From NCBI GenBank assembly GCA_021234155.1, contig JAJEKV010000003.1, forward strand, positions 14,740,386 to 14,804,385: a DNA stretch of 64,000 nucleotides, in the 5' to 3' direction. Positions 1-64,000 of the stretch are shown here, piece after piece. The position numbers were made by a program, and so were the translations under genes. Position 1 is the first letter of the stretch. Each line of letters begins with the position of its first letter. The DNA is from Isoetes taiwanensis. Taxonomy: Eukaryota > Streptophyta > Lycopodiopsida > Isoetales > Isoetaceae. Under the pieces are notes generated by a model. The model did no database searches, was not told where the DNA came from, and was given only the letters and a program-made list of their open reading frames with translations.

Positions 1-91
1 CAGAAAAATGAGCCCGACAGATTTTGACATGCAAACTTCGTGACATTTTCTTTTCCCAATCGCTCGAAATCGCTCGATTTTAACAAGTAGG

Positions 92-265
92 TGTTGAGAT
101 GCCACGTTGGACTCTCAATTAAACTTGGCTCTTCCAAGTTTAGACATGCCTTTTCCATATTTGGACATGTTTAAAGGCATGCTTTTTCTATGTACTTATA
201 TAAGTGTTCATATTCAATAGATCGTTTGTTTTAGTCTTTTGTATACTTTTTGCTTAGTTTCAATA
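92..265 (+). repeat. 5' LTR of outer Copia (174 bp)
   Basis: It starts TGTTGAGATGCC and ends TTTCAATA directly against the primer-binding site. It matches the LTRs at 35580-35770 and, inverted, at 1479-1676. It lacks a short internal block (around GGGATTACTTCC) present in the other two, so the 5' LTR has a small deletion. The terminal TA instead of CA is shared by the copies. Confidence 0.88.
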
Positions 266-914
266 TGGTATCAGAGCAGCAAGTAATAACTGTGAAAGGC
301 GATTCGTCAGCGAAAACGATTTATGTTTTAATGGTACTGGATATCCGGGTTGGAAAAGAAAAATAAAATGTGTATTAGAAAGTGATGATTTCCTTGATTT
401 TGTTATTAGTAAAAAGGGACGTCCGAAGTAACCAGTGCAGGGTGATCAATTGGTCACTTCTAGCAAAGGTTTTGATGCGTGGCTTAAAGAAGAAAAACAG
501 TGGAAAATCAAAAATCGTGCAGCACGGCATTTATTACTTTATGGATTGAAAGATTCGATCCATGCGGATGTTGATCAATTTGTTACGTCTAGTGAAGTCT
601 GGAATTATTTGGAACAAGTCTATAATAAAAGAACGAAGCAAGAAGTACTTTTCTTAAAGAGGAGTTTAGCAAATCTTCAGTTTGATTCGTCGATTACTGT
701 TCGAGAACATATTGACCGTTTCAAAGAGACTGTCGAACAATTAGCTGCAGCTGGTGCACCTATATCAAAAGATGAGTTAGTTATGCAGTTATTAGAAACT
801 TTTCCGTCTTCTGAGTTTGGGGTTATTATTTCCATCTTAATGAATAAGAAAAATATTTCTTTTGAAGATGCTTGTGAATCCTTAGAGGATCATGTGCGTC
901 GTATTGTTGCGCCT
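265..914 (+). pseudogene. Copia gag N-terminal part (UBN2-type), broken
   Basis: Translation from the ATG at 265 begins MVSEQQVITVKGDSSAKT. A frameshift near 330 and a TAA at about 429-431 interrupt it; the longest open piece runs 435-917. The piece has the Copia gag UBN2-like pattern, with FDAWLKEEKQW, then VWNYLEQVYNKR, then a helical stretch ending LETFPSSEFGVI. Bases 829-914 continue the same protein (NKKNISFEDACESLEDHVRR) and are absent from the inverted copy, so they are outer-element sequence and not a spacer of other origin. The same TAA occurs in the inverted copy. Gag forms the virus-like particle of the retrotransposon. Confidence 0.82.
266..277 (+). other. Copia primer-binding site (initiator tRNA-Met type)
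   Basis: TGGTATCAGAGC lies immediately after the LTR, the standard plant Copia primer-binding site complementary to the 3' end of initiator tRNA-Met. The likely gag start codon (ATG at 265-267) overlaps it. The mirror copy is at 1467-1478 on the minus strand. Confidence 0.9.
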
Positions 915-1481
915 TAATAACCCCAAACTCAGAAGACGGAAAAGTTTCTAATAACTGCATAACTAACTCATCTTTTGATATAGGTGCACCAGCTGCAGCT
1001 AATTGTTCGACAGTCTCTTTGAAACGGTCAATATGTTCTCGAACAGTAATCGACATATCAAACTGAAGATTTGCTAAACTCCTCTTTAAGAAAAGTACTT
1101 CTTGCTTCGTTCTTTTATTATAGACTTGATCCAAATAATTCTAGACTTCACTAGACGTAACAAATTGATCAACATCCGCATGGATCGAATCTTTCAATCC
1201 ATAAAGTAATAAATGCCGTGCTGCACGATTTTTGATTTTCCACTGTTTTTCTTCTTTAAGCCATGCATCAAAACCTTTGCTAGAAGTGACCAATTGATCA
1301 CCCTGCACTGGTTACTTCGGACGTCCCTTTTTACTAATAACAAAATCAAGGAAATCATCACTTTCTAATACACATTTTATTTTTCTTTTCCAACCCGGAT
1401 ATCCAGTACCATTAAAAACATAAATCGTCTTCGCTGACGAATCGCCTTTCACAGTTATTACCTGCTGCTCTGATACCATAT
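915..1481 (-). pseudogene. Copia gag N-terminal part, inverted copy
   Basis: This is the reverse complement of 265-828, nearly base for base. It reads MVSEQQVITVKGDSSAKT with FNGTGYPGWKRKIK intact (the + copy is frameshifted there), then meets the same in-frame TAA after GRPK. After the stop the UBN2-like part continues to FGVI, where the homology ends at 915. The arms of the inverted repeat are 92-828 and 915-1676, separated by 86 bp of outer-element gag. Confidence 0.8.
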
Positions 1482-1676
1482 TGAAACTAAGCAAAAAGTA
1501 TACAAAAAACTAGAACAAAGGAAGTAATCCCAAAGACTCAACCGATGTATTGAATATGAACACTTATATAAGTACATAGGAAAAGGCATGCCTTTAGGCA
1601 TATCCAAATATGGAAAAGGCATGTGTAAACTTGGAAGAGCCAAGTTTAGTTGAGAGCCCAACATGGCATCTCAACA
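1479..1676 (-). repeat. LTR of the inverted Copia monomer (198 bp)
   Basis: It is the inverted match of the LTRs at 92-265 and 35580-35770 and keeps the short block missing from 92-265. On the minus strand it is preceded by a polypurine tract (1677-1686, GC followed by A and seven G) and followed by the primer-binding site. It is thus a single LTR joining the 3' end of one internal region to the 5' end of the next, as in a one-LTR circle or tandem dimer. Confidence 0.87.
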
Positions 1677-1820
1677 CCCCCCCTGCAACGTTGGTCTCTC
1701 AATAAAAGAGAACCAAAAATACAATACATAAAATGTCATATACAATTACTCAGAAGGTGACCAAGGATGCACACACCAAACATCCCCCATTGCAACCTTG
1801 GCCATGTGCCCGAATTAAAA
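1677..1820 (-). other. Copia 3' internal end with polypurine tract, inverted copy
   Basis: The segment matches 35437-35579 in reverse orientation, including the G-run polypurine tract beside the LTR. Homology to the Copia stops exactly at 1820/1821, where element 1 begins, and resumes at 13005. This continuity across 11.2 kb is the main evidence that 1821-13004 is an insertion. Confidence 0.85.
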
Positions 1821-1841
1821 CATTAGAGCTAAAATGAGGTC
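1821..1841 (+). repeat. Left terminal inverted repeat of element 1
   Basis: The 21 bases are the exact reverse complement of 12984-13004; similarity stops abruptly after them. The repeat abuts Copia sequence on its outer side. Confidence 0.72.
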
Positions 1842-2293
1842 TCATGTGAGCCTCATAAGAGAATAAGTTTTTTTTCCTCTTTTATTTCCACGTCATATGG
1901 GAGGGTATTAGTCAAACATGAGAGGCATTATTCTACCTTGATATTTTCAATTGATGAATCTCAAAAATGCGTTTAGAGCCGACCCACAGAGCCTATATCA
2001 TGAGGCCGCGTGTACAAAACATCCTCAAGCATATCAAATTCACATGCCTTAACAAAATCGAACCTGTCAATATCGATACATTTCGCATCCAACGTAGATC
2101 GAGTTACCAGGTAAGAGGCTAACTTAGATTTTCGTTTTTGATTCATTCGTATAGTAAGAACTTCTCCAAATCCCTCCGGCCAAATCCCACTCATATTCAA
2201 ATTCAAATATTTGAATTCCTCTCCCTCCTAGTTTGATCGGAATCGCCATATATAAGACATGGCTACTGAGAAAATTGTTTCCAATTTATCCCC

Positions 2294-4847
2294 ATGGTCA
2301 AAATCGTCATTCATCTTCCTTCCGAGGAGTATGCTCAAACATGGAATAGACGAAACAATGGTTTTAAACAAAATGGTGTGGATGAAAACCATCTGCGTGC
2401 AACTGATGCTAAGCATGCTGATATTTGGGCTAAAGGAGAAATTTACCCTCCAAATCCCTTAACTGGAAAGTGTCCAGACTTCAAATCTGTCACAGGCCTT
2501 GTTACATTTGCATGCGAGGGCAAACAAGGTCTATTGGGATATTGTGAGAGCATGACCAGTTACTACATGCAATTGTCCTATCATAATTTGATGCTGCAAC
2601 AACAGATTTGAAGTTTAAAATTAAGCAATGGTGCTTCATTTAAAAAAATAGAAGATTGCAATTGCAAAATTTTGCAATTGAATAAGAGAATAGTCCAGCT
2701 TGAACAAGACGCTCAATTGATGCAATTTGTGATTAAGCAATCGGAAAGAGAAGGTGATCTAGCACAGGCTGAAGTGAAAAAATATAAAAAGATGGTTCTA
2801 TCATTGCAATCTAGATTAAAACGGTTGAAAAAAACAGGATTGGGATTGAGAGAGAGGAAGAAAAAGACAAAACCACTTGTTAAACTAAATCCAAGAGGTG
2901 GTGCATATTCAAGGAGAGTTTATGCTATGCGACAAGTCTTGAGTTTTGACGAGGATAGAGAGGAAATTCAAGATGTTGGGAGGTTAATAAATAGTATAGC
3001 AACAAAAGATGAACTTGTAGCCATGTTGGATGCACCATGCAATAGTGGCTTGAAGAAGATTGTGATTGATATGACAGTTGGAGAAATAGGCTCAAAAATA
3101 GATGTTGCACAAGTGCAAGGCATTTGCGATCAGGCAGGAATCAGTAGACAAGGATATAGGTTGCTTTTTAGGCCATTTCATAAGGCATTGAAATCAGTTG
3201 GCACAAACAGGAAAATTGTGCCAAGGCCTTATAGCTTGGACAAATTGAGGACAAGAAATAATACTAGTATTGTTGATATTTTAGGAGGCATGTGGTCAAT
3301 AGACTCTTCTCCACCAGCTCTAACGACTACTAATAAGAAGAAAAGCTCAATTGCTAATGATGTGATTGGGTTGCATTCTAGGAACAATTTGTGGCTTGAT
3401 TTAGAGAGTTTGTTGAAATTTATGGTTACGTACTATGATGTACATGAGACGGATGTTGATGGGCATTTAGAGATCTGTTTGAAACTTGATGAAATGGAAC
3501 ACATTCATAAAACAAAATATGAGAGAGTGTCATTAACATTCATGAATAGGGCTCTTTCACCAACTTACAAGGATCAAAGACAAAAGAAGAAGAAGGAAAG
3601 AGATTCAAGTTGGTTTTCTGTGCAATCCGAGGAGCACACATGGTGGCTTGGAATATTTCAGGTACATAAAGAAAATTATTCAGTTTTAAAGTGGGTATTT
3701 AACAAAACAGAAATTCCAGATAAGATTGGCATGTATAACGATGGGAAGAAATTGTATGTAGAAGGATTTGGCCCTTTTCATGTCAATTTCCATTTAGCTG
3801 CTGATCTAAAAACAGAGAAGGCTATGTTTAATGTGAAATCATCTGGTGCAAAGACATCACGGATGTGTTTGTTTTGCCTCTATACCTTGAAGGAGAAGCA
3901 AAAAGGCACTTCCAAAAGCACTCTATCATGTGATCAGCAGAAACCACCTGATAGACACCTAAAAGATGAGACATTTGATGCAATATTACCAATCCCATTG
4001 GATAGAGTACATATATGTACTCTTTCATGCACTTGTTAGGATAGTAGAAAAAATGATTTTCCACTCTGAGTGCTTCGTATGGAATATCAGAGATGAAAGA
4101 GAAAGAGAATCTGGGATAGAGAGAGTGCTCTCAGAAGCAGGGTTACATGGTGGAAAAGTAAAGTGAGAAAAAGACACAAAAAAGTCCGGAAATGGGAGAA
4201 GTTCAATCCCCGCGAAGGTGTCTCTTGGAGGGGATAAGGCAAGGCATTTTCTACTAAATGTTGAAAACAAGAAAGGCATATTTGAATTTGGTAGACAATT
4301 AGTGGAAGCGGAGAGGGATAGGACAGATGGAGCATGCGGAGAGGCAAGAAAGCATGCTGCATGGAATGCACTTTCAGATCTGAATTTACTTTTGCAGCAA
4401 CAGTCCTTCACGGAGGAGGATAAGAGAAGTTTCCACATTGTTGTAAATGAATTTACTAGTGCATATATAAAAGCATGGGGGGAGTCTGAGGTTACACATT
4501 ACATTCATATATTATATGCACACGGTCCATGGTTTGCTGAAAAGTATGGCAGTCTTGCTATCTGGAATACACAAGGGATGGAGAAATCTCATAAACAAGC
4601 AAAAATGGCATTTAATAGGAAGACTCAACGTGGGGGATGTTCTCTTAACGAGAAGTCCAATCCGTTAGTTCAAATGTTTCAATGGTTTTATAGACAAATA
4701 CTTCGTCGGCATGAGGAGAATTTGGCAACAAAATCTGCTCCACATGATGACAATGAATTAGCAGAGGCAGCACGAAAACGTAGAAGAGATGCATGGGAGA
4801 AATCAGATGCTAACATGAAATTAGCACAATGGAGAGAGAACAAGTAG
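2294..4847 (+). pseudogene. Transposase-like gene of element 1, broken
   Basis: The ATG at 2294 opens a frame that runs to 4039 except for a TGA at 2609-2611. A frameshift near 4020 and another break near 4170-4220 lead into a last frame ending at 4847, about 830 residues in all. The N-terminus (MVKIVIHLPSEEYAQTW) is followed by a coiled-coil region, a Lys/Arg-rich stretch, and a core with LEICLKLDEMEHIH, ADLKTEKAMFNV and a C-x2-C pair. The C-terminus has HGPWFAEKYGSLAIWNTQ and MEKSHKQAKMAF. Such DLK...CxxC and GMEKSH patterns occur in eukaryotic DDE-type transposase-like proteins; I cannot place the family. The position beside the left TIR supports a transposase role. Confidence 0.6.
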
Positions 4848-4849
4848 AG

Positions 4850-6414
4850 GGTTGGCAGTAAATATTGCTAAAAAGGCTCTTTTGTATAGATGCAATTGTA
4901 TTAGACAGCTTTATAACAGATCAGGTTCAACATGTTAAGATTGTGCTGACAATTCTATTCTTTCCGTCTTCATGCTTCGTTAGATACAACTCATGTCTTA
5001 TAGACTCAATGTGAAGATTTATCTAGAAGAGTTATCTGCAGTAGTGCATGCTGCTGCATACTTGCTGCAAGAACAAGAAGGCAGTGTAGGTTCAAGTTAA
5101 ACAAGTCATGTACCTTCTGTTTGACACTAACATTTTCTGCTCCAAAGCTAATATCCGCTCTCCCGTTGTAGAAAAGCTCTGATTGGAGTTATGTTATATG
5201 GCATTTTCACTTTCCATTCTATAGACATTGGTACTTCTCCAAGATTATTATCAATGAATTTCCTTTCCGTAATGTCATTCACTGTACAGTATCCAAAGTC
5301 AATAATGGTTGGTATTTTAAGCAGGACTTTTCTTTTCTATCCTCTGAGCAAAAATCCTTTTCAGTTTCCATATTGTATTCCTAACCTGCATAATTCAATG
5401 AATATATCTATTATCTTCATCTGAAACAGGAATCTAGGACGTCTAATAAACTGCTCAAAGTTCTGTTCAAAGGAATTAGCCTGGCTAATGGTACTTAACT
5501 TTTACGTTTCAGCCAATTGCACTTATGAGCAGCATATAATGAATAACTATTAATTGCACCAATCAGCTAAGAAGATATGCAAATTAATTCTTACTCTATA
5601 ACATGGCCATGGAGTAATCTTGATTTTACAACTTCAAAGTTGCTATTACATAAATTTCATGCAGATCTGGCCAAGCTGCGCATTTTGTAACTGTGGGGAA
5701 CGCCATGTTATTGACATCTTGGCATGGAGTTATGCAGATTCCTGGACCTTGTAACTCCCACTTCCAGCAACCACAACATTAACAGAGCTCAAGCTGTTTA
5801 ATCGTTAAGCCTACAGCATTTAAATAGCTTTCCTGTATTGCACAATACTAACTGCAATAGAAGTGTGCCACTGAATTCTCTTCTCCATATCATACTTAGG
5901 CTCCTACATATTGTCCCGTAGTGCACAATAACAAGTGGAAGCTCTATGCATTAGGAAAACTACTACAGATCTTTGAAATCTGCTTTTTCATCCTTAGGGG
6001 GTTGAACCCTTATGTAACCATGATATTAGATTGTAGTACATAACCTCATTTTAGAAAAAATGTATTCAATTTCACTCAAACAACCTCATTTCAAAAAAGT
6101 ACTTAATATTATGATAGACTGTGCAGCAGCTTGGATGATATGCTTAAAATAACGGGAGCTACTAAAGGTTCTGTTTGTATTATTTCATTAAGATAACAGA
6201 GTGTAAGCAGAACATTCTAGATATTAAATGGAAGCATGTCCATTTTCAGAATCAAAACTAGGATAGTCATTACCTTGAGCTTATGAAAAACGAGAGAAGA
6301 GGAGGTCTGGAAACAAGATGCACATGGCAAAAGGGAGGCTCATATTGTATAAACAGCTTTCCTTAATACTAATATTCTTAACATAGAAAAGAAGTTTGAT
6401 GTTCTTAATATTAC
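4850..6414. other. Non-coding sequence inside element 1
   Basis: There is no convincing coding region between the transposase-like gene and the lowest exon seen on the minus strand. The sequence is AT-rich with only short chance ORFs. It may hold the 3' UTR or further exons of the minus-strand gene. Confidence 0.5.
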
Positions 6415-9400
6415 CGAATCCTTTATTACGTGTGGTAGCTACTATTTTGTAAAGCTGTACTAAATTGAATACATCACCAAGAGGAAGAAGCTTAAGAGTT
6501 TGCTTTGAGGAGCTGTCTCCAACATCTTGAGTGCCACCAGAAAGAAAGACTTCAGTTGATGTAGACAAATGTTCCCCTGCAATCCGTCAACACGTTGGCT
6601 TTACAATTAGCGTGCAAAATCCAACATCAAACCACATCAGATCGTTCTCAGAAGTTATCATGGTCAAACATTATATTTGGTAAACCAACATGCAAGAGAA
6701 TCAGCAAATGCAAACACTATTTGTAAAAGAACCTTTTTAATCTGCTGATTAATAGAGTGAGCAAGCTGTTAAGAGGCTAGTGATTAATACCAAAGACTAG
6801 TATACTGGTCCACCTTATCAGTATTATTAAGCAAGTGAAGACTAGGATGCATGTGGTTAAAAAGTCAGTTGTTATTTCCAAGGGCCACTTTTGGCTAGAT
6901 TCACAGAACTGTTTAGAACTCGTCATGCAAACAAGCTCCCCATAATTGTTCAACTTTAAGAAAGCAGTTAAATAGTAATCGGAGTTGATGCTCATATAAT
7001 ACAGGGTATCATTGTAATGTCTGCATTCCACCACATTCAGTAAAAATAATATATCTATCTCCTGCAATGACCACCTACATTTTAAAATAAGAAAAGCTAT
7101 GCACCTAGGCAGTCTCAACGGAAATTGGAACTTGTATATAAAGCCATTAGATTGCCAAATGATAAACGCCAGTAAGACCCCTTTTTATTTAAACATAACA
7201 AGCTCCCTTATGTTCAATTTGAAAGCAAGACAAACCTCAAATTCGACTTTAGGTTTTATGATGAAATGCTTGTCAACAATTCTCTGGTCACCTTCTGTCA
7301 AATCATATTTAACTCCTAATTGGCGCATTCTTATCCAATCTGCAGGTTTGCTCTCCGTGGAAGATGGTGCTCTCAAGTACATATTAATAAACCTGAGGGA
7401 AGTCCTCATCTTCAGAAAAGCACAGATCAAATTGCCATACACGTACAAAGAAAATGCTTACTCTTCATGCCGAGGTTTATTTGAACTAAAAAGTGCCTCA
7501 ATTGATGTCTTGGAAATCTGCAGGTACAATCAAAGATGCAATTATCAACTTTGAGGTATCCATTTCCCTCTTATAATCATTATCCCCAGCTCCTATGGAT
7601 GCGATCTGTATGGAGATAGAGACATTTCATAAGATACCTTAAGGTCAATCTTCTTCTACCATACAGATGTGGCTGTACCATTCCAAAATGGAGAGGTTGT
7701 ACCATCATGAAAATCTGTTGCACATTCCTTGTATTGCAACAGCAAACACTGTGGGTCCAAAATCATATCTGCTAAAGGAATCATTGCACAAAAATCAGAA
7801 GTCAAGATGTAATCAAGCGTTTACAACTATAACGACACATATGTTAAAACTTATCGAGTTTGAACCTGAATGACCAATTTAGTTCTTAATATTTCCTTAT
7901 TTCTAATATGTTCGAAATTTACTGGTCTTTACATTTAGTTGAATGTTCACGTCGATATCAATCTTACGTCCATTTAAATAAAACTGATATTCATCGTAGA
8001 TTCTAAAAATATTTAAGATATCCCTACATTCGAGCAAGGTCCACTCTTCTTCTACATTGATGCTTCTCTCCATCATCCCGGCACCCACATCTTCCCTCAT
8101 TCACTTACCAGGGGCAGGTAGTGGAGGTGGCTCGATCTTATAAGTATTTGGGCATTGAGTTTTCTACTACCACACACCGGGATGCATCCATCGGGTTCTG
8201 CGGTCACTACGCAGGTGGAAAGCCACATATGCAATGCAAAACAATAGTCCTGGCAGGCAGTATGCATGGGGTCACCAGGCACACTTGTTCAGGGGCCTTG
8301 GTTGAACCGGTCCTCCTCTATGGGGCAGAAGTGTGGGGGCGGTGATATCCCTCACCACTTGGAGCGATCTAGAGCAGGTGCAAAGCTTTCTTGGCCGGGC
8401 ACTTTGGGTGAAATCCACGATCCCATATCGGATCTTGCTCCAAGAGGCGGGCTTCCTTCCATTCTGAGGGAACAGCTTATGGAACGTCACATTATTTACT
8501 TCGAGGAAGGTGGTGGCTATGGATGAAGCCCGGCTGCCCAACCTTGCTTTGGCGGTGGCGATGGGCCCCTGGCGACTCAAAGCTTCTTTGGAAAGACAAG
8601 CAAGCCCGGTGGTTCTCGCTATGGAATGTGCGAGGCACCTGAGATGTGGACCCGGTGCATACACCGAAGGAACGCTTTGCCTTGAAGCGGTGCTTGGATG
8701 CTTGCTTCATGGCCAAGCTTTGGGATCTGAGAGCCACTCACATGTCAAGGTGGCAAATTATCGGCAACGAGGTTAATCCCATGCTCACGAGGGGCCCACA
8801 CCACTACTGCGCACCCATCTACCCATGAAAAAGCGGGGTGATTGCTTCCATTACGCACAAGTGCACACCACCTCCGCATTGAGGCGGGGAGATGGATTCG
8901 GGAGCAGCGTGAGGGCCAGTCTGCATCGATCTTCAGCAGCGAGCCATTGAGGATGAAAGTCACGCCCTCGGGCTGTCCAGTGATCTGAGCATATCCGGGC
9001 TCGGTATGCTCGGTTAGTTGTGCCCCCATCGGGCCTTGCATGAGCTCTTGAGCCGGCCTCTGTAGGCTTGTTGGGATCGTACCTCAGGGAGAGGTAATGG
9101 ATCTGTGGGACTCGATTATGCCCCCCATCCGGCATTAACCTCAATTTGTACTTGTGATTATGTATATAAGCGTGCGGTATGTCGGCATTCTTATTGCTAC
9201 TAAGGTTTTCCCCGAAAACCCTTGAGGTGGGGTTTTTAATCACGGTAGTATCGCTTTTTACTCTCTCTCTCTTTGTACTTGGGTCCCATAGGCCAGTTGG
9301 TCTCCGTGGACGATAAAATCATATTCTATTCTATTCTATTCTTCATATCATGCCAATTGTAAACTTCCAAATCCATAGACGGTGATCTAGCGCAATGCTC

Positions 9401-10921
9401 CTCCACTGCCTTCCATGTCCAATGCCCATTCTCCCGTACACGTTTCTTTCGCTCGATAAAATAATTGGCATATAATGTCTGTCTTGTCAACATGTACCTG
9501 GCAGAAGACAAGCAATGATGCATAATGCTCTATACTTCTACGAATTAACCTGATAATTCTGCCACGAAATATTTTTAAGAAAAGAATATAGACGAAATTA
9601 AGTTAAGACAGCACACAAACCATGTCAGCACACCAAATCAAAACAGTAGAAAGGTGTTCGAGGTACCTAAATATGATTGTATCATTTGCCACAACGGTTT
9701 TTGTAACTTGGCCTCCAGTTTCATGCTCTCTTCTTCCCCATTCAAGACCGAAAACATTGTTTAGCGTCTCATTAGAAGCCTTAACAATAGTATAAGTCTT
9801 TGGAGCAATCCGAATTGAGGATTCTGATTGGAACATAAAAGAAAACACATTTAGAGGAAGAAATAACTTAATGGCACATCGAACACCACCTCTTTCTGTC
9901 AATGTTCTATGAACTTCTCTTGCCATACATCCTTGATACGCAGTTAATTGCTTGCAATCAAAAAATTCAGCCCCCATAGATTGCAAGCTTGGTGGATCCA
10001 AATCCAGTAACTTTCCAGTTCCTTTAGGTGCTATGACATAGTGAAACTTATGAAACCATATATTTCTATCCCGCAAACTTATCATACTGCAATTATTGAA
10101 GAGCAAATGTCCTACCTTGAAATGATGTACCTGTAGCAAGCTGGTTATGCTTTCTATGGAGACCACATCTATAAAATTTGAGGAGCAAATGCTATTTGCT
10201 TCAAGAGATTGAAATGATGTCTTCCTCGAAATTGCTTCCTTCCGCATATCTTTAGCATCATATGCATGCTCTACAACCAGCTCTTTCACTGTCTTGCCAC
10301 TAGGACCAAAAATAATCTCCTTCACCCTAGCTTTCCAATGAGCACGGACATCATTTAATTTGGAACGCTTTACAACAAAGTTGCCTCTTAATTTGGGCTG
10401 CATTGTGACCCACGATCCCACTGAAATGCATAGATCAGTAACACCATGTTCATTACCTGGATTGTGCAAAATAACAGTTTTTACTTCAGAATGTGCCCTT
10501 GCCATTGCTTTCAAACAATCTGAATATAGACAAAACAATACAGAGAATTAGCAGAGAGAAGATGTTGCATAGAGAAGAAAGTTTATAACTAAACAAATAA
10601 AAACTATGTGGTGCATGCAATATTCAAAAAGTAGGTGCAACCATGTGTCCAATGAATCTTCTATTTTTTCAAATAGAACAAACAAGAAAAAATACCATGG
10701 CATCACGTTCAAATAGATATATGTGACTATCTTGCAATTAGCTTCAAAGCTATCTTAGATGCAGAGAAAATTCGTATGATAACCTGAGTCTGTGCCCTTA
10801 AATCTGTCAATGCAAAAGTTATAGATTAAGCTTATTTCTAACCTGCAAGAAGCTGCTTTTGTTCCACAAATGGCTTGTTGCTATCCAGAAGAAAATCGGC
10901 TTGTTGTTCTATACGCCAGTT
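6415..10921 (-). CDS. Unrecognised multi-exon gene inside element 1 (partial)
   Basis: Five exon-like blocks bounded by GT-AG sites lie on the minus strand: 10843-10921, 9667-10519, 7462-7517, 7236-7392 and 6415-6576. The join 10843/10519 gives ...QKQLLADCLKAMARAHSE in frame, and 7462/7392 gives ...RHEEFINMYLRAPSS in frame, strong signs of real introns. The 853-nt exon encodes GSWVTMQPKLRG, then AHWKARVKEIIFGP, then a block with DCKQLTAYQG and FLPLNVFSFMFQ, ending NDTIIFR. The last two exons do not join in phase, so an exon is missing or the gene is decayed. The 5' end lies toward an LTR-like repeat at 11112. A LINE sits in the 9667-7517 interval. I do not recognise the family. Confidence 0.5.
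8115..9345 (+). mobile_element. LINE 3' fragment (end of ORF2 plus tail)
   Basis: Frames on + give SYKYLGIEFSTT and LVEPVLLYGAEVWG, the usual C-terminal region of plant LINE reverse transcriptase, then a degenerate tail with an EDESHAL remnant. The 3' end carries the family tail (GGTCCCATAGGCCAGTTGG, GTGGACGATAAAA) and a short tandem repeat of ATTCT at about 9320-9345. It is 5'-truncated and full of stops. It lies within an intron of the minus-strand gene of element 1. Confidence 0.72.
9667..10519 (-). CDS. Main 853-nt exon of the unrecognised gene
   Basis: The exon is open for about 284 codons, with an acceptor ending TATTCAG at its 5' side and a donor TTTAG/GTACCT at its 3' side. It is rich in charged residues in the first third and hydrophobic in the middle (NVFSFMFQ). 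No signal peptide or catalytic signature is evident. It is the longest intact reading frame in element 1. Confidence 0.55.
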
Positions 10922-11111
10922 CTGAGAATAAGAACAAAAATAGAAATGAAAATAGAGGGCAAGCAAGATTAAAAGGGGTAACATGGCGATACCTCGGATC
11001 ACCTTGGGAAGTCCTTATGCCACGAAATCGGTATGTTCTGGCGATGATATGCATATGCCGAAGTGCTCTCAAGACGCGCCAAAAAAAAATATGAATAAAA
11101 CGGAGGAATAG

Positions 11112-12650
11112 TGTGACGTCCCCTACTCATATACGGTGCACTCACCGTATACAAACAGGAGTTCATCCCCCATACCAGCCCCATACTGATACAGGGCCCT
11201 CCACATATCACTGCACCCGTAACGAGTCCCAGTGGGAAGAGTGAAGGGGTCATTTTACCCCGTCTCCCTCAGGGCCTACCTAGCTGCGGAAGCGTAAACA
11301 TACATGTCAGTATACAACATAATCACATATCCACCTCGAAGGGTGGTGCATCAACATCTGCATAGACAATGATCAGCATCATACATAGGGGTTCCTACCC
11401 AAGGCTCAGACTCGAAGGGATGGCTGACGGCTTGGGTCTCCAGAGTTCATTGCAGACAGAATTCATGGCAATGGATTTGGCTGGCATAAGAACATGGCAT
11501 AGGGTTGTCCACTCCATCCGCCCCTCCCCATTGCACACTTTGCGGTAGGCTGAAAAGTGTCGGGACTTCGCTTGTATAGCCAAAGGGGCTATTCACGGGT
11601 TTCATCCTCCCGGTTCCGATGGGGCGGGAAGGGATCACTCCCTCCGAGATCTACATCTTTGGCTCAAGGTGACTAGAGGGCCCTTTGCCCAGTCCGGATT
11701 TGAACCCACTGGAAAGTGTACACCACTTCACGGGTGTCGAGTCCATGCCTTACCCGCACTCAGTAGTAAGCCATTAGACCTAGTCACAGTGATCCCCGGG
11801 ATCGTTCAAGAGTCAGAACATGAACCTCCTTCTTAGCCAGTCTGGCCCCTTCACCCACAACCAGGTGTGGTTCTTGTACACAGGCCGAATCTATAATGTG
11901 CTAGAGAGGCTAATCTAGGAGCATCTACTACCAAGCTTTAGGTCTCTACCCCCCTTCCCAATACAAGGAGTTCATAGAGATACATCATCCATATACATCA
12001 CAGAAGAACTAAAGAACTATATCTAATCTATATCATAGAGTTAGGTTCTTTAGTTAGAGTCTGGTATCTAGAGATCTAGAGGGCTGCTATGGGCAATTTA
12101 ATAGGCTAAACCTACTGATTCCATAACTAGAACATGGTTTAGACTATTTAATTGGCCAAATACCTGATCCTTGAGTTGCTCCTCCTGACCTGAGTTCGAC
12201 CATCCTGCTGAACTGCTCGAATCAAGGGAAACTAATGGTGCAATTAAACCGCAGGCAGTTCAGGGAAGCGGTTTTGGCTCTTGAAGCAGCCAAAACAGAG
12301 CTCTAAAATCCTAGGAACGAAAATGGCCAAATTAGGGTTTCTCCTATCTAAATAGACAAGGGGGTTAGGCTAGGGTTTTCAATTATCCCTTTAGGCATGT
12401 GGGATAATTGGGAATGGGCCCACTTGCCTTTAATGGCTAGGTGGCAAAATGTGCCCACATGGAAAGGTGTGCACCTTAATAAATGTGCACATTGGTAAAT
12501 GTGCACATTAATTATAAATGCACATACCTAGCAAGTTGCCCCCTAGGGGCTACCCACCTGGCTACACATCGGCGTACACGTCAGTCGGAGTGGCGGTAAT
12601 GCGGCGTGGCGGCGATGCGATATACGTCCCGAGGCCAGGTATAATCTTGG
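11112..12650 (-). repeat. LTR-like repeat, copy 1
   Basis: The sequence starts TGTGACGTCCCC and is related, in inverted orientation, to 51830-52320. Shared landmarks include the blocks around GGGAAGGGGGGTAGAGACC and GCACACTTTGCGG. A minus-strand reading shows a CAGGTATTTGG block also found near 51598 on +. No coding domain is visible, so it could be a solo LTR of an unidentified (perhaps Ty3-like) element. The right boundary is approximate. Confidence 0.45.
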
Positions 12651-12983
12651 CTGGAACGTCTAAATAAAGTTTGACATGAAATTAAATGCTCCCTTTACTT
12701 TTTCATTTTTACAACGTCAAAACTAAATGTTTTTAGGAGCCCGATACATATTTAGCCTTAGATTGGTAGATGTGGGCCGAGATACTATGGTTCAACATTC
12801 GAGGCACTTAAATAAGGATGTGTATGTGACCTATTCCAAGTCTCCATGTGGCTGCCAAGTCATTTACCTTAAAAAATTGATTGCCACATCATATTACCCT
12901 TAGAAACAAATGAAATCCCCCCTTATTGGCTAATGACAAAAGATGATGTGTATTTTGTTGAATTTGCTAATGGGCACCAAATT

Positions 12984-13004
12984 GACCTCATTTTAGCTCT
13001 AATG
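12984..13004 (-). repeat. Right terminal inverted repeat of element 1
   Basis: This is the exact inverted match of 1821-1841, directly followed at 13005 by Copia 3' internal sequence in minus orientation. Confidence 0.72.
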
Positions 13005-13895
13005 AACCTTTTGTGGGAATCAAAAGGAAAAACCGTGGCACCTTTCAAAACAAAACTAAGTAGAAGAAGATTTAAGAAGCCGCAACTGACTAGTAAAATC
13101 TTCATGCTTGGCCGTAGATAATGCTTTAGTAAATATATCTGCTATCATATTATCTGTAGGACAATACTGTAACACAATTGTCTTCTTCTTGACTTCCAAT
13201 TTAATGTAGTGATAATGAATCTCAATATGCTTAGATTTTGAATGGAAAGCCTCATCCTTAGTCAACGAAATAGCACTTTGATTATCACAATATAAAACTG
13301 TTGGGCTAATCAAAACCTGCTGAAAAGATTGAAGTAGACGCCGTAACCATATCAACTCTCTACTTGCCATACTAGCTGCAACATATTCTGCTTCAGTAGT
13401 AGACACCGCAACATTGTACCAAGATATCAAAGAATGATCTATAAAGAAACATGCACCACTTGTGGAACGAAAAGTGTCAGGGCAACCTCCCCAATCAGCA
13501 TCAGTAAACCAACCAACTGTGAACCATCAGAACCTATATCTTGACGAGCATATGTCAAAGCATAATTTATAGTGCCTTTAAGATAGTGAAGAACTTCGTT
13601 TAGTCAAGTTCGAATGTTGACGCATACAGATTAGACATAAATTGTCCCAATGTGTTAACAACATAACTTATATCCGGTCTCGTAGCATGTGCTAAGTACA
13701 TTAGAGCACCAAATGAGAACTTAGCGTATGGATAGTTAGCCATATCAAGGCGCCGCTTTCGGCTTTCAGACACATCTGCTTAGTCAACTTAACATTAGGC
13801 CCCAATGGTGTTAACTAAGGTTTAGCATTAGTCATATCATATTTATCAAGTAACTCAGAAATATATTTTGGCTGACTCAATCTTATGCAACCTTC

Positions 13896-14055
13896 AGTTT
13901 GTCAGCAGGCTGATTGCTGCCACGGTTTTTCCCTCGAAAACCCTTCGGGGCGGGGGCTTTTTAATCCGGGTAGTAATCCGCTTGCTGGGCTTTTGTATTG
14001 GGTCCCATAGACCGATTGGTCTCTATGGACGATAAAAATACCTTCCTTTCTTCCT
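13896..14055 (+). mobile_element. 160-bp LINE 3' scrap in the inverted Copia
   Basis: It is flanked by CCTTC on both sides (13891-13895 and 14056-14060); the + Copia copy has this site once (GAAGG at 34550-34554). It contains the LINE tail also seen at 9240-9310 and 58600-58700 (GGTCCCATAGACC, TCTATGGACGATAAAA). It ends in a CCTTT/CCTTC-rich tail. This is a very short 5'-truncated insertion. Confidence 0.85.
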
Positions 14056-14169
14056 CCTTCTTGACGTTCTATTTGAAGTCCAAGGCAAGATTTGATAGAA
14101 CCAAGATCAACCATATCAAACGCAGCTCCAAGGTTGGCCTTGCACTTATTAAGAAACGGAAGATCATTC

Positions 14170-14411
14170 ACACGGGGGGTGACTCCGGGCATCGAGAGCT
14201 GTCGGATTGGCATATTCGCCCCTTATTCCTTAATCTACACCGTACGTAAAGTTCCTCATTTGTGGGGTATGCAAGTACAAGATTTGCTATACTGTATAAC
14301 AAGATTCGCAAAATACTATAAGATTTCAACCGGAATACTATATGGTGTTGATTTCGTACGTGCAAAATACAATTATGAGGGCTCTCGCTGCCCTACGTCA
14401 CCCCCCGTGTG
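14170..14411. repeat. Foldback unit, 242 bp
   Basis: The ends form an inverted repeat: ACACGGGGGGTGACTCCGGG at the left and its counterpart ending ACCCCCCGTGT at the right, with GCTCTCG/CGAGAGC inside. It is homologous to 42208-42451 and, as a half copy, to 44126-44300. Sequence to its right (to about 14555, ending GGCCCTTCGGGCC) also matches the 42-kb copy. Confidence 0.8.
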
Positions 14412-14798
14412 AATATGCACCCAAACCAAAGGGGGTTTAAGGGGGATTTTAATTTAAATGTGTTGGATCCAATGGTTATATTTATTAATGTCAATGGTAG
14501 TTATGTGTTGGTTATTATACTAAAAAAAAATTTTGGCCCTTCGGGCCATAAAAAAAAACAGACGTGAGAATATAAAAGACATTTAAAACATGTAGCAATA
14601 TGTGTTATGTAATATACAGCATTAAGAGAAAAAAGGGAATATAGTAAAATGAAATATGAGTAACTATAATATTAAAGCATAATGTAATATCATGCACTTG
14701 AACAATTATATTGAACTTGAGAATTCACATGTGATTGTGTCGAATGGAATGGAATGGAATGTGTGATGTTAACATTAATAAAGCAACTGTCTAATAAA

Positions 14799-15023
14799 GC
14801 AATTGTCTGTACAATAGCCTCTCCAACTTGTTTCCTCATCAAAAAAAGGAAAAAATATGCCAATGTATTATCTGCAATTGTCTGTACAATAGCCTCTCCA
14901 ACTTGTTTCCTCATCAAAAAAAGGAAAAAATGTGCCAATGTACTATCTGCAATTGTTTGTACAGTAGCCTCTCCAACTTGTTTCCTCATCAAAAAAAGGA
15001 AAAAACCTGTGAATGTATTATCT
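14799..15023. repeat. Minisatellite, three copies of a 75-bp unit
   Basis: Units start at 14799, 14874 and 14949, each beginning GCAATTGT and containing CTCTCCAACTTGTTTCC followed by an A-rich run. Since 75 is a multiple of 3, all frames stay open across copies, which creates ORFs of about 65-114 codons on both strands; these are not taken as genes. Confidence 0.9.
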
Positions 15024-17841
15024 GATTGTCCCAAAGCATTTTAACAATTGTTTTTTGAAGCAGCACACATTCTCCTGAAGATGAGCAATACTACTCACCT
15101 TTATGAAGCAGAGCAATGCTTGATATGAAGCAGATCAATGCTTGCCGGTGTAAGCAGAGACGATGCCACATTGGAGCAAAAGTATACATTATGATGCCAG
15201 ATTGCAGCAAAACTATACATTGTCTTGTCTGGTAGTATCCTTTACCTATTTTATAACATAGACAGACAAACCATCATACAAAGCGGCATCTAATCCATTC
15301 TCAACCTACACCATGTTCCACAAGCATGCTTCAAATATGTTTGCATGTAAGCAAAGGCTTCTGCTTCCTAACCTGGTTTGTTATGGACTGCCATTTGCAG
15401 AAAAGGATTTATCGCTTGAAGAGCTTGGATCCTTGGCCTTGTGCATTTGATCAGGCAGCATGGCCAATCTGTGCTACAACAGCATCTGTCTATGGATAGT
15501 TCTCTACCAAATAGACCCCAACTGATGATGCTGGCATAAGAGGGCAAGGCACGTAGGTCCTAAATCAGCAGATTTCCAGCTCGAATGATTATCCACATGT
15601 ACCATTCAGTTCAAACAAGATCATGTGGAATAGCAAAAATATGCATCAAGCCCACCTGTCATCCAGAGCTAGCCTTAAAACTTTAGACATTTGAGAATTC
15701 TTCCCCTTAAACTTTGGCAATTGTTCCCTGCATCAGTCAAATGCGCATTCAACTTGATAATTAAGTAATACTTAAGTCCAATGTGACAAAAATTTGCAAA
15801 CATTTCGTCTAACCTTAAATGGGGATCTCCAGAAACCCCTGCCAATGCCCTGGATTCAACCCTATAATTATGCAGCACGAAAACAGACACCAGGAACAAA
15901 TACCCAATTACAAAACCCACATGCCCAAATGACAAATACACATTTGGAAGCGAAGAAATCTTTGGCATAATGATTAGAAAGGTGCAAAACAGAGCGAATT
16001 CGGTTTAATGCGCAAAACAGAAAAAATTTGGTTGATCCTGGGAAAGAACGGTTGGGTATGCCAAGAACATCTCGGCAAGAAGGATTCAAGAGAAACCCAG
16101 AAAAAAAGGCATTGAAGATGAGCAAAAATATATGGCACGAAAGAGGCAGGGAGATCCAAACGTCCAGGAAAACGAATCGGTTCAGCTCTCGGGACCATGA
16201 ACCCTGATAAAACAAAAAATGAAGAGGGCGGTTGGTAATGATTCAATGTAACAACGAGGAAGCCCACCTCGAGGATTATTAGCCAAATGCAAGAATGAGT
16301 TGGGTCCTTGTATGCTGATCCAGAGAGACCACCAAATCGTCTATGCGAGATTAAACCCTGCAAGACATATCCTTTTTTCTTGGATTGACAACAACCTTAA
16401 GCTAGAAGAATTTGAACAGCGGCCATTACCTTAGGGATGGCAACGAAATCAGCTTTTGAAAACAAAAATCGCTTTCGCCGAATCGGAAAACCCTTTCAAA
16501 TTCGTTGTCAATCTGCAGACATCACGACCTGTCAAACCCGGAATTCTCCTGTTCGCAGATCGCCGGAATGCAGAGATGATTCTTCCCTAAAAATCTTCAT
16601 TTTCATTCCCAACACATAACCCTAAAATGGGTTATCTCGAGCCTTGCATGTCGAGCAGAATATTTGATACAATACGAAAATACAATATAAAAATAAATAT
16701 ATGATATATGGGTCTAAACCATTGGATATAGACATCAAAATTAGTTCAACCGTACGCGCACTCTAGATATACTAATCAGTATGCCTCATCAAATACATCC
16801 ATGAAATCATATAAAAACCTTAGGGAATAAAGTACAAAAATACAAAAGAAACCCCCTGTTATTATGCTACATATTCGATACTAAAAGTGTATCATCAACA
16901 TAAAGCGCAATGAAAGTGAAGACAACACCAACTTTTTTATAATAAAGATTTTCATCAGTAGTAGTGGGTAAGTAACCATCAGAAATAAGAAATGCATGTA
17001 TCTTCTTATATCAAGCACGTGATGCTTGTTTTAAACCATACAGAGCTTTCCTTAATTTGCAAACCAAATTCTCTTGACTGTGACCTTATAACTATCAGAT
17101 TGTGCCATATAAATATCTTCTGTAAGATCTCCATTTAGAAATGTTGTTTTAACATCCATTTGATGAATATAGAGATTATGATTAACTGCAAATGCTAACA
17201 AAGCACGCACAGTGGCAAGACACACTACAAGTGAGAATGTTTCATGATAATCAACTCCAGCAATTTGAGAAAACCCTTTTGCAACCAACCTTGCTGTAAA
17301 TCTGTCAAAAGTACCATCTGCTTTATTTTTAACTCGAAAAACCCACTTACATGTTATAGCTTTACAACCAGAAGGAAGAGGTACTAAATCCCAAGTGCCT
17401 TTACTTATCAAAGAATGATATTCAGCATCCATTGCTTGTTGCCAATGTTCACGTTCATCAGAATTTAGAGGATCATGAATAGTAACAGGCTCAGTAACAG
17501 ACACAAAAGTATAATAATCACGCAAAGTAACTGGAGGACGCCGTCTAGTAATACGAGTGTCATGAAATTCTTGTTGAGACATAACTCTAGTGCAGAATTA
17601 TCTTCAGGTTATATAGTGTAATGATCATCTAGTGAAATAATATTCTCATGTAACTGATCAGATAAATCTTCATACTCTCCTCCAACACTATCAGGTAAAT
17701 CCGAGATATCAGGTAAAGTAGAAGGTTGATGTGACCGTACTTTCTCAATATCACTCTCATTGAAAATATTTGCATCAGAATACTCACGAAAATTTGATAG
17801 AACATCATGATCATGATCATTAGATTGCGAAGGAGATTGAA

Positions 17842-18708
17842 TCATAACATTTTCATTAACAACAGTATCTCTATAGCAGCAAACACAACCTTTCCAGAAA
17901 CCAAATCAAATAGTCGATAGGCAGTTGCATTATGAGCATAACCTAAAAAGATAACCTTTTGAGCAACTGGCTGTAACTTAGTCCATTTCTCCTTAGGAAT
18001 ATAAGCATAAGCCTGAGATCCAAATACTCTAAAATGTTCAACTGTAGGCTTTTTTCCATGCCATGCCTCAAACGATGTTAAACCATCAACAGAAGAAGAA
18101 GATATACAATTCTGAACATAAACTGTTGTACTCGCTGCTTCAGCCCAAAACTTTACATCCAAACCAGAATGAAGTAACATACTTCAAACAGCATTTAAAA
18201 CAGTTCTGTTTTTACGCTCAGCAACTCCATTATGTTGTGGTGTATGAGGAACTGTACACTCTCGCAAAATACTAGCATGAGCACAAAAAGAATTAAACTC
18301 CTTATTTTTGAATTCACCACCATTGTCACTACGGATACTTTTCAAAGTCTTTTCCTTTTGTAATTCCACCATGACTTTCCATTTGCAAAATGTAGCAAAA
18401 ACTTCAAGTTTCTTCTTAAGTGCATAGATGAAACAATAACGTGAAGAATCATCAATTATCAGTAGAAAATAAATGGCACCTCCAAGTGACCGTGGTAAAG
18501 GCCCACAAAGATCCATATGAACCAACTTTAAGATAGATGATGCACGAGGAGCAACATGATTAAAAGGACGCCTACAAGGTTTATCAAGTATACATGCTTC
18601 ACAAGGCGCTAGTACGGCTCTTGAATCTATCGAAAACCATGCACAAAACCATGTTTTTTCATATGCAATAATACTGGAAAAGACGCATGACAAAAACGTC
18701 CATGCCAC
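17842..18708 (-). pseudogene. Copia integrase, inverted copy
   Basis: Two frames (18184-18708 and 17842-18180) separated by a TGA cover the integrase core: CEACILDKPC of the zinc-binding region, MDLCGPLP, IRSDNGGEF and TPQHNGVAERKNRTV, so the DDE residues are recognisable. The same TGA after LNAV is present in the + copy (20939-20941). A frameshift after HMKKHG separates it from the upstream zinc-binding half. Confidence 0.85.
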
Positions 18709-19640
18709 AAATCTCCATCAGAATTTCTTACAGTAAGTGCATAAATTAGATCATCTGTGATCTTATACTCATATAGATTGTGATGACGCATACTAGTACC
18801 AAGAATCAAGCCATCTTTTAAAAGATAACAAAAGAGTTCATCAAAGTAAATATGAATCCCAACATCAGTTAAGCGAGAAACTGAAAGTAAATGACGATGT
18901 AAGGCAGGTACATGTAATACACCACGGAGAAAATGAATCCCTGAACGAGCTTGTAATGGCAAATCACCAATTCCAAGAACTTGTTGGCGACTATCATCAC
19001 CCATATAAACATACTTCAAAACACGAAAAGGATGATAATTTCTAAGCAAAGATTTCTCAAATACCATGTGTTGAGTAGCACCTATGCCAACAAAAGTAAA
19101 AATAAATATAAAATCCAAACTCAAATACCAAATATAGCTTCATATATTTCAACATTATAGACAATAATAAAGCACACACTTGTTTCTCCTTTAATTCCAA
19201 CAAAGATCTCGAAATAAACATACAAATACCACCATCACCACAACAAACTATTTTTTTTTTTTTTTTTTAAACCGCCACACCACCACATCACACTAACACT
19301 ACTCAATAGTTCTCACTTATTTAGAAGGAACATGATGCACACCTGAATCTATCATCATGTTATCAGTACTCCCTAGAACACTTGTATTAGGTGGAACAGA
19401 AGGTCCACTAGGCTTGTCCACATCATAACGTTCAACATCACGTGACATGCTAACATAATTAGCTTCAGCAGCCCGCTTCTCATCATCTTGTCTGTCATAA
19501 CATCTTGCAATTCTATGACCAAGCCGACCACAATAAACACATGCATAAGGTGTCCATAGCCAACCTTCAAAACACGCTGGCATGTGTTTATTGTGGTCGG
19601 CTTGGTCATAGAATTGCAAGATGTTATGACAGACAAGATG
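18627..19640 (-). pseudogene. Copia gag zinc knuckle, protease and integrase N-part, inverted copy
   Basis: The frame 19317-19619 has the CCHC knuckle CVYCGRLGHRIARC and ends in MIDSG, the protease active-site motif. The frame 18627-19124 continues with GATQHMVFEK and LWHGRFCHASF of the integrase zinc-binding domain. The stretch between them looks like the intron described for the + copy, with a poly-T tract at 19247-19268. Frames and order match 19505-20941 on +. Confidence 0.82.
19545..19579. other. 35-bp centre of the large Copia inverted repeat
   Basis: To the left the sequence is reverse-complementary to that on the right: ...CACATGC ends at 19544 and GCATGTG starts at 19580. The 35 bases between are unpaired and belong to one of the two gag copies. 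This is the second junction of the rearranged Copia; the first lies at 914/915. Confidence 0.88.
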
Positions 19641-20941
19641 ATGAGAAGCGGGCTGCTGAAGCTAATTATGTTAGCATGTCACGTGATGTTGAACGTTATG
19701 ATGTGGACAAGCCTAGTGGACCTTCTGTTCCACCTAATACAAGTGTTCTAGGGAGTACTGATAACATGATGATAGATTCAGGTGTGCATCATGTTCCTTC
19801 TAAATAAGTGAGAACTATTGAGTAGTGTTAGTGTGATGTGGTGGTGTGGCGGTTTAAAAAAAAAAAAAAAAACTAGTTTGTTGTGGTGATGGTGGTATTT
19901 GTATGTTTATTTCGAGATCTTTGTTGGAATTAAAGGAGAAACAAGTGTGTGCTTTATTATTGTCTATAATGTTGAAATATATGAAGCTATATTTGGTATT
20001 TGAGTTTGGATTTTATATTTATTTTTACTTTTGTTGGCATAGGTGCTACTCAACACATGGTATTTGAGAAATCTTTGCTTAGAAATTATCATCCTTTTCG
20101 TGTTTTGAAGTATGTTTATATGGGTGATGATAGTCGCCAACAAGTTCTTGGAATTGGTGATTTGCCATTACAAGCTCGTTCAGGGATTCATTTTCTCCGT
20201 GGTGTATTACATGTACCTGCCTTACATCGTCATTTACTTTCAGTTTCTCGCTTAACTGATGTTGGGATTCATATTTACTTTGATGAACTCTTTTGTTATC
20301 TTTTAAAAGATGGCTTGATTCTTGGTACTAGTATGCGTCATCACAATCTATATGAGTATAAGATCACAGATGATCTAATTTATGCACTCACTGTAAGAAA
20401 TTCTGATGGAGATTTGTGGCATGGACGTTTTTGTCATGCGTCTTTTCCAGTATTATTGCATATCAAAAAGCATGGTGTTGTGCATGGTTTTTTGATGGAT
20501 TCAAGAGCGGTATTAGCGCCTTGTGAAGCATGTGTACTTGGTAAATCTTGTAGGCGTCCTTTTAATCATGTTGCTCCTCGTGCATTATCTATCTTAGAGT
20601 TGGTTCATATGGATCTTTGTGGGCCTTTACCACGGTCACTTGGTGGTGCCATTTATTTTCTACTGATAATTGATGATTATTCACGTTATTGTTTCATCTA
20701 TGCACTTAAGAAGAAACTTGAAGTTTTTGCTACATTTTGCAAATGGAAAGTCATGGTGGAATTACAAAAGGAAAAGACTTTGAAAAGTATCCGTAGTGAC
20801 AATGGTGGTGAATTCAAAAATAACGAGTTTAATTCTTTTTGTGCTCATGCTGGTATTTTGCGAGAGTGTACAGTTCCTCATACACCACAACATAATGGAG
20901 TTGCTGAGCGTAAAAACAGAACTGTTTTAAATGCTGTTTGA
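19580..20941 (+). pseudogene. Copia zinc knuckle, protease and integrase, outer copy
   Basis: The first frame (to 19807) has the CX2CX4HX4C knuckle CVYCGRLGHRIARC and MIDSG, then a stop. The next frame (20000-20941) starts its homology at GATQHM and includes the integrase HHCC region (LWHGRFCHAS, CEACVLGKSC) and the DDE core: MDLCGPLP, IRSDNGGEFK and HNGVAERKNR. The protease motif DSGATQHM is rebuilt if 19782-20042 is removed as a GT-AG intron. A TGA at 20939-20941 interrupts integrase; homology continues downstream. Confidence 0.87.
19782..20042 (+). other. Candidate spliceosomal intron in the Copia protease (261 bp)
   Basis: The exon side ends GATTCAG and the intron begins GTGTGC; the 3' side ends GGCATAG, followed by GTGCTACTCAACACATGG. 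Joining the exons gives the uninterrupted protease motif DSGATQHM, whereas the unspliced frame stops at 19807. The interior is T-rich near the acceptor and has a poly-A tract (about 19855-19872). The mirror copy has the same arrangement at about 19082-19342. Confidence 0.65.
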
Positions 20942-21875
20942 AGTATGTTACTTCATTCTGGTTTGGATGTAAAGTTTTGGGCTGAAGCAGCGAGTACAGC
21001 AGTTTATGTTCAGAATTGTATATCTTCTTCTTCTGTTGATGGTTTAACACCGTTTGAGGTATGGCATGGAAAAAAGCCTATAGTTGAACATTTTAAAGTA
21101 TTTGGATCTCAGGCTTATGCTTATATTCCTAAGGAGAAATGGACTAAGTTACAGCCAGTTGCTCAAAAGGTTGTCTTTTTAGGTTATGCTGATAATGCAC
21201 CTGCCTATCGACTATTTGATTTGGTTTCTGGAAAGGTTGTTTTATGCCGCTATCGAGATACTGTTGTTAATGAAAATGTTATGATTTAATCTCCTTCGCA
21301 ATCTAATGACCATGATCATGATGTTCTATCAAATTTTCGTGAGTATTCTGATGCAAATATTTTCAGTGAGAGTGATATTGAGAAAGTACCGTCACAACCT
21401 TCTACTTTACCTGATATCTCGGATTTACCTGATAGTGTTGGAGGAGAGTATAAAGATTTATCTGATCAGTTACATGAGAATATTATTTCACTAGATGATC
21501 ATTACACTATATCACCTGAAGATAATTCTGCACAATCCTCTAGAGTTATGTCTCAACAAGAATTTCATGACACTCGTATTACTAGACGGCGTCCTCCAGT
21601 TATTTTGCGTGATTATTATACTTTTATATTTGTTACTGAGTCTGTTACTATTCATGATGCTCTAAATTCTGATGAACGTGAACATTGGCAACAAGCAATG
21701 GATGCTGAATATCATTCTTTGATAAGTAAAGGCACTTGGGATTTAGTACCTCTTCCTTCTGGTCGTAAAGCTATAAAATGTAAGTGGGTTTTTCGAGTTA
21801 AAACTAAAGCAGATGGTACTTTTGACAGATTTAAAGCAAGGTTGGTTGCAAAAAGGGTTTTCTCAAATTGCTGGA
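20942..21875 (+). pseudogene. Copia integrase C-part and RT start, outer copy
   Basis: After the TGA, 20945-21289 continues integrase (LDVKFWAEAASTAVYVQN, YIPKEKWTKLQPVAQK, VFLGY). A linker at 21290-21545 has a frameshift, then 21548-21875 begins RT (DEREHWQQAMDAEYHSL, KWVFRVKTKADGTFDRFKARLVAK). The RT is cut at 21875/21876 by element 2 just after the TGGA target and resumes at 34069. Confidence 0.87.
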
Positions 21876-21907
21876 AACCATCATTCAATTAAATTGGGAT
21901 TATGTCT
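21876..21907 (+). repeat. Left 32-bp TIR of element 2
   Basis: It is an exact reverse complement of 34033-34064 and diverges immediately after base 32. It starts AACC next to the TGGA duplication. Confidence 0.95.
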
Positions 21908-22125
21908 TAATTTTGGGATAAATTTTATATTGCACTTTTTTAGTAACTTTGTTAAATTCACTTTTTTAGTAACTTTGTTGCCCTTAGACTAGAATAGACG
22001 TTAACATATAATCACACACGGGAATATAAATTCACACCTTAACTTCAAATTACAAAATCATATATCATGAAACTCAAGTAGTACACAACTTTTATTAAAA
22101 GTGATTGATACATAGTAACTGAGAA

Positions 22126-25094
22126 TCATTTTTCCACCAACATCCCCAAGGATATGAGAACCTTATTCCTTACATCCTGAGGTATTGTAACTCTCGCTGT
22201 TTTACTAGGAATAGTTTTTGGAGTCCATGAGTACAATACGGTTTCAATGTCTAGCCAAAGATCAGGATCACTAGGATTTCTCCTCCACCTCTTTGTCCAA
22301 CAATCTGAATATCTTTCTTTATCTAAGACATTACTCAAACTGATGTCTTCGGACACCACCATTCCACGCGCACCTTATTGAAGTTAACATCACCTTCTTC
22401 TTTGCAAATATCTGAGATAGTCCATCCCAACCACACTGGATAGGTCTCTAGATCTGCTGGTTTTACTACTACAAATTGGTGGCACTCCACGTCAGTAGAA
22501 GGTTCATAACAATCCATGCCTAGATATTTTGGCCTATCCTTCTTAGGACCAACATAGTGTTTATCGATTGAGGAGGAGCATATGCCTTCACAATGCTACT
22601 AATGGTACCATCATCTTCACAAGACCAGCTAATATTTTCCACTTACTTTTAGGGAACCACCCTTCCAAAGAAATGCTTACGAGGATGTGTCTACCTCATC
22701 CAACAAGTTGATCACCTTCTTCCAATAATCTATCAATGCACGATTAGTCTCATCTCAATTAGTTTGCCAATGCTTGATGTAGTCATTGATGCCATCCTTA
22801 GTCAAGCCCAATTGCTTGACTTCTTCAGATTGGTTTTAGAGCTTTTGGTTGACCAGGGGGTATCATAGGCTTGCCATTTGCATCCCTCAAGGCCAAATTT
22901 CTGCCCCACCTCTCCACTTCTCCTCCTCCGGTCTCATTTTCCATTGCATGATTGGAATCCTTCTCTCACCCAAAAAGTGAATTGAAGAGGTCTAGAATGA
23001 CCTTCCATGTCGAGCATAACCATCCACAAAACTCTTCCAATCGGGCACTTCTTCTATGATAGATCCTATAGGAGATGGATTTGTACATCCATGAAATATT
23101 TCCAATAGCCCAGGGAAAGTTGGTAACCTGTCTGCGCCTCAATACATGACTATATTTTCCAAACAATGCATCCACATCCTCATGAGTATGTCCCATTAGG
23201 AACCCCAAATTGACTCTTTCAAAAATACCCACAAATGTTAAGTAGGATAGGAAAGAAAACATCCACCTATTCTTATTTTGACCAAAGACAATTATCTAGT
23301 TGCAAGAGGAGCTTTTGGGCAGGGATCTCGAGGTTTAGCACGAGATGTTGAAGCTCCAACATGTTCATTAGGTCCATTCCTCCTAAATCTTGCCTTGCTA
23401 AACTTTTCAATACTATTAGGGGTTCCATCCAACAATGCACTATGTAGTGCCCGGCTAGTCAGTAGGATCCTGTAGGTGACCATTGTAACCCTTCTCATAG
23501 TTTCTTAAACACCTCATGATACTCCCAATGTGAAAACTGGACCATCACTCCACAACTCTAAACCTAAAGGGCCATAATAAGTCCGAGACTGCCCATGCAA
23601 TATTGCCCCATCATTGAAATCAAGAAAGGGTATGATCTTCCACATGACTTAGGAATGTACTTGAATTGTGGAAGACAAGTCTTCGTTGGTCCATTTTATC
23701 ATGTATAATACATAGATAGTTATTAGGTTCCATTGCGTATAAGGTCCTCCACATCCAATAAGTTGATCTACATGATAGTTGATCTCATCATATGGTCCTT
23801 CATATGTTCCCTTATCTTTGCCCTTAGACTTGGTTGCAGTCTTATCTAGTGTCTCCTTCAAACTTAGCACATAAATTGCACTTGGCAAAGTTGTTTGAAG
23901 TTGCTATGGTCACATGCTTGAAATGCTTATTCCATAGCCTACTAAAACTGGCCGATATAGAGGCCACTCCAAGTTCCCCAAAGCAATGCATTTATTTCCT
24001 CTAATATGCTCTTCCGGGTACAATGGGATGGCAATCTCTTTTCAACAATAACTCTACCCTGTTCATCCTTCTTACTCTTATGTGGCATGTTTTCCGCATT
24101 GAAATCCACATATCTTTCAAATATTTCCTTTTGCAGCTATAGTTCTTGAGGTAGGCCTTACGGGCCAGTGTTCCCATGCAATGCAATTTTACTACCATTT
24201 TCATGTCTCTTTTGCCGGTTGTGCCAAGAAGAGGTTGGAATTCCATGTATAGCCATCCATGCTTTTGAACATATCCACTTTCCATTCAATGGGAATCTTT
24301 TCTTCTTTGATCTTTCATCCCAATTGCATAGCCAAATATGGTGTACATGAAATTCCTCCCGCTATCACACTTATGTTCCCGATATGTAGCTCTTGCTCCC
24401 ACCAACTCCTCTATTGTGAACATTCTAACACAAGAAGCCCAACAACATTCACCTCCTCTAACCTTCATCATAGCTTCGGAGAACAATCATAATCTGACTT
24501 GCATCTTTTGGTGGGATAATGTTTGAAAGTTGGAAGTGGCCTCTTGCTACACTGTGTGAACATTGTTGACAATGGTTCTACATCTATAGGAAACGTGTAG
24601 TTCCCCTCCAGTTGAATACTGTCCCTAGGCCATGCAACAATAGTTGGAACCTCTAGTTGCTTCACACAAGCTAGGCATTCTTGTTTGCTGAACCCTTTTC
24701 CTTCCAATTGTCATATAATTTTGAGATTGCCACACCTAACCTGTCCTCCCTAATCTTTCATCATTCACTTTGCATTGATAGGATCTGCTAGAACAATAAT
24801 CCCTTCTCCCTCTCAGCCTCTCTCATTGCATGCATGCAGGATCTTGACCTTTTTGTTTTTCCAATCGACCCGAGTATAAAGTACAATTTCCTTTCCTTTG
24901 GCATCATCCTTTTCATTTGAGGCCTTTTCCTTTCCTTTGCCATCATCAACATCATTTGGAGTCTTTTCCTTTCCTTTGCCATCATGAACATCATTTGAGG
25001 TATTTTCCTTTCCTTGGCCATCATGTTCATTAGTTGGGGATTTTTCCTTGCCTTGATCAGCATCATTAGGGGCTTTATTTTTAGCATTTTGCAT
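22126..25094 (-). pseudogene. DUF7869-like gene of element 2 (candidate transposase), broken
   Basis: Collinear minus-strand pieces from 25094 down to 22126 look like one decayed gene. The N-terminus (24813-25094) has a hydrophilic repeat of about 20 residues built on GKGKEKTPNDVDD. Next come ECCWASCVRMFTIEEL with R...RNFMYTIFGY (24286-24486) and VVKLHCMGTLARKAYL (24001-24285). Then comes a block with FLMGHTHEDVDALFGKYS (22966-23262), the hallmark of DUF7869-type proteins, and last a C-terminal VWLGWTISDICKE...VRVEWWCP (22335-22517). At least six frame changes or stops separate the pieces. I infer a transposase role from its place beside the TIR; that DUF7869 is a DDE-type core is not shown here. 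Confidence 0.6.
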
Positions 25095-25259
25095 GCCATT
25101 GACCTAGAATGCATAAAATATATAGTAAGTTAGCATATCCAAATAACCTCTCAATAACATGTTCATAAATGAAAGCCTCATATGTCTTATTCTATTTGAT
25201 CATTCTATTTATATAATGGGATTCCCCAAGTTATTTTCCTCAACATTATATATAAATAA

Positions 25260-25505
25260 AACCCTCTACTTATTAGCCTTATAACTTGTATCCTATAATA
25301 ACCTTTGTAATAAATTTTAACCTTGTAAAAGGGATAACCCTTATGAGGGTTAACCTTAAAAGGTTAACTTAACCATTAAAGGGATAACCTTGGTATCCTA
25401 TAATAACCCTTATAATAAATTTAACCTTATTATTACAAGGGATAACCTTGGTATCCTATAATAACCCTTATAATAAATTTAACATTGTTATTACAAGGGA
25501 TAAAC
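25260..25505. repeat. AT-rich tandem repeat, about 60-bp unit
   Basis: Two to three imperfect copies of a unit containing AAGGGATAACCTTGGTATCC and ATAACCCTTATAATAAATTT lie between the DUF7869-like gene and the pyrimidine-rich tract. No coding signal is present. Confidence 0.8.
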
Positions 25506-25604
25506 TTCGCGTCCTTAAAACAATTAACCCGTGCAATAAATTTTTTTCGGAAGTTATAATGGCGCGGTACAAAATTTTGAAAGCGCTTATTATTTCAAGT
25601 TAGC

Positions 25605-26230
25605 ATTCGTTTTGAACTTTTCTCTCTCACTTTTAAACTTCCAATTCCGGGCATTCCAGCGCTTCCAATTTCTATCTTCTACTTCCAATTTCTTCTCGGC
25701 TTCTATTTGCTTCAATGCGCTTCTCGGCTTCTATTATCCGCTTTCAAACTTGGCTTTTACGCTTCAATCTAAACTTCTACGCTATCCGCTTTAAACTCGG
25801 CTTCTATACTTTTTTATATCTGTTTTTATCTGGCTTTCGGCTTCTACAATCTGTTTTTATCTGTTTTTATCTGGCGGCTTTCGAGTTTTTTCTTCTTCTA
25901 CAATCTTCGCTTTAGGGTTTTTATCAAAGGTTTTTTTTTCTAAAAGGTTTCTACTCGGCTTTTACGCTTTTACGCTTTAAACTTCGGCTTCTATATGCTT
26001 TTCGGCTTCTATATGCTTTTTTCGCTCAATACAAGGTTCTATACAAGGTTTGTAGGCTCTATACAAGGTTTTACGGTTTTTGGCTTTTCTGACTTTGAAT
26101 AACTTTGGTTTTTTGTGTTAAAGCTTCTCGGCTGCTATTGCTTTTTCTCCAAATTAGCTGCTATTGCTTTTTCTCGGCTTCTTAAGGCTTCTCGAATCAC
26201 TTCTTAAGGTTTCTCGGGTTAGTATTTACT
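25605..26230. repeat. Pyrimidine-rich cryptic simple repeat
   Basis: The + strand is dominated by variants of CGGCTTCTA, GCTTTTACGC and TTTTTCTCGG over about 600 bases. ORFs here, rich in Phe, Leu and Ser, are products of composition and are not counted as genes. The tract separates the minus-strand gene from the plus-strand cargo and could hold a divergent promoter. Confidence 0.75.
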
Positions 26231-26793
26231 GTTATTTACATAAAGTAGTTATTTTCCATAAAGCATGTTATTTACTTTTACATGCATCAGTTCTATTTCA
26301 TATCATATCTGTTCTCTATCATATCATATTACTCTATCTGTTCTATTTCATATCTGATCTATGATCTTGCTCTATGATCTAGATCATAGAGCAAGATCAT
26401 AGATCTTCACTAGCTCTTCCTCTATCTGTTCTAAATAATGAACTAAAACAATGAACTAAATATTGAACTAAACAAGGAGTTATATTGAACTAAACAAGGA
26501 GTTAAACAAGGAGTAAATAAAGAACTAAACAATATCTAACTGGCTTTATATTTTGAATTACGCATTCTCGCATTCTCGCGCATTACGCATTATGTATTTT
26601 GTTAGAATAATATGTTGGAATGGGAGAAATCGCTTGGCGCATTTCTATTTTTGAGTTCGTTTTCCACTAGGTTAATCAAATCGCGCCCGGTAGCGTTTTA
26701 GTTGGCATTTCAATTTCATACGGCTCTATACAAGTCGCGCCCGGTAGCGTATGAAATAGATCTGTGCTAATTACTTTCTCTCGTTCTAGTGCC

Positions 26794-27197
26794 ATGGATT
26801 TTCCTTATGCATGGACACCGGGCGGGTTCAAATACACTGGTGGTTCTAGTTCCACCGGGCGACCATCAACTCGACCCTGTACAAGATATTACTTGAGTGT
26901 CTTTGTTCAAAACGTTCAAAGAGAGTTGGAGAATCCATTAGACGGCTGTATCGGGGGCCATGGGTACACTTCCATCGCATCTATGGACATATCGGACTCC
27001 TCATGCTCTTAGTAAGGCTCATGCCAACAAATAAGTACAAGGATTTGATTTATAGTATCGGGGATCGATACAACACTCTCTGGTTTGGAGACTTCGACAT
27101 CCTCGGGAAAGATGAGGATCTGTCATATCGAGGGTGGTTCGAGGTGGGACTTCTTGGGATTAGGCGGATGAAGTGGGCACGGCCCGACATATTGTAG
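26794..27197 (+). pseudogene. Small unrecognised cargo ORF with one frameshift
   Basis: An ATG at 26794 starts MDFPYAWTPGGFKYTGGSSS and is open to 27012. The next frame (27003-27197) continues without a clear start: NKYKDLIYSIGDRYNTLWF, then DEDLSYRGWFEVG. Together they would give about 130 residues if one frameshift near 27000 is allowed. Hairpin motifs lie on both sides (26678-26750 and 27208-27290). The function is unknown. Confidence 0.35.
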
Positions 27198-27369
27198 AGA
27201 TAGAAAGAATTCGCGCTGGCGCATTTTGAGAAGAAGAAATGTACATAACTTTTTTGAATATGAATACAAACTTCGCGCTGGCGCAATTTTGCACTATACT
27301 TTTCCGTCATTAGTTTATTTTTTTTTTTATATGCAATGTCGAAAACATTGAATCCTGTGATGCCCTCCA

Positions 27370-27441
27370 GCCAGTATGACCAACCCCAAGAAACTACATA
27401 TTTTCATTAATGTGTAGTTTCATGGGGTTGATAAGACTGGC
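27370..27441. repeat. 31-bp stem, 10-base loop inverted repeat
   Basis: The arms 27370-27400 and 27411-27441 pair with five mismatches; the outer part reads GCCAGT...ACTGGC. The shape resembles a short MITE remnant or a small precursor-like hairpin. No expression evidence is available from sequence. Confidence 0.7.
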
Positions 27442-27864
27442 TAAAGACCATCCGCGAAATTCAAAGTTCACAACATCACGCAGATGATATGATATATTCT
27501 TTTTTTTTGAATATCCAAATATACATACCTTTTTTGGGGCGTTCTTTTGGCCATGCTACAAATGTGCCCACGCTTTCACCAATTTGTATGCGCCACGGGA
27601 TGTCTTCTTGGAAGAGCCTCATCTTCATAATTGCGGTTTAGAATAGAAATCTTCTGACTGTTTCCAAGAGGAACACCATGACACATAGAACTTGGATTCA
27701 AATCTTCGATTTTACACAATCCTACTCGGCGCTTCAAGTTTGCTGTTAAAAGATAGCATTCTTCTCCGACACTGATAAAGAACCAGAATGCATTGTAAAA
27801 AATAGAGGACGAAAAATTGAGAACAAGAGAATGCATTCGAATTCACCATAGTTCAGCAGACATC

Positions 27865-28012
27865 GAATGGGAATTGAAGGCGGCTCGATCGAATGGATTG
27901 AAGGCGGCTCGATCGTCGAATGGGATCGAACGGATCTTGGGCGCTCTGATAGTCGATTGTTCTTGGGCGCTCTGATACTAGGAATGATCTTGGGCGCTCT
28001 GATAGTAGGTGG
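27865..28012. repeat. Short direct repeats within element 2
   Basis: GAAGGCGGCTCGATCG occurs twice and GATCTTGGGCGCTCTGATAG-type units three times in about 150 bases. They keep frames open on both strands but show no protein signature. Confidence 0.75.
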
Positions 28013-28203
28013 CCGATTAGGTGGTAGTAGATTGCCACATATGCGTTTCTTGAAATTAATAATTAATTGTTATCTTGAAATTGCACTAAAAAGAAAAACA
28101 CAATTTAAATTTGTAAATGAGCGGGACGGGCGGTTAATTAAGGCGGTATAAATTTAAAAGGACGCGAATTTGAATTCTGGTTGTAAATCGGCGGCCCTAG
28201 ATT

Positions 28204-28416
28204 ATGAGCGATACATATAAGTTTAAACCAAAACCCCGATCTCATACTATCCGCACTTGCGCTTCTATGGCGTCTAGAGGATCTCGGCGGCCGAGGCGCC
28301 GTTGTAGAGGTGGGCGACGACTAAAGCACAAATCCCAAGCACGGAGGTCACTGAACAAGCGTAAAGTTTTGATCCAACAAAGCCTCCTCGTAATTGATCT
28401 GTTTTTTGTTTTGTAA
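28204..28416 (+). CDS. Small basic ORF, unrecognised
   Basis: The ATG at 28204 opens 70 codons with a strongly basic middle (SRGSRRPRRRCRGGRRLKHK) and a hydrophobic end. There is no recognisable domain. It may be a chance ORF or a first exon of the cargo gene downstream. Confidence 0.2.
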   Translation: MSDTYKFKPKPRSHTIRTCASMASRGSRRPRRRCRGGRRLKHKSQARRSLNKRKVLIQQSLLVIDLFFVL

Positions 28417-28883
28417 TTGATTTACGTGTCCCTTTTATTGTTAGGTTTCTAGGATGTTTTTCAACCTGTGTATTTTTACGTATGCGTGTCTCGTGTATTG
28501 TCTACCTTTCATATTGTTTTACGTGTCATTTCTAATTGCTTTTACTACCTTGTTTTGTGTGTTTTTGTTATAATCTTCTCCTTTACTCCGATATGTTTAA
28601 AGTTGGAACAATTCTCCATTTTGTATAATGTAGACCGTGTAAGTCTTTACTACGTATTCTCAGTTCTTTTGACAAGTCTTTTTGTAGCCTAGTATGTCTC
28701 TTATAAAAGAGAAGTGTCTGTAGGTCCCCTCTTAAGAACGCGCTCGGCGCGATTTATAATTATGAGTGGTTTTGGTTGTCTCTCGCTACTTTCCCTGTGT
28801 ACAATTTATGTTTTTGAAAGTAAGGCGTCTATGAAAACGCGCTCGGCGCGATTTCATTACTCACCACATGATTGTAACTTTCA

Positions 28884-31569
28884 GGATCTTCTAAAATGTG
28901 AAAAGAAAAGCAAAGCCTGCGCAGGGTCCAGGGACATCCGCAGAAAAAACCAAGAACGGATGAAGATGTATCAGTTGCAGATTTGGCACACGTTGTGACC
29001 ATTGACGATACGACCGAAATAATGAAGGCTCAGGTAGAGCCTCCATGTCCAGAAGAAGATCTACCAGAGGGCTCTGAATGGTATGTGGAGATCTTCAAGA
29101 CTAGCGGAAAGACAGATCTGATTTTCATGTCTAGAGTTAAGGAAACAGATCAAATGAAGAAACAAGGTATTCTCGATCACATGCGAAGAAACGGGGCGAT
29201 TCTTCTTGTTCCGTATTACTTGAAGCGGGTCGAGAAAAATAAAAAGTATTGAAGAAGTTAAATTACTTTGCGTGCTAGTTCCTTTAAAGAGACTGCCCTA
29301 AGAACGGATGAGGCCGCAGATAACCTCTTCAAATTTGGCTGGTCAGGTGGTGATCTATTGACACCAAAAAAAATATGTCAAGGTCTCTCAGCTGTGAGAA
29401 GAGCAATCAGTACAAGGCCGTCAGCTAGTCTGTACCTACAAGCTTTAAAGGAGAAGGAAGATGCAAGTTCTAGAGCCGTGGAAACACCCGGGCGTTCTAG
29501 GCATTACAGATATGACTAGTGATGATGACAAGGCGAGATGGTTAGAGGCCATGAGCAAACTCAAGAAATATCTTTGACAAGTATCCACTGGGCCTTAGCT
29601 TCGCATCCTATCCATGTCGGCGGGCTTTTCGTGTCCACGAAGGCTATGTTTGTCGTGAGAAGATTTGACAAGCGTACGCGCAATGGAAATAGTCGGCGGC
29701 ATGATAGAAAACCGGGGCGGGTGCCAATGCCGGCAGATGTGGTGCCTTTTGATATGAAGACGAAGAAGGTGTTGATGTGGAATAAACTTGAAGATTTAAC
29801 TGGCAACCTCGATATTCACTTCATGATAATAGATGGCCAGCATTCAGTGGAGGCGCAGAAGGTTTTGATCAGTCAAGCACAAAAAACTGGAAATCAGTTA
29901 TTCTATAGACTGTATTCAGTCAGAAATTGCCGATTCCTCAGTGGCTCCACAACAGCAGCAGAATTAGCCGAAATCAGCGCGCTACTGAATGACATGGGAA
30001 AGACATTCCTGTACAAAAGGTATTTTATGTTCCACACATAGCGTTCCAAATCGCGCCAGGCGCGTTTTATGTTGTTATTTGTGTGACGGATTTACAAGAA
30101 ACGCGCCTGGCGCGAATTCTTCATCATGAAGAAATCGCGCCAGGCGCGTTTCTTGTAAATACGTGATTAACGAAAACGCGCCTGGCGCGTTTTATATTGT
30201 TACTTTCACGACCTGTTTATTTTTTTTATCTAACGGCCCATATTTTGCAGTCCGGTATATGGGCGATTCTTGGCACGCCAGTAACCAATGGATCGAATAT
30301 GGAAAACCAATGCCGACCAGACAAAGGGCAATCTAAGAGTGCGAATTCAAATTACTAGAAAGGACACCGTGCCAAACCATATCTGAGGACAAGAACAAGG
30401 CCACTAGATCAAAGAAGAAAAAAGGGGATGCACAAGCTGGCACAGAAGAGCAAACGGTGCCAAAAGATGCCTGCAAGATTGTTTTTTCTTCTGACCAGGT
30501 ATGGGAAAAGTGGAACGAATTTTGGGACGCCTATTCGGAAAAGAAGTTGCCAGATTCGTATGGCAGGTTTCCTCCGCAAGATACGTCTATTTTTGATATA
30601 GGTATCACAGAAATGAGAAAGGCACAAGGATTGGATGATGCAGAATTAATCTCTGTTCTAGATAGTTGCATCAGAAAGGAAGTTATCTACAAGAAAACGT
30701 CTGCAGCAAAGCACTTGACATCTTTCGAAGATGCATGCGAATCGATAAAGAATATGAAAGTCCTGAAAAAAGCTGTTGGTGAAGAACTGCAAAGGCTCTC
30801 AGGAGACATGATGTTATCAGAGATAGGCTTAATGCAAAAGTACAACGTATCTAATGATGACATTAAGAAATATGTATTTTGGTCAAAAGATTTTGTGAAG
30901 CAGCAAAAGGCGAAGAATGTGGCAACTCTTAAGGGGATTCACACGAAAGTTGCGTCTGACCTAAAAAGAAAAGTTGCTTTGGTGAAGAAGACGGCAGTAG
31001 ACGAGTCTCCTTTTTTCTACAAGGTGTCCACTGGTTATAAGTGTGCCATGCCAGAGGTAGGTGAAGGGCCAACCGACATCACTCTATTTGTTCTTGATAG
31101 CCGTGGCACGAGATGGACACAGGATGATTACAGCACCTTCTTCAACACATGCAGTGGTTTGACGACTGAGATGCATTATACTATCGTGACAGTTTGCCAC
31201 TCCGACATTTCCTACGCATATGCACTAGCTGCTGCAAATGATGTCGAATGCATTAAAGTGATGAGGCAAGCAGTGATGATAGATGAAAACAAAGATAGTG
31301 AGTTTAGTACCGAAAGTAAGATCTCACATGTGCTAGTCCTTATGATAGCCATTATGGATGATAAAGAATATGAAAGACTCAAGGGGAAACCAGAAGGTGA
31401 GAAGATTGCTTGGCAGTGCTATCGGCTAGATGAACCCCTATTGAAGAATGTTTTTTATGTCGAATCAATTGCGAAGACAAAGGGAAAGGGACCGCAGATG
31501 TGGATGTGGACACAGACCGAAGAGGAAGAGGAAGAGGAAGAAGAAAAATGGATTCGACCCCGCCCTTAA
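28884..31569 (+). pseudogene. Cargo gene with ParB/DGQH-like motif, decayed and intron-containing
   Basis: Collinear segments are 28884-29252 (...EDLPEGSEWYVEIFKTSGK), 29268-29519, 29538-30019 and 30457-31569. The third has VVPFDMKTKKVLMW, then IIDGQHSVEAQKVL, then a Cys-Arg and ISALLNDMG block, reminiscent of ParB/DGQHR-type domains. A donor AAAAG/GTATTT at 30019/30020 and an acceptor TTTTGCAG near 30250 define an intron of about 230 bp that contains four hairpin motifs. After it, a frame with QWIEYGKPMPTRQRA follows. The last segment is a 370-residue open frame with EGPTDITLFVLDSRGTRW, perhaps a nucleotide-binding or methyltransferase-like fold, and an acidic tail. Frame changes make the present copy non-functional. 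The assignment is tentative. Confidence 0.45.
30457..31569 (+). CDS. 370-aa open frame, longest cargo ORF of element 2
   Basis: The frame is uninterrupted for 370 codons. No typical start is established, since it probably continues upstream exons. It has VWEKWNEFWDAYSEKKLPDS, a helical charged region, then DITLFVLDSRG, HYTIVTVCHSDISYAYALA and a terminal run of Glu (about ten residues) before WIRPRP. Intact over 1.1 kb while its neighbours are broken, it is the best preserved coding segment in the element. The function is unrecognised. Confidence 0.45.
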   Translation: MPKDACKIVFSSDQVWEKWNEFWDAYSEKKLPDSYGRFPPQDTSIFDIGITEMRKAQGLDDAELISVLDSCIRKEVIYKKTSAAKHLTSFEDACESIKNMKVLKKAVGEELQRLSGDMMLSEIGLMQKYNVSNDDIKKYVFWSKDFVKQQKAKNVATLKGIHTKVASDLKRKVALVKKTAVDESPFFYKVSTGYKCAMPEVGEGPTDITLFVLDSRGTRWTQDDYSTFFNTCSGLTTEMHYTIVTVCHSDISYAYALAAANDVECIKVMRQAVMIDENKDSEFSTESKISHVLVLMIAIMDDKEYERLKGKPEGEKIAWQCYRLDEPLLKNVFYVESIAKTKGKGPQMWMWTQTEEEEEEEEEKWIRPRP

Positions 31570-32394
31570 TTCACCAATCAAGTATGAGCTCTTGACGGCG
31601 CATAAGGGGAGGCTGAATAAGTCACGGGTTTTCTTTGGCCCTTTCGAAGTTTTCTCGATTGAAGCCTTCGCCCGTTAGAGTCTACGTGTTGGGAGTTTCA
31701 TGTTGGAGGTTATGTGGGTGGAAGCTCTCGAAGCTAGCTAGGAAATGCCAAAGTGTGGTCTCGATGGTCAAGCCAAGGACTTCCTCGATATTTTTTCGAA
31801 AAGTGCTAGAGGTGGCACCTAGGGGTCCGCTAGGTAGTGCAAAAAATAAAGCTTCCAGCTCTAAGTCCGGCTTTTACCAGATCCGGCTGCAGAGCGGGAA
31901 GAAATGAGAAAGCATATAGAGGGCATAAAGAAGAATATCGACAAGCAACAAATTTAACTATGCGGCCGAGAGGCGTGCCTATCCTTCCAATCACATTGGA
32001 AAATCCGGCGAGAAGTGGATGTAGGTAACGCAAAGCGAAGAAGACAAAATCCTAGATGATACGGTGGATTCGAAAGCTCGAGTTAGCATAAAGAGTAATG
32101 AAGTATCAACCATAGTTCAAACACTAAGTGATGTGGTCATCACTTCGGCGAGACCGAAGGCAGTAGAGTAAAGCTCATCATTGCGGATGTTGAACAGAAC
32201 CGTAAAGGTATGTTATTCAAAGCGAAATGAAAATCGCGCCAGTAGCGATTTCAATTCTTCAAACAGCGAATTAATCGCGCCCGGTAGCGATTTCAATTAT
32301 TCCAACGAAATTGAAATCGCCAAGCCGCCGCGATTTCAATTTTCTTTCTCCTTGTCTCACAAGTGTGTGCTTTATTATTACGAGACCTAATCCG

Positions 32395-32925
32395 GTTTCC
32401 TCCAAAATTACGGTGTTCGATTTGAATGGAGTGCTCGCAAAACGTTACCTAAAGCACAATTTCCTTTATCATGGTATGAACGAAACCATTTGAGACATAT
32501 ACTGAAATGGGTATATCCGCGTCCATCCAAGGAGATGTTAGACCAAGCTTTCTTTTTATTTAGTTGTGCAATTTGGTCGTCGATGGAGAATAGAAATATC
32601 TGAGGAAGTTTTGAGAGTAGTTCCCGAGTTACATAGAGATTGGGCATCTGTTTGGGATCGAGCAAATGTAAGTCATTCAATAACCCAAAGGATCCTACAA
32701 AAAAAAAATATTTGTGAAATGCTTGAGCGACATGATGGATGACTTGGGCGCTTCGGAGAAGGAAGACATCATTATAGTTGATGATGACGCCTTGAAGTGT
32801 TGCTTCAATCGATCCACGATCACTAAATCCACCATCCTATCATCCCGAGGATTTTGACAAAGATGACTTCCTCGCCGTTTTGTCGGCATCTTGCAAGAAA
32901 TAGCTACTGAGGAAAAAGGTCGAAG
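32395..32925 (+). pseudogene. FCP1/NIF-type HAD phosphatase-like cargo gene
   Basis: The + strand gives ITVFDLNGVLAKRYLK (the DLNGVL variant of the HAD motif I), then WVYPRPSKEMLDQAFFLF, CAIWSSMENRN (motif II region), VLRVVPELHRDWASVWDRAN, then a GTAAGT donor at about 32667. A second block near 32725-32880 gives MDDLGASEKEDIIIVDDDALKC (motif III/IV region) and DFDKDDFLAVLSAS. The order matches the FCP1 homology domain of protein serine phosphatases. Two frameshifts break the first exon. It is probably captured host sequence or original element cargo. Confidence 0.6.
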
Positions 32926-33279
32926 AGATACAAACACTATACCCATAACTTAATCGGACAGGGAAATTGACAGGGACCTAGAGAAGATCGTTCTAGAAAG
33001 GGAACTTTTTGATATATATATATATGTATACAGAAATACACTTTCCAAAAAGTTTTGAATATGAAATATACTTTACACCAACCTCTTTCAATATATATTG
33101 TGTTCTTATATCAGCATTATTGGTTACGTATAATGTATTGTTCTTTTATATTACGTGTATGGTTTGCTATACTTGCAATAATTTGTATGTATATACCGTC
33201 AATAATTTAGGTGTCTATAAATACGTATGCATGAAATTGGCAAACCATCGGCTTCGGCTTCCGCCTTCTGCTTGTTATT

Positions 33280-33510
33280 ATGGCACATTCTATTACCTGC
33301 CAGATGAACCACGCAGACCTCTGCAGGTGCCGCGAGCTAGAAATAGAACTTCAGGACTGGCTTGATGTCGTTGCTATGAATCCCGTCCGCTTCTATCCTG
33401 ATCCCTTTGATGTTGTAATCCATCTTATATGGAATCCAGAGCATGGTTTGTTCATGATCGACAGGATCTCAGGACCGCCTGCAGCGCCTGAGGACGATGA
33501 ATCTGATTAG
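33280..33510 (+). CDS. Small acidic ORF, unrecognised
   Basis: The frame is open for 76 codons from an ATG at 33280: MAHSITCQMNHADLCRCREL, then WLDVVAMNPVRFYPDPFDVV, then an acidic end. The Cys/His-containing start is suggestive but fits no zinc-finger spacing I recognise. A hairpin motif follows 45 bases after the stop. Confidence 0.3.
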   Translation: MAHSITCQMNHADLCRCRELEIELQDWLDVVAMNPVRFYPDPFDVVIHLIWNPEHGLFMIDRISGPPAAPEDDESD

Positions 33511-33822
33511 TTTTTGTAGTTTATGTTCTATTGTAATGCGTTATTTATGCCAAGCAAATCGCGCCACGCGCGATTTGAACCACGAAAATCTCTGTTTTGT
33601 AGCAACTTGCTTGTTGTTATTTACTCGTAAAGCTTTACAATTTCATTGTTTAGATTTCGTTTCGATTAGTTTTTAAAGTTTATGTTCCACTATAATACGT
33701 TATTTATGGGAATAAAATCGCGCCACGCGCGATTTGACCCTTCAAAATCTCTGTTCTGTAGCAACTTGCTTGCTGTTATTTATTCGTAAAACACTACAAT
33801 TTCAATGTTTAGATTTCGTTGT
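33507..33822. repeat. Two tandem copies of a 159-bp unit carrying the hairpin
   Basis: The units start GATTAGTTTTTG and GATTAGTTTTTA (33507 and about 33665) and each holds one perfect AAATCGCGCCACGCGCGATT hairpin 159 bp apart. The hairpin core is identical in both while flanking bases have diverged. Confidence 0.85.
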
Positions 33823-34032
33823 CGTCGGTGATTGTACGAATTAATAAGCAATTTCCTACTTTTTATATTGCCAACATTCTTTCATAATATGGGTCATTTG
33901 GACCGAATATTTGGATGACCTTGCATTTCAACATAAAATGCATCTTCCTAGCCCGAAAATGAACTCAGTGCAAAAGTGTGGTTAATTCAATATAATGGTC
34001 AATAAATAGCTTATACGGCGCGATTTTGGAAT

Positions 34033-34064
34033 AGACATAATCCCAATTTAATTGAATGATGGTT
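34033..34064 (-). repeat. Right 32-bp TIR of element 2
   Basis: It is an exact inverted match of 21876-21907, ending GGTT before the second TGGA copy at 34065-34068. Confidence 0.95.
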
Positions 34065-35340
34065 TGGAGTTGATTATCATGAAACATTCTTGCCTGTAGT
34101 GCGTCTTGCCACTGTGCATGCTTTGTTACGCATTTGCAGTTAATCATAATCTCTATATTCATCAAATGGATGTTAAAACAACATTTCTAAATGGAGATCT
34201 TACAAAAGATATTTATATGGCACAACCTGATAGTTATAAGGTTACAGGTCAAGAGAATTTGGTTTGCAAATTAAGGAAAGCTCTGTATGGTTTAAGGAAA
34301 GCTTGGTATAAGAAGATGCATGCATTTCTTATTTTTGATGGTTACTTACCCACTACTGCTGATGCAAATCTTTATTATAAAAAAGTTGGTGTTGTCTTCA
34401 CTTTCATTGCGCTTTATGTTGATGATACCATTTTAGTATCGAATGATCTTCCATTTCTTAATAAGTGCAAGGCCAACCTTGGAGCTGCGTTTGATACGGT
34501 TGATCTTAGTTCTATCAAATCTTGTCTTGGACTTCAAATAGAACGTCAAGAAGGTTGCATAAGATTGAGTCAACCAAAATATATTTCTGAGTTACTTGAT
34601 AAATATGATATGACTAATGCTAAACCTCAGTTAACACCATTGGGGCCTAATGTTAAGTTGACTAAGCAGATGTGTCCTCAAACAGAAGCCGAGCGTCTTG
34701 ATATGGCTAACTATCCATATACAAGTCTTGTTGGTGCTCTAATGTACTTAGCACATGCTACGAGACCAGATATAAGTTATGTTGTTAACACGTTGGGACA
34801 ATTTATGTCTAATCCAGGGCGTCAGCATTGGAATGCAGCTAAACGAGTTCTTCGCTATCTTAAAGGCACTATAAATTATGCTTTGACATATGCTCGTCAA
34901 GATAAAGGTTCTGATGGTTCACAGTTGGTTGGTTATACTGATGCTTATTGGGGAGGTTGCCCTGACATTTTTCGTTCCACAAGTGGTGCATGTTTCTTTA
35001 TACATCATTCTTTGATATCTTGGTACAGTAAGAAACAACATTGTGTTGCGGTGTCTACTATTGGAGCAGAATATGTTGCAGCTAGTATGGCAAGTAGAGA
35101 GTTGATATGGTTACGACGTCTACTTCAATCTTTTCAACAGGTTTTGATTAGCCCAACAGTTTTATATTGTGATAATCAAAGTGCTATTTCGTTGACTAAG
35201 GATGAGGTTTTCCATTCAAAATCTAAGCACACTATATTAAATTGGAAGTCAAGAAGAAGACAATTGTGTTACAGTATTGTCCTACAGATAATATGATAGC
35301 AGATATATTTACTAAAGCATTATCTACGGCCAAGCATTAA
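34065..35340 (+). pseudogene. Copia RT-RNase H, outer copy (right part)
   Basis: After the TGGA duplication the RT continues with VDYHETFLPV-like sequence, then MDVKTTFLNGDL, GLRKAWYKKMHAF, the catalytic YVDDTILVSND near 34410, and GLQIERQEG. RNase H follows with GYTDAYWGG, AEYVAASMASRELIWLRRLL and CDNQSAISLTKDE. The frame 34106-35296 is open for 396 codons, then shifts near 35235. The first residues before 34106 are out of frame. This is the best preserved polymerase segment in the nested Copia. Confidence 0.9.
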
Positions 35341-35568
35341 GATTTTACTAGTCAGTTGCGGCTTCTTAATTCTTCTTCTACTTAGTTTTGTTTTGAAGGG
35401 TGCCACAGTTTTTTCTTTTGATTCCCACAAAAGTTTTTTATCCGGGCACATGACCAAGGTTGCAAGAGGGGATGTTTGGTGTGTGCATCCTTGGTCACCT
35501 TCTGAGTAATTGTATATGACATTTTATATATTGTATTTTTTGGTTCTCTTTTATTGAGAGACCAACGT

Positions 35569-35579
35569 TGCAGGGGGGG
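35569..35579 (+). other. Copia polypurine tract
   Basis: The G-run preceded by GCA lies directly before the 3' LTR start TGTTGAG at 35580, where plus-strand DNA synthesis is primed. The inverted copy is at 1677-1687. Confidence 0.85.
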
Positions 35580-35770
35580 TGTTGAGATGCCACGTTGGGC
35601 TCTCAACTAAACTTGGCTCTTCCAAGTTTAGACATGCCTTTTCCATATTTGGACATGCCTAAAGGCATGCCTTTTTCTATGTACTTATATAAGTGTTCAT
35701 ATTCAATACATCGTTTTGGGATTACTTCCTTTGTTCTAGTCTTTTGTATACTTTTTGCTTAGTTTCAATA
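35580..35770 (+). repeat. 3' LTR of outer Copia (191 bp)
   Basis: It begins TGTTGAGATGCCACGTTGG, ends TTTCAATA and is followed by GTAGG (35771-35775), matching GTAGG at 87-91. It is homologous to 92-265 and to 1479-1676 reversed. Confidence 0.93.
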
Positions 35771-35775
35771 GTAGG

Positions 35776-36347
35776 ATGCTAGAGTTCCTGGAATTTGTCC
35801 CACACTGCCGGCAGGATATAAAGGGAGAGGTACACATATAGTTGAAACCATCCATTTATGTGTATTACAGTTGAAGCCCGTTTCTTTGATTCTGGGCCGT
35901 CAGATTAATAATCAGACCATTGGATAACAAGAGCCAAGTTGGTCATGGCCGCAGGTGAAACCCGCTGACCCAGTCAAACAAATAAATTCCCTATTTTTAG
36001 GCTCGATGGTGCCTCTTGAATACATAAATACAGAAATACACAAGTACACTACTTTCTATAGATTACGCCGAATACTGCGCTGCAAAGAACAAGGAATCAC
36101 ATCACAAACACAGCCAGGGGAATCAAACCCCTTGTGTAGAGCACAAACCAAAGGCCTATACTCCTCTTAAAAAAGGGCCAGGGGATACTCCCTGTTGTTG
36201 TCTTATTATGTAATAGCGTTGAGGCCATTATTCTGGCGGAAGAGGCCTGGTGACGGTCTCCCGGCTCCACCACTCGCGGCGCTCCAGCTCGCCTCGCCGC
36301 TGCCAGGCCTTTTGAACCAGAAAAATGGCCTCAGCGGCCTTTACCTT
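35776..36347. other. Sequence flanking the Copia, no gene seen
   Basis: There is no supported coding region. A GC-rich stretch at about 36240-36310 (CTCCAGCTCGCCTCGCCGCT) stands out from the AT-rich surroundings and could be a remnant of a gene or CpG-rich promoter. Confidence 0.4.
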
Positions 36348-37399
36348 ACATAAAGGTAAAGGGAACCACATTTTGGCCAGCTGGATGCCACGTCAGCAAA
36401 ATATATAAAGTTTTTTTCTTTTCTTTTCTTTTCCTCCTTTCTTCCGGCGATCTCTGTTTTCACATGGGCGCTTGCTTTTTTTCTGTTGCCATAGCATTTG
36501 TGCATGGTTTACCAGTTGCCATAGCAGAGTTTTTTGCGGATCGCCATAGTTTTAATGTTATTCTTTCTGTTCTTGTGGATTTTGCATTTCGGCAGTCGTC
36601 GTAGCTGGTTTTTAGAGTTTTTCTTGGAGTTTGTGTTGCGATCTTACTTTAGCTGGTTTTTGAAGATTTGGAAGGATCTTTTGTGAAGATTTGATAAGGT
36701 AACTTCATTTACATGCCTTTCTTAAGATTATTTACCCTGTTCGCGTCTTTAACGCATTTTCTTGTGTATTTAGGTGTCTACATTTATCTGGATGCGCTGT
36801 AGAGCCTTTTAGACCGTTAGATTCACTATTAACAGTTGCTTCAAGAACATGCCTAGTTTATTTCTATGCCAAGTTGCTTCAAAAATATGCCTAGCTTATT
36901 TCTATGCTGTTTTTTTTTTTTTTTTTCCAGACTTCTTTATCCTGTTAGCGTTTACCTCTACCAAATCTTGTTAGAGGTTTGATGCTTCACAATGGCTTTC
37001 CCTTTTATCCTTTCTGTCCTGGCTAATCTTGTGCTCATTATTGTAAAGATGAGCATGGTCGTTCTGTTGGGGAAGCTCTGGAATCATGGAAGAAAAAGAC
37101 ATGATCAGTTCTTGTGTTCTTCTATTTTTAGTTGTGTAATACTTTTTTTTGGAATCAGTGGAACTTTCTTAATCAATACTCTGTTACTGTTTTTGATCAG
37201 TGTAATCCTGGGTTTTTATAATACAATCAATATGATCTTGAATTTCTGTGCTATTTCTGTGTTATGGAATAACGAAAATCAAGTGATCAATGGATAAATC
37301 AACTGACCCGAAATCAACTCAGCAGACCATAAGAAGAACTATTACTGGATATAAAATGAGCTGAAAACAGCCAAAATGTGGCCCCCTTTACCTTTATGT
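36348..37399. mobile_element. Non-autonomous TIR element, about 1.05 kb
   Basis: ACATAAAGGTAAAGGG...CCACATTTTGGC at 36348-36377 is matched inverted at 37370-37399 with two mismatches. The interior has no transposase; a 101-codon hydrophobic ORF (36992-37297) has no recognisable domain. The target duplication is unclear because the left flank is itself palindromic (CTTTACCTTACATAAAGG). Confidence 0.6.
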
Positions 37400-39544
37400 A
37401 ATCATTCAAGAACCAAGCAATACAGGCTTTTTTTTCATTTTCCAGCAATTCTCTTAGCTTATCTACACTTAATGGCCCTTTAACTTGATGCCTCTAGCAT
37501 CAAGGCTTAGCATCAACACCTGATGCACAGATGGTAAATCGACAGGATATGATTTCAAAAAATAAGAGCTATGTTAGAAGTCATACTTGATATTTCAAGC
37601 ATATGTTTCATGATTTTACGCAAAATTCTATTAGCTTTAAAAAGTTGTTAAGGAAACATTGGTGTATAGTTAAAACATTTTGGGTCGACTACATTGAACG
37701 AAGTGCATAAGTGTTTTATGCAAATGTTGGATGGCATGTTGGATCATCGTTATATGAATTCTGAATCTTTGCAACTGTGGTCTAGGGTATAAAGGTTGCA
37801 AGTTATTGGGGAAGAATGCTTTATTTTGTGCGCTATTAGTTTGCTTATCCTTAGCACATATAATCAAGACATATGTAATTGTGTTTCAAATTTTTCTTTT
37901 TTCTTTTTTTTTTTTTTAATTTTCTTGGTTCTGCGCCGCAATCCAAGTTCGCCTTCTCTTGCCACATTTTTTTTCTCCCGACTGCTTGCTCACATAGCGA
38001 TGGTGCCTATAATGCTCATTTTTCTATTCTTTACTACCTGTGCTGTGTTATACGGCGAAGGCAGCACTGCTCGGCAATCGGTGAGTCTTCCCTTTCTTTA
38101 CTGTTTTCTTTACTGTTTGGTAAAGCTAGATTTGCGCCGTTCTTGAATTATTTTACGCAATGCAAACATGTAGCAGTATAGATCGGAATGCAAATGCTGC
38201 GGCTAATCTACTCTGTTAAAACATAGGGTCTCTATACATCAAGCTGGATCCAAGCAGGCTAGACATGCATTCTACTCTGGCCCTCCATCCCTGCATCAAG
38301 AAATATCTGGAATATTTAGATACTGAGGCAACTATACTCAGAGACTGGAATGCCCAATTTACATCCTGCACTGTCTGTGCTTTTGGAAATACCTACATTT
38401 AATTTACCAGCAACACATAGGCGTGGCTTTGGATCGCTTCTATCGCAAAAATCCCTAAAGGCATGTTCTTAGTCAGAAATCTCTGCTAGAAGGATCTGAC
38501 AGAGGTCTAAGCCTCCAGTTTGCATAAATTGAACGGAGAAAGGATGACTTGGTCGGCGGAAAAGGAAGGATTCAGGGCCACTTTTTTTACGGTTTCCTGG
38601 ATGAGAAGATCCGACGGGCCCTGGGCAGTGCTTGGACAGAATTAACGGGTTCTCTATTTTCTGCGACAGACCCATAGAACTAGCCAGGATTTCAGCTATA
38701 AGTAAGTTATTTCGACATCGATTGGAGGACTCTGCATTCTGAGGAGCAAAAGACCGGAGTTATCACAGTTTTTCTTCTGGGTTCACTCCATTTTGGATCA
38801 AGAGCAATTTCGAATTGGAGGCCGGAATAAGGGCGGATGATCTGTTTTGGATTTACCTGCCACATGACGAGTTCTGGAATTTGAATTCCAGATTGGTTTC
38901 AAGGCTAAAGGAATCAGGACCTCTCACAATCAAACTGGCCAGTCCCAATCATAAGCTTATTAAGAAAAATTTGTAAAAGCACAGCAGCAAGTCCTCTTGT
39001 TGTTTTTCCCTCACTGGAACAGATGCCCATTCGATTCTTTGAATGTGGGAAAGAGTTTGCATCTATGAAGACCCTTTGGGCATATGAGATGTCAACAAAA
39101 TAAAAAAACAGCCTGGATCCACCAGATCCATTCCGTTCACTGAATTGCGTCTGCATAAAGAATATACTAAATTATAGGTTTCTGATGATCTCTATAATAA
39201 TAGGCAATCAGATATCAAATTCTCTGATGAGAGCTTGGACTATGGGAAAAGAAGGGATGAGAGCTAGAGAGGCATTGCAAAACAAGAAGTCCTGAAGGAT
39301 CCAAACAAGAATTTGAAGAGAGTCAAACAGGCGGGAAAGATCTGAGCAAAGGAAATTTTGTGGCAACTCTTGCAGACAATGGCCGATATTGGTTGTTGCA
39401 TTAACCCTTGGAAGCGTTGCCTCAGAGCAGGGGAGCTCTTGCTCTATTCCAGCATGAAGCCATTGCCATCTCGCCGGAATGGCTATTCTGCCAAAATAAT
39501 GCATGGGAGAAATCCTTGGCCGAGTTTTAAATTGACACACTTAA
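37400..39544. other. 2.1 kb without a supported gene
   Basis: The + strand near 38540-38660 reads MTWSAEKEGFRATFF and SDGPWAVLGQN, which resembles the start of a plant LINE ORF1, and stops follow within 50 codons. Another stretch (38880-39130) has weak, stop-rich similarity of the same kind. I regard this as a possible very degenerate LINE ORF1. The rest is AT-rich non-coding sequence. Confidence 0.3.
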
Positions 39545-40400
39545 ATGAATAGAATAATAGAATAGAGTAGTTTTTTTTAACGTCCACGGAGACCAATAGG
39601 TCATGGGACCCATATAATGGGCTAGTACAATCATTACTACTAGGATTAAAAAACTCCTGCCTCGAATGGTTTTCAAGGGAAAAACCTTTGCAGTAATGAT
39701 GATACTAGACAAGCAAAGATAATGACTACTGAGGGCTCAGTAATTGCAGATGTTTATCTAGAACCTCAAGTATGTATAATGCCAAGTCATGGACAGATGG
39801 TGCTCCGAGAAGTTGTGGAAGCGTGGAATGGAATGTTAAGGTCAAAAAATGATTCCGAACTATCTCAAAAGCAGGGCAACTCAGAAGAGTATGGCTTTCA
39901 TCTTCAATAACCTGTAACTGGCAACAGGCACATAGTCTCGCTTCTCGCGGCAATTGCAGCCGCTCCCATCTACCTGTCTCAATCCGTAGCCTGTGAGACC
40001 CCGTGCGAATTGATGCAATAGCTACAAGCTTCTTCCTGGACAATGAAGCAAGCAAATAAGCTTGGGGCCCTGGTGCCAAGGTGGGATTTATGTGTGCATG
40101 ATAATGACCAGTTTTCACTTGGGCCAAAGTAATTGTGTCCCATATCTTTCGAGAAAAACGACCATTGAGATATTGTTGCAAAAGCTCAGGATCAGAACTA
40201 GCAAGCATCAGGCAGTGCTCTGGTTGCACAGCCCAACGGGCAAGCCATGTAGTGCAAACCATGAATAACGGGCAAACCACGAATAATTGCTTTAGACATC
40301 CTTCTGCCATACCCAGTTTCCAAAGCTACCATTTCCTTAAAGAATCACAAAGCTGCAAAAAAGGAGATGCAAAGCAGTCTGTTATGCAGCATCACGATAT
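39545..40400 (-). mobile_element. LINE 3' fragment (minus strand)
   Basis: The frame 39726-40310 encodes LRIETGRWERLQLPREARLC, CCQLQVIEDESHTLLSCPAF and EIVRNHFL, the cysteine-rich C-terminal region of plant LINE ORF2. The 3' tail with GGTCTCCGTGGACGTTAAAA and an ATTCT-type repeat lies at 39545-39600. It is nearly the same subfamily as 58308-58731. It is truncated at the 5' end. Confidence 0.82.
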
Positions 40401-42075
40401 AGCAAATTCCTGAGTAATGCTGTTTATATAGTGTTCATGAAACCATTGGTAAAGTTTCTCAACTTAATGGTTCATAATTCATCCATTTTGTGATTCAAAT
40501 CCTCCGAGCTTAGATATTCATCACAAATTCAGCACTACAGTTTCATTCATTCAAAACTCAAGCCGTTTTGACTTGATATCAAGTGTACATTAATCAAGTG
40601 GGCACACAAGGAAAACATATTTTGACTATTGTATAATGTTTAAGTGCTTACCCCATCAAACCAATAGTATCATGTTAATCAATACACACAATTTGAGAAT
40701 ATCTATTCGCCATACCATTAAAATAATTGTCACACAATTTGAGGATATCTATTTGCCATACCATTAAAATATAATTGTCTATACGTACGTTAACTCTCAG
40801 CTGGCACAAAATTAATAAGTGAGTCGCTAACCAGCATTCCCCTTTAACAACTACCCATCTAAAGATAGGGAAATCAAGAAAGAGAAATGTTCGCGGCGGC
40901 CTTGGCCGCCGCGATAAAGGCCGCCGCGATAAATTTCTTGTAATATTAATGTTAATATTTGTTTTTTGTGTAGCATGAATTGTTTATCTGGCACCTAATT
41001 GTGATGGCTTATAGTTTATTTGAGAATGAAAAATAAATGAACAAAGGGACACACTTGTATGATGGCCTGTGACACGGCACCATTGACCATAAGTGAGCTA
41101 TGAAGGTGCTATATTTTGACCTCAACATCCACTAGTATCTAGGTTCAGATGGAGCGAAGATACATTTGGAACTTCTTGGACTTTTCTTATTTTCACTATT
41201 TATATGTTTATTAGGTGAGTACAGGGTTTCTTTCTGGTCATATGTTTACTATCTGAGTAAATATTATGAGGTTTTTCACACAGCATTATTTCTACTAAGA
41301 AAAACGTTTCCCACCATCCTACGGTCCTTGTGTTTTTTTTGCTCCAATTTACCCAGTACAGGTTATTGCTCTACTAGATTCTTACAAATACTGTTGTCCA
41401 TGATTGGAAGAACATAGATGCCTTGCGACGTGGCAGTTTGCAGGCATATATCCAGGTCTGGAAAAAGCTTTTAGTGGATGTTTATAGTGCCTCAAGTGTG
41501 AGGTGTCTTTGCTATGAAGTATATAGAACAAAGATGCAATGTTGCATATGAACAACAAAACTAGCCATATATATGATAGATATTGCAGCTCATGGACTAT
41601 GATTCCAATATGTAGGAATACAATGTAATAGTTGGTGTTGCCTTCATCTTTTGCTTGGTGCGTCCTCTTTTTCGGAATGGAATTAACACATGTTTTATGC
41701 ATGCACCATAATGATTGCCATAACAAAGCATGCTCACGTGGATGGAAACACATGTTTCCACAATATCTAACATATGCACGACAATATCAAATTTACAATT
41801 TAAGGGAGATCCTGCACCTATCATAATTGTGATATTTAGAATGGAGTAAACTATGGAGACTTGCGCTCTATAATTTACGACGAGAAATGTATGGGCGGCC
41901 ATAGATGTTGTGATTATGGGGTTTCACTGCGTGTTTTTATGCCATTCTTTAGCTTACAACTAAATTAAAGTTTTAATTCAACTTTGTTTTGCCAACCAAA
42001 AATATAAAACCTTTTCATTTCAGGCTCAACTAGAACATCCAAGGTTCTTAGTAATTAGTATTTAAGCTCTTAAAA
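40401..42075. other. 1.7 kb without a supported gene
   Basis: The stretch is AT-rich. A 50-bp tandem duplication (about 40687-40780, unit with ATATCTATT and CGCCATACCATTAAAAT) and one GC-rich palindrome (40889-40933) are the only structures noted. ORFs up to 123 codons on the minus strand near 41382-41902 show no domain and overlap each other in different frames. Confidence 0.5.
40889..40933. repeat. GC-rich palindrome in AT-rich DNA
   Basis: CGCGGCGGCCTTGGCCGCCGCG is followed by GGCCGCCGCGATAAATTTCTT; the core is a perfect inverted repeat and the end of the unit is repeated. It recalls the GCCGCCGCGATTTC variant at 32310-32340 in element 2. Confidence 0.85.
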
Positions 42076-42621
42076 TTTACCTATGTTTGCTTTTGCTAGT
42101 TTTTTAAATATAACAACCACCATTAACATTAATCAACCCAAACCATTACATCTAACAGTTTTAAATTAAAATCCCTCTGAAACCCCCTTTGGTTTGGGTG
42201 CATATTCACACGGGGGGTTACTCCGGGCAACGAGAGCTGTCGGATGAGCATATTTGCCTTTTATTCCAAGATCTGGACCGTACATAGCAATCCTCGTTTG
42301 TGGGGTATGCATGTACAAGTTTTTGTATGCTGTATATTAAGGTTTGCAAAATACTATAAGGTTTGAAGGAATATACTTAATGGTGTTAATTTTGTACATA
42401 TATTGTAAATATATTTTAGGGGCTCTCGCTGCCCTACGTAACCCCCCATGTGAATATGCACCCAAACCAAAGGGGGTTTCAAGGGGATTTTAATTTAAAT
42501 GCATTGGATGTAATAGTTTGTATTGATTAATGTTAATGGTAGTTATGTGTTAGTAGTTGTATTAAAAAAAAAAAAAAAAAAAAGGGCCCTTCGGGCCCTG
42601 ACAAAAGCAAACATAGGTAAA
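42076..42621. mobile_element. Foldback element, 546 bp
   Basis: The ends are TTTACCTATGTTTGC at the left and the inverted counterpart ending CAAACATAGGTAAA at the right. Inside, 42117-42207 pairs with 42452-42542, and the core 42208-42451 has ACACGGGGGG/CCCCCCATGT ends with CGAGAGC/GCTCTCG. A poly-A run and GGGCCCTTCGGGCCC follow on the right. There is no coding capacity. Homologous cores occur at 14170-14411 and 44126-44300. Confidence 0.85.
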
Positions 42622-42989
42622 CATACAAGAACGAAGTTTAAGTTAAGTTGTATTGAACATAAGTAGCTTCTTTGTTACAATAATAATCAACAACAATGGT
42701 TTGTTTATTACGTCAATTTAAATACCAACAAGAAAGATCTAAAAATGTCATTGATGTAACGTGGGAGGAATATCACATGCAATTGATGCATTGGGGGATT
42801 CTATAGCCTGCATATACATAAAGTAAAGAAATTGGTGAATTGATATAAATTTGCAAATTAGAAATATATTACCACTAAATTGTCAAAGAACAACTTTTGA
42901 CATAAACGGATATAACAACTTCCAGGATGAGATGGACATTATTCACATCATAGCTGGTCTGCTTTACATCCCCTGGCCCCTGCTTTTTA

Positions 42990-43445
42990 ACCGAGCTCTA
43001 AGGCACGTCAATTTGATTTTCTTTACAGAATCCATCGACGAGGATTGTGTAAGTGATGACATCAGGAGCACAGTCTGCTTCTGACATCTTTCCAATCCAA
43101 CAAGTTTGCGGGCATCGGCCAACTTATGTTCTCTGCACAGCCTGTCAACTAAACAGTTGTATGTGACTACATTTGGAGTGCATCCATTTTTGGCAATCAG
43201 ATCAAAGTGTGTCATCGCATCTTCTAACTTATTTGCGGCACAAAGTGTGTTAATAACGATCATATGTATATAAATATCAGGATGAATTCTGTTCTCTGCC
43301 ATTTCATCAAGCAGTAAGCAAGCTCTATCCAGCCTCCCATCTTTGCAGAAGCCATTAACAAGGCCAGTGTATGTATAACAGGGGAAATAAAGGAAAGATT
43401 CGTCCAGATGCCTTGCAATCTCTTGTCCCGACTGAGAGCTGATGG
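42990..43445 (-). pseudogene. P-class PPR gene fragment
   Basis: The minus strand reads CYTYTGLVNGFCKDGRLDRA, MAENRIHPDIYIHMIVINTL, KNGCTPNVVTYNCLVDRLC and, after a frameshift near 43100, CAPDVITYTILVDGFCKEN. These are about four 35-residue pentatricopeptide repeats, which bind organellar RNA in intact proteins. Both ends are lost: an upstream stop lies near 43447 and the similarity ends near 42990. There is no start codon in context. Confidence 0.75.
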
Positions 43446-44039
43446 CTTATGAAACACTGATTCAGAACAGTTGAAGCAAGGATTCATAACCTGAGAAGCA
43501 TGAAAGGCAAGGAAAAATGGAACATACAAAATCCCTTACCTCTTGTCTATTCCGACCATAAATGAAGCATGACTCTGAATATCCTGTGATTGCCCTTGAC
43601 AGGGCAAAATTTCAAGGCAGGCAACTTCGACAGAAGAGAGAATAGAAGGTCCGCTGGGAGATACAATCTTCATAACATAAAAATTTTGTTTGCCGAAATG
43701 CTTTGTTTCAACTGGACCAAAATTCATATCCAAAGACTATGTTTTCTAGCATAGCTCACAATGAAGAATCAACGGGAAGGTGGGCAGCAAAGGCAGTGTG
43801 CGGGCCACACAGAAGGAGATGGTCCTTCCATCCATAGCCGATCAAACCCTCTGTACGATTTCCTAAAAGCCTCCCCCTGCGGAAAAGGAGGTCCCATGTT
43901 CCTTGTGTTGGCTAAAAACCCTAAAAATAATGGGAGGACCAAAAATAAAGAAGCCTCCACCACAGGACTTGCCCCTTTTCTAAAATCAACGGCTGACAAA
44001 AGGGTGCACTCTAGAAATACTATTTAGTACACCTGGATG

Positions 44040-44121
44040 AATACGGCCACCAAATCATATGAAAACCTTAGAGAAAACAGTACAAAAACAGAAAGGAAGA
44101 CCCCCTGTTATAATGCTAGAT
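44040..44121. repeat. Relative of the right end of the 2.7-kb insertion
   Basis: It matches about 16795-16872 (ATGAAATCATATRAAAACC, ACAGTACAAAAAC, CCCCCTGTTAT). It is followed by ATTC and then by the start of a foldback half copy, so an element end, ATTC and an element start stand in a row. Confidence 0.65.
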
Positions 44122-44125
44122 ATTC

Positions 44126-44300
44126 ACACGGGGGGTTACGTAGGGCAGCGAGAGCCCCCAAAAACTTATAATACATGTACAAAATTACCATTAAGTGCAT
44201 TCCCTCAAACCTTATAGTATTCTGGAAACCTCAATATATAAAAACTTGTATAAGCATATCCCACAAATAAGGATCCCTGTGTACGGTCCGGACGAGGAAT
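44126..44300. repeat. Half copy of the foldback element, upstream of GLOX
   Basis: It begins ACACGGGGGGTTACGTAGGG and follows the 42208-42451 core in reverse orientation up to CGGACGAGGAATAAAAG, where homology stops at a T-run; the other terminal repeat is missing. It ends about 300 bases before the GLOX start codon. Confidence 0.75.
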
Positions 44301-44597
44301 AAAAGTTTTTTTTGATTTTTTCATTTTTCAACAACCCCATAAACAACCACAACAAGAAGCAAAAATCATGGTGGACTGAAGTCGCCTACGAGACAAAACT
44401 CGTTATTAAAGGTTAGTTCACGTTGTCGATCTAACTAACTAGCAAGGTACGTATTCTTTAGTGTCTCGTCCAAAGAAGCTTCTCTTTGGCGACAAAAGCA
44501 GGGGAGGTGCTACAGTTCTCTGTTTAACCAGGAATTGTTGGGCAGAATAGATCGGATACATTGTGTAGATTTACTTGGAATCAGACTGCGTGTAAGA

Positions 44598-46244
44598 ATG
44601 GCCTTGGATTTTAGTAATTGGAGAAGGGAAATGCCCAAGAATTGGTTGCTAGTTGCAGTCCAGATCCTGGTAACACTCATTGCTTTCACATCATCTGCGC
44701 AACTCTTACCAGGTAGATTCGACATAATCGTTAAGAATGCAGGCATATCAACAATGCATGCAGCAGTCACTAGATTCGGCACAGTAATTCTTCTAGATCG
44801 GACCAACATTGGGCCGTCTCAGATTAATCTAACAGGGAACGCCTGCAGGGATAATGCGGCCGATAGAGTTCTGAAACACGACTGCACTGCTCATGCGGTT
44901 TATTTTAATCCCTCAACAAACGATCTGCATCCGATGTTCATATACACTGACACATGGTGCAGCTCCGGCCAATTTATGGCCAATGGAACGCTGATGCAAA
45001 CAGGAGGGTATTTTGAAGGGTGGAAGAAAATCAGATACTTGAACCCCTGTGGGTATGAGAAGTGGTGTGATTGGACGCAGTCTGATACTGAGCTTCAGAA
45101 CGGAAGGTGGTATTCAACAAATCAGATCTTGCCTGATGGCCGGGTGATTATCGTGGGCGGATTGGCTGCCCAGACCTATGAATTCGTCCCTTCAAATGGA
45201 ATCCCTGCTGCCCAGCTTCAGCTCCTTGTTGATACGCACGAAGGCCCCTCTGCTAACAACTATTACCCGTACGTTCATTTGCTTCCAGACGGTAATCTCT
45301 TCATATTCGCTAACAGGGATTCGGTGCTGTTTGATTACAACAATAACAAGGTTTTGAAGAAATTCCCTACCATTCCTGGCGAACCCAGAAATTATCCATG
45401 CGCTGGAAGCTCTGTGCTGCTACCGCTCGATTCGGGGAACAATTATTCCACAGCCAAAGTGCTCGTTTGTGGAGGATCTAACAAAAATGCATTTGCGAAT
45501 CCTGCTCTGCAGCTTCCGGCATCTCAGACGTGTGGGCTAATGAGTGTTACGTCCGACAGGCCCTCTTGGCAGATGCTTTTGATGCCTCTCAGAAGAAACA
45601 TGGGGGATATGATCATCCTGCCAACCGGAAAAATTCTCATCATTAATGGAGCTCAAAATGGATCCCAGGGTTACGGTTCTGCTTCAAATGCATGTCTAAA
45701 TCCTGTGATATTTGATGCTTCAACACTGGCGTTCGAGATGCAAGCAGCCAGCACAATTCCACGGGTATACCATTCAACAGCAAATCTGCTGCAGGATGGC
45801 AGGATTCTCGTGGCAGGAAGCAACACCCACGAACAGTATGATTTCACGCAACCATTTCCAACAGAATTGAGGCTGGAGACCTTCTCTCCGGCCTATTTAG
45901 ATGCTGCATATGGTCCGTGGAGGCCCAAGGATGTGAGTTGTCCAATGTTTTTGAAATATGGAGAAGCGTTTACTTTAAAATTTGCTCTTCCTGCCAACAT
46001 CAGTGGGGGTATTGAATTGAGGCTTAACAGCTCTCCATTCACTACCCATTCATACTCTCAGGGGCAGAGGCAGATCAAATTGCCTGTTTCTGTGCCTCTT
46101 GCTAGCCTTGAAGAGCCTTACACCTTCACCGTCGATTCCGTTGTTCCTTCCAATGCTGCTGTCCTTCCTCCTAATTATTATATGTTGTTTTGCATTCATC
46201 GCGGAGTCCCTGGAACATCCATTTGGGTCCTCATTTCCCATTAG
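44598..46244 (+). CDS. GLOX: Aldehyde oxidase GLOX-like (glyoxal oxidase family)
   Basis: The intact single-exon gene is 548 codons from the ATG at 44598; a second ATG at 44631 (537 codons) starts just before a clear signal peptide (MPKNWLLVAVQILVTLIAF, SSAQ) and may be the true start. The protein has the glyoxal-oxidase N-terminal beta-propeller (GRVIIVGGLAAQTYEFVP, NYPCAGSSVLLPL, IPRVYHSTANLLQDGRILVAG) and the C-terminal DUF1929 domain ending PPNYYMLFCIHRGVPG. The Tyr in RVYHST and the His in FTTHSYSQGQR correspond to copper ligands of the galactose/glyoxal oxidase family. It would be a secreted copper-radical enzyme making hydrogen peroxide while oxidising aldehydes, as GLOX1 does in anther and pollen. 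It has full family length and no breaks. There is no close neighbour gene. Confidence 0.9.
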   Translation: MALDFSNWRREMPKNWLLVAVQILVTLIAFTSSAQLLPGRFDIIVKNAGISTMHAAVTRFGTVILLDRTNIGPSQINLTGNACRDNAADRVLKHDCTAHAVYFNPSTNDLHPMFIYTDTWCSSGQFMANGTLMQTGGYFEGWKKIRYLNPCGYEKWCDWTQSDTELQNGRWYSTNQILPDGRVIIVGGLAAQTYEFVPSNGIPAAQLQLLVDTHEGPSANNYYPYVHLLPDGNLFIFANRDSVLFDYNNNKVLKKFPTIPGEPRNYPCAGSSVLLPLDSGNNYSTAKVLVCGGSNKNAFANPALQLPASQTCGLMSVTSDRPSWQMLLMPLRRNMGDMIILPTGKILIINGAQNGSQGYGSASNACLNPVIFDASTLAFEMQAASTIPRVYHSTANLLQDGRILVAGSNTHEQYDFTQPFPTELRLETFSPAYLDAAYGPWRPKDVSCPMFLKYGEAFTLKFALPANISGGIELRLNSSPFTTHSYSQGQRQIKLPVSVPLASLEEPYTFTVDSVVPSNAAVLPPNYYMLFCIHRGVPGTSIWVLISH

Positions 46245-46967
46245 CTTATAACTGTTGTTGTCATATATTAATAAATTCTTTAATAAATTCTTTGGCAGTT
46301 CAAATGTCAATTTGGCCTCTCCAACTGTGATTTGCTGTAGAGGGTCGGCCCCAACCAAAGGTTTAAATGTCGTTAATGTGTCTTCTTCTTCACCAATAGT
46401 TAATGTCTAAGGGCGCTTTCCCATGGGCAGAAAACCTCCAGGTTTCTGAAGGTCTGGCCTGCTTTTCCGATGTTCCCATGAGCTGAGAACCGGAGTGCCT
46501 CAGGTTAAGAACCTCATTTAGAAAATAATCGCGAGGAATACTTTTGGACCTGGGCCTGACCTCATTCAGGTCCTGCCGTCCATAGGAAATCACCCTAACT
46601 TTTTGCCCACCCATGGTTGTTGGGAGCAATGCGGCAATCCATCGCCCCTTGTGGTTGGTAATACTGTCTTGCTACATTGAGGCTCGTGCCCACTTTTGTT
46701 ATAAAGTGCTTAACTAAGGTATCTTTTCTAATGTAATCTAATCTAAACATATGTAATGCAGTTTGCCCAAGATTCAATTTTTAGATTCCTTGCTATGGAT
46801 TTAACACCTCAACTTATGTTCAAATTTCTTTGGCACGTTTAAAAGTCCCTTTCTTTTAACACTTTTGCACAAACGCCCGTCCAGGGTTTTAAGCACTCTG
46901 AGGCTATCACGTTGCAGCCAGCTGGGTTTTTAATGCAGCCTAGGGGTAGGGAAATTCATGTTGAACT
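46245..46967. other. GLOX downstream region, no gene seen
   Basis: The stretch has AATAAATTC-type possible polyadenylation signals within 40 bases of the stop and only short ORFs. No recognised element. Confidence 0.5.
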
Positions 46968-47149
46968 TGCTAGAAAACACAAGTGAGAGAGGTATGCACC
47001 ACAAAAGAAGACACACGTATTGAATGAATCATGTTACAATATATAGATACCATAAAAGGTATTTTCTATGGAAAAAGGTGAAAGCTAAAAGTAGCTACGT
47101 TGCCTTTTTATAAAGGCACGCTGCCGTAGAATAGGCAGCCTCGCTAACA
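46968..47149 (-). repeat. 3' LTR of a second Copia family (182 bp)
   Basis: On the minus strand it begins TGTTAGCGAGGCTGCC after a polypurine tract (GCAGGTGGGG, 47150-47159) and ends TTTTCTAGCA. This gives the TG...CA ends expected of an LTR. It shares no sequence with the LTR of the 92-35770 element. No partner LTR is in the window. Confidence 0.8.
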
Positions 47150-47325
47150 CCCCACCTGCGACTTTAGTCTTTCACCAAATAAGATATAGAAAAATATTGT
47201 GTCTAAGAAAGAAGATCAAATATTGCAACTCATAGATAATCTCCCCACCTGCAAATTTGGTCTCGTACTCGGATGAAAAAAACCTTTGGTGGTCACAAAG
47301 AAGAAACCCCGAGTGCTACAATCTT

Positions 47326-48350
47326 CTAATATCTATGCTTATTCTCAAGGACACCAAGAACTTTAACATTCTCTTGATGTCTCTTTTCACCTAGAGGCTT
47401 AGTGAAAATGTCTGCAACCATAGCTGTAGTTGGACAATATTCCAACTTAAGTATGTGCTTTGCAACTTCAAGCTTAACATAATGATAATGTAACTCGATG
47501 TGCTTGGATTTGGAATGCAGAACTTCGTCTTTTGATAAAGCTATAGCACTTTGATTATCACACATAAGTATACTCGGTCCATCTTGAACTTGTCTTAAGC
47601 ATTCTAACAAGCGTCGCAACCAAACAAGTTCGCGGCTCGCCAAAGATGCAGCAACATATTCTGCTTCAGCAGTAGAAAGTGAAACACATTGTTGCTTCTT
47701 ACTCATCCAAGACACCAAAGATTGTCCTAAAAAGAAACAGCAACCACTTGTTGATCTATATGTGTCCGGACAACCACCCCAATCTGCATCTGTGTATCCA
47801 AGCAACCTAAAAGCATTCAAACCTGTCTGCTTACTATATGTGATACCATGATGAATAGTGCTCTTAAGATATCTCAAAACACGCTTAGCATTATGCCAAT
47901 GTTCTTCACCAGGATAGTCATGAATTGACCAAGAGTATTGGCAGCGTAACTAATATCTGGTCTAGTGCATTTGCAAGATACATAAGAGCTCCTACAAGAC
48001 TTGCATAAGGACAATCTGCATTTCTAGCTGATCCTCGTAAGTTACTGGACACTGCCTCTTCGACATTCTTGTTTTCGTGGAACCAACCGGCAATGGAGTA
48101 GGTTGCTCTTTAGCAGAGAGTAACCCAAATTTCTCAAAAAGTGTCTCAATGTACTTAGACTGTGAGAGTTGAAGCAAACCTTTGTCTTTGTCTCGTTTGA
48201 CCTGAATACCTAAACACGAGTGTATTTCCCCCATGTCAACCATCTCAAATGCAGAAGATAGTCACCTCTTGACTGCTTGCAAGTATTCGAGGTTATTAGG
48301 TACCAAGATAGTATCATCCACATAAAGCGCAATCACTACGAAGTGTTCTT
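47326..48350 (-). pseudogene. Second Copia family, RT-RNase H fragment
   Basis: The minus strand gives VIALYVDDTILVPNNLEYLQ (RT catalytic block) with a stop, EMVDMGEIHSCLGIQVKRD (47992-48243), then after a break RNase H: GYTDADWGGCPDTYRSTSG, AEAEYVAASLASRELVWL, CDNQSAIALSKDE and ADIFTKPLGE. The fragment is 5'-truncated near 48350 and ends at the LTR at 47149. The protein is clearly related to, but a different subfamily from, the large Copia. Confidence 0.88.
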
Positions 48351-48359
48351 GACTTCTCT

Positions 48360-49849
48360 TAAGTGTGTTGAGAAAACAAGGTACATCCAGCTAATTACTT
48401 CCATGATACAATTTTTCCTCCTTCCCATCTGCCTCTTGCTCAATAGCAAACTACTTGGTCTATCAAGACTTGACCAAACACCATTCACAATGTCCTAAAA
48501 CTAGTAATGATCAATAATATTTACACTTTTGAAACTATAACTACCAAACTTCTTGGACCAATGGTTGTGTTGTCAAAGTTCCAGCACAAGCTATAAAATT
48601 TCCATTGATTACACTATGAATTTAGGCAAAAACATAGTCATGTAAGGAAAATATTGGACCAATGTTTGTGTTATCAAAGTTCGGGCACAAGCTATAAAAT
48701 TTCCATTGACAACGTTATGAATTTAGGCAGAAACATAGCCATGTAAGGAAAATAAAACTAAAATAACCAAATGAAGCTGCGCCACATTCTCTACAAATAG
48801 AACTAAGAAAGTAGCACATCCATCCTGAATAGGCATGAAATGGAATACCGGATTATGATTGGATTTTCCAATCACAAAAATAGTCATTAACTTCAGTTAC
48901 CACAAATCAGTCTAACTTGCATTTGGTAAATAAGAGCAATTTCACAGTAGCAAAAAATAATTATGCATCATGACAAGTAGGCAAAATGACACCATATCAT
49001 GTCAAAATAAGGTCTACTTAATTTCTATGCAATGTACTCTCATCTTGCCTTCAACTCCGGTTCAAACTCTCGCAACTTTTCTTAAAGGGTTCAAAAATGT
49101 GATTTTTCTTGTTCTCAAGCATATCCTCATCCTTGTTCAATTCAACTTCCATCTGTATATGAAGTATGAGATGTCGATGCTAAATTTATGAAGTAAAATG
49201 CTTAATTCGAAATATGGTTCCTATAAATCATCTAGCATATGGCAACCTCAAGTTACCTTGTACCATTTTTGCTCTTCTGCCAATAGTTCTCCTGTGTGGC
49301 AAGCACAATAAAGTAATCATTACTACTTTTTACCTTCAAACTTTACACTGATGTCGAAAGAATATTCTACACACTTCTTATTCTGTACAGTTACCATTGT
49401 TGCCTGAAACAAAAATTCACACTCGCTTAAGTTCCACATATAATTCAAAAAACATATGCTAATCTAAAATCAAACAAATAGTGAACTGATAGGTTTAAAA
49501 TAGAGGGTCGATAAATACGTCCCACTGCAGCTGAAAACCTTGGTTACAAAAGCAAATCCTTCGGAAAATTTAATAGAACCAATAGACCAAATAAGCTCCT
49601 GTACATGCAAGCCAAAAAACACTTGTCATTTCTAATAATATGAATAATATTTTCTAGTTGCCAGTTCTGTCATTCAGTTACATAATGAACGTCTGGATGC
49701 TGATTTGAGGACCCAACAGTCTAGCCACTTAAAATCTGCAGTGGCAGTCACATCCCATTAATTGGCAATTGACAATAATGCGCCATATGTAATGACATTG
49801 TAGAGCACGAAAATGAACATATGGAAAATAGAATGTGCTTGTATATCTT
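48360..49849. other. 1.5 kb without a supported gene
   Basis: Mostly AT-rich, with a 101-bp tandem duplication at 48553-48755 as the only clear structure. Confidence 0.5.
48553..48755. repeat. Two tandem copies of a 101-bp unit
   Basis: Copies start TTGGACCAATG at 48553 and 48654, and both contain CACAAGCTATAAAATTTCCA and ATTTAGGCA. About ten differences show it is not very recent. Confidence 0.9.
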
Positions 49850-50190
49850 TCCATACATATTATGAAGTGTAGTATGTACAATTGTATCTAAATCAAATCT
49901 GTTATTTACTATCCAAGCATGTAATATAATACCTTCAAAAAGAGTTGTTTCTGTAGCACATGCATCAAGTACGATGCCAAAGATAAGATTATTAGGCTTC
50001 ATGCCTTCGAGCTATATTTGCTGAAAGAGTTGGACAACATCTTCGTAAAGGCCATACAGAGCATAAGCTCCAACGATGACAGTCCAAGTGATCACATTCA
50101 TTTTTGTTAATCTATTAAACACAACTTTTGCTTCTTCAAGTTCACCAAATTTTCCAAAGTACCCAAGGCTTTCTAATGGTTTCTACATGG
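49850..50190 (-). pseudogene. PLS-class PPR gene fragment
   Basis: The minus strand reads GKFGELEEAKVVFNRLTKMN, VITWTVIVGAYALYG, LYEDVVQLFQQI, a TAG stop, then LEGMKPNNLIFGIVLDACA and HAWIVNNRFDLDTIVHTTL, HNMYGK. This is the alternating S-P-L repeat pattern of organellar RNA-editing PPR proteins. The in-frame stop and truncation at both ends make it a pseudogene. Confidence 0.78.
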
Positions 50191-51129
50191 ATTAGCTTTC
50201 CTCCATTTATAAGATCTTGATCAAATCATGCATTAAGAATAGAAACAAAGGTCACCAGGCACCGTTCCTTCTAATTTCATATCTTGGAGCACTTCAAGTG
50301 TTTCGTTCATAAAGCCAAGTTGGACTAATGTTAAAATCATAGAAATCCAAGAGACTACAGATCGGTGGTTCAAATTTCAATTTATATCCTTTAAGTGGCA
50401 ATACATTCTGCTTGCGCACTGGCATCTACCAATTAACAGTGCTGCAGTCTTTATCATATATCCTTTCTCATTGAGCATGCAATGTTGATTATCTTTGGAA
50501 CTGGTGCTTCTCTGCTGGTGCCTTCGCCATTATTTGCCACGAATTTATTGATCCCAATAGCAGTAGCAAACCTTTATGTAGGAGCTTCAACTGGATTTAT
50601 GGAGTTATCTGAACACGACTCTCTCGAAGAACTGCTGGGTTGGCTGAGCTTGGCTGATTCTTGTTACCTTCTACTCTTATCATTTTTGCAGGAAAGGCTT
50701 GAAGCCTTCTTGCCAGAGCAAGACACGCCAGAATAGGTCGCTTTGGTAAATAGGAGGATTCGGTTCCCCTAACCCTAAATAAGTCCTTTGCTTTATTTTC
50801 GCAGAGGCCCATGAACAGAATCATAGCCATTTATATACATGTATCTCTATTATGTTTAGATCTAAAGGGATCTAACTGAGCATCTTCCAGCTCGGTTCTA
50901 ACAAGCTTCAAATAATCAGGCAAGATGCTCTGCTCCAAACCCAGTGGGGATTCAGAGTCCATGATTGGTCTCCAGAGCTATAAATAAGAAGAAAGGAAAA
51001 GAAGAAGAAATGAAAATACCTGATGAGAAAATGCATAGGCAAGGGCACGTTCGCGTTTCTAGCTGCTTCTGCTTACTCTTAAACCATCGCCATTGCCATC
51101 GCATTCAAGCTCGAGCTCCGCTGGAACAA
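50191..51129. other. 0.9 kb without a supported gene
   Basis: The upstream minus-strand sequence (to about 50360) may be more degenerate PPR repeat. The 84-codon + ORF (50482-50736) and its shadow have no recognisable domain. The stretch 50900-51120 is non-coding. Confidence 0.4.
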
Positions 51130-52408
51130 CCAATGTTAAGGTGACCTCGAGAGGTCACTTTAATTTCTAGTTCATAATCTGTTAATGTAAACGTAAACTG
51201 GTGTGGATTGTTTGGGTTAGGGATTTTAGGTTAAAAAATTTAACGGAATATTAACTATTTAGATTGATGGGATACTAACTTAACTTGTGGTGTGAATCTT
51301 AAAACCGTTAAAAACCTAACACAATCGTAACTTAACGGTGAGTGTGAAGGTACCCTTATTCATATCTTGGCCAACCTTAGGCATAGGGCGATTTCCACAT
51401 GCCCTCACCCTATTGGGAACTCGCCACATGGAAGCACCTCATTGGAGCCACGTGGCAGTGACATAGAACCCTAACCTATAAATGGCCAAACCCTAACCCT
51501 AGGCCATTTTTCTGGCTCCAACAGTCTTGGGAGTGGAAGTTGTTTTGAACCCCTGGAAGGTCGTGGAGATGCAGGGAGCAAGGAGTTCCTCAAAAGCAGG
51601 TATTTGGGTTAGAGTCCTTTGTAGATCATCTGGAAGTTAGGATTCCAGATGAGTTAGCATTTCGTATCTCTAGTAGAGCTATTCTAGAACCCTCAGTCTA
51701 GATCTTGAACCCTAATCAATGAACCCAGCTGTAAGTTAGATGCATGTGATTAGGATTAGATGTTATTATCATTATTTATCATGTTATGTGGATATATGAT
51801 ATTAATTGATCATGTTTGCTCCTCTTGTATTGGGAAGGGGGGTAGAGACCTAGTAGCCATTATTTAGATGATACTCCTAGTTTAGACCCCTTAGTTCCTA
51901 TTAGATGCGGCCTGTGCATAGGAACCCACCTGGCTACGAGGGCTATGGAGTGACTTAGCACCATACAATGGGGTTAATGGCAAAGTGGAGGGAGGTCCCC
52001 CCTGAGCGCGGCTACTGGGGATCCATAGTGGGCTAGGCCTATAGTCAGTCACTTCGAGTGGGCCGGGTATGGGTCCGACACTTCCTAGGTCAATGGTGTC
52101 GCCCTGACTCTCAAGAGTTGCAGGTGTCGGCCTGGCTCTTGTTTTGGGGAGTTCAGTCGGGTACGGATGTGTGTTGTCACGATCCTCTAGCTGCCCATGG
52201 AGCCACTAGTCCTCGAGAAGAGGAGATGTAACACTTCCTACCTCATAGGACCGGGGAGATGCCAGAGCCTAATTTAGCCCATCTGCAAAGTATGCACAGG
52301 AGGGGCGGATGGAGTGGTCAACCCTAGCCATTGTCTATAGCCAGCTCCCGCCATTGTTATATCTCGGTCTGCTCTATCTTGAGGCTCAGCCGTCAGTCTA
52401 CCTCCCTT
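51130..52408 (+). repeat. LTR-like repeat, copy 2
   Basis: This + orientation copy is related to 11112-12650 reversed and to 52410-53560 reversed. It shows a promoter-like AACCTATAAATGGCC near 51475, GGGAAGGGGGGTAGAGACC near 51832, and TGCACAGGAGGGGCGGATGG near 52294. It ends abruptly at 52408 where copy 3 begins. Confidence 0.45.
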
Positions 52409-52409
52409 G

Positions 52410-53560
52410 TGACGCTCCCAGAACCTATACGATGCTCCCATCGTACAAATACGGGGAATTCCCCTCACGTGGCGACTACATCACCATGAAAGGGCCCTCC
52501 ATCTTTTGCCTTTCTTCTATATAATCTCGGGACATATCCTCAACAACATGGTTCACAACTTCAGTCTACCTAGACATGGAGGTGTCATTCGTCCCACGTC
52601 CTCTATGCAAATCCTATATAGCAGAAGCATACATATACGTTAGCACCTAACATCCTACACAAAATAATATACCACCAGGAAGGGTGGTCCATCCATCTTC
52701 ATATAAATAACAATACCAGGACAAGATAACATAAGCAATATACCATAAATAAGGGCTCTACCTCGGGCTCAGACTCTAGGGGGTCGACTGATGGTCAAGG
52801 CCTCTAGATAACAACAGACAGAGATATAACATGGCGTTGGCTAGCATAGAACAAAGGCTAGGGTAGTCCACTTCATCCGCCCCTCCTGTGCACACTTTGC
52901 AGATAGGCTGAAACATGCTATGGCATAGTTATAGCCTTCCGGAGGCGCAATCCCATGGAATCCCCCTATGAGACTACTCCGGGTTGCATCTCCTTAGTCT
53001 GATGAGGCAGGTTAGGGAGGCATCCCCTCCCCGGGGACAATAGATCCCTGAGTGTGCTAGAGGACATGGGCCACATCAGTAGTCCCCGCATCCGTACTCG
53101 ACTTACTCCCCTAAATCTAAAGGCCAGTTCGACGCGCCCGTTCGAGCCCAGGACGTCCCTATAGGCATGTATCCTACGACCCAGGGTGTGTCAGACCTAT
53201 ACCCGGCCCCTTTAGTGACCGACTATAAGCCTAGCACACTATAGGAATCTTGTAGCCACGCTAGGCAAGATTCCACTCCTATTTCACCATCATACCCGTT
53301 ATCTAGTACTGAATCACAACATAACATCCACAGCCAGGTGGGTTCTTGTGCACAGACCACATTTACTGGGTCTTATGCACAATAGAATCTTGCCATCAGT
53401 ACTCAAAGCTTGCCACTCATAGTGAACAATAACTTAAAATATGACCAAGAATTAAGACTAGGACAAATGTGGAGTTTGGCTCCATAAACATAGGATGAAC
53501 ATGAACTAGAACTCAATCAAAAATTAGAAGTAAGATTATTGGAAGATATTAGAAACCATG
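52410..53560 (-). repeat. LTR-like repeat, copy 3
   Basis: It starts TGTGACGCTCCCAG, like the TGTGACGTCCCC start at 11112. It shares CATCCGCCCCTCCTGTGCAC with copy 2 in reverse orientation and CCAGGTGGGTTCTTGTGCAC with copy 1. The right boundary is approximate. Copies 2 and 3 are back to back. Confidence 0.45.
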
Positions 53561-54107
53561 CACTCTTCAAAGTCCAAAGAAGCTAGTGAGAAAAGTGTCT
53601 TGCCGGCCTTTTCAGAATATAATTGGGTAGACTGCTATGGTCAAATAGAGATTCAATCTAATGAACATTGTTCGGTAGATTCTAGCATGTCCCTTAAGCA
53701 TCCATTCACCAATTTTATTTTCAAGTAAGGAAAGCATGAACTCGCGACCACCTCAAAAACAAGTGTGAACCGATCCGGGTGATCTATCACTTGACTCATC
53801 AACATTATCCTTGCCCTAATTACCCTTATCCTGGAGCACCACCTCTAACTATTCTTGATTTTTTGGAAGGCATGCTACTTCTCCAACCACAACTATAGTT
53901 GCATCATCAATATTTGCATATTTGCGATCAATAGCTCCAAGTAGATACATAGTACTTATATAGCTTCACTAAACAAAGTAGAAACTGCACATAACACTCT
54001 TGCCTCGAACTTTCCCAGGCACTCACTTCACATTTATGAAAATTTTGATTTATAAACATGCTTGTTGGAAAGCCCATGCGGAGAGCTTCATATTGGTATA
54101 TGATTTG
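53561..54107. other. 0.55 kb without a supported gene
   Basis: I see no repeat or coding signature here beyond short ORFs on both strands. Confidence 0.4.
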
Positions 54108-56418
54108 ATCCTGATCTACCAAGTTAGTACCTGCTTTTTGCACCTTTTAATTCGCGTATCACTTTTGCCATACATGCAGTTTTGACTATATAATGCTTTT
54201 TATCATAGCTTCTGATCTATAACTCAGTTTTCACTTATTTTAATTGTTCTCTTCAAGGGCTTTCTATTGGTGCATAATATGGCCATGTTTGGTCAACTTT
54301 TTTGAGTCTAAACAGCATTTGTACAGTCTAATTTAGTCAAGTTTTGAAAAAGCTTGCACTCTATCATGGCCATCACAAGAAGAAATAGCAATACAATACA
54401 CCATCCAACAGAATAAAAAGAGAGACCCAAGTCTTGCGTGTTTTCGAGATTTTTGTATGAGAAATAATTCTCGAACCAAATAGTTTAGACAACAGAACAC
54501 GTGCCACTGTTGGAGTGCCAAACTGTTGAGGTCGGTGTTGAGATTTTTTTATCACCTCAAAGATCATGTTGAACAAGAATAATAGACATGATATTGCAAG
54601 GATCTTTAATCCTGAACAGCCAATGCTAGAGATCAGGTCTGACACATTTACCTTCCAAGATCGGAAGGATCTCCAAAAAAGTTCTCTAGACCTGCAAGTT
54701 TAATGTTTTCCACCTACAATATGACCGTGTCTATTGTGAAATAGACACAATTGTTACAGCTAATAAAGGCCTTAGTCCCATACACTGATGGCTTATATGT
54801 GGGAGTGCAGACATTGGAGTCAGAGTTACCACTACAGCAAAAGCATTGAGTGGAGGAGAGAGTGCAGACATTGGAATGGGAATATAATGAGGTGGGAGTA
54901 CAGACATCTCCACATTCCCTAGTGGACCAGGTGCCATAACGTCAAGCAAGCGAACAGGAGCAGGTTGCCTCAGTGTCGGCTACTATACCAGGAACCTAAA
55001 CTTGCATATAGGGGTTGCAGAGGTAGAGATTAATGCCCATTTTTATGTGGACGAGGCTTTGCATTTCTTCATGGACATCATGCATGTGAAGGTAGCTTTG
55101 CAAGGTGACGGCAACTCGCTTTCAAAAGAAATGGGCAAGTGTATAGAGGAGTCACAACAATCATTCTAGATCAATAGCCTTCTAATCCTTGGATTGGCTA
55201 TGTCTAGATAATTTAAATAGCACAAAATTACCATTAGCATTAGAACTATCTTTTTTTGTTTTTACTTTTGGGTTTCCCTAGCCCCTTTGTCATTTGGATC
55301 CCATGGCCAATTTGTTCTCCATGGACGTTAAAAAACCTACCTACCTACCTATCTACCTTATCAAGGTTCTCCTTGCATGTTGTCATACGCTTAACACCCA
55401 CCATCTCTTATGTCTTCTATCATATCAGCCTTGTTAATTTGGAAATTTCCCGTCTGGCAGAAAAGTTTTTGGGTCCTTTTTTTAACGATTTCCTAATGTT
55501 GTTAATTCTTTGGTGGCTGGCAAAGAATCGAGAGCATTTGTTGGTTTTATGGTTTTGAGGAGTTTTTAGGGTTTTCGTCCATGCACAATTTCCTCCACAA
55601 TTGCAAATTGGGCTAGCACAATTTGATCCACGAATGTGAATTGGACGATTTCCTCCAAGATTGCAAATTCTAGATGTCGAGGGATGCCATGCGAAACTAC
55701 TGGGCATTGTATAAGAGTAAGAATCGAAACTAATGGACAGCACAATTTGAGATTGCAGGTCAGTATCGCTTTCATAGTTTTTGATATTTGGTATCGCTGG
55801 TAGTTCTGATATGCCATGTTTTGATATTCCTTCCTCTTCTTTTCCATTTGGTATCGTATGTTCTGTTCCTTGTTATGTTGGATCTCATGCCCTGTTCTGT
55901 TGGATCTGATGCTCCATGTTCTGATGTCTGCATGACTGGAATTCTAGAATTCTGCTCCATGATTAAGATCAGGCAGAACCTAGCATAATGCGCAGCCCTT
56001 TAGCTTCAATATCATATCTTGCTTCTTAAGTTGCAAAGTTCCATCTGTATTCAAAATTTTAGTAGGAATTTAGGCTAGGACTCTGGGAGCCAGGAAGCTT
56101 TGTTTTGAACTTTGCAGTTTAGATTCTTAATTTTGAATTAAATCAGCACCTCTTATCTCCTGTTGTATTATCATCTTCTTTCAAAGAAATTATTATGATG
56201 TGCAATGATTTGCAGTGCAAAGTATTGGGACTTCAATGTCATCCATGTGAGTTTAAGCAAGTCATTCTTTGAGCACCGAGGAGCAGGGTGATACTTTGAA
56301 TAAAAAACACGAGAAGCTGCCAATTTGAGAGTGCATATTTTTTTTATCAACTCCTTTACTTCATCTTTTGGTCTTGCATCTTAGATTTGGTTGTTACATT
56401 ATGTGAAACTTTCACATG
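54108..56418. repeat. Tandem duplication, copy 1 (2.3 kb)
   Basis: From ATCCTGATCTACCAAGTTAG (54108) to TGTGAAACTTTCACATGG (56418), the sequence is repeated in the same orientation at 56538-59120. It contains short internal repeats (GAGTGCAGACATTGGA) and a LINE-type 3' tail at 55240-55360. There is no supported gene: ORFs on the two strands differ between copies. Confidence 0.9.
55240..55360 (+). repeat. LINE-type 3' tail with CCTA repeat
   Basis: GGATCCCATGGCCAATTTG and CTCCATGGACGTTAAAAAA match the LINE tail at 9280-9320 and 58660-58710 but end in an ACCTACCT-type tandem repeat instead of ATTCT. The copy at about 57670-57790 is part of the tandem duplication. Confidence 0.65.
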
Positions 56419-56537
56419 GCACTAATTGCAGTCATAAGTTCCTTTTAATGCTGCATCTTAGATTTGGTTATTGCATAATGTGAAACATGCACAAGGCACT
56501 CATTGCAATTCCAGGTTACTATTATGTATTGCCAATT

Positions 56538-59120
56538 ATCCTGATCTACCAAGTTAGTACCTGCTTTTTGCACCTTTTAATTCTCGTATCACTTTTGCCA
56601 TACATGCAGTTTTGACTATATAATGCTTTTTATCATAGCTTCTGATCTATGACTCAGTTTTCACTTATTTTAATTGTTCTCTTCAAGGGCTTTCTATTGG
56701 TGCATAACATGGCCATGTTTGGTTAAGGTTTTTGAGTCTAAACAGCATTTGTACAGTCTAATTTAGTCAAGTTTTGAAAAAGCTTGCACTCTATCATGGC
56801 CATCACAAAAAGAAATAGCAATACAATACACCATCCAACAAAATAAAAAGAGAGACCCAAGTCTTGCGTGTTTTCGAGATTTTTGTATGAGAAATAATTC
56901 TCGATGAAATAGTTTAGACAACAGAACACGTGCCACTGTTGGAGTGCCAAACTGTTGAGGTCGGTGTTGAGATTTTTTTATCACCTCAAAGATCATTGTT
57001 GAACAAGAATAATAGACATGATATTGCAATCATCTTTAATCCTGAACAGCCAATGCCAGAGATCAGGTCTGACACATTTACCTTCCAAGATCGGAAGGAT
57101 CTCCAAAAAAGTTCTCTAGACCTGCAAGTTCAATGTTTTCCACCTACAACTACATGTATGACCGGTCTATTGTGAAATAGACACAATTGTTATAGCTAAT
57201 AAAGGCCTTAGTCCCATACCTTGATGACTTATATGTGGGAGTGCAGACATTGGAGTCAGAGTTACCACTACAGCAAAAGCATTGAGTGGAGGAGAGAGTG
57301 CAGACATTGGAATGGGAATATAATGAGGTGGGAGTACAGACATCTCCACATTCCCTAGTGGACCAGGTGCCATAATGTCAAGCAAGCGAACAGGAGCATG
57401 TTGCCTCAGCGTAGGCTACTATACCAGGACCCTAAACTTGCATATAGGGGTTGCAGAGGTAGAGATTAATGCCCATTTAGATGTGGACGAGGCTTTGCAT
57501 TTCTTCATGGACATCATGCATGTGAAGGTAGCTTTGCAAGGTGACGGCAACCCGCTTTCAAAAGAAATGGGCAAGTGTATAGAGGAGTCGCAACAATCAT
57601 TCTAGATCAATAGCCTTCTAATCCTTGGATTGGCTATGTCTAGATAATTTAAATAGCACAAAATTACCATTAGCATTAGAAGTATCTTTTTTTTTTTTTA
57701 CTTTTGGGTTTCCCTAGCCCCTTTATCATTTGGATCCCATGGCCAATTTGTTCTCCATGGACGTTAAAAAACCTACCTACCTACCTTATCAAAGTTCTCC
57801 TTGCATGTTGTTATACGCTTAACACCCACCATCTCTTATGTCTTCTATCATATCAGCCTTGTTAATTTGGAAATTTCCAGTCTGGCAGAAAAGTTTTTGG
57901 GTCCTGTTTTTAACGATTTCCTAATGTTGTTAATTCTTTGGTGGCTGGCAAAGAATCGAGAGCATTTGTTGGTTTTATGATTTTGAGGAGTTCTTAGAGT
58001 TTTCGTCCATGCACAATTTCCTCCACAATTGCAAATTGGGCTAGCCCTTTTTTCGCTTTCATAGTTTTTTATATTTGGTATGGCTGGTAGTTCTGATATG
58101 CCATGTTTTGATATTCCTTCCTCTTCTTTTCCATTTGGTATCGTATGTTCTGTTCCCTGTTATGTTGGATCTCATGCCCTGTTCTGTTGGATCTGATGCT
58201 CCATGTTCTGATGTTTGCGTGACTGGAATTCTAGAATTCTGATCCATGATTAAGATCAGGCAAAACCTAGCATATTGTGCAGCCCTTTAGCTTCAATATT
58301 ATATCTTGCATCAATTCGCACGGGGTCCCACATGCTACGGATTGAGACAGGTAGATGGGAGCGGCCGCAATTGCCGCGAGAAGCAAGACTATGTGCCTAT
58401 TGCCAGTTACAGGTTATTGAAGATGAAAGCCATACTCTTCTGAGTTGCCCTGCTTTTGAGATAGTCCGGAATCATTTTTTGACCTTAGCATGACTTGGCA
58501 TTATACATACTTGAGGTTCTAGATAAACATCTGCAACTACTGAGCCCTCAGTAGTCATTATATCTGCTTGTCTAGTATCATCATTACTACAAAGGTTTCT
58601 CCCTTGAAAACCTTTCGAGGCAGGGGTTTTTTAATCCTAGTAGTAATGATTGTACTAGCCCATTGTATCGGTCCCATGACCTATTGGTCTCCGTGGACGT
58701 TAAAAAAACTATTCTATTCTATTCTATTCTTAAGTTGCAAAGTTCCATTTGTATTCAAAATTTTAATAGGAATTTAGGCTAGGACTCTGGCAGCCAGAAA
58801 GCTTTGTTTTGAACTTTGCAGTTTAGATTCTTATTTTTTGAATTAAATCAGCACCTCTTATCTCCTGTTGTATTATCATCTTCTTTCAAAGAAATTATTA
58901 TGATGTGCAATGATTTGCAGTGCAAAGTATTGGGACTTCAATGTCATCCATATGAGTTTAAGCAAGTCATTCTTTGAGCACCGAGGAGCAGGGTGATACT
59001 TTGAATAAAAAACACGAGAAGCTGCCAATTTGAGAGTGCATTTTTTTATCAACTCCTTTACTTCATCTTTTGGTCTTGCATCTTAGATTTGGTTGTTGCA
59101 TTATGTGAAACTTTCACATG
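56538..59120. repeat. Tandem duplication, copy 2 (interrupted)
   Basis: It is the direct repeat of 54108-56418. It lacks about 140 bases corresponding to 55605-55765 and contains a LINE fragment at 58308-58731 that copy 1 lacks. The junction between copies (56419-56537) holds a partial repeat of the unit end (GCATCTTAGATTTGGTTATT). Confidence 0.9.
58308..58731 (+). mobile_element. LINE 3' fragment inserted in duplication copy 2
   Basis: The frame 58275-58493 reads LRIETGRWERPQLPREARLC, CQLQVIEDESHTLLSCPAFE. The tail GGTCTCCGTGGACGTTAAAA and an ATTCT repeat follow, ending at 58731. Copy 1 has the uninterrupted site (CTTGCTTCTTAAG near 56012). It is the same subfamily as 39545-40400. Confidence 0.88.
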
Positions 59121-59613
59121 GAGATGGCGCCTGGGCGGGAAGAACAGCGCCTACCATACCCTAAGCCATGAAGTTCTTCACGGTTCTGATCCAGGGAGAG
59201 CGATTCTCTTGTGGATGGCTTGAAGGAGAAGGAGCACGACTATGGGAGAGTCTGGTGTATAATAGATTCTTCCCTGAAGAGCTATTTTCTCCAATCTTTT
59301 CTTTAGTGCCTCAATCTGAGGTGTTGCTTCTTGAATCGTGGCTAGGTGAGTTTATAGGTGATAGAAATGCCAGTGCAGCGGGTATCTTCCACACACATTG
59401 TTCTTGGACTGATAGTAAAATTGTGGTGAAGGTTTACAGTTAGGTCTTTGGTTATCAGTGGGTTTAGGTGGTAGTTTGGAAAGTGGGATAGTAAGATCAG
59501 AAAAAATAATAAAAAATCAGTTGTCTGGGACAGGGGTTAGTATGTCGGGTGATATACAGCAGAAAGGGCGGAGGGTCGGTTCTTGGGAAATGTGCAAATG
59601 ATGGCGTAACCAT

Positions 59614-61333
59614 ATGGAAAAGGGAAAGACAGGGACAGAGGGGAATAATGAAAAAATTGAAGCCAAGGCAGAGGAATTGATAGATTTGATCCGTACCCTT
59701 AGTAAAAAGGGGTACGATCAAATTAGGGAAATTACGAACCATTTGGCAGCAATAGAGAAGGGTGAGAAGGTGAAGGAGTTCATTGTGTTCGGGGATTTTC
59801 TCACGTCGATCTCGAGATATGGTGAATACAAGACGCCTCTTCCGAGTTGGTACGCAGAGGCAAAAGGAAGCAAATGGGCCAAATTTTGGAGTATGCAAAT
59901 CAGGTTCAGGAAGACGTGCGAAAGGAGCTGCTGACAGTTAAAGAGCCGGTATTTGTGGGTAAGCCTCTTAGGAATGCTGCAGTAGAAAGTAAGCTCAAGT
60001 TTTTAAAGTCCAGAGGTCTGATAGGGTCAGTATTCGCTCATGAGGGAGTAAGATTGCGAAGATATTAAAGGGGAAATAGAAAAAATGGATTGTGGGGTCG
60101 CTATCAACAGTGTCTATTGGATAGATTTCCCTTTTTTATGGTGGAATGCGGGAATAGTCAAACAGCTTCCTTTCTCCTAAAACAGGGCACCATTTCGAAG
60201 GCCAATACTCAATTCTTCTTCCAGAAATGGTACCCGACTTTCGATCCTCAAGGCTTTTCAGAACTATTCCATCCGGCATGGACTTCCTTACAAGGGCTAA
60301 ACCCCATGTATTGGAATGAACAATCTCTTCAAACACTTTTCCAACAAACTGGTAACGTTATCAGTTGGGAAATTTCTCAGGACAAAGCTCCGAGAGTTTG
60401 GGCCCAAATAGATATTCTTAAGCCAATCCCGGAAGCCATTGACTTCGTGGACTACTTTGGTAAGCCCAAGTCACTGAAATTGGCATGGCAAGGTCTTCCT
60501 CAGCCGTGTTCTGCCTGTGGAATTAGATTGCATGGCGGGAAAGTTTGTCGAGGGGAACGAGAACCTCCAAAGGGACAGAATGTAGAAAGGCAGAAAGAGG
60601 GTGTTTGGATCACTCCTAACAAAGGAAGAAATGATAGACAGAACAGGAATGGAAGTGAGAAAAGAAAAAGAAGGAGACAGAAAATTAAAGAAGACATGGA
60701 GAAGGAGAAGGCAAGGGTGGAATCCGGTAGACAAATGGAGAGGAAAATGAGAAGTGAATGGAAAAAAAAGGTGCAATTTCAAGAGGACTCTGCCAAGGTC
60801 AAAGTCTTAAATAATCCGGGCTCTAAAGGAAAAGAAGTAATGAGGGATAAATCGCCAGAAGTGACTAGATCCTTATCTATCAAGATAAAGGATAATGGGA
60901 TACCTCGAGAGGTAGAGTACTCCTCTTCTGAGGAGTCCTTTGGGTACAAAGAAAAAGGAGAACCTAGTTCACCCAAGATCCTGTTGGTGTCCCAGGATAA
61001 AGGTGCCATTGACTCACCACTCCCAGTTATAGAACTTTTCCCTAAGGACCCAGTGGTAGGTAGGTCTGATGTGTGTGTGTGCCAATACATATCACTCCTC
61101 CTAATATGGAACCTGAATCAGAAGTGGTAGATGCTCCAGTAAAAGACTTGTGTCAGGTGGAGTCTCAAACTGAATTTGTTGACCAAAATATTGAACTTAC
61201 CCAAAGGCTTGTAACTCCGTATAGGCGTGGAACTCAAGTTATGTTCACACCAAAGAGACCTCTAAGCCCAAATTTACCAAGAGGGGTCGCCACCGGCCAG
61301 GGAACTTGTTGTGAGCATACCAGAGAACTTTAA
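59614..61333 (+). pseudogene. LINE ORF1 (RNA-binding, CCHC knuckle), frameshifted
   Basis: Frames 59614-59934, 59847-60068, 60090-61130 and 61073-61333 are collinear. The longest has the pattern of plant LINE ORF1 (DUF4283-like, DKAPRVWAQIDILKPIPEAI) followed by a CX2CX4HX4C knuckle, CSACGIRLHGGKVC, near 60507. A long Lys/Arg/Glu-rich tail follows. ORF1 binds LINE RNA to form the retrotransposition particle. At least three frame changes are present. Confidence 0.8.
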
Positions 61334-61599
61334 GCCCTTCCGCCAAGAATTGGTTAAGGAAAGAGCTGGGAGTCATTGGAAAGAGAATTATTCAAGACTC
61401 CAAATACCGCATTATTAGAGAATTGAAAGATCCATCATCTAAATTGTCGGGTAGGTTTTGGGATGATGAAGATGGTAGTGAAGGTGAAGAAAATGATTTA
61501 TCCTTTGCTACTCCACTCCCACTTCCCCAAAGCACCAAAAAGGAAGAAAAAGGTCTATACTCCTAGAGCGGATGGGCTGTTACAAGAAGCGCCAAAGTA

Positions 61600-62280
61600 C
61601 AATGAAGATAATTACTTGGAATTTGAGAGGAATAAAGGGTCCTTTAAAAAGGAAAAGGGCTCTTATTGCTCTTAAAGAGATGAAGGCAGATATAATCTTG
61701 TTGCGAGAGCACAAAGGCTTCCAGCCTTTGAGGCCTCAAAACTGGGTGAATGGATCTTCCCTAGTGGGGATTCTATTTGGGCCCCAAATGGGTACTAAAG
61801 GTGGGATTTGTATCTCTTGACCGGACCTGAAAAAGTTAGGTTCTTTCCTGCACCCTTCAAAAGTGGATGGCGTGGTGGTTTTCTTGAAATTGAGATGGAG
61901 CAAGTTGGAATAATTAATGTATATGCCTCAACCTCCCAAAGAAAGAGAGGAGCAAAGGAAAGAAATGTCGATTGGTTACAAGGACGTAACACCAACAATT
62001 GGATATTAAGTGGTGACTTCAACAATACTCCTTCTTGGGAACAAAAGGTCGGTAAAAAAGTTGAATATGTCAAGAGGTGAAAGGCTGGAGTGGGAAAAAC
62101 TAGTTCATAATTTCATATACCATGCTCCCTCTTCTTCACATGCATATTCCTGGAGCAATAAAAGAAAAGGAGTGGATAGGGTGTACTGCTTACTTGGATG
62201 TGTACTATACCAATACATCAACCTTGACAGATGGGATAACCCCGACCATATCTATTGTAGCAATTCTATTTCCTGATCAC
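61600..62280 (+). pseudogene. LINE ORF2 endonuclease domain, frameshifted
   Basis: MKIITWNLRGIKGPLKRK (61601 onward) is the APE-type start, with ADIILLREHKGF holding the catalytic Glu. WILSGDFNNTPS holds the catalytic Asp, and SWSNKRKGVDRVY is the closing motif. Breaks lie near 61815 and 62050. The domain nicks target DNA for target-primed reverse transcription. Confidence 0.85.
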
Positions 62281-62291
62281 TACCCCGGATC

Positions 62292-64000
62292 TTGGACACA
62301 GGTTATATGCCCCAAAATAAACCCACTGATATCCCATTTAAGTTTAATACCAGCCTGCTGAGCAATAAAGTTTTCTGTGATGACTACACTCGGTTCTACA
62401 GCTCCCTCAAGGCCATAAACATAAGTGGTTCTATGAAGGAATACACCAATAGGGTCAAGCAGATAAAAAATTGGATTAAGCAGTGGGGCAAGGTATGGAG
62501 CATGAAAAAGAAACAGGAGAAAAGAGAAGTTTATCTGGAAATGAAAGAGGTTAGACAAAACCTTTTTATGGATAAATCCAATCTGGCTCTTCAACAGAGA
62601 GAGGAAATCCTAGAAAGGAAAGTCAAATTAATTGAGGAACATGAGGCAAAGAGCTTGGCAATCAAGAATAGGGGCCTGTATGTCAATTTGATGGATGATT
62701 GCAGCTCCAAATTTTTCTTTAGGGCTGTCAAGAGCAGGTTGATGAACAATGGGATAGTCTCAGTAATAGATGACAGTCAGCTTGAGCTGTCCAAGCAGGA
62801 GGATATCCAAAACTTATTTCACAACAAGTACAAAGGTTTGTTTGCAGCAGTAAACATTGATAATTGTTGCATGGATGAGTTCTTTAGTTCACTTGGACCT
62901 AAAGATGTGATGATTGAAGATAACCAGCCCCGGTTCCTCTTGAAGCGAAATTTGTTCAGTCATAAGGAGTATGGCCCATGGGAAAAGCCCAGGGCCGGAT
63001 GGCCTACCTCCAGAATTCTATGAGCATTTCTGGGGACTAATGTCCAAAGATCTTACAACCTTTGTACAGGGAGCTTGGCAAGCTGAGAGATTGCATCCTG
63101 CTATTAATGCTGGACTCATTGCCTTAGTCCCTAAGGTAGATAAGCCTACTACATTTTCTGACTGGAGGCCGATATCTCTGACCAATGTCACATACAAAAT
63201 CATAGCCAAGATTTTTGCCAACAGATTGAAGAAAATTTTAATGTCAAAGATCAATCAAGTCCAATCAGGCTTTCTACCAGGGAGAAGCATCCTTGATAAT
63301 TTTGTTGGTGCATATGAAGGACTGCATTGGAACAGAATTTCTAGCCAAGAATGTGTGTTACTAAAGCTAGACTTTAAAAGGGCTTATGACACAATAGACT
63401 GGGGCTTCCTGTACAAAGCCATGTCTCAAATGGGCTTTTCAGAGGCAGTTATAAAGAAGATAAATTTGGGTTTAATGTTGCGGTACTGCTCTGCGGTTTT
63501 GGTTAATGGCTCCCCCCCCCTTTTTGAATGCAAAAGAGGAGTGAGACAGGGGCTGTCCTCTGGCCCCCTATCTTTTCTTGATAGTTGCAGAAATGGTAAC
63601 CAGGGTTATTCTGAAACTGCAGCAGAACAACAAGATTAATTGCTTAAAGCTTCCTGAAACAAATGATACCCAATGCATTTATGCAAAATATGCGGACGAT
63701 ACGTTAGTTTTCTTAAAAATCGGGGGCCCAAGATTCAAAACTTTCTTGCTGCTATGAACAGGTTTGGAAAAGCTTCGGAGTTGTTCTAAACAAGGATAAA
63801 TGTGCAATTATATCCTCTAGCCCAGAGGATTATATTGAAGGGATCAAAGTTTGTGGTTACCAATCAGCCACCAAACTATTAGGTTTACCTTTGGCCCTCA
63901 ACATGAGTCTACATGGCTTATGGGAGCCAATAGTCACCAAAATTAAAAAGAAGCTAAAGATGTACCCTAAGACTCTTTCTTTGGCTGGTAGAGTGGGGAT
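62292..64000 (+). pseudogene. LINE ORF2 reverse transcriptase, frameshifted, cut by window end
   Basis: The linker and start (62292-62990) lead to KSPGPDGLPPEFYEHFWG, ALVPKVDKP, DWRPISLTNVTYKI, SGFLPGRSILDN, LKLDFKRAYDTIDW and RQGLSSGPLSFL. After a frameshift near 63590 the catalytic YAKYADDTLVFL is at about 63680. Breaks lie near 62970, 63590 and 63740. The catalytic Asp pair is intact at sequence level. Confidence 0.9.

Follow-up and report, generated by a model that had tools for sequence, protein, structure and literature searches.

Positions 21876-34064 of the DNA stretch analysed here (the window; 64,000 nt of Isoetes taiwanensis contig JAJEKV010000003.1, 14,740,386-14,804,385, assembly GCA_021234155.1) are occupied by a single large TIR transposon with certain ends. 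Taking all lines of evidence together, we think it likely that this is a high-copy, multi-gene cut-and-paste DNA element with accessory genes of its own, a palindrome that serves for self-marking and recombined gene cassettes, and that the apparent decay of its genes is largely miscalling at CHG sites. The element measures ~12.2 kb in the window and ~12.3 kb across copies (Table 1).

Table 1. Features of the element and its target site, in window coordinates
Feature	Position	Strand	Remarks
Unoccupied target	17256..17259	-	In inverted Copia copy (arm) of the same window
Left TSD, TGGA	21872..21875	.	Supported by the empty site
Left 32-bp TIR, AACCATCATTCAATTAAATTGGGATTATGTCT	21876..21907	+	Without any CHG trinucleotide
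DUF7869 transposase-like gene	22129..25100	-	Interrupted in window copy; domain match 22969-23295
Spacer between divergent gene sets	25170..26400	.	Noncoding, fast-evolving
Palindrome cluster 1	26680..26760	.	5' of gene 2
Gene 2	26794..27197	+	No known domain in this small ORF; G1-G2 identity of the region 85-93%
Palindrome cluster 2	27210..27298	.	3' of gene 2; by eye in window, by scan in other copies
Exchanged cassette, type A in window copy	28470..32850	.	Left breakpoint sharp, near 28,460; right ~32.8-32.9 kb, inside HAD gene
Palindrome cluster 3	28735..28860	.	5' of gene 3
Gene 3	28884..31569	+	Exon 1 ~28884-30019 with IIDGQHS motif; exon 2 30251-31569 (open frame 30337-31566)
Probable gene 3 intron	30020-30250
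Palindrome cluster 4	30048..30200	.	Four sites, inside probable gene 3 intron
Palindrome cluster 5	32230..32342	.	Gene 3/HAD spacer
NIF/FCP1-like HAD phosphatase gene	32400..33010	+	VFDLNGVL motif; interrupted in window copy; tblastn match in window
Gene 5	33280..33510	+	~75-aa ORF of unknown kind
157-bp tandem duplication with palindrome cluster 6	33505..33820	.	Duplicates 87% identical
Right 32-bp TIR	34033..34064	-
Right TSD, TGGA	34065..34068	.

Ends, abundance and gene content

The preliminary description had drawn the boundaries from perfect TIRs, the TGGA duplication and an empty site, and these hold: the TIRs are complementary at 32 of 32 positions, and one extra flanking base pairs too. 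The window site taken alone is ambiguous, as its TSD can be read either as TGGA (4 bp) or, with a TIR of 33 bp, as GG (2 bp); the 2-bp reading was dropped on the evidence of the other copies, which establish 4 bp. An exact 4-bp TSD was present in 18 of 20 examined copies, the window included, and the other two had no matching TSD; A or T makes up 51 of the 72 letters in the 18 TSDs, and the element termini read AACCATC. A search of the 1.66-Gb host genome allowing at most 3 mismatches returned 3,427 TIR matches (1718 forward, 1709 reverse), against none for the reversed TIR in the same genome at the same threshold, which corresponds to roughly 1,700 elements provided that all matches pair up. 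The 24-base TIR core was not found in viral contigs. The host genome also holds a backbone that shares this TIR while its transposase is about 81% identical.

Contents were compared in 20 copies, a biased sample of the first listed TIR pairs with 0 mismatches on small contigs. Coverage of the window element was 77-100% in each, and segments of the DUF7869 transposase, of gene 3 with its DGQH motif and of the HAD gene were detected by tblastn in all 20, while the right part was collinear in the 18 copies that were aligned. Copies holding only a transposase, which the preliminary description had considered, were thus not encountered in the sample, nor was any sign that the 26.6-33.8 kb part is a separate insertion. 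We infer that the genes on the right belong to the element as accessory genes and have been kept by selection.

The DUF7869-like gene was confirmed by Pfam (PF25273, E 3.6e-16), and this was the sole family above cut-off; no Mutator domain was detected in Pfam scans of the pieces of the left gene and its homologs. Three conserved acidic blocks occur in homologs P0002 and P0003 and in the copies, and the D-D-E-like motifs IIHDKMDQ, LQLDNC and GHTHEDVD, read from copies and homologs, suggest a DDE-type transposase that would cut at the TIRs. An AlphaFold2 model of P0003 (4 sequences) had a mean pLDDT of 39.5, too low for use.

The 370-aa ORF noted previously was confirmed, with 410 codons between stops, and probably represents one exon of a larger gene, gene 3, whose two predicted exons are out of phase at their junction in the window copy and whose frame extends further in C48, C139 and C112b, by ~200 codons in C48. 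Its earlier label, ParB/DGQH-like, is borne out as regards the motif (IIDGQHSVEA in the window sequence), but the ParB/DndB relation is sub-threshold (copy C290 against PF14072, E 0.0059, 16.2 bits, cut-off 29.1). Gene 3 had no significant family match; querying a protein database, apparently poor in plants, with the 410-codon ORF and the joined gene 3 pieces returned nothing, the DGQH exon drew three chance-level rows from PDB sequences (E 0.51-1.8), and NCBIfam yielded no DGQHR match and HAD matches only, far below their cut-offs. The HAD phosphatase could be verified through the longer frame of copy C139 (PF03031 NIF, E 1.4e-17), with no such Pfam match from the fragments of the window copy itself and none among PDB sequences at E 0.01.

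Cassette types and the 21-bp palindrome

When seven copies (G1) were compared with nine others (G2), the transposase arm was 90-97% identical in 22 of 22 comparison windows, and the cassette 50-76% identical in 29 of 29. Trees of the transposase arm mix the cassette types, and in the cassette tree G2 is set apart by 0.39 substitutions per site with support 1.0; at the right end the cassette types are also weakly separated. Transposase arms of the two types differ by a dS of 0.11-0.12, and gene 3 of types A and B by a saturated dS of 1.9-3.2 with dN 0.14-0.15 and omega 0.04-0.08 (single open segments; five pairs sharing sequences). The pooled omega of gene 3 is 0.07-0.09 in a tblastn-based table that is approximate and subject to a local 50% identity filter. 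Judged by the saturated synonymous sites of gene 3 and an omega of 0.04-0.09, the cassette is a pair of ancient alleles. Because these ancient alleles sit on closely similar transposase arms, the elements are mosaics, and recombination between elements would have combined a single recent transposase arm with two old forms of the gene 3-HAD cassette.

The hairpin family recognised previously in the right part of the element is likewise real, and within the window it is confined to 26.6-34.0 kb. It consists of a CG- and CHG-rich 21-bp palindrome, AAATCGCGCCWGGCGCGATTT, at six noncoding places that are the same in both cassette types; in 18 copies, 145 of 146 sites fall within six noncoding bins, themselves drawn from the observed clusters. 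Genome-wide there are 5,152 sites, as against 2 for the reversed control. Occupancy is incomplete, the site 5' of gene 3 being present in four of nine A-type copies and three of the nine B-type, and the palindrome has stayed unchanged while gene 3 diverged to saturation.

We propose the palindrome as a candidate site at which a protein, encoded by the element or by the host, would bind and mark the DNA as belonging to the element. The purpose would most likely be to counter silencing, in the manner of VANC proteins on VANDAL elements, and gene 3 is the best candidate for the binding protein. By this analogy, gene 3 and the palindrome may act together in self-recognition against silencing. The more complete proposition, that a ParB/DGQH-like protein or other element product recognises the palindrome and allows the element to be expressed or counted, with ancient cassette alleles reassorting among transposase arms, is advanced tentatively. 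That the palindromes instead work as RNA hairpins, for instance in processing or small-RNA production, would agree with their self-complementarity and with sites in a probable intron and close to gene ends; however, with its two-fold symmetry centred on a single W the palindrome would have a loop of 1-3 nt, and one site sequence recurs, and we regard such a role as unlikely.

Apparent gene decay and CHG sites

Frameshifts in the transposase are 10.5-fold denser near CHG trinucleotides, with a lower excess in gene 3 exon 2 (5.1- and 3.1-fold only), and in 18 copies together the transposase has 269 frameshift events outside CHG. Length changes at CWG reach 23% in the transposase (18 copies) vs 0.9% in Copia of the same genome (7 copies), an unmatched control in that the six retrieved Copia copies come from contigs of 7.6-53 Mb and the 19 retrieved copies of the element from contigs of 0.15-1.6 Mb. 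The frameshift pattern suggests nanopore miscalling of methylated CHG, and base-calling error of this kind probably explains much of what looks like gene decay.

This bears on the earlier suggestion that perfect TIRs beside decayed genes indicate mobilisation in trans. Frameshifts shared between copies were initially taken as possible proof of it, an argument dropped once the CHG pattern emerged. We now find trans mobilisation unsupported, because the decay itself is doubtful: the frameshifts are CHG-linked, the TIR is free of CHG, and both genes have uninterrupted stretches elsewhere. Gene 3 exon 2 is stop-free in 28 rows spanning at least 380 residues, and the P0001-like transposase half in 10 full-length rows, 7 of them of the main lineage (hand counts). 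A long-dead, non-autonomous family with truly decayed genes and TIRs kept by selection for mobility would account for the lack of any open frame above 478 codons in the sampled copies, and for the perfect TIRs in all of them, but TIR perfection was the criterion by which they were sampled. It also sits poorly with terminal branches of 0.5-2.6% in 17 of 18 copies (C284, 3.9%) in the CHG-masked transposase tree, and with the distribution of short indels, whose fit to the tree near CHG (0.11) is little better than chance; we therefore consider it improbable. Some decay may nevertheless be real, since for indels away from CHG the fit is hardly better (0.17); the tree was built from CHG-masked columns, which makes the value of 0.44 obtained for substitutions outside CHG partly circular.

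Real, RIP-like mutagenesis attacking the methylated CHG sites of this family could also produce the difference from Copia at CWG, and the window's own Copia arms do show little CHG-linked scrambling. Yet deamination-type changes amount to only 6% at CWG, 34-57% of the variants there carry a new CG, compared with 4-14% in control contexts, the variants recur in copies that are not closely related, and the Copia control comes from much larger contigs. Modification-linked nanopore errors, moreover, are already on record in the excerpted text of a Listeria study, at GCAGC/GCTGG motifs (PMC10687267). Such mutagenesis is, in our view, very unlikely, and miscalling at methylated CHG is the reading that we retain.

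Relation to known transposon systems

Like CACTA/EnSpm, plant elements of two genes that combine an accessory DNA-binding gene with repeated binding motifs, a 3-bp TSD and CACTA ends, the window element is a large plant element with an accessory gene and repeated motifs, but its TSD is 4 bp and its termini are AACCATC. Starships, the fungal giant cargo transposons, are also large and multi-gene; their captain is a DUF3435 tyrosine recombinase, which was not among the Pfam matches of the subset of ORF pieces scanned, and the window element differs from them in its TIRs and TSDs. Cargo mobilisation in the Starship sense, with a right half of captured host cargo differing among copies, might be suspected from two divergent cassette types and from a HAD phosphatase and a DGQH protein unrelated by name to transposition, but it is highly improbable because the right-hand genes are common to every copy examined, the two cassettes are homologous alleles and not different cargo, and protein searches (in the same plant-poor database) gave no outside relative of gene 3.

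VANDAL elements differ from the window element, which has a 4-bp TSD, not the 9 bp of Mutator, and DUF7869 in place of a Mutator transposase; its palindrome is long and CG/CHG-rich, and this motif is constant although gene 3 diverged, unlike VANC targets, which change along with their proteins. The likeness is one of working only, between multi-gene plant transposons with a motif clustered in noncoding parts: the excerpts of the VANDAL study describe a short motif repeated there, including the accessory-gene intron and upstream regions, with local tandem duplication of motifs (PMC5735166).

The 4-bp TSD and the TIRs are shared with the Sola superfamily, including Sola2; Sola transposases are of DDD type, and the three acidic blocks may be a counterpart here. 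According to the excerpted Sola literature, such elements can exceed 15 kb and Sola2 elements combine near-identical transposase ends with different other halves carrying Fanzor1 (PMC3627910; PMC10741241), and Sola is seemingly uncommon in flowering plants (PMC10741241); the gene set and palindrome of the window element find no mention in those excerpts (PMC3627910; PMC10741241). The term DUF7869 occurs in none of the 5.39 million papers of a literature collection, and an undescribed transposon family is plausible.

The element offers an abundant and well-delimited plant transposon with an accessory gene under long purifying selection and a defined candidate recognition site, making element-encoded counter-silencing testable outside Mutator-like elements. 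Ancient cassettes that would reassort on one recent transposase arm recall modular phage evolution. Finally, our observations serve as a warning that part of the 'decay' of transposons in some plant assemblies may reflect base-calling artefacts at methylated CHG sites.

Ends, copies and shared content

The proposed ends of the element were borne out: its 32-bp TIRs are perfect, TGGA flanks it on each side, and the inverted Copia arm retains TGGA unfilled. Taken alone, the window site is equally compatible with 33-bp TIRs and a GG duplication of 2 bp. Searching the host genome assembly (G000; 1.658 Gb, 1110 contigs) at up to three mismatches located the TIR 1718 times in forward and 1709 times in reverse orientation; the reversed pattern gave 0. 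The CHG-context effects, together with Copia elements and a gene resembling glyoxal oxidase (Pfam), suggest that the host is a plant. Copies were sampled from 100 listed TIR places, all with 0 mismatches and lying on contigs C2 to C297, among which at least 23 convergent pairs were counted by hand; this sample is skewed to perfect TIRs and small contigs, and copy numbers are estimates. Nineteen of the 23 pairs were fetched, the remaining four (23–28 kb) being excluded, and 17 of the 19 measure 12.0–14.0 kb, against 18.2 kb and 20.2 kb for the other two. In the set of 20 copies that includes the window, an exact 4-bp target-site duplication flanks 18 (exceptions, C24 and C284) and has no fixed motif, and the cargo proposed in the preliminary description proved to be shared: coverage of the window element content was 77–100% in all 20, and tblastn, run copy by copy for transposase, gene 3 and HAD, found segments of these three in every copy.

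All eight TIR loci cut by the genome search run on into family sequence, L004 and L005 being the two ends of copy C5. Loci L001–L003, on contig C2, carry the same perfect 32-bp TIR with a transposase arm just ~81% identical, and constitute a second backbone with common ends. At L045 (C279:283617–284600), two TIR matches lie on the same strand 537 bp apart, possibly reflecting nested or deleted derivatives.

An alignment of 18 copies, from which C48 and C112b were excluded for extra length, yields the groups G1 (seven, including the window), G3 (two) and G2 (nine); cassette type A denotes G1/G3 and type B G2.

Features of the window and their positions
Feature	Position	Description
TIR transposon	21876–34064	
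Cassette	~28.47–32.85 kb	Gene 3; right breakpoint within HAD
Tandem repeat, 39 bp	24887–25081	Transposase N-terminal region; encodes charged GKEK/DDG-rich stretch
Inverted Copia pair	16873–21860 with 34065–34554	Two copies, near-perfect; 912-nt arms 99% complementary, 35 nt apart; transposon in just one arm
Tandem repeats, 75 bp	14799–15023	Three, flanked by Copia-arm stretches
Open frame	44535–46244	569 codons; glyoxal oxidase match (Pfam PF07250, PF09118)

Genes and palindromes of the two arms

The left arm carries, on the minus strand, a Pfam match to DUF7869, a term that a literature text search did not find; novelty was judged on limited literature searches. A pieced transposase query retrieved P0001 (79% identity, query coverage 39%), P0002 (34% identity, coverage 99%) and P0003 (34% identity, coverage 73%) as outside homologs. 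P0002 and P0003 have in common the blocks IIHDKMDQ, LQ-DN and GHTHED-DALF, which look like a D-D-E/D trio; P0001 begins downstream of the first, and a fold model of a DUF7869 homolog (mean pLDDT 39.5) is too low in confidence to support this motif reading. In G000, P0001 gave at least 96 matches from the best 92 of 14,033 candidates scored, including twelve at 61–66% identity that represent a second DUF7869 transposase lineage in the host, and the PF25273 profile gave at least 150 among the best scored of 9,902 candidates, all those listed lying above the cut-off.

On the plus strand, the right arm holds gene 2, gene 3, an NIF-type HAD phosphatase gene and a 75-aa ORF (gene 5). The phosphatase assignment was confirmed in copy C139 (PF03031, 1.4e-17). 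Gene 3, whose FMIIDGQHS motif is present in both cassette types, is probably interrupted by an intron, the flanking frames being out of phase with each other in the window copy. Its exon 2 gave at least 104 matches in G000, from the best 102 of 5,393 first-look candidates scored; by hand count, 28 of these span at least 380 residues without a stop, six (including the window) at 84–100% identity, 22 at 70–76% and none between. Shorter or stop-containing matches do occupy the gap, e.g. a shorter one without stops at 78%, and the split fits two allele classes genome-wide.

The hairpin family noticed earlier resolves into decayed forms of one 21-bp palindrome, with 146 sites in 18 copies at up to six mismatches, all but one in six noncoding places that were defined after the clusters had been seen. 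At the same threshold there is none in the window's other 51.8 kb; G000 counts at up to three mismatches were 5,152 versus 2 for the reversed control. Windows of the probable gene 3 intron are 53–62% identical between G1 and G2. Because its layout and local duplication resemble those of the VANC target motifs of VANDAL elements, as described in the available text of PMC5735166, the palindrome may have an anti-silencing or self-recognition role.

Copies carrying the palindrome, by place
Place	Type A	Type B
5′ of gene 2	6/9	6/9
3′ of gene 2	4/9	6/9
5′ of gene 3	4/9	3/9
Probable gene 3 intron	9/9	8/9
Between gene 3 and HAD	8/9	6/9
3′ of gene 5	5/9	5/9

Lesions near CHG trinucleotides

Between the transposases of the window and copy C112a, 26% of columns differ near CHG, versus 1.7% elsewhere. 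In the transposase of 18 copies, frameshift events number 526 near CHG (16% of columns) and 269 elsewhere, a 10.5-fold excess; for gene 3 exon 2 it is 5.1-fold in nine A copies and 3.1-fold in nine B copies. Changes at transposase CWG sites comprise length (23%), multiple (13%), CG-creating W-to-S (8%), other single (6.5%) and deamination-type (6%) changes, while in seven Copia copies deamination-type changes lead (7.8%) and length changes reach 0.9%. Short indels fit the tree at 0.11 near CHG, hardly above shuffled labels, and at 0.17 elsewhere, little better; substitutions away from CHG fit at 0.44, a partly circular value.

This is the pattern that nanopore miscalling of methylated CHG sites would give, and the available text of PMC10687267 reports modification-driven errors at CAG/CTG-bearing motifs in Listeria. 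A simple miscalling artefact has against it that the six fetched Copia copies show the CHG excess in substitutions as well, yet few indels; these lie on large contigs and the fetched element copies on small ones, which confounds family with contig quality. Within the window, where element and Copia arms share one contig, the Copia arms give 5.0% versus 2.9%, with one short indel near CHG. Perfect TIRs beside decayed genes had been taken as a sign of mobilisation in trans; that reading is not supported, as the TIR has no CHG and the pattern would arise without trans mobilisation.

Divergent cassettes on a common backbone

G1 and G2 are 90–97% identical in 22 of 22 windows of 150 bp along the transposase arm, 50–76% identical in 29 of 29 windows at 28,476–32,825, and 76–89% identical from 32,976 onward. 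The left cassette breakpoint is sharp, identity being 88% at 28,430 and 55% at 28,460. G3 (C223 and C258) has cassette A, yet 43–90% identity to G1 at 25.2–28.45 kb. In trees built from CHG-masked columns, A and B copies interleave for the transposase arm, while G2 is set apart for the cassette (support 1.0; 0.39 substitutions per site) and for the right end (support 0.86; 0.011).

In five A–B pairs, four involving the window, gene 3 has a saturated dS of 1.9–3.2, dN of 0.14–0.15 and omega of 0.04–0.08; between types, dS is 0.11–0.12 for the transposase and 0.8 for the HAD gene, within which the breakpoint falls. The saturated dS and low omega of gene 3, with the low dS of the transposase, therefore argue for long selection on gene 3 in two lineages. 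As to the order of events, we infer that both lineages had long been under selection before recombination put them on one recent backbone.
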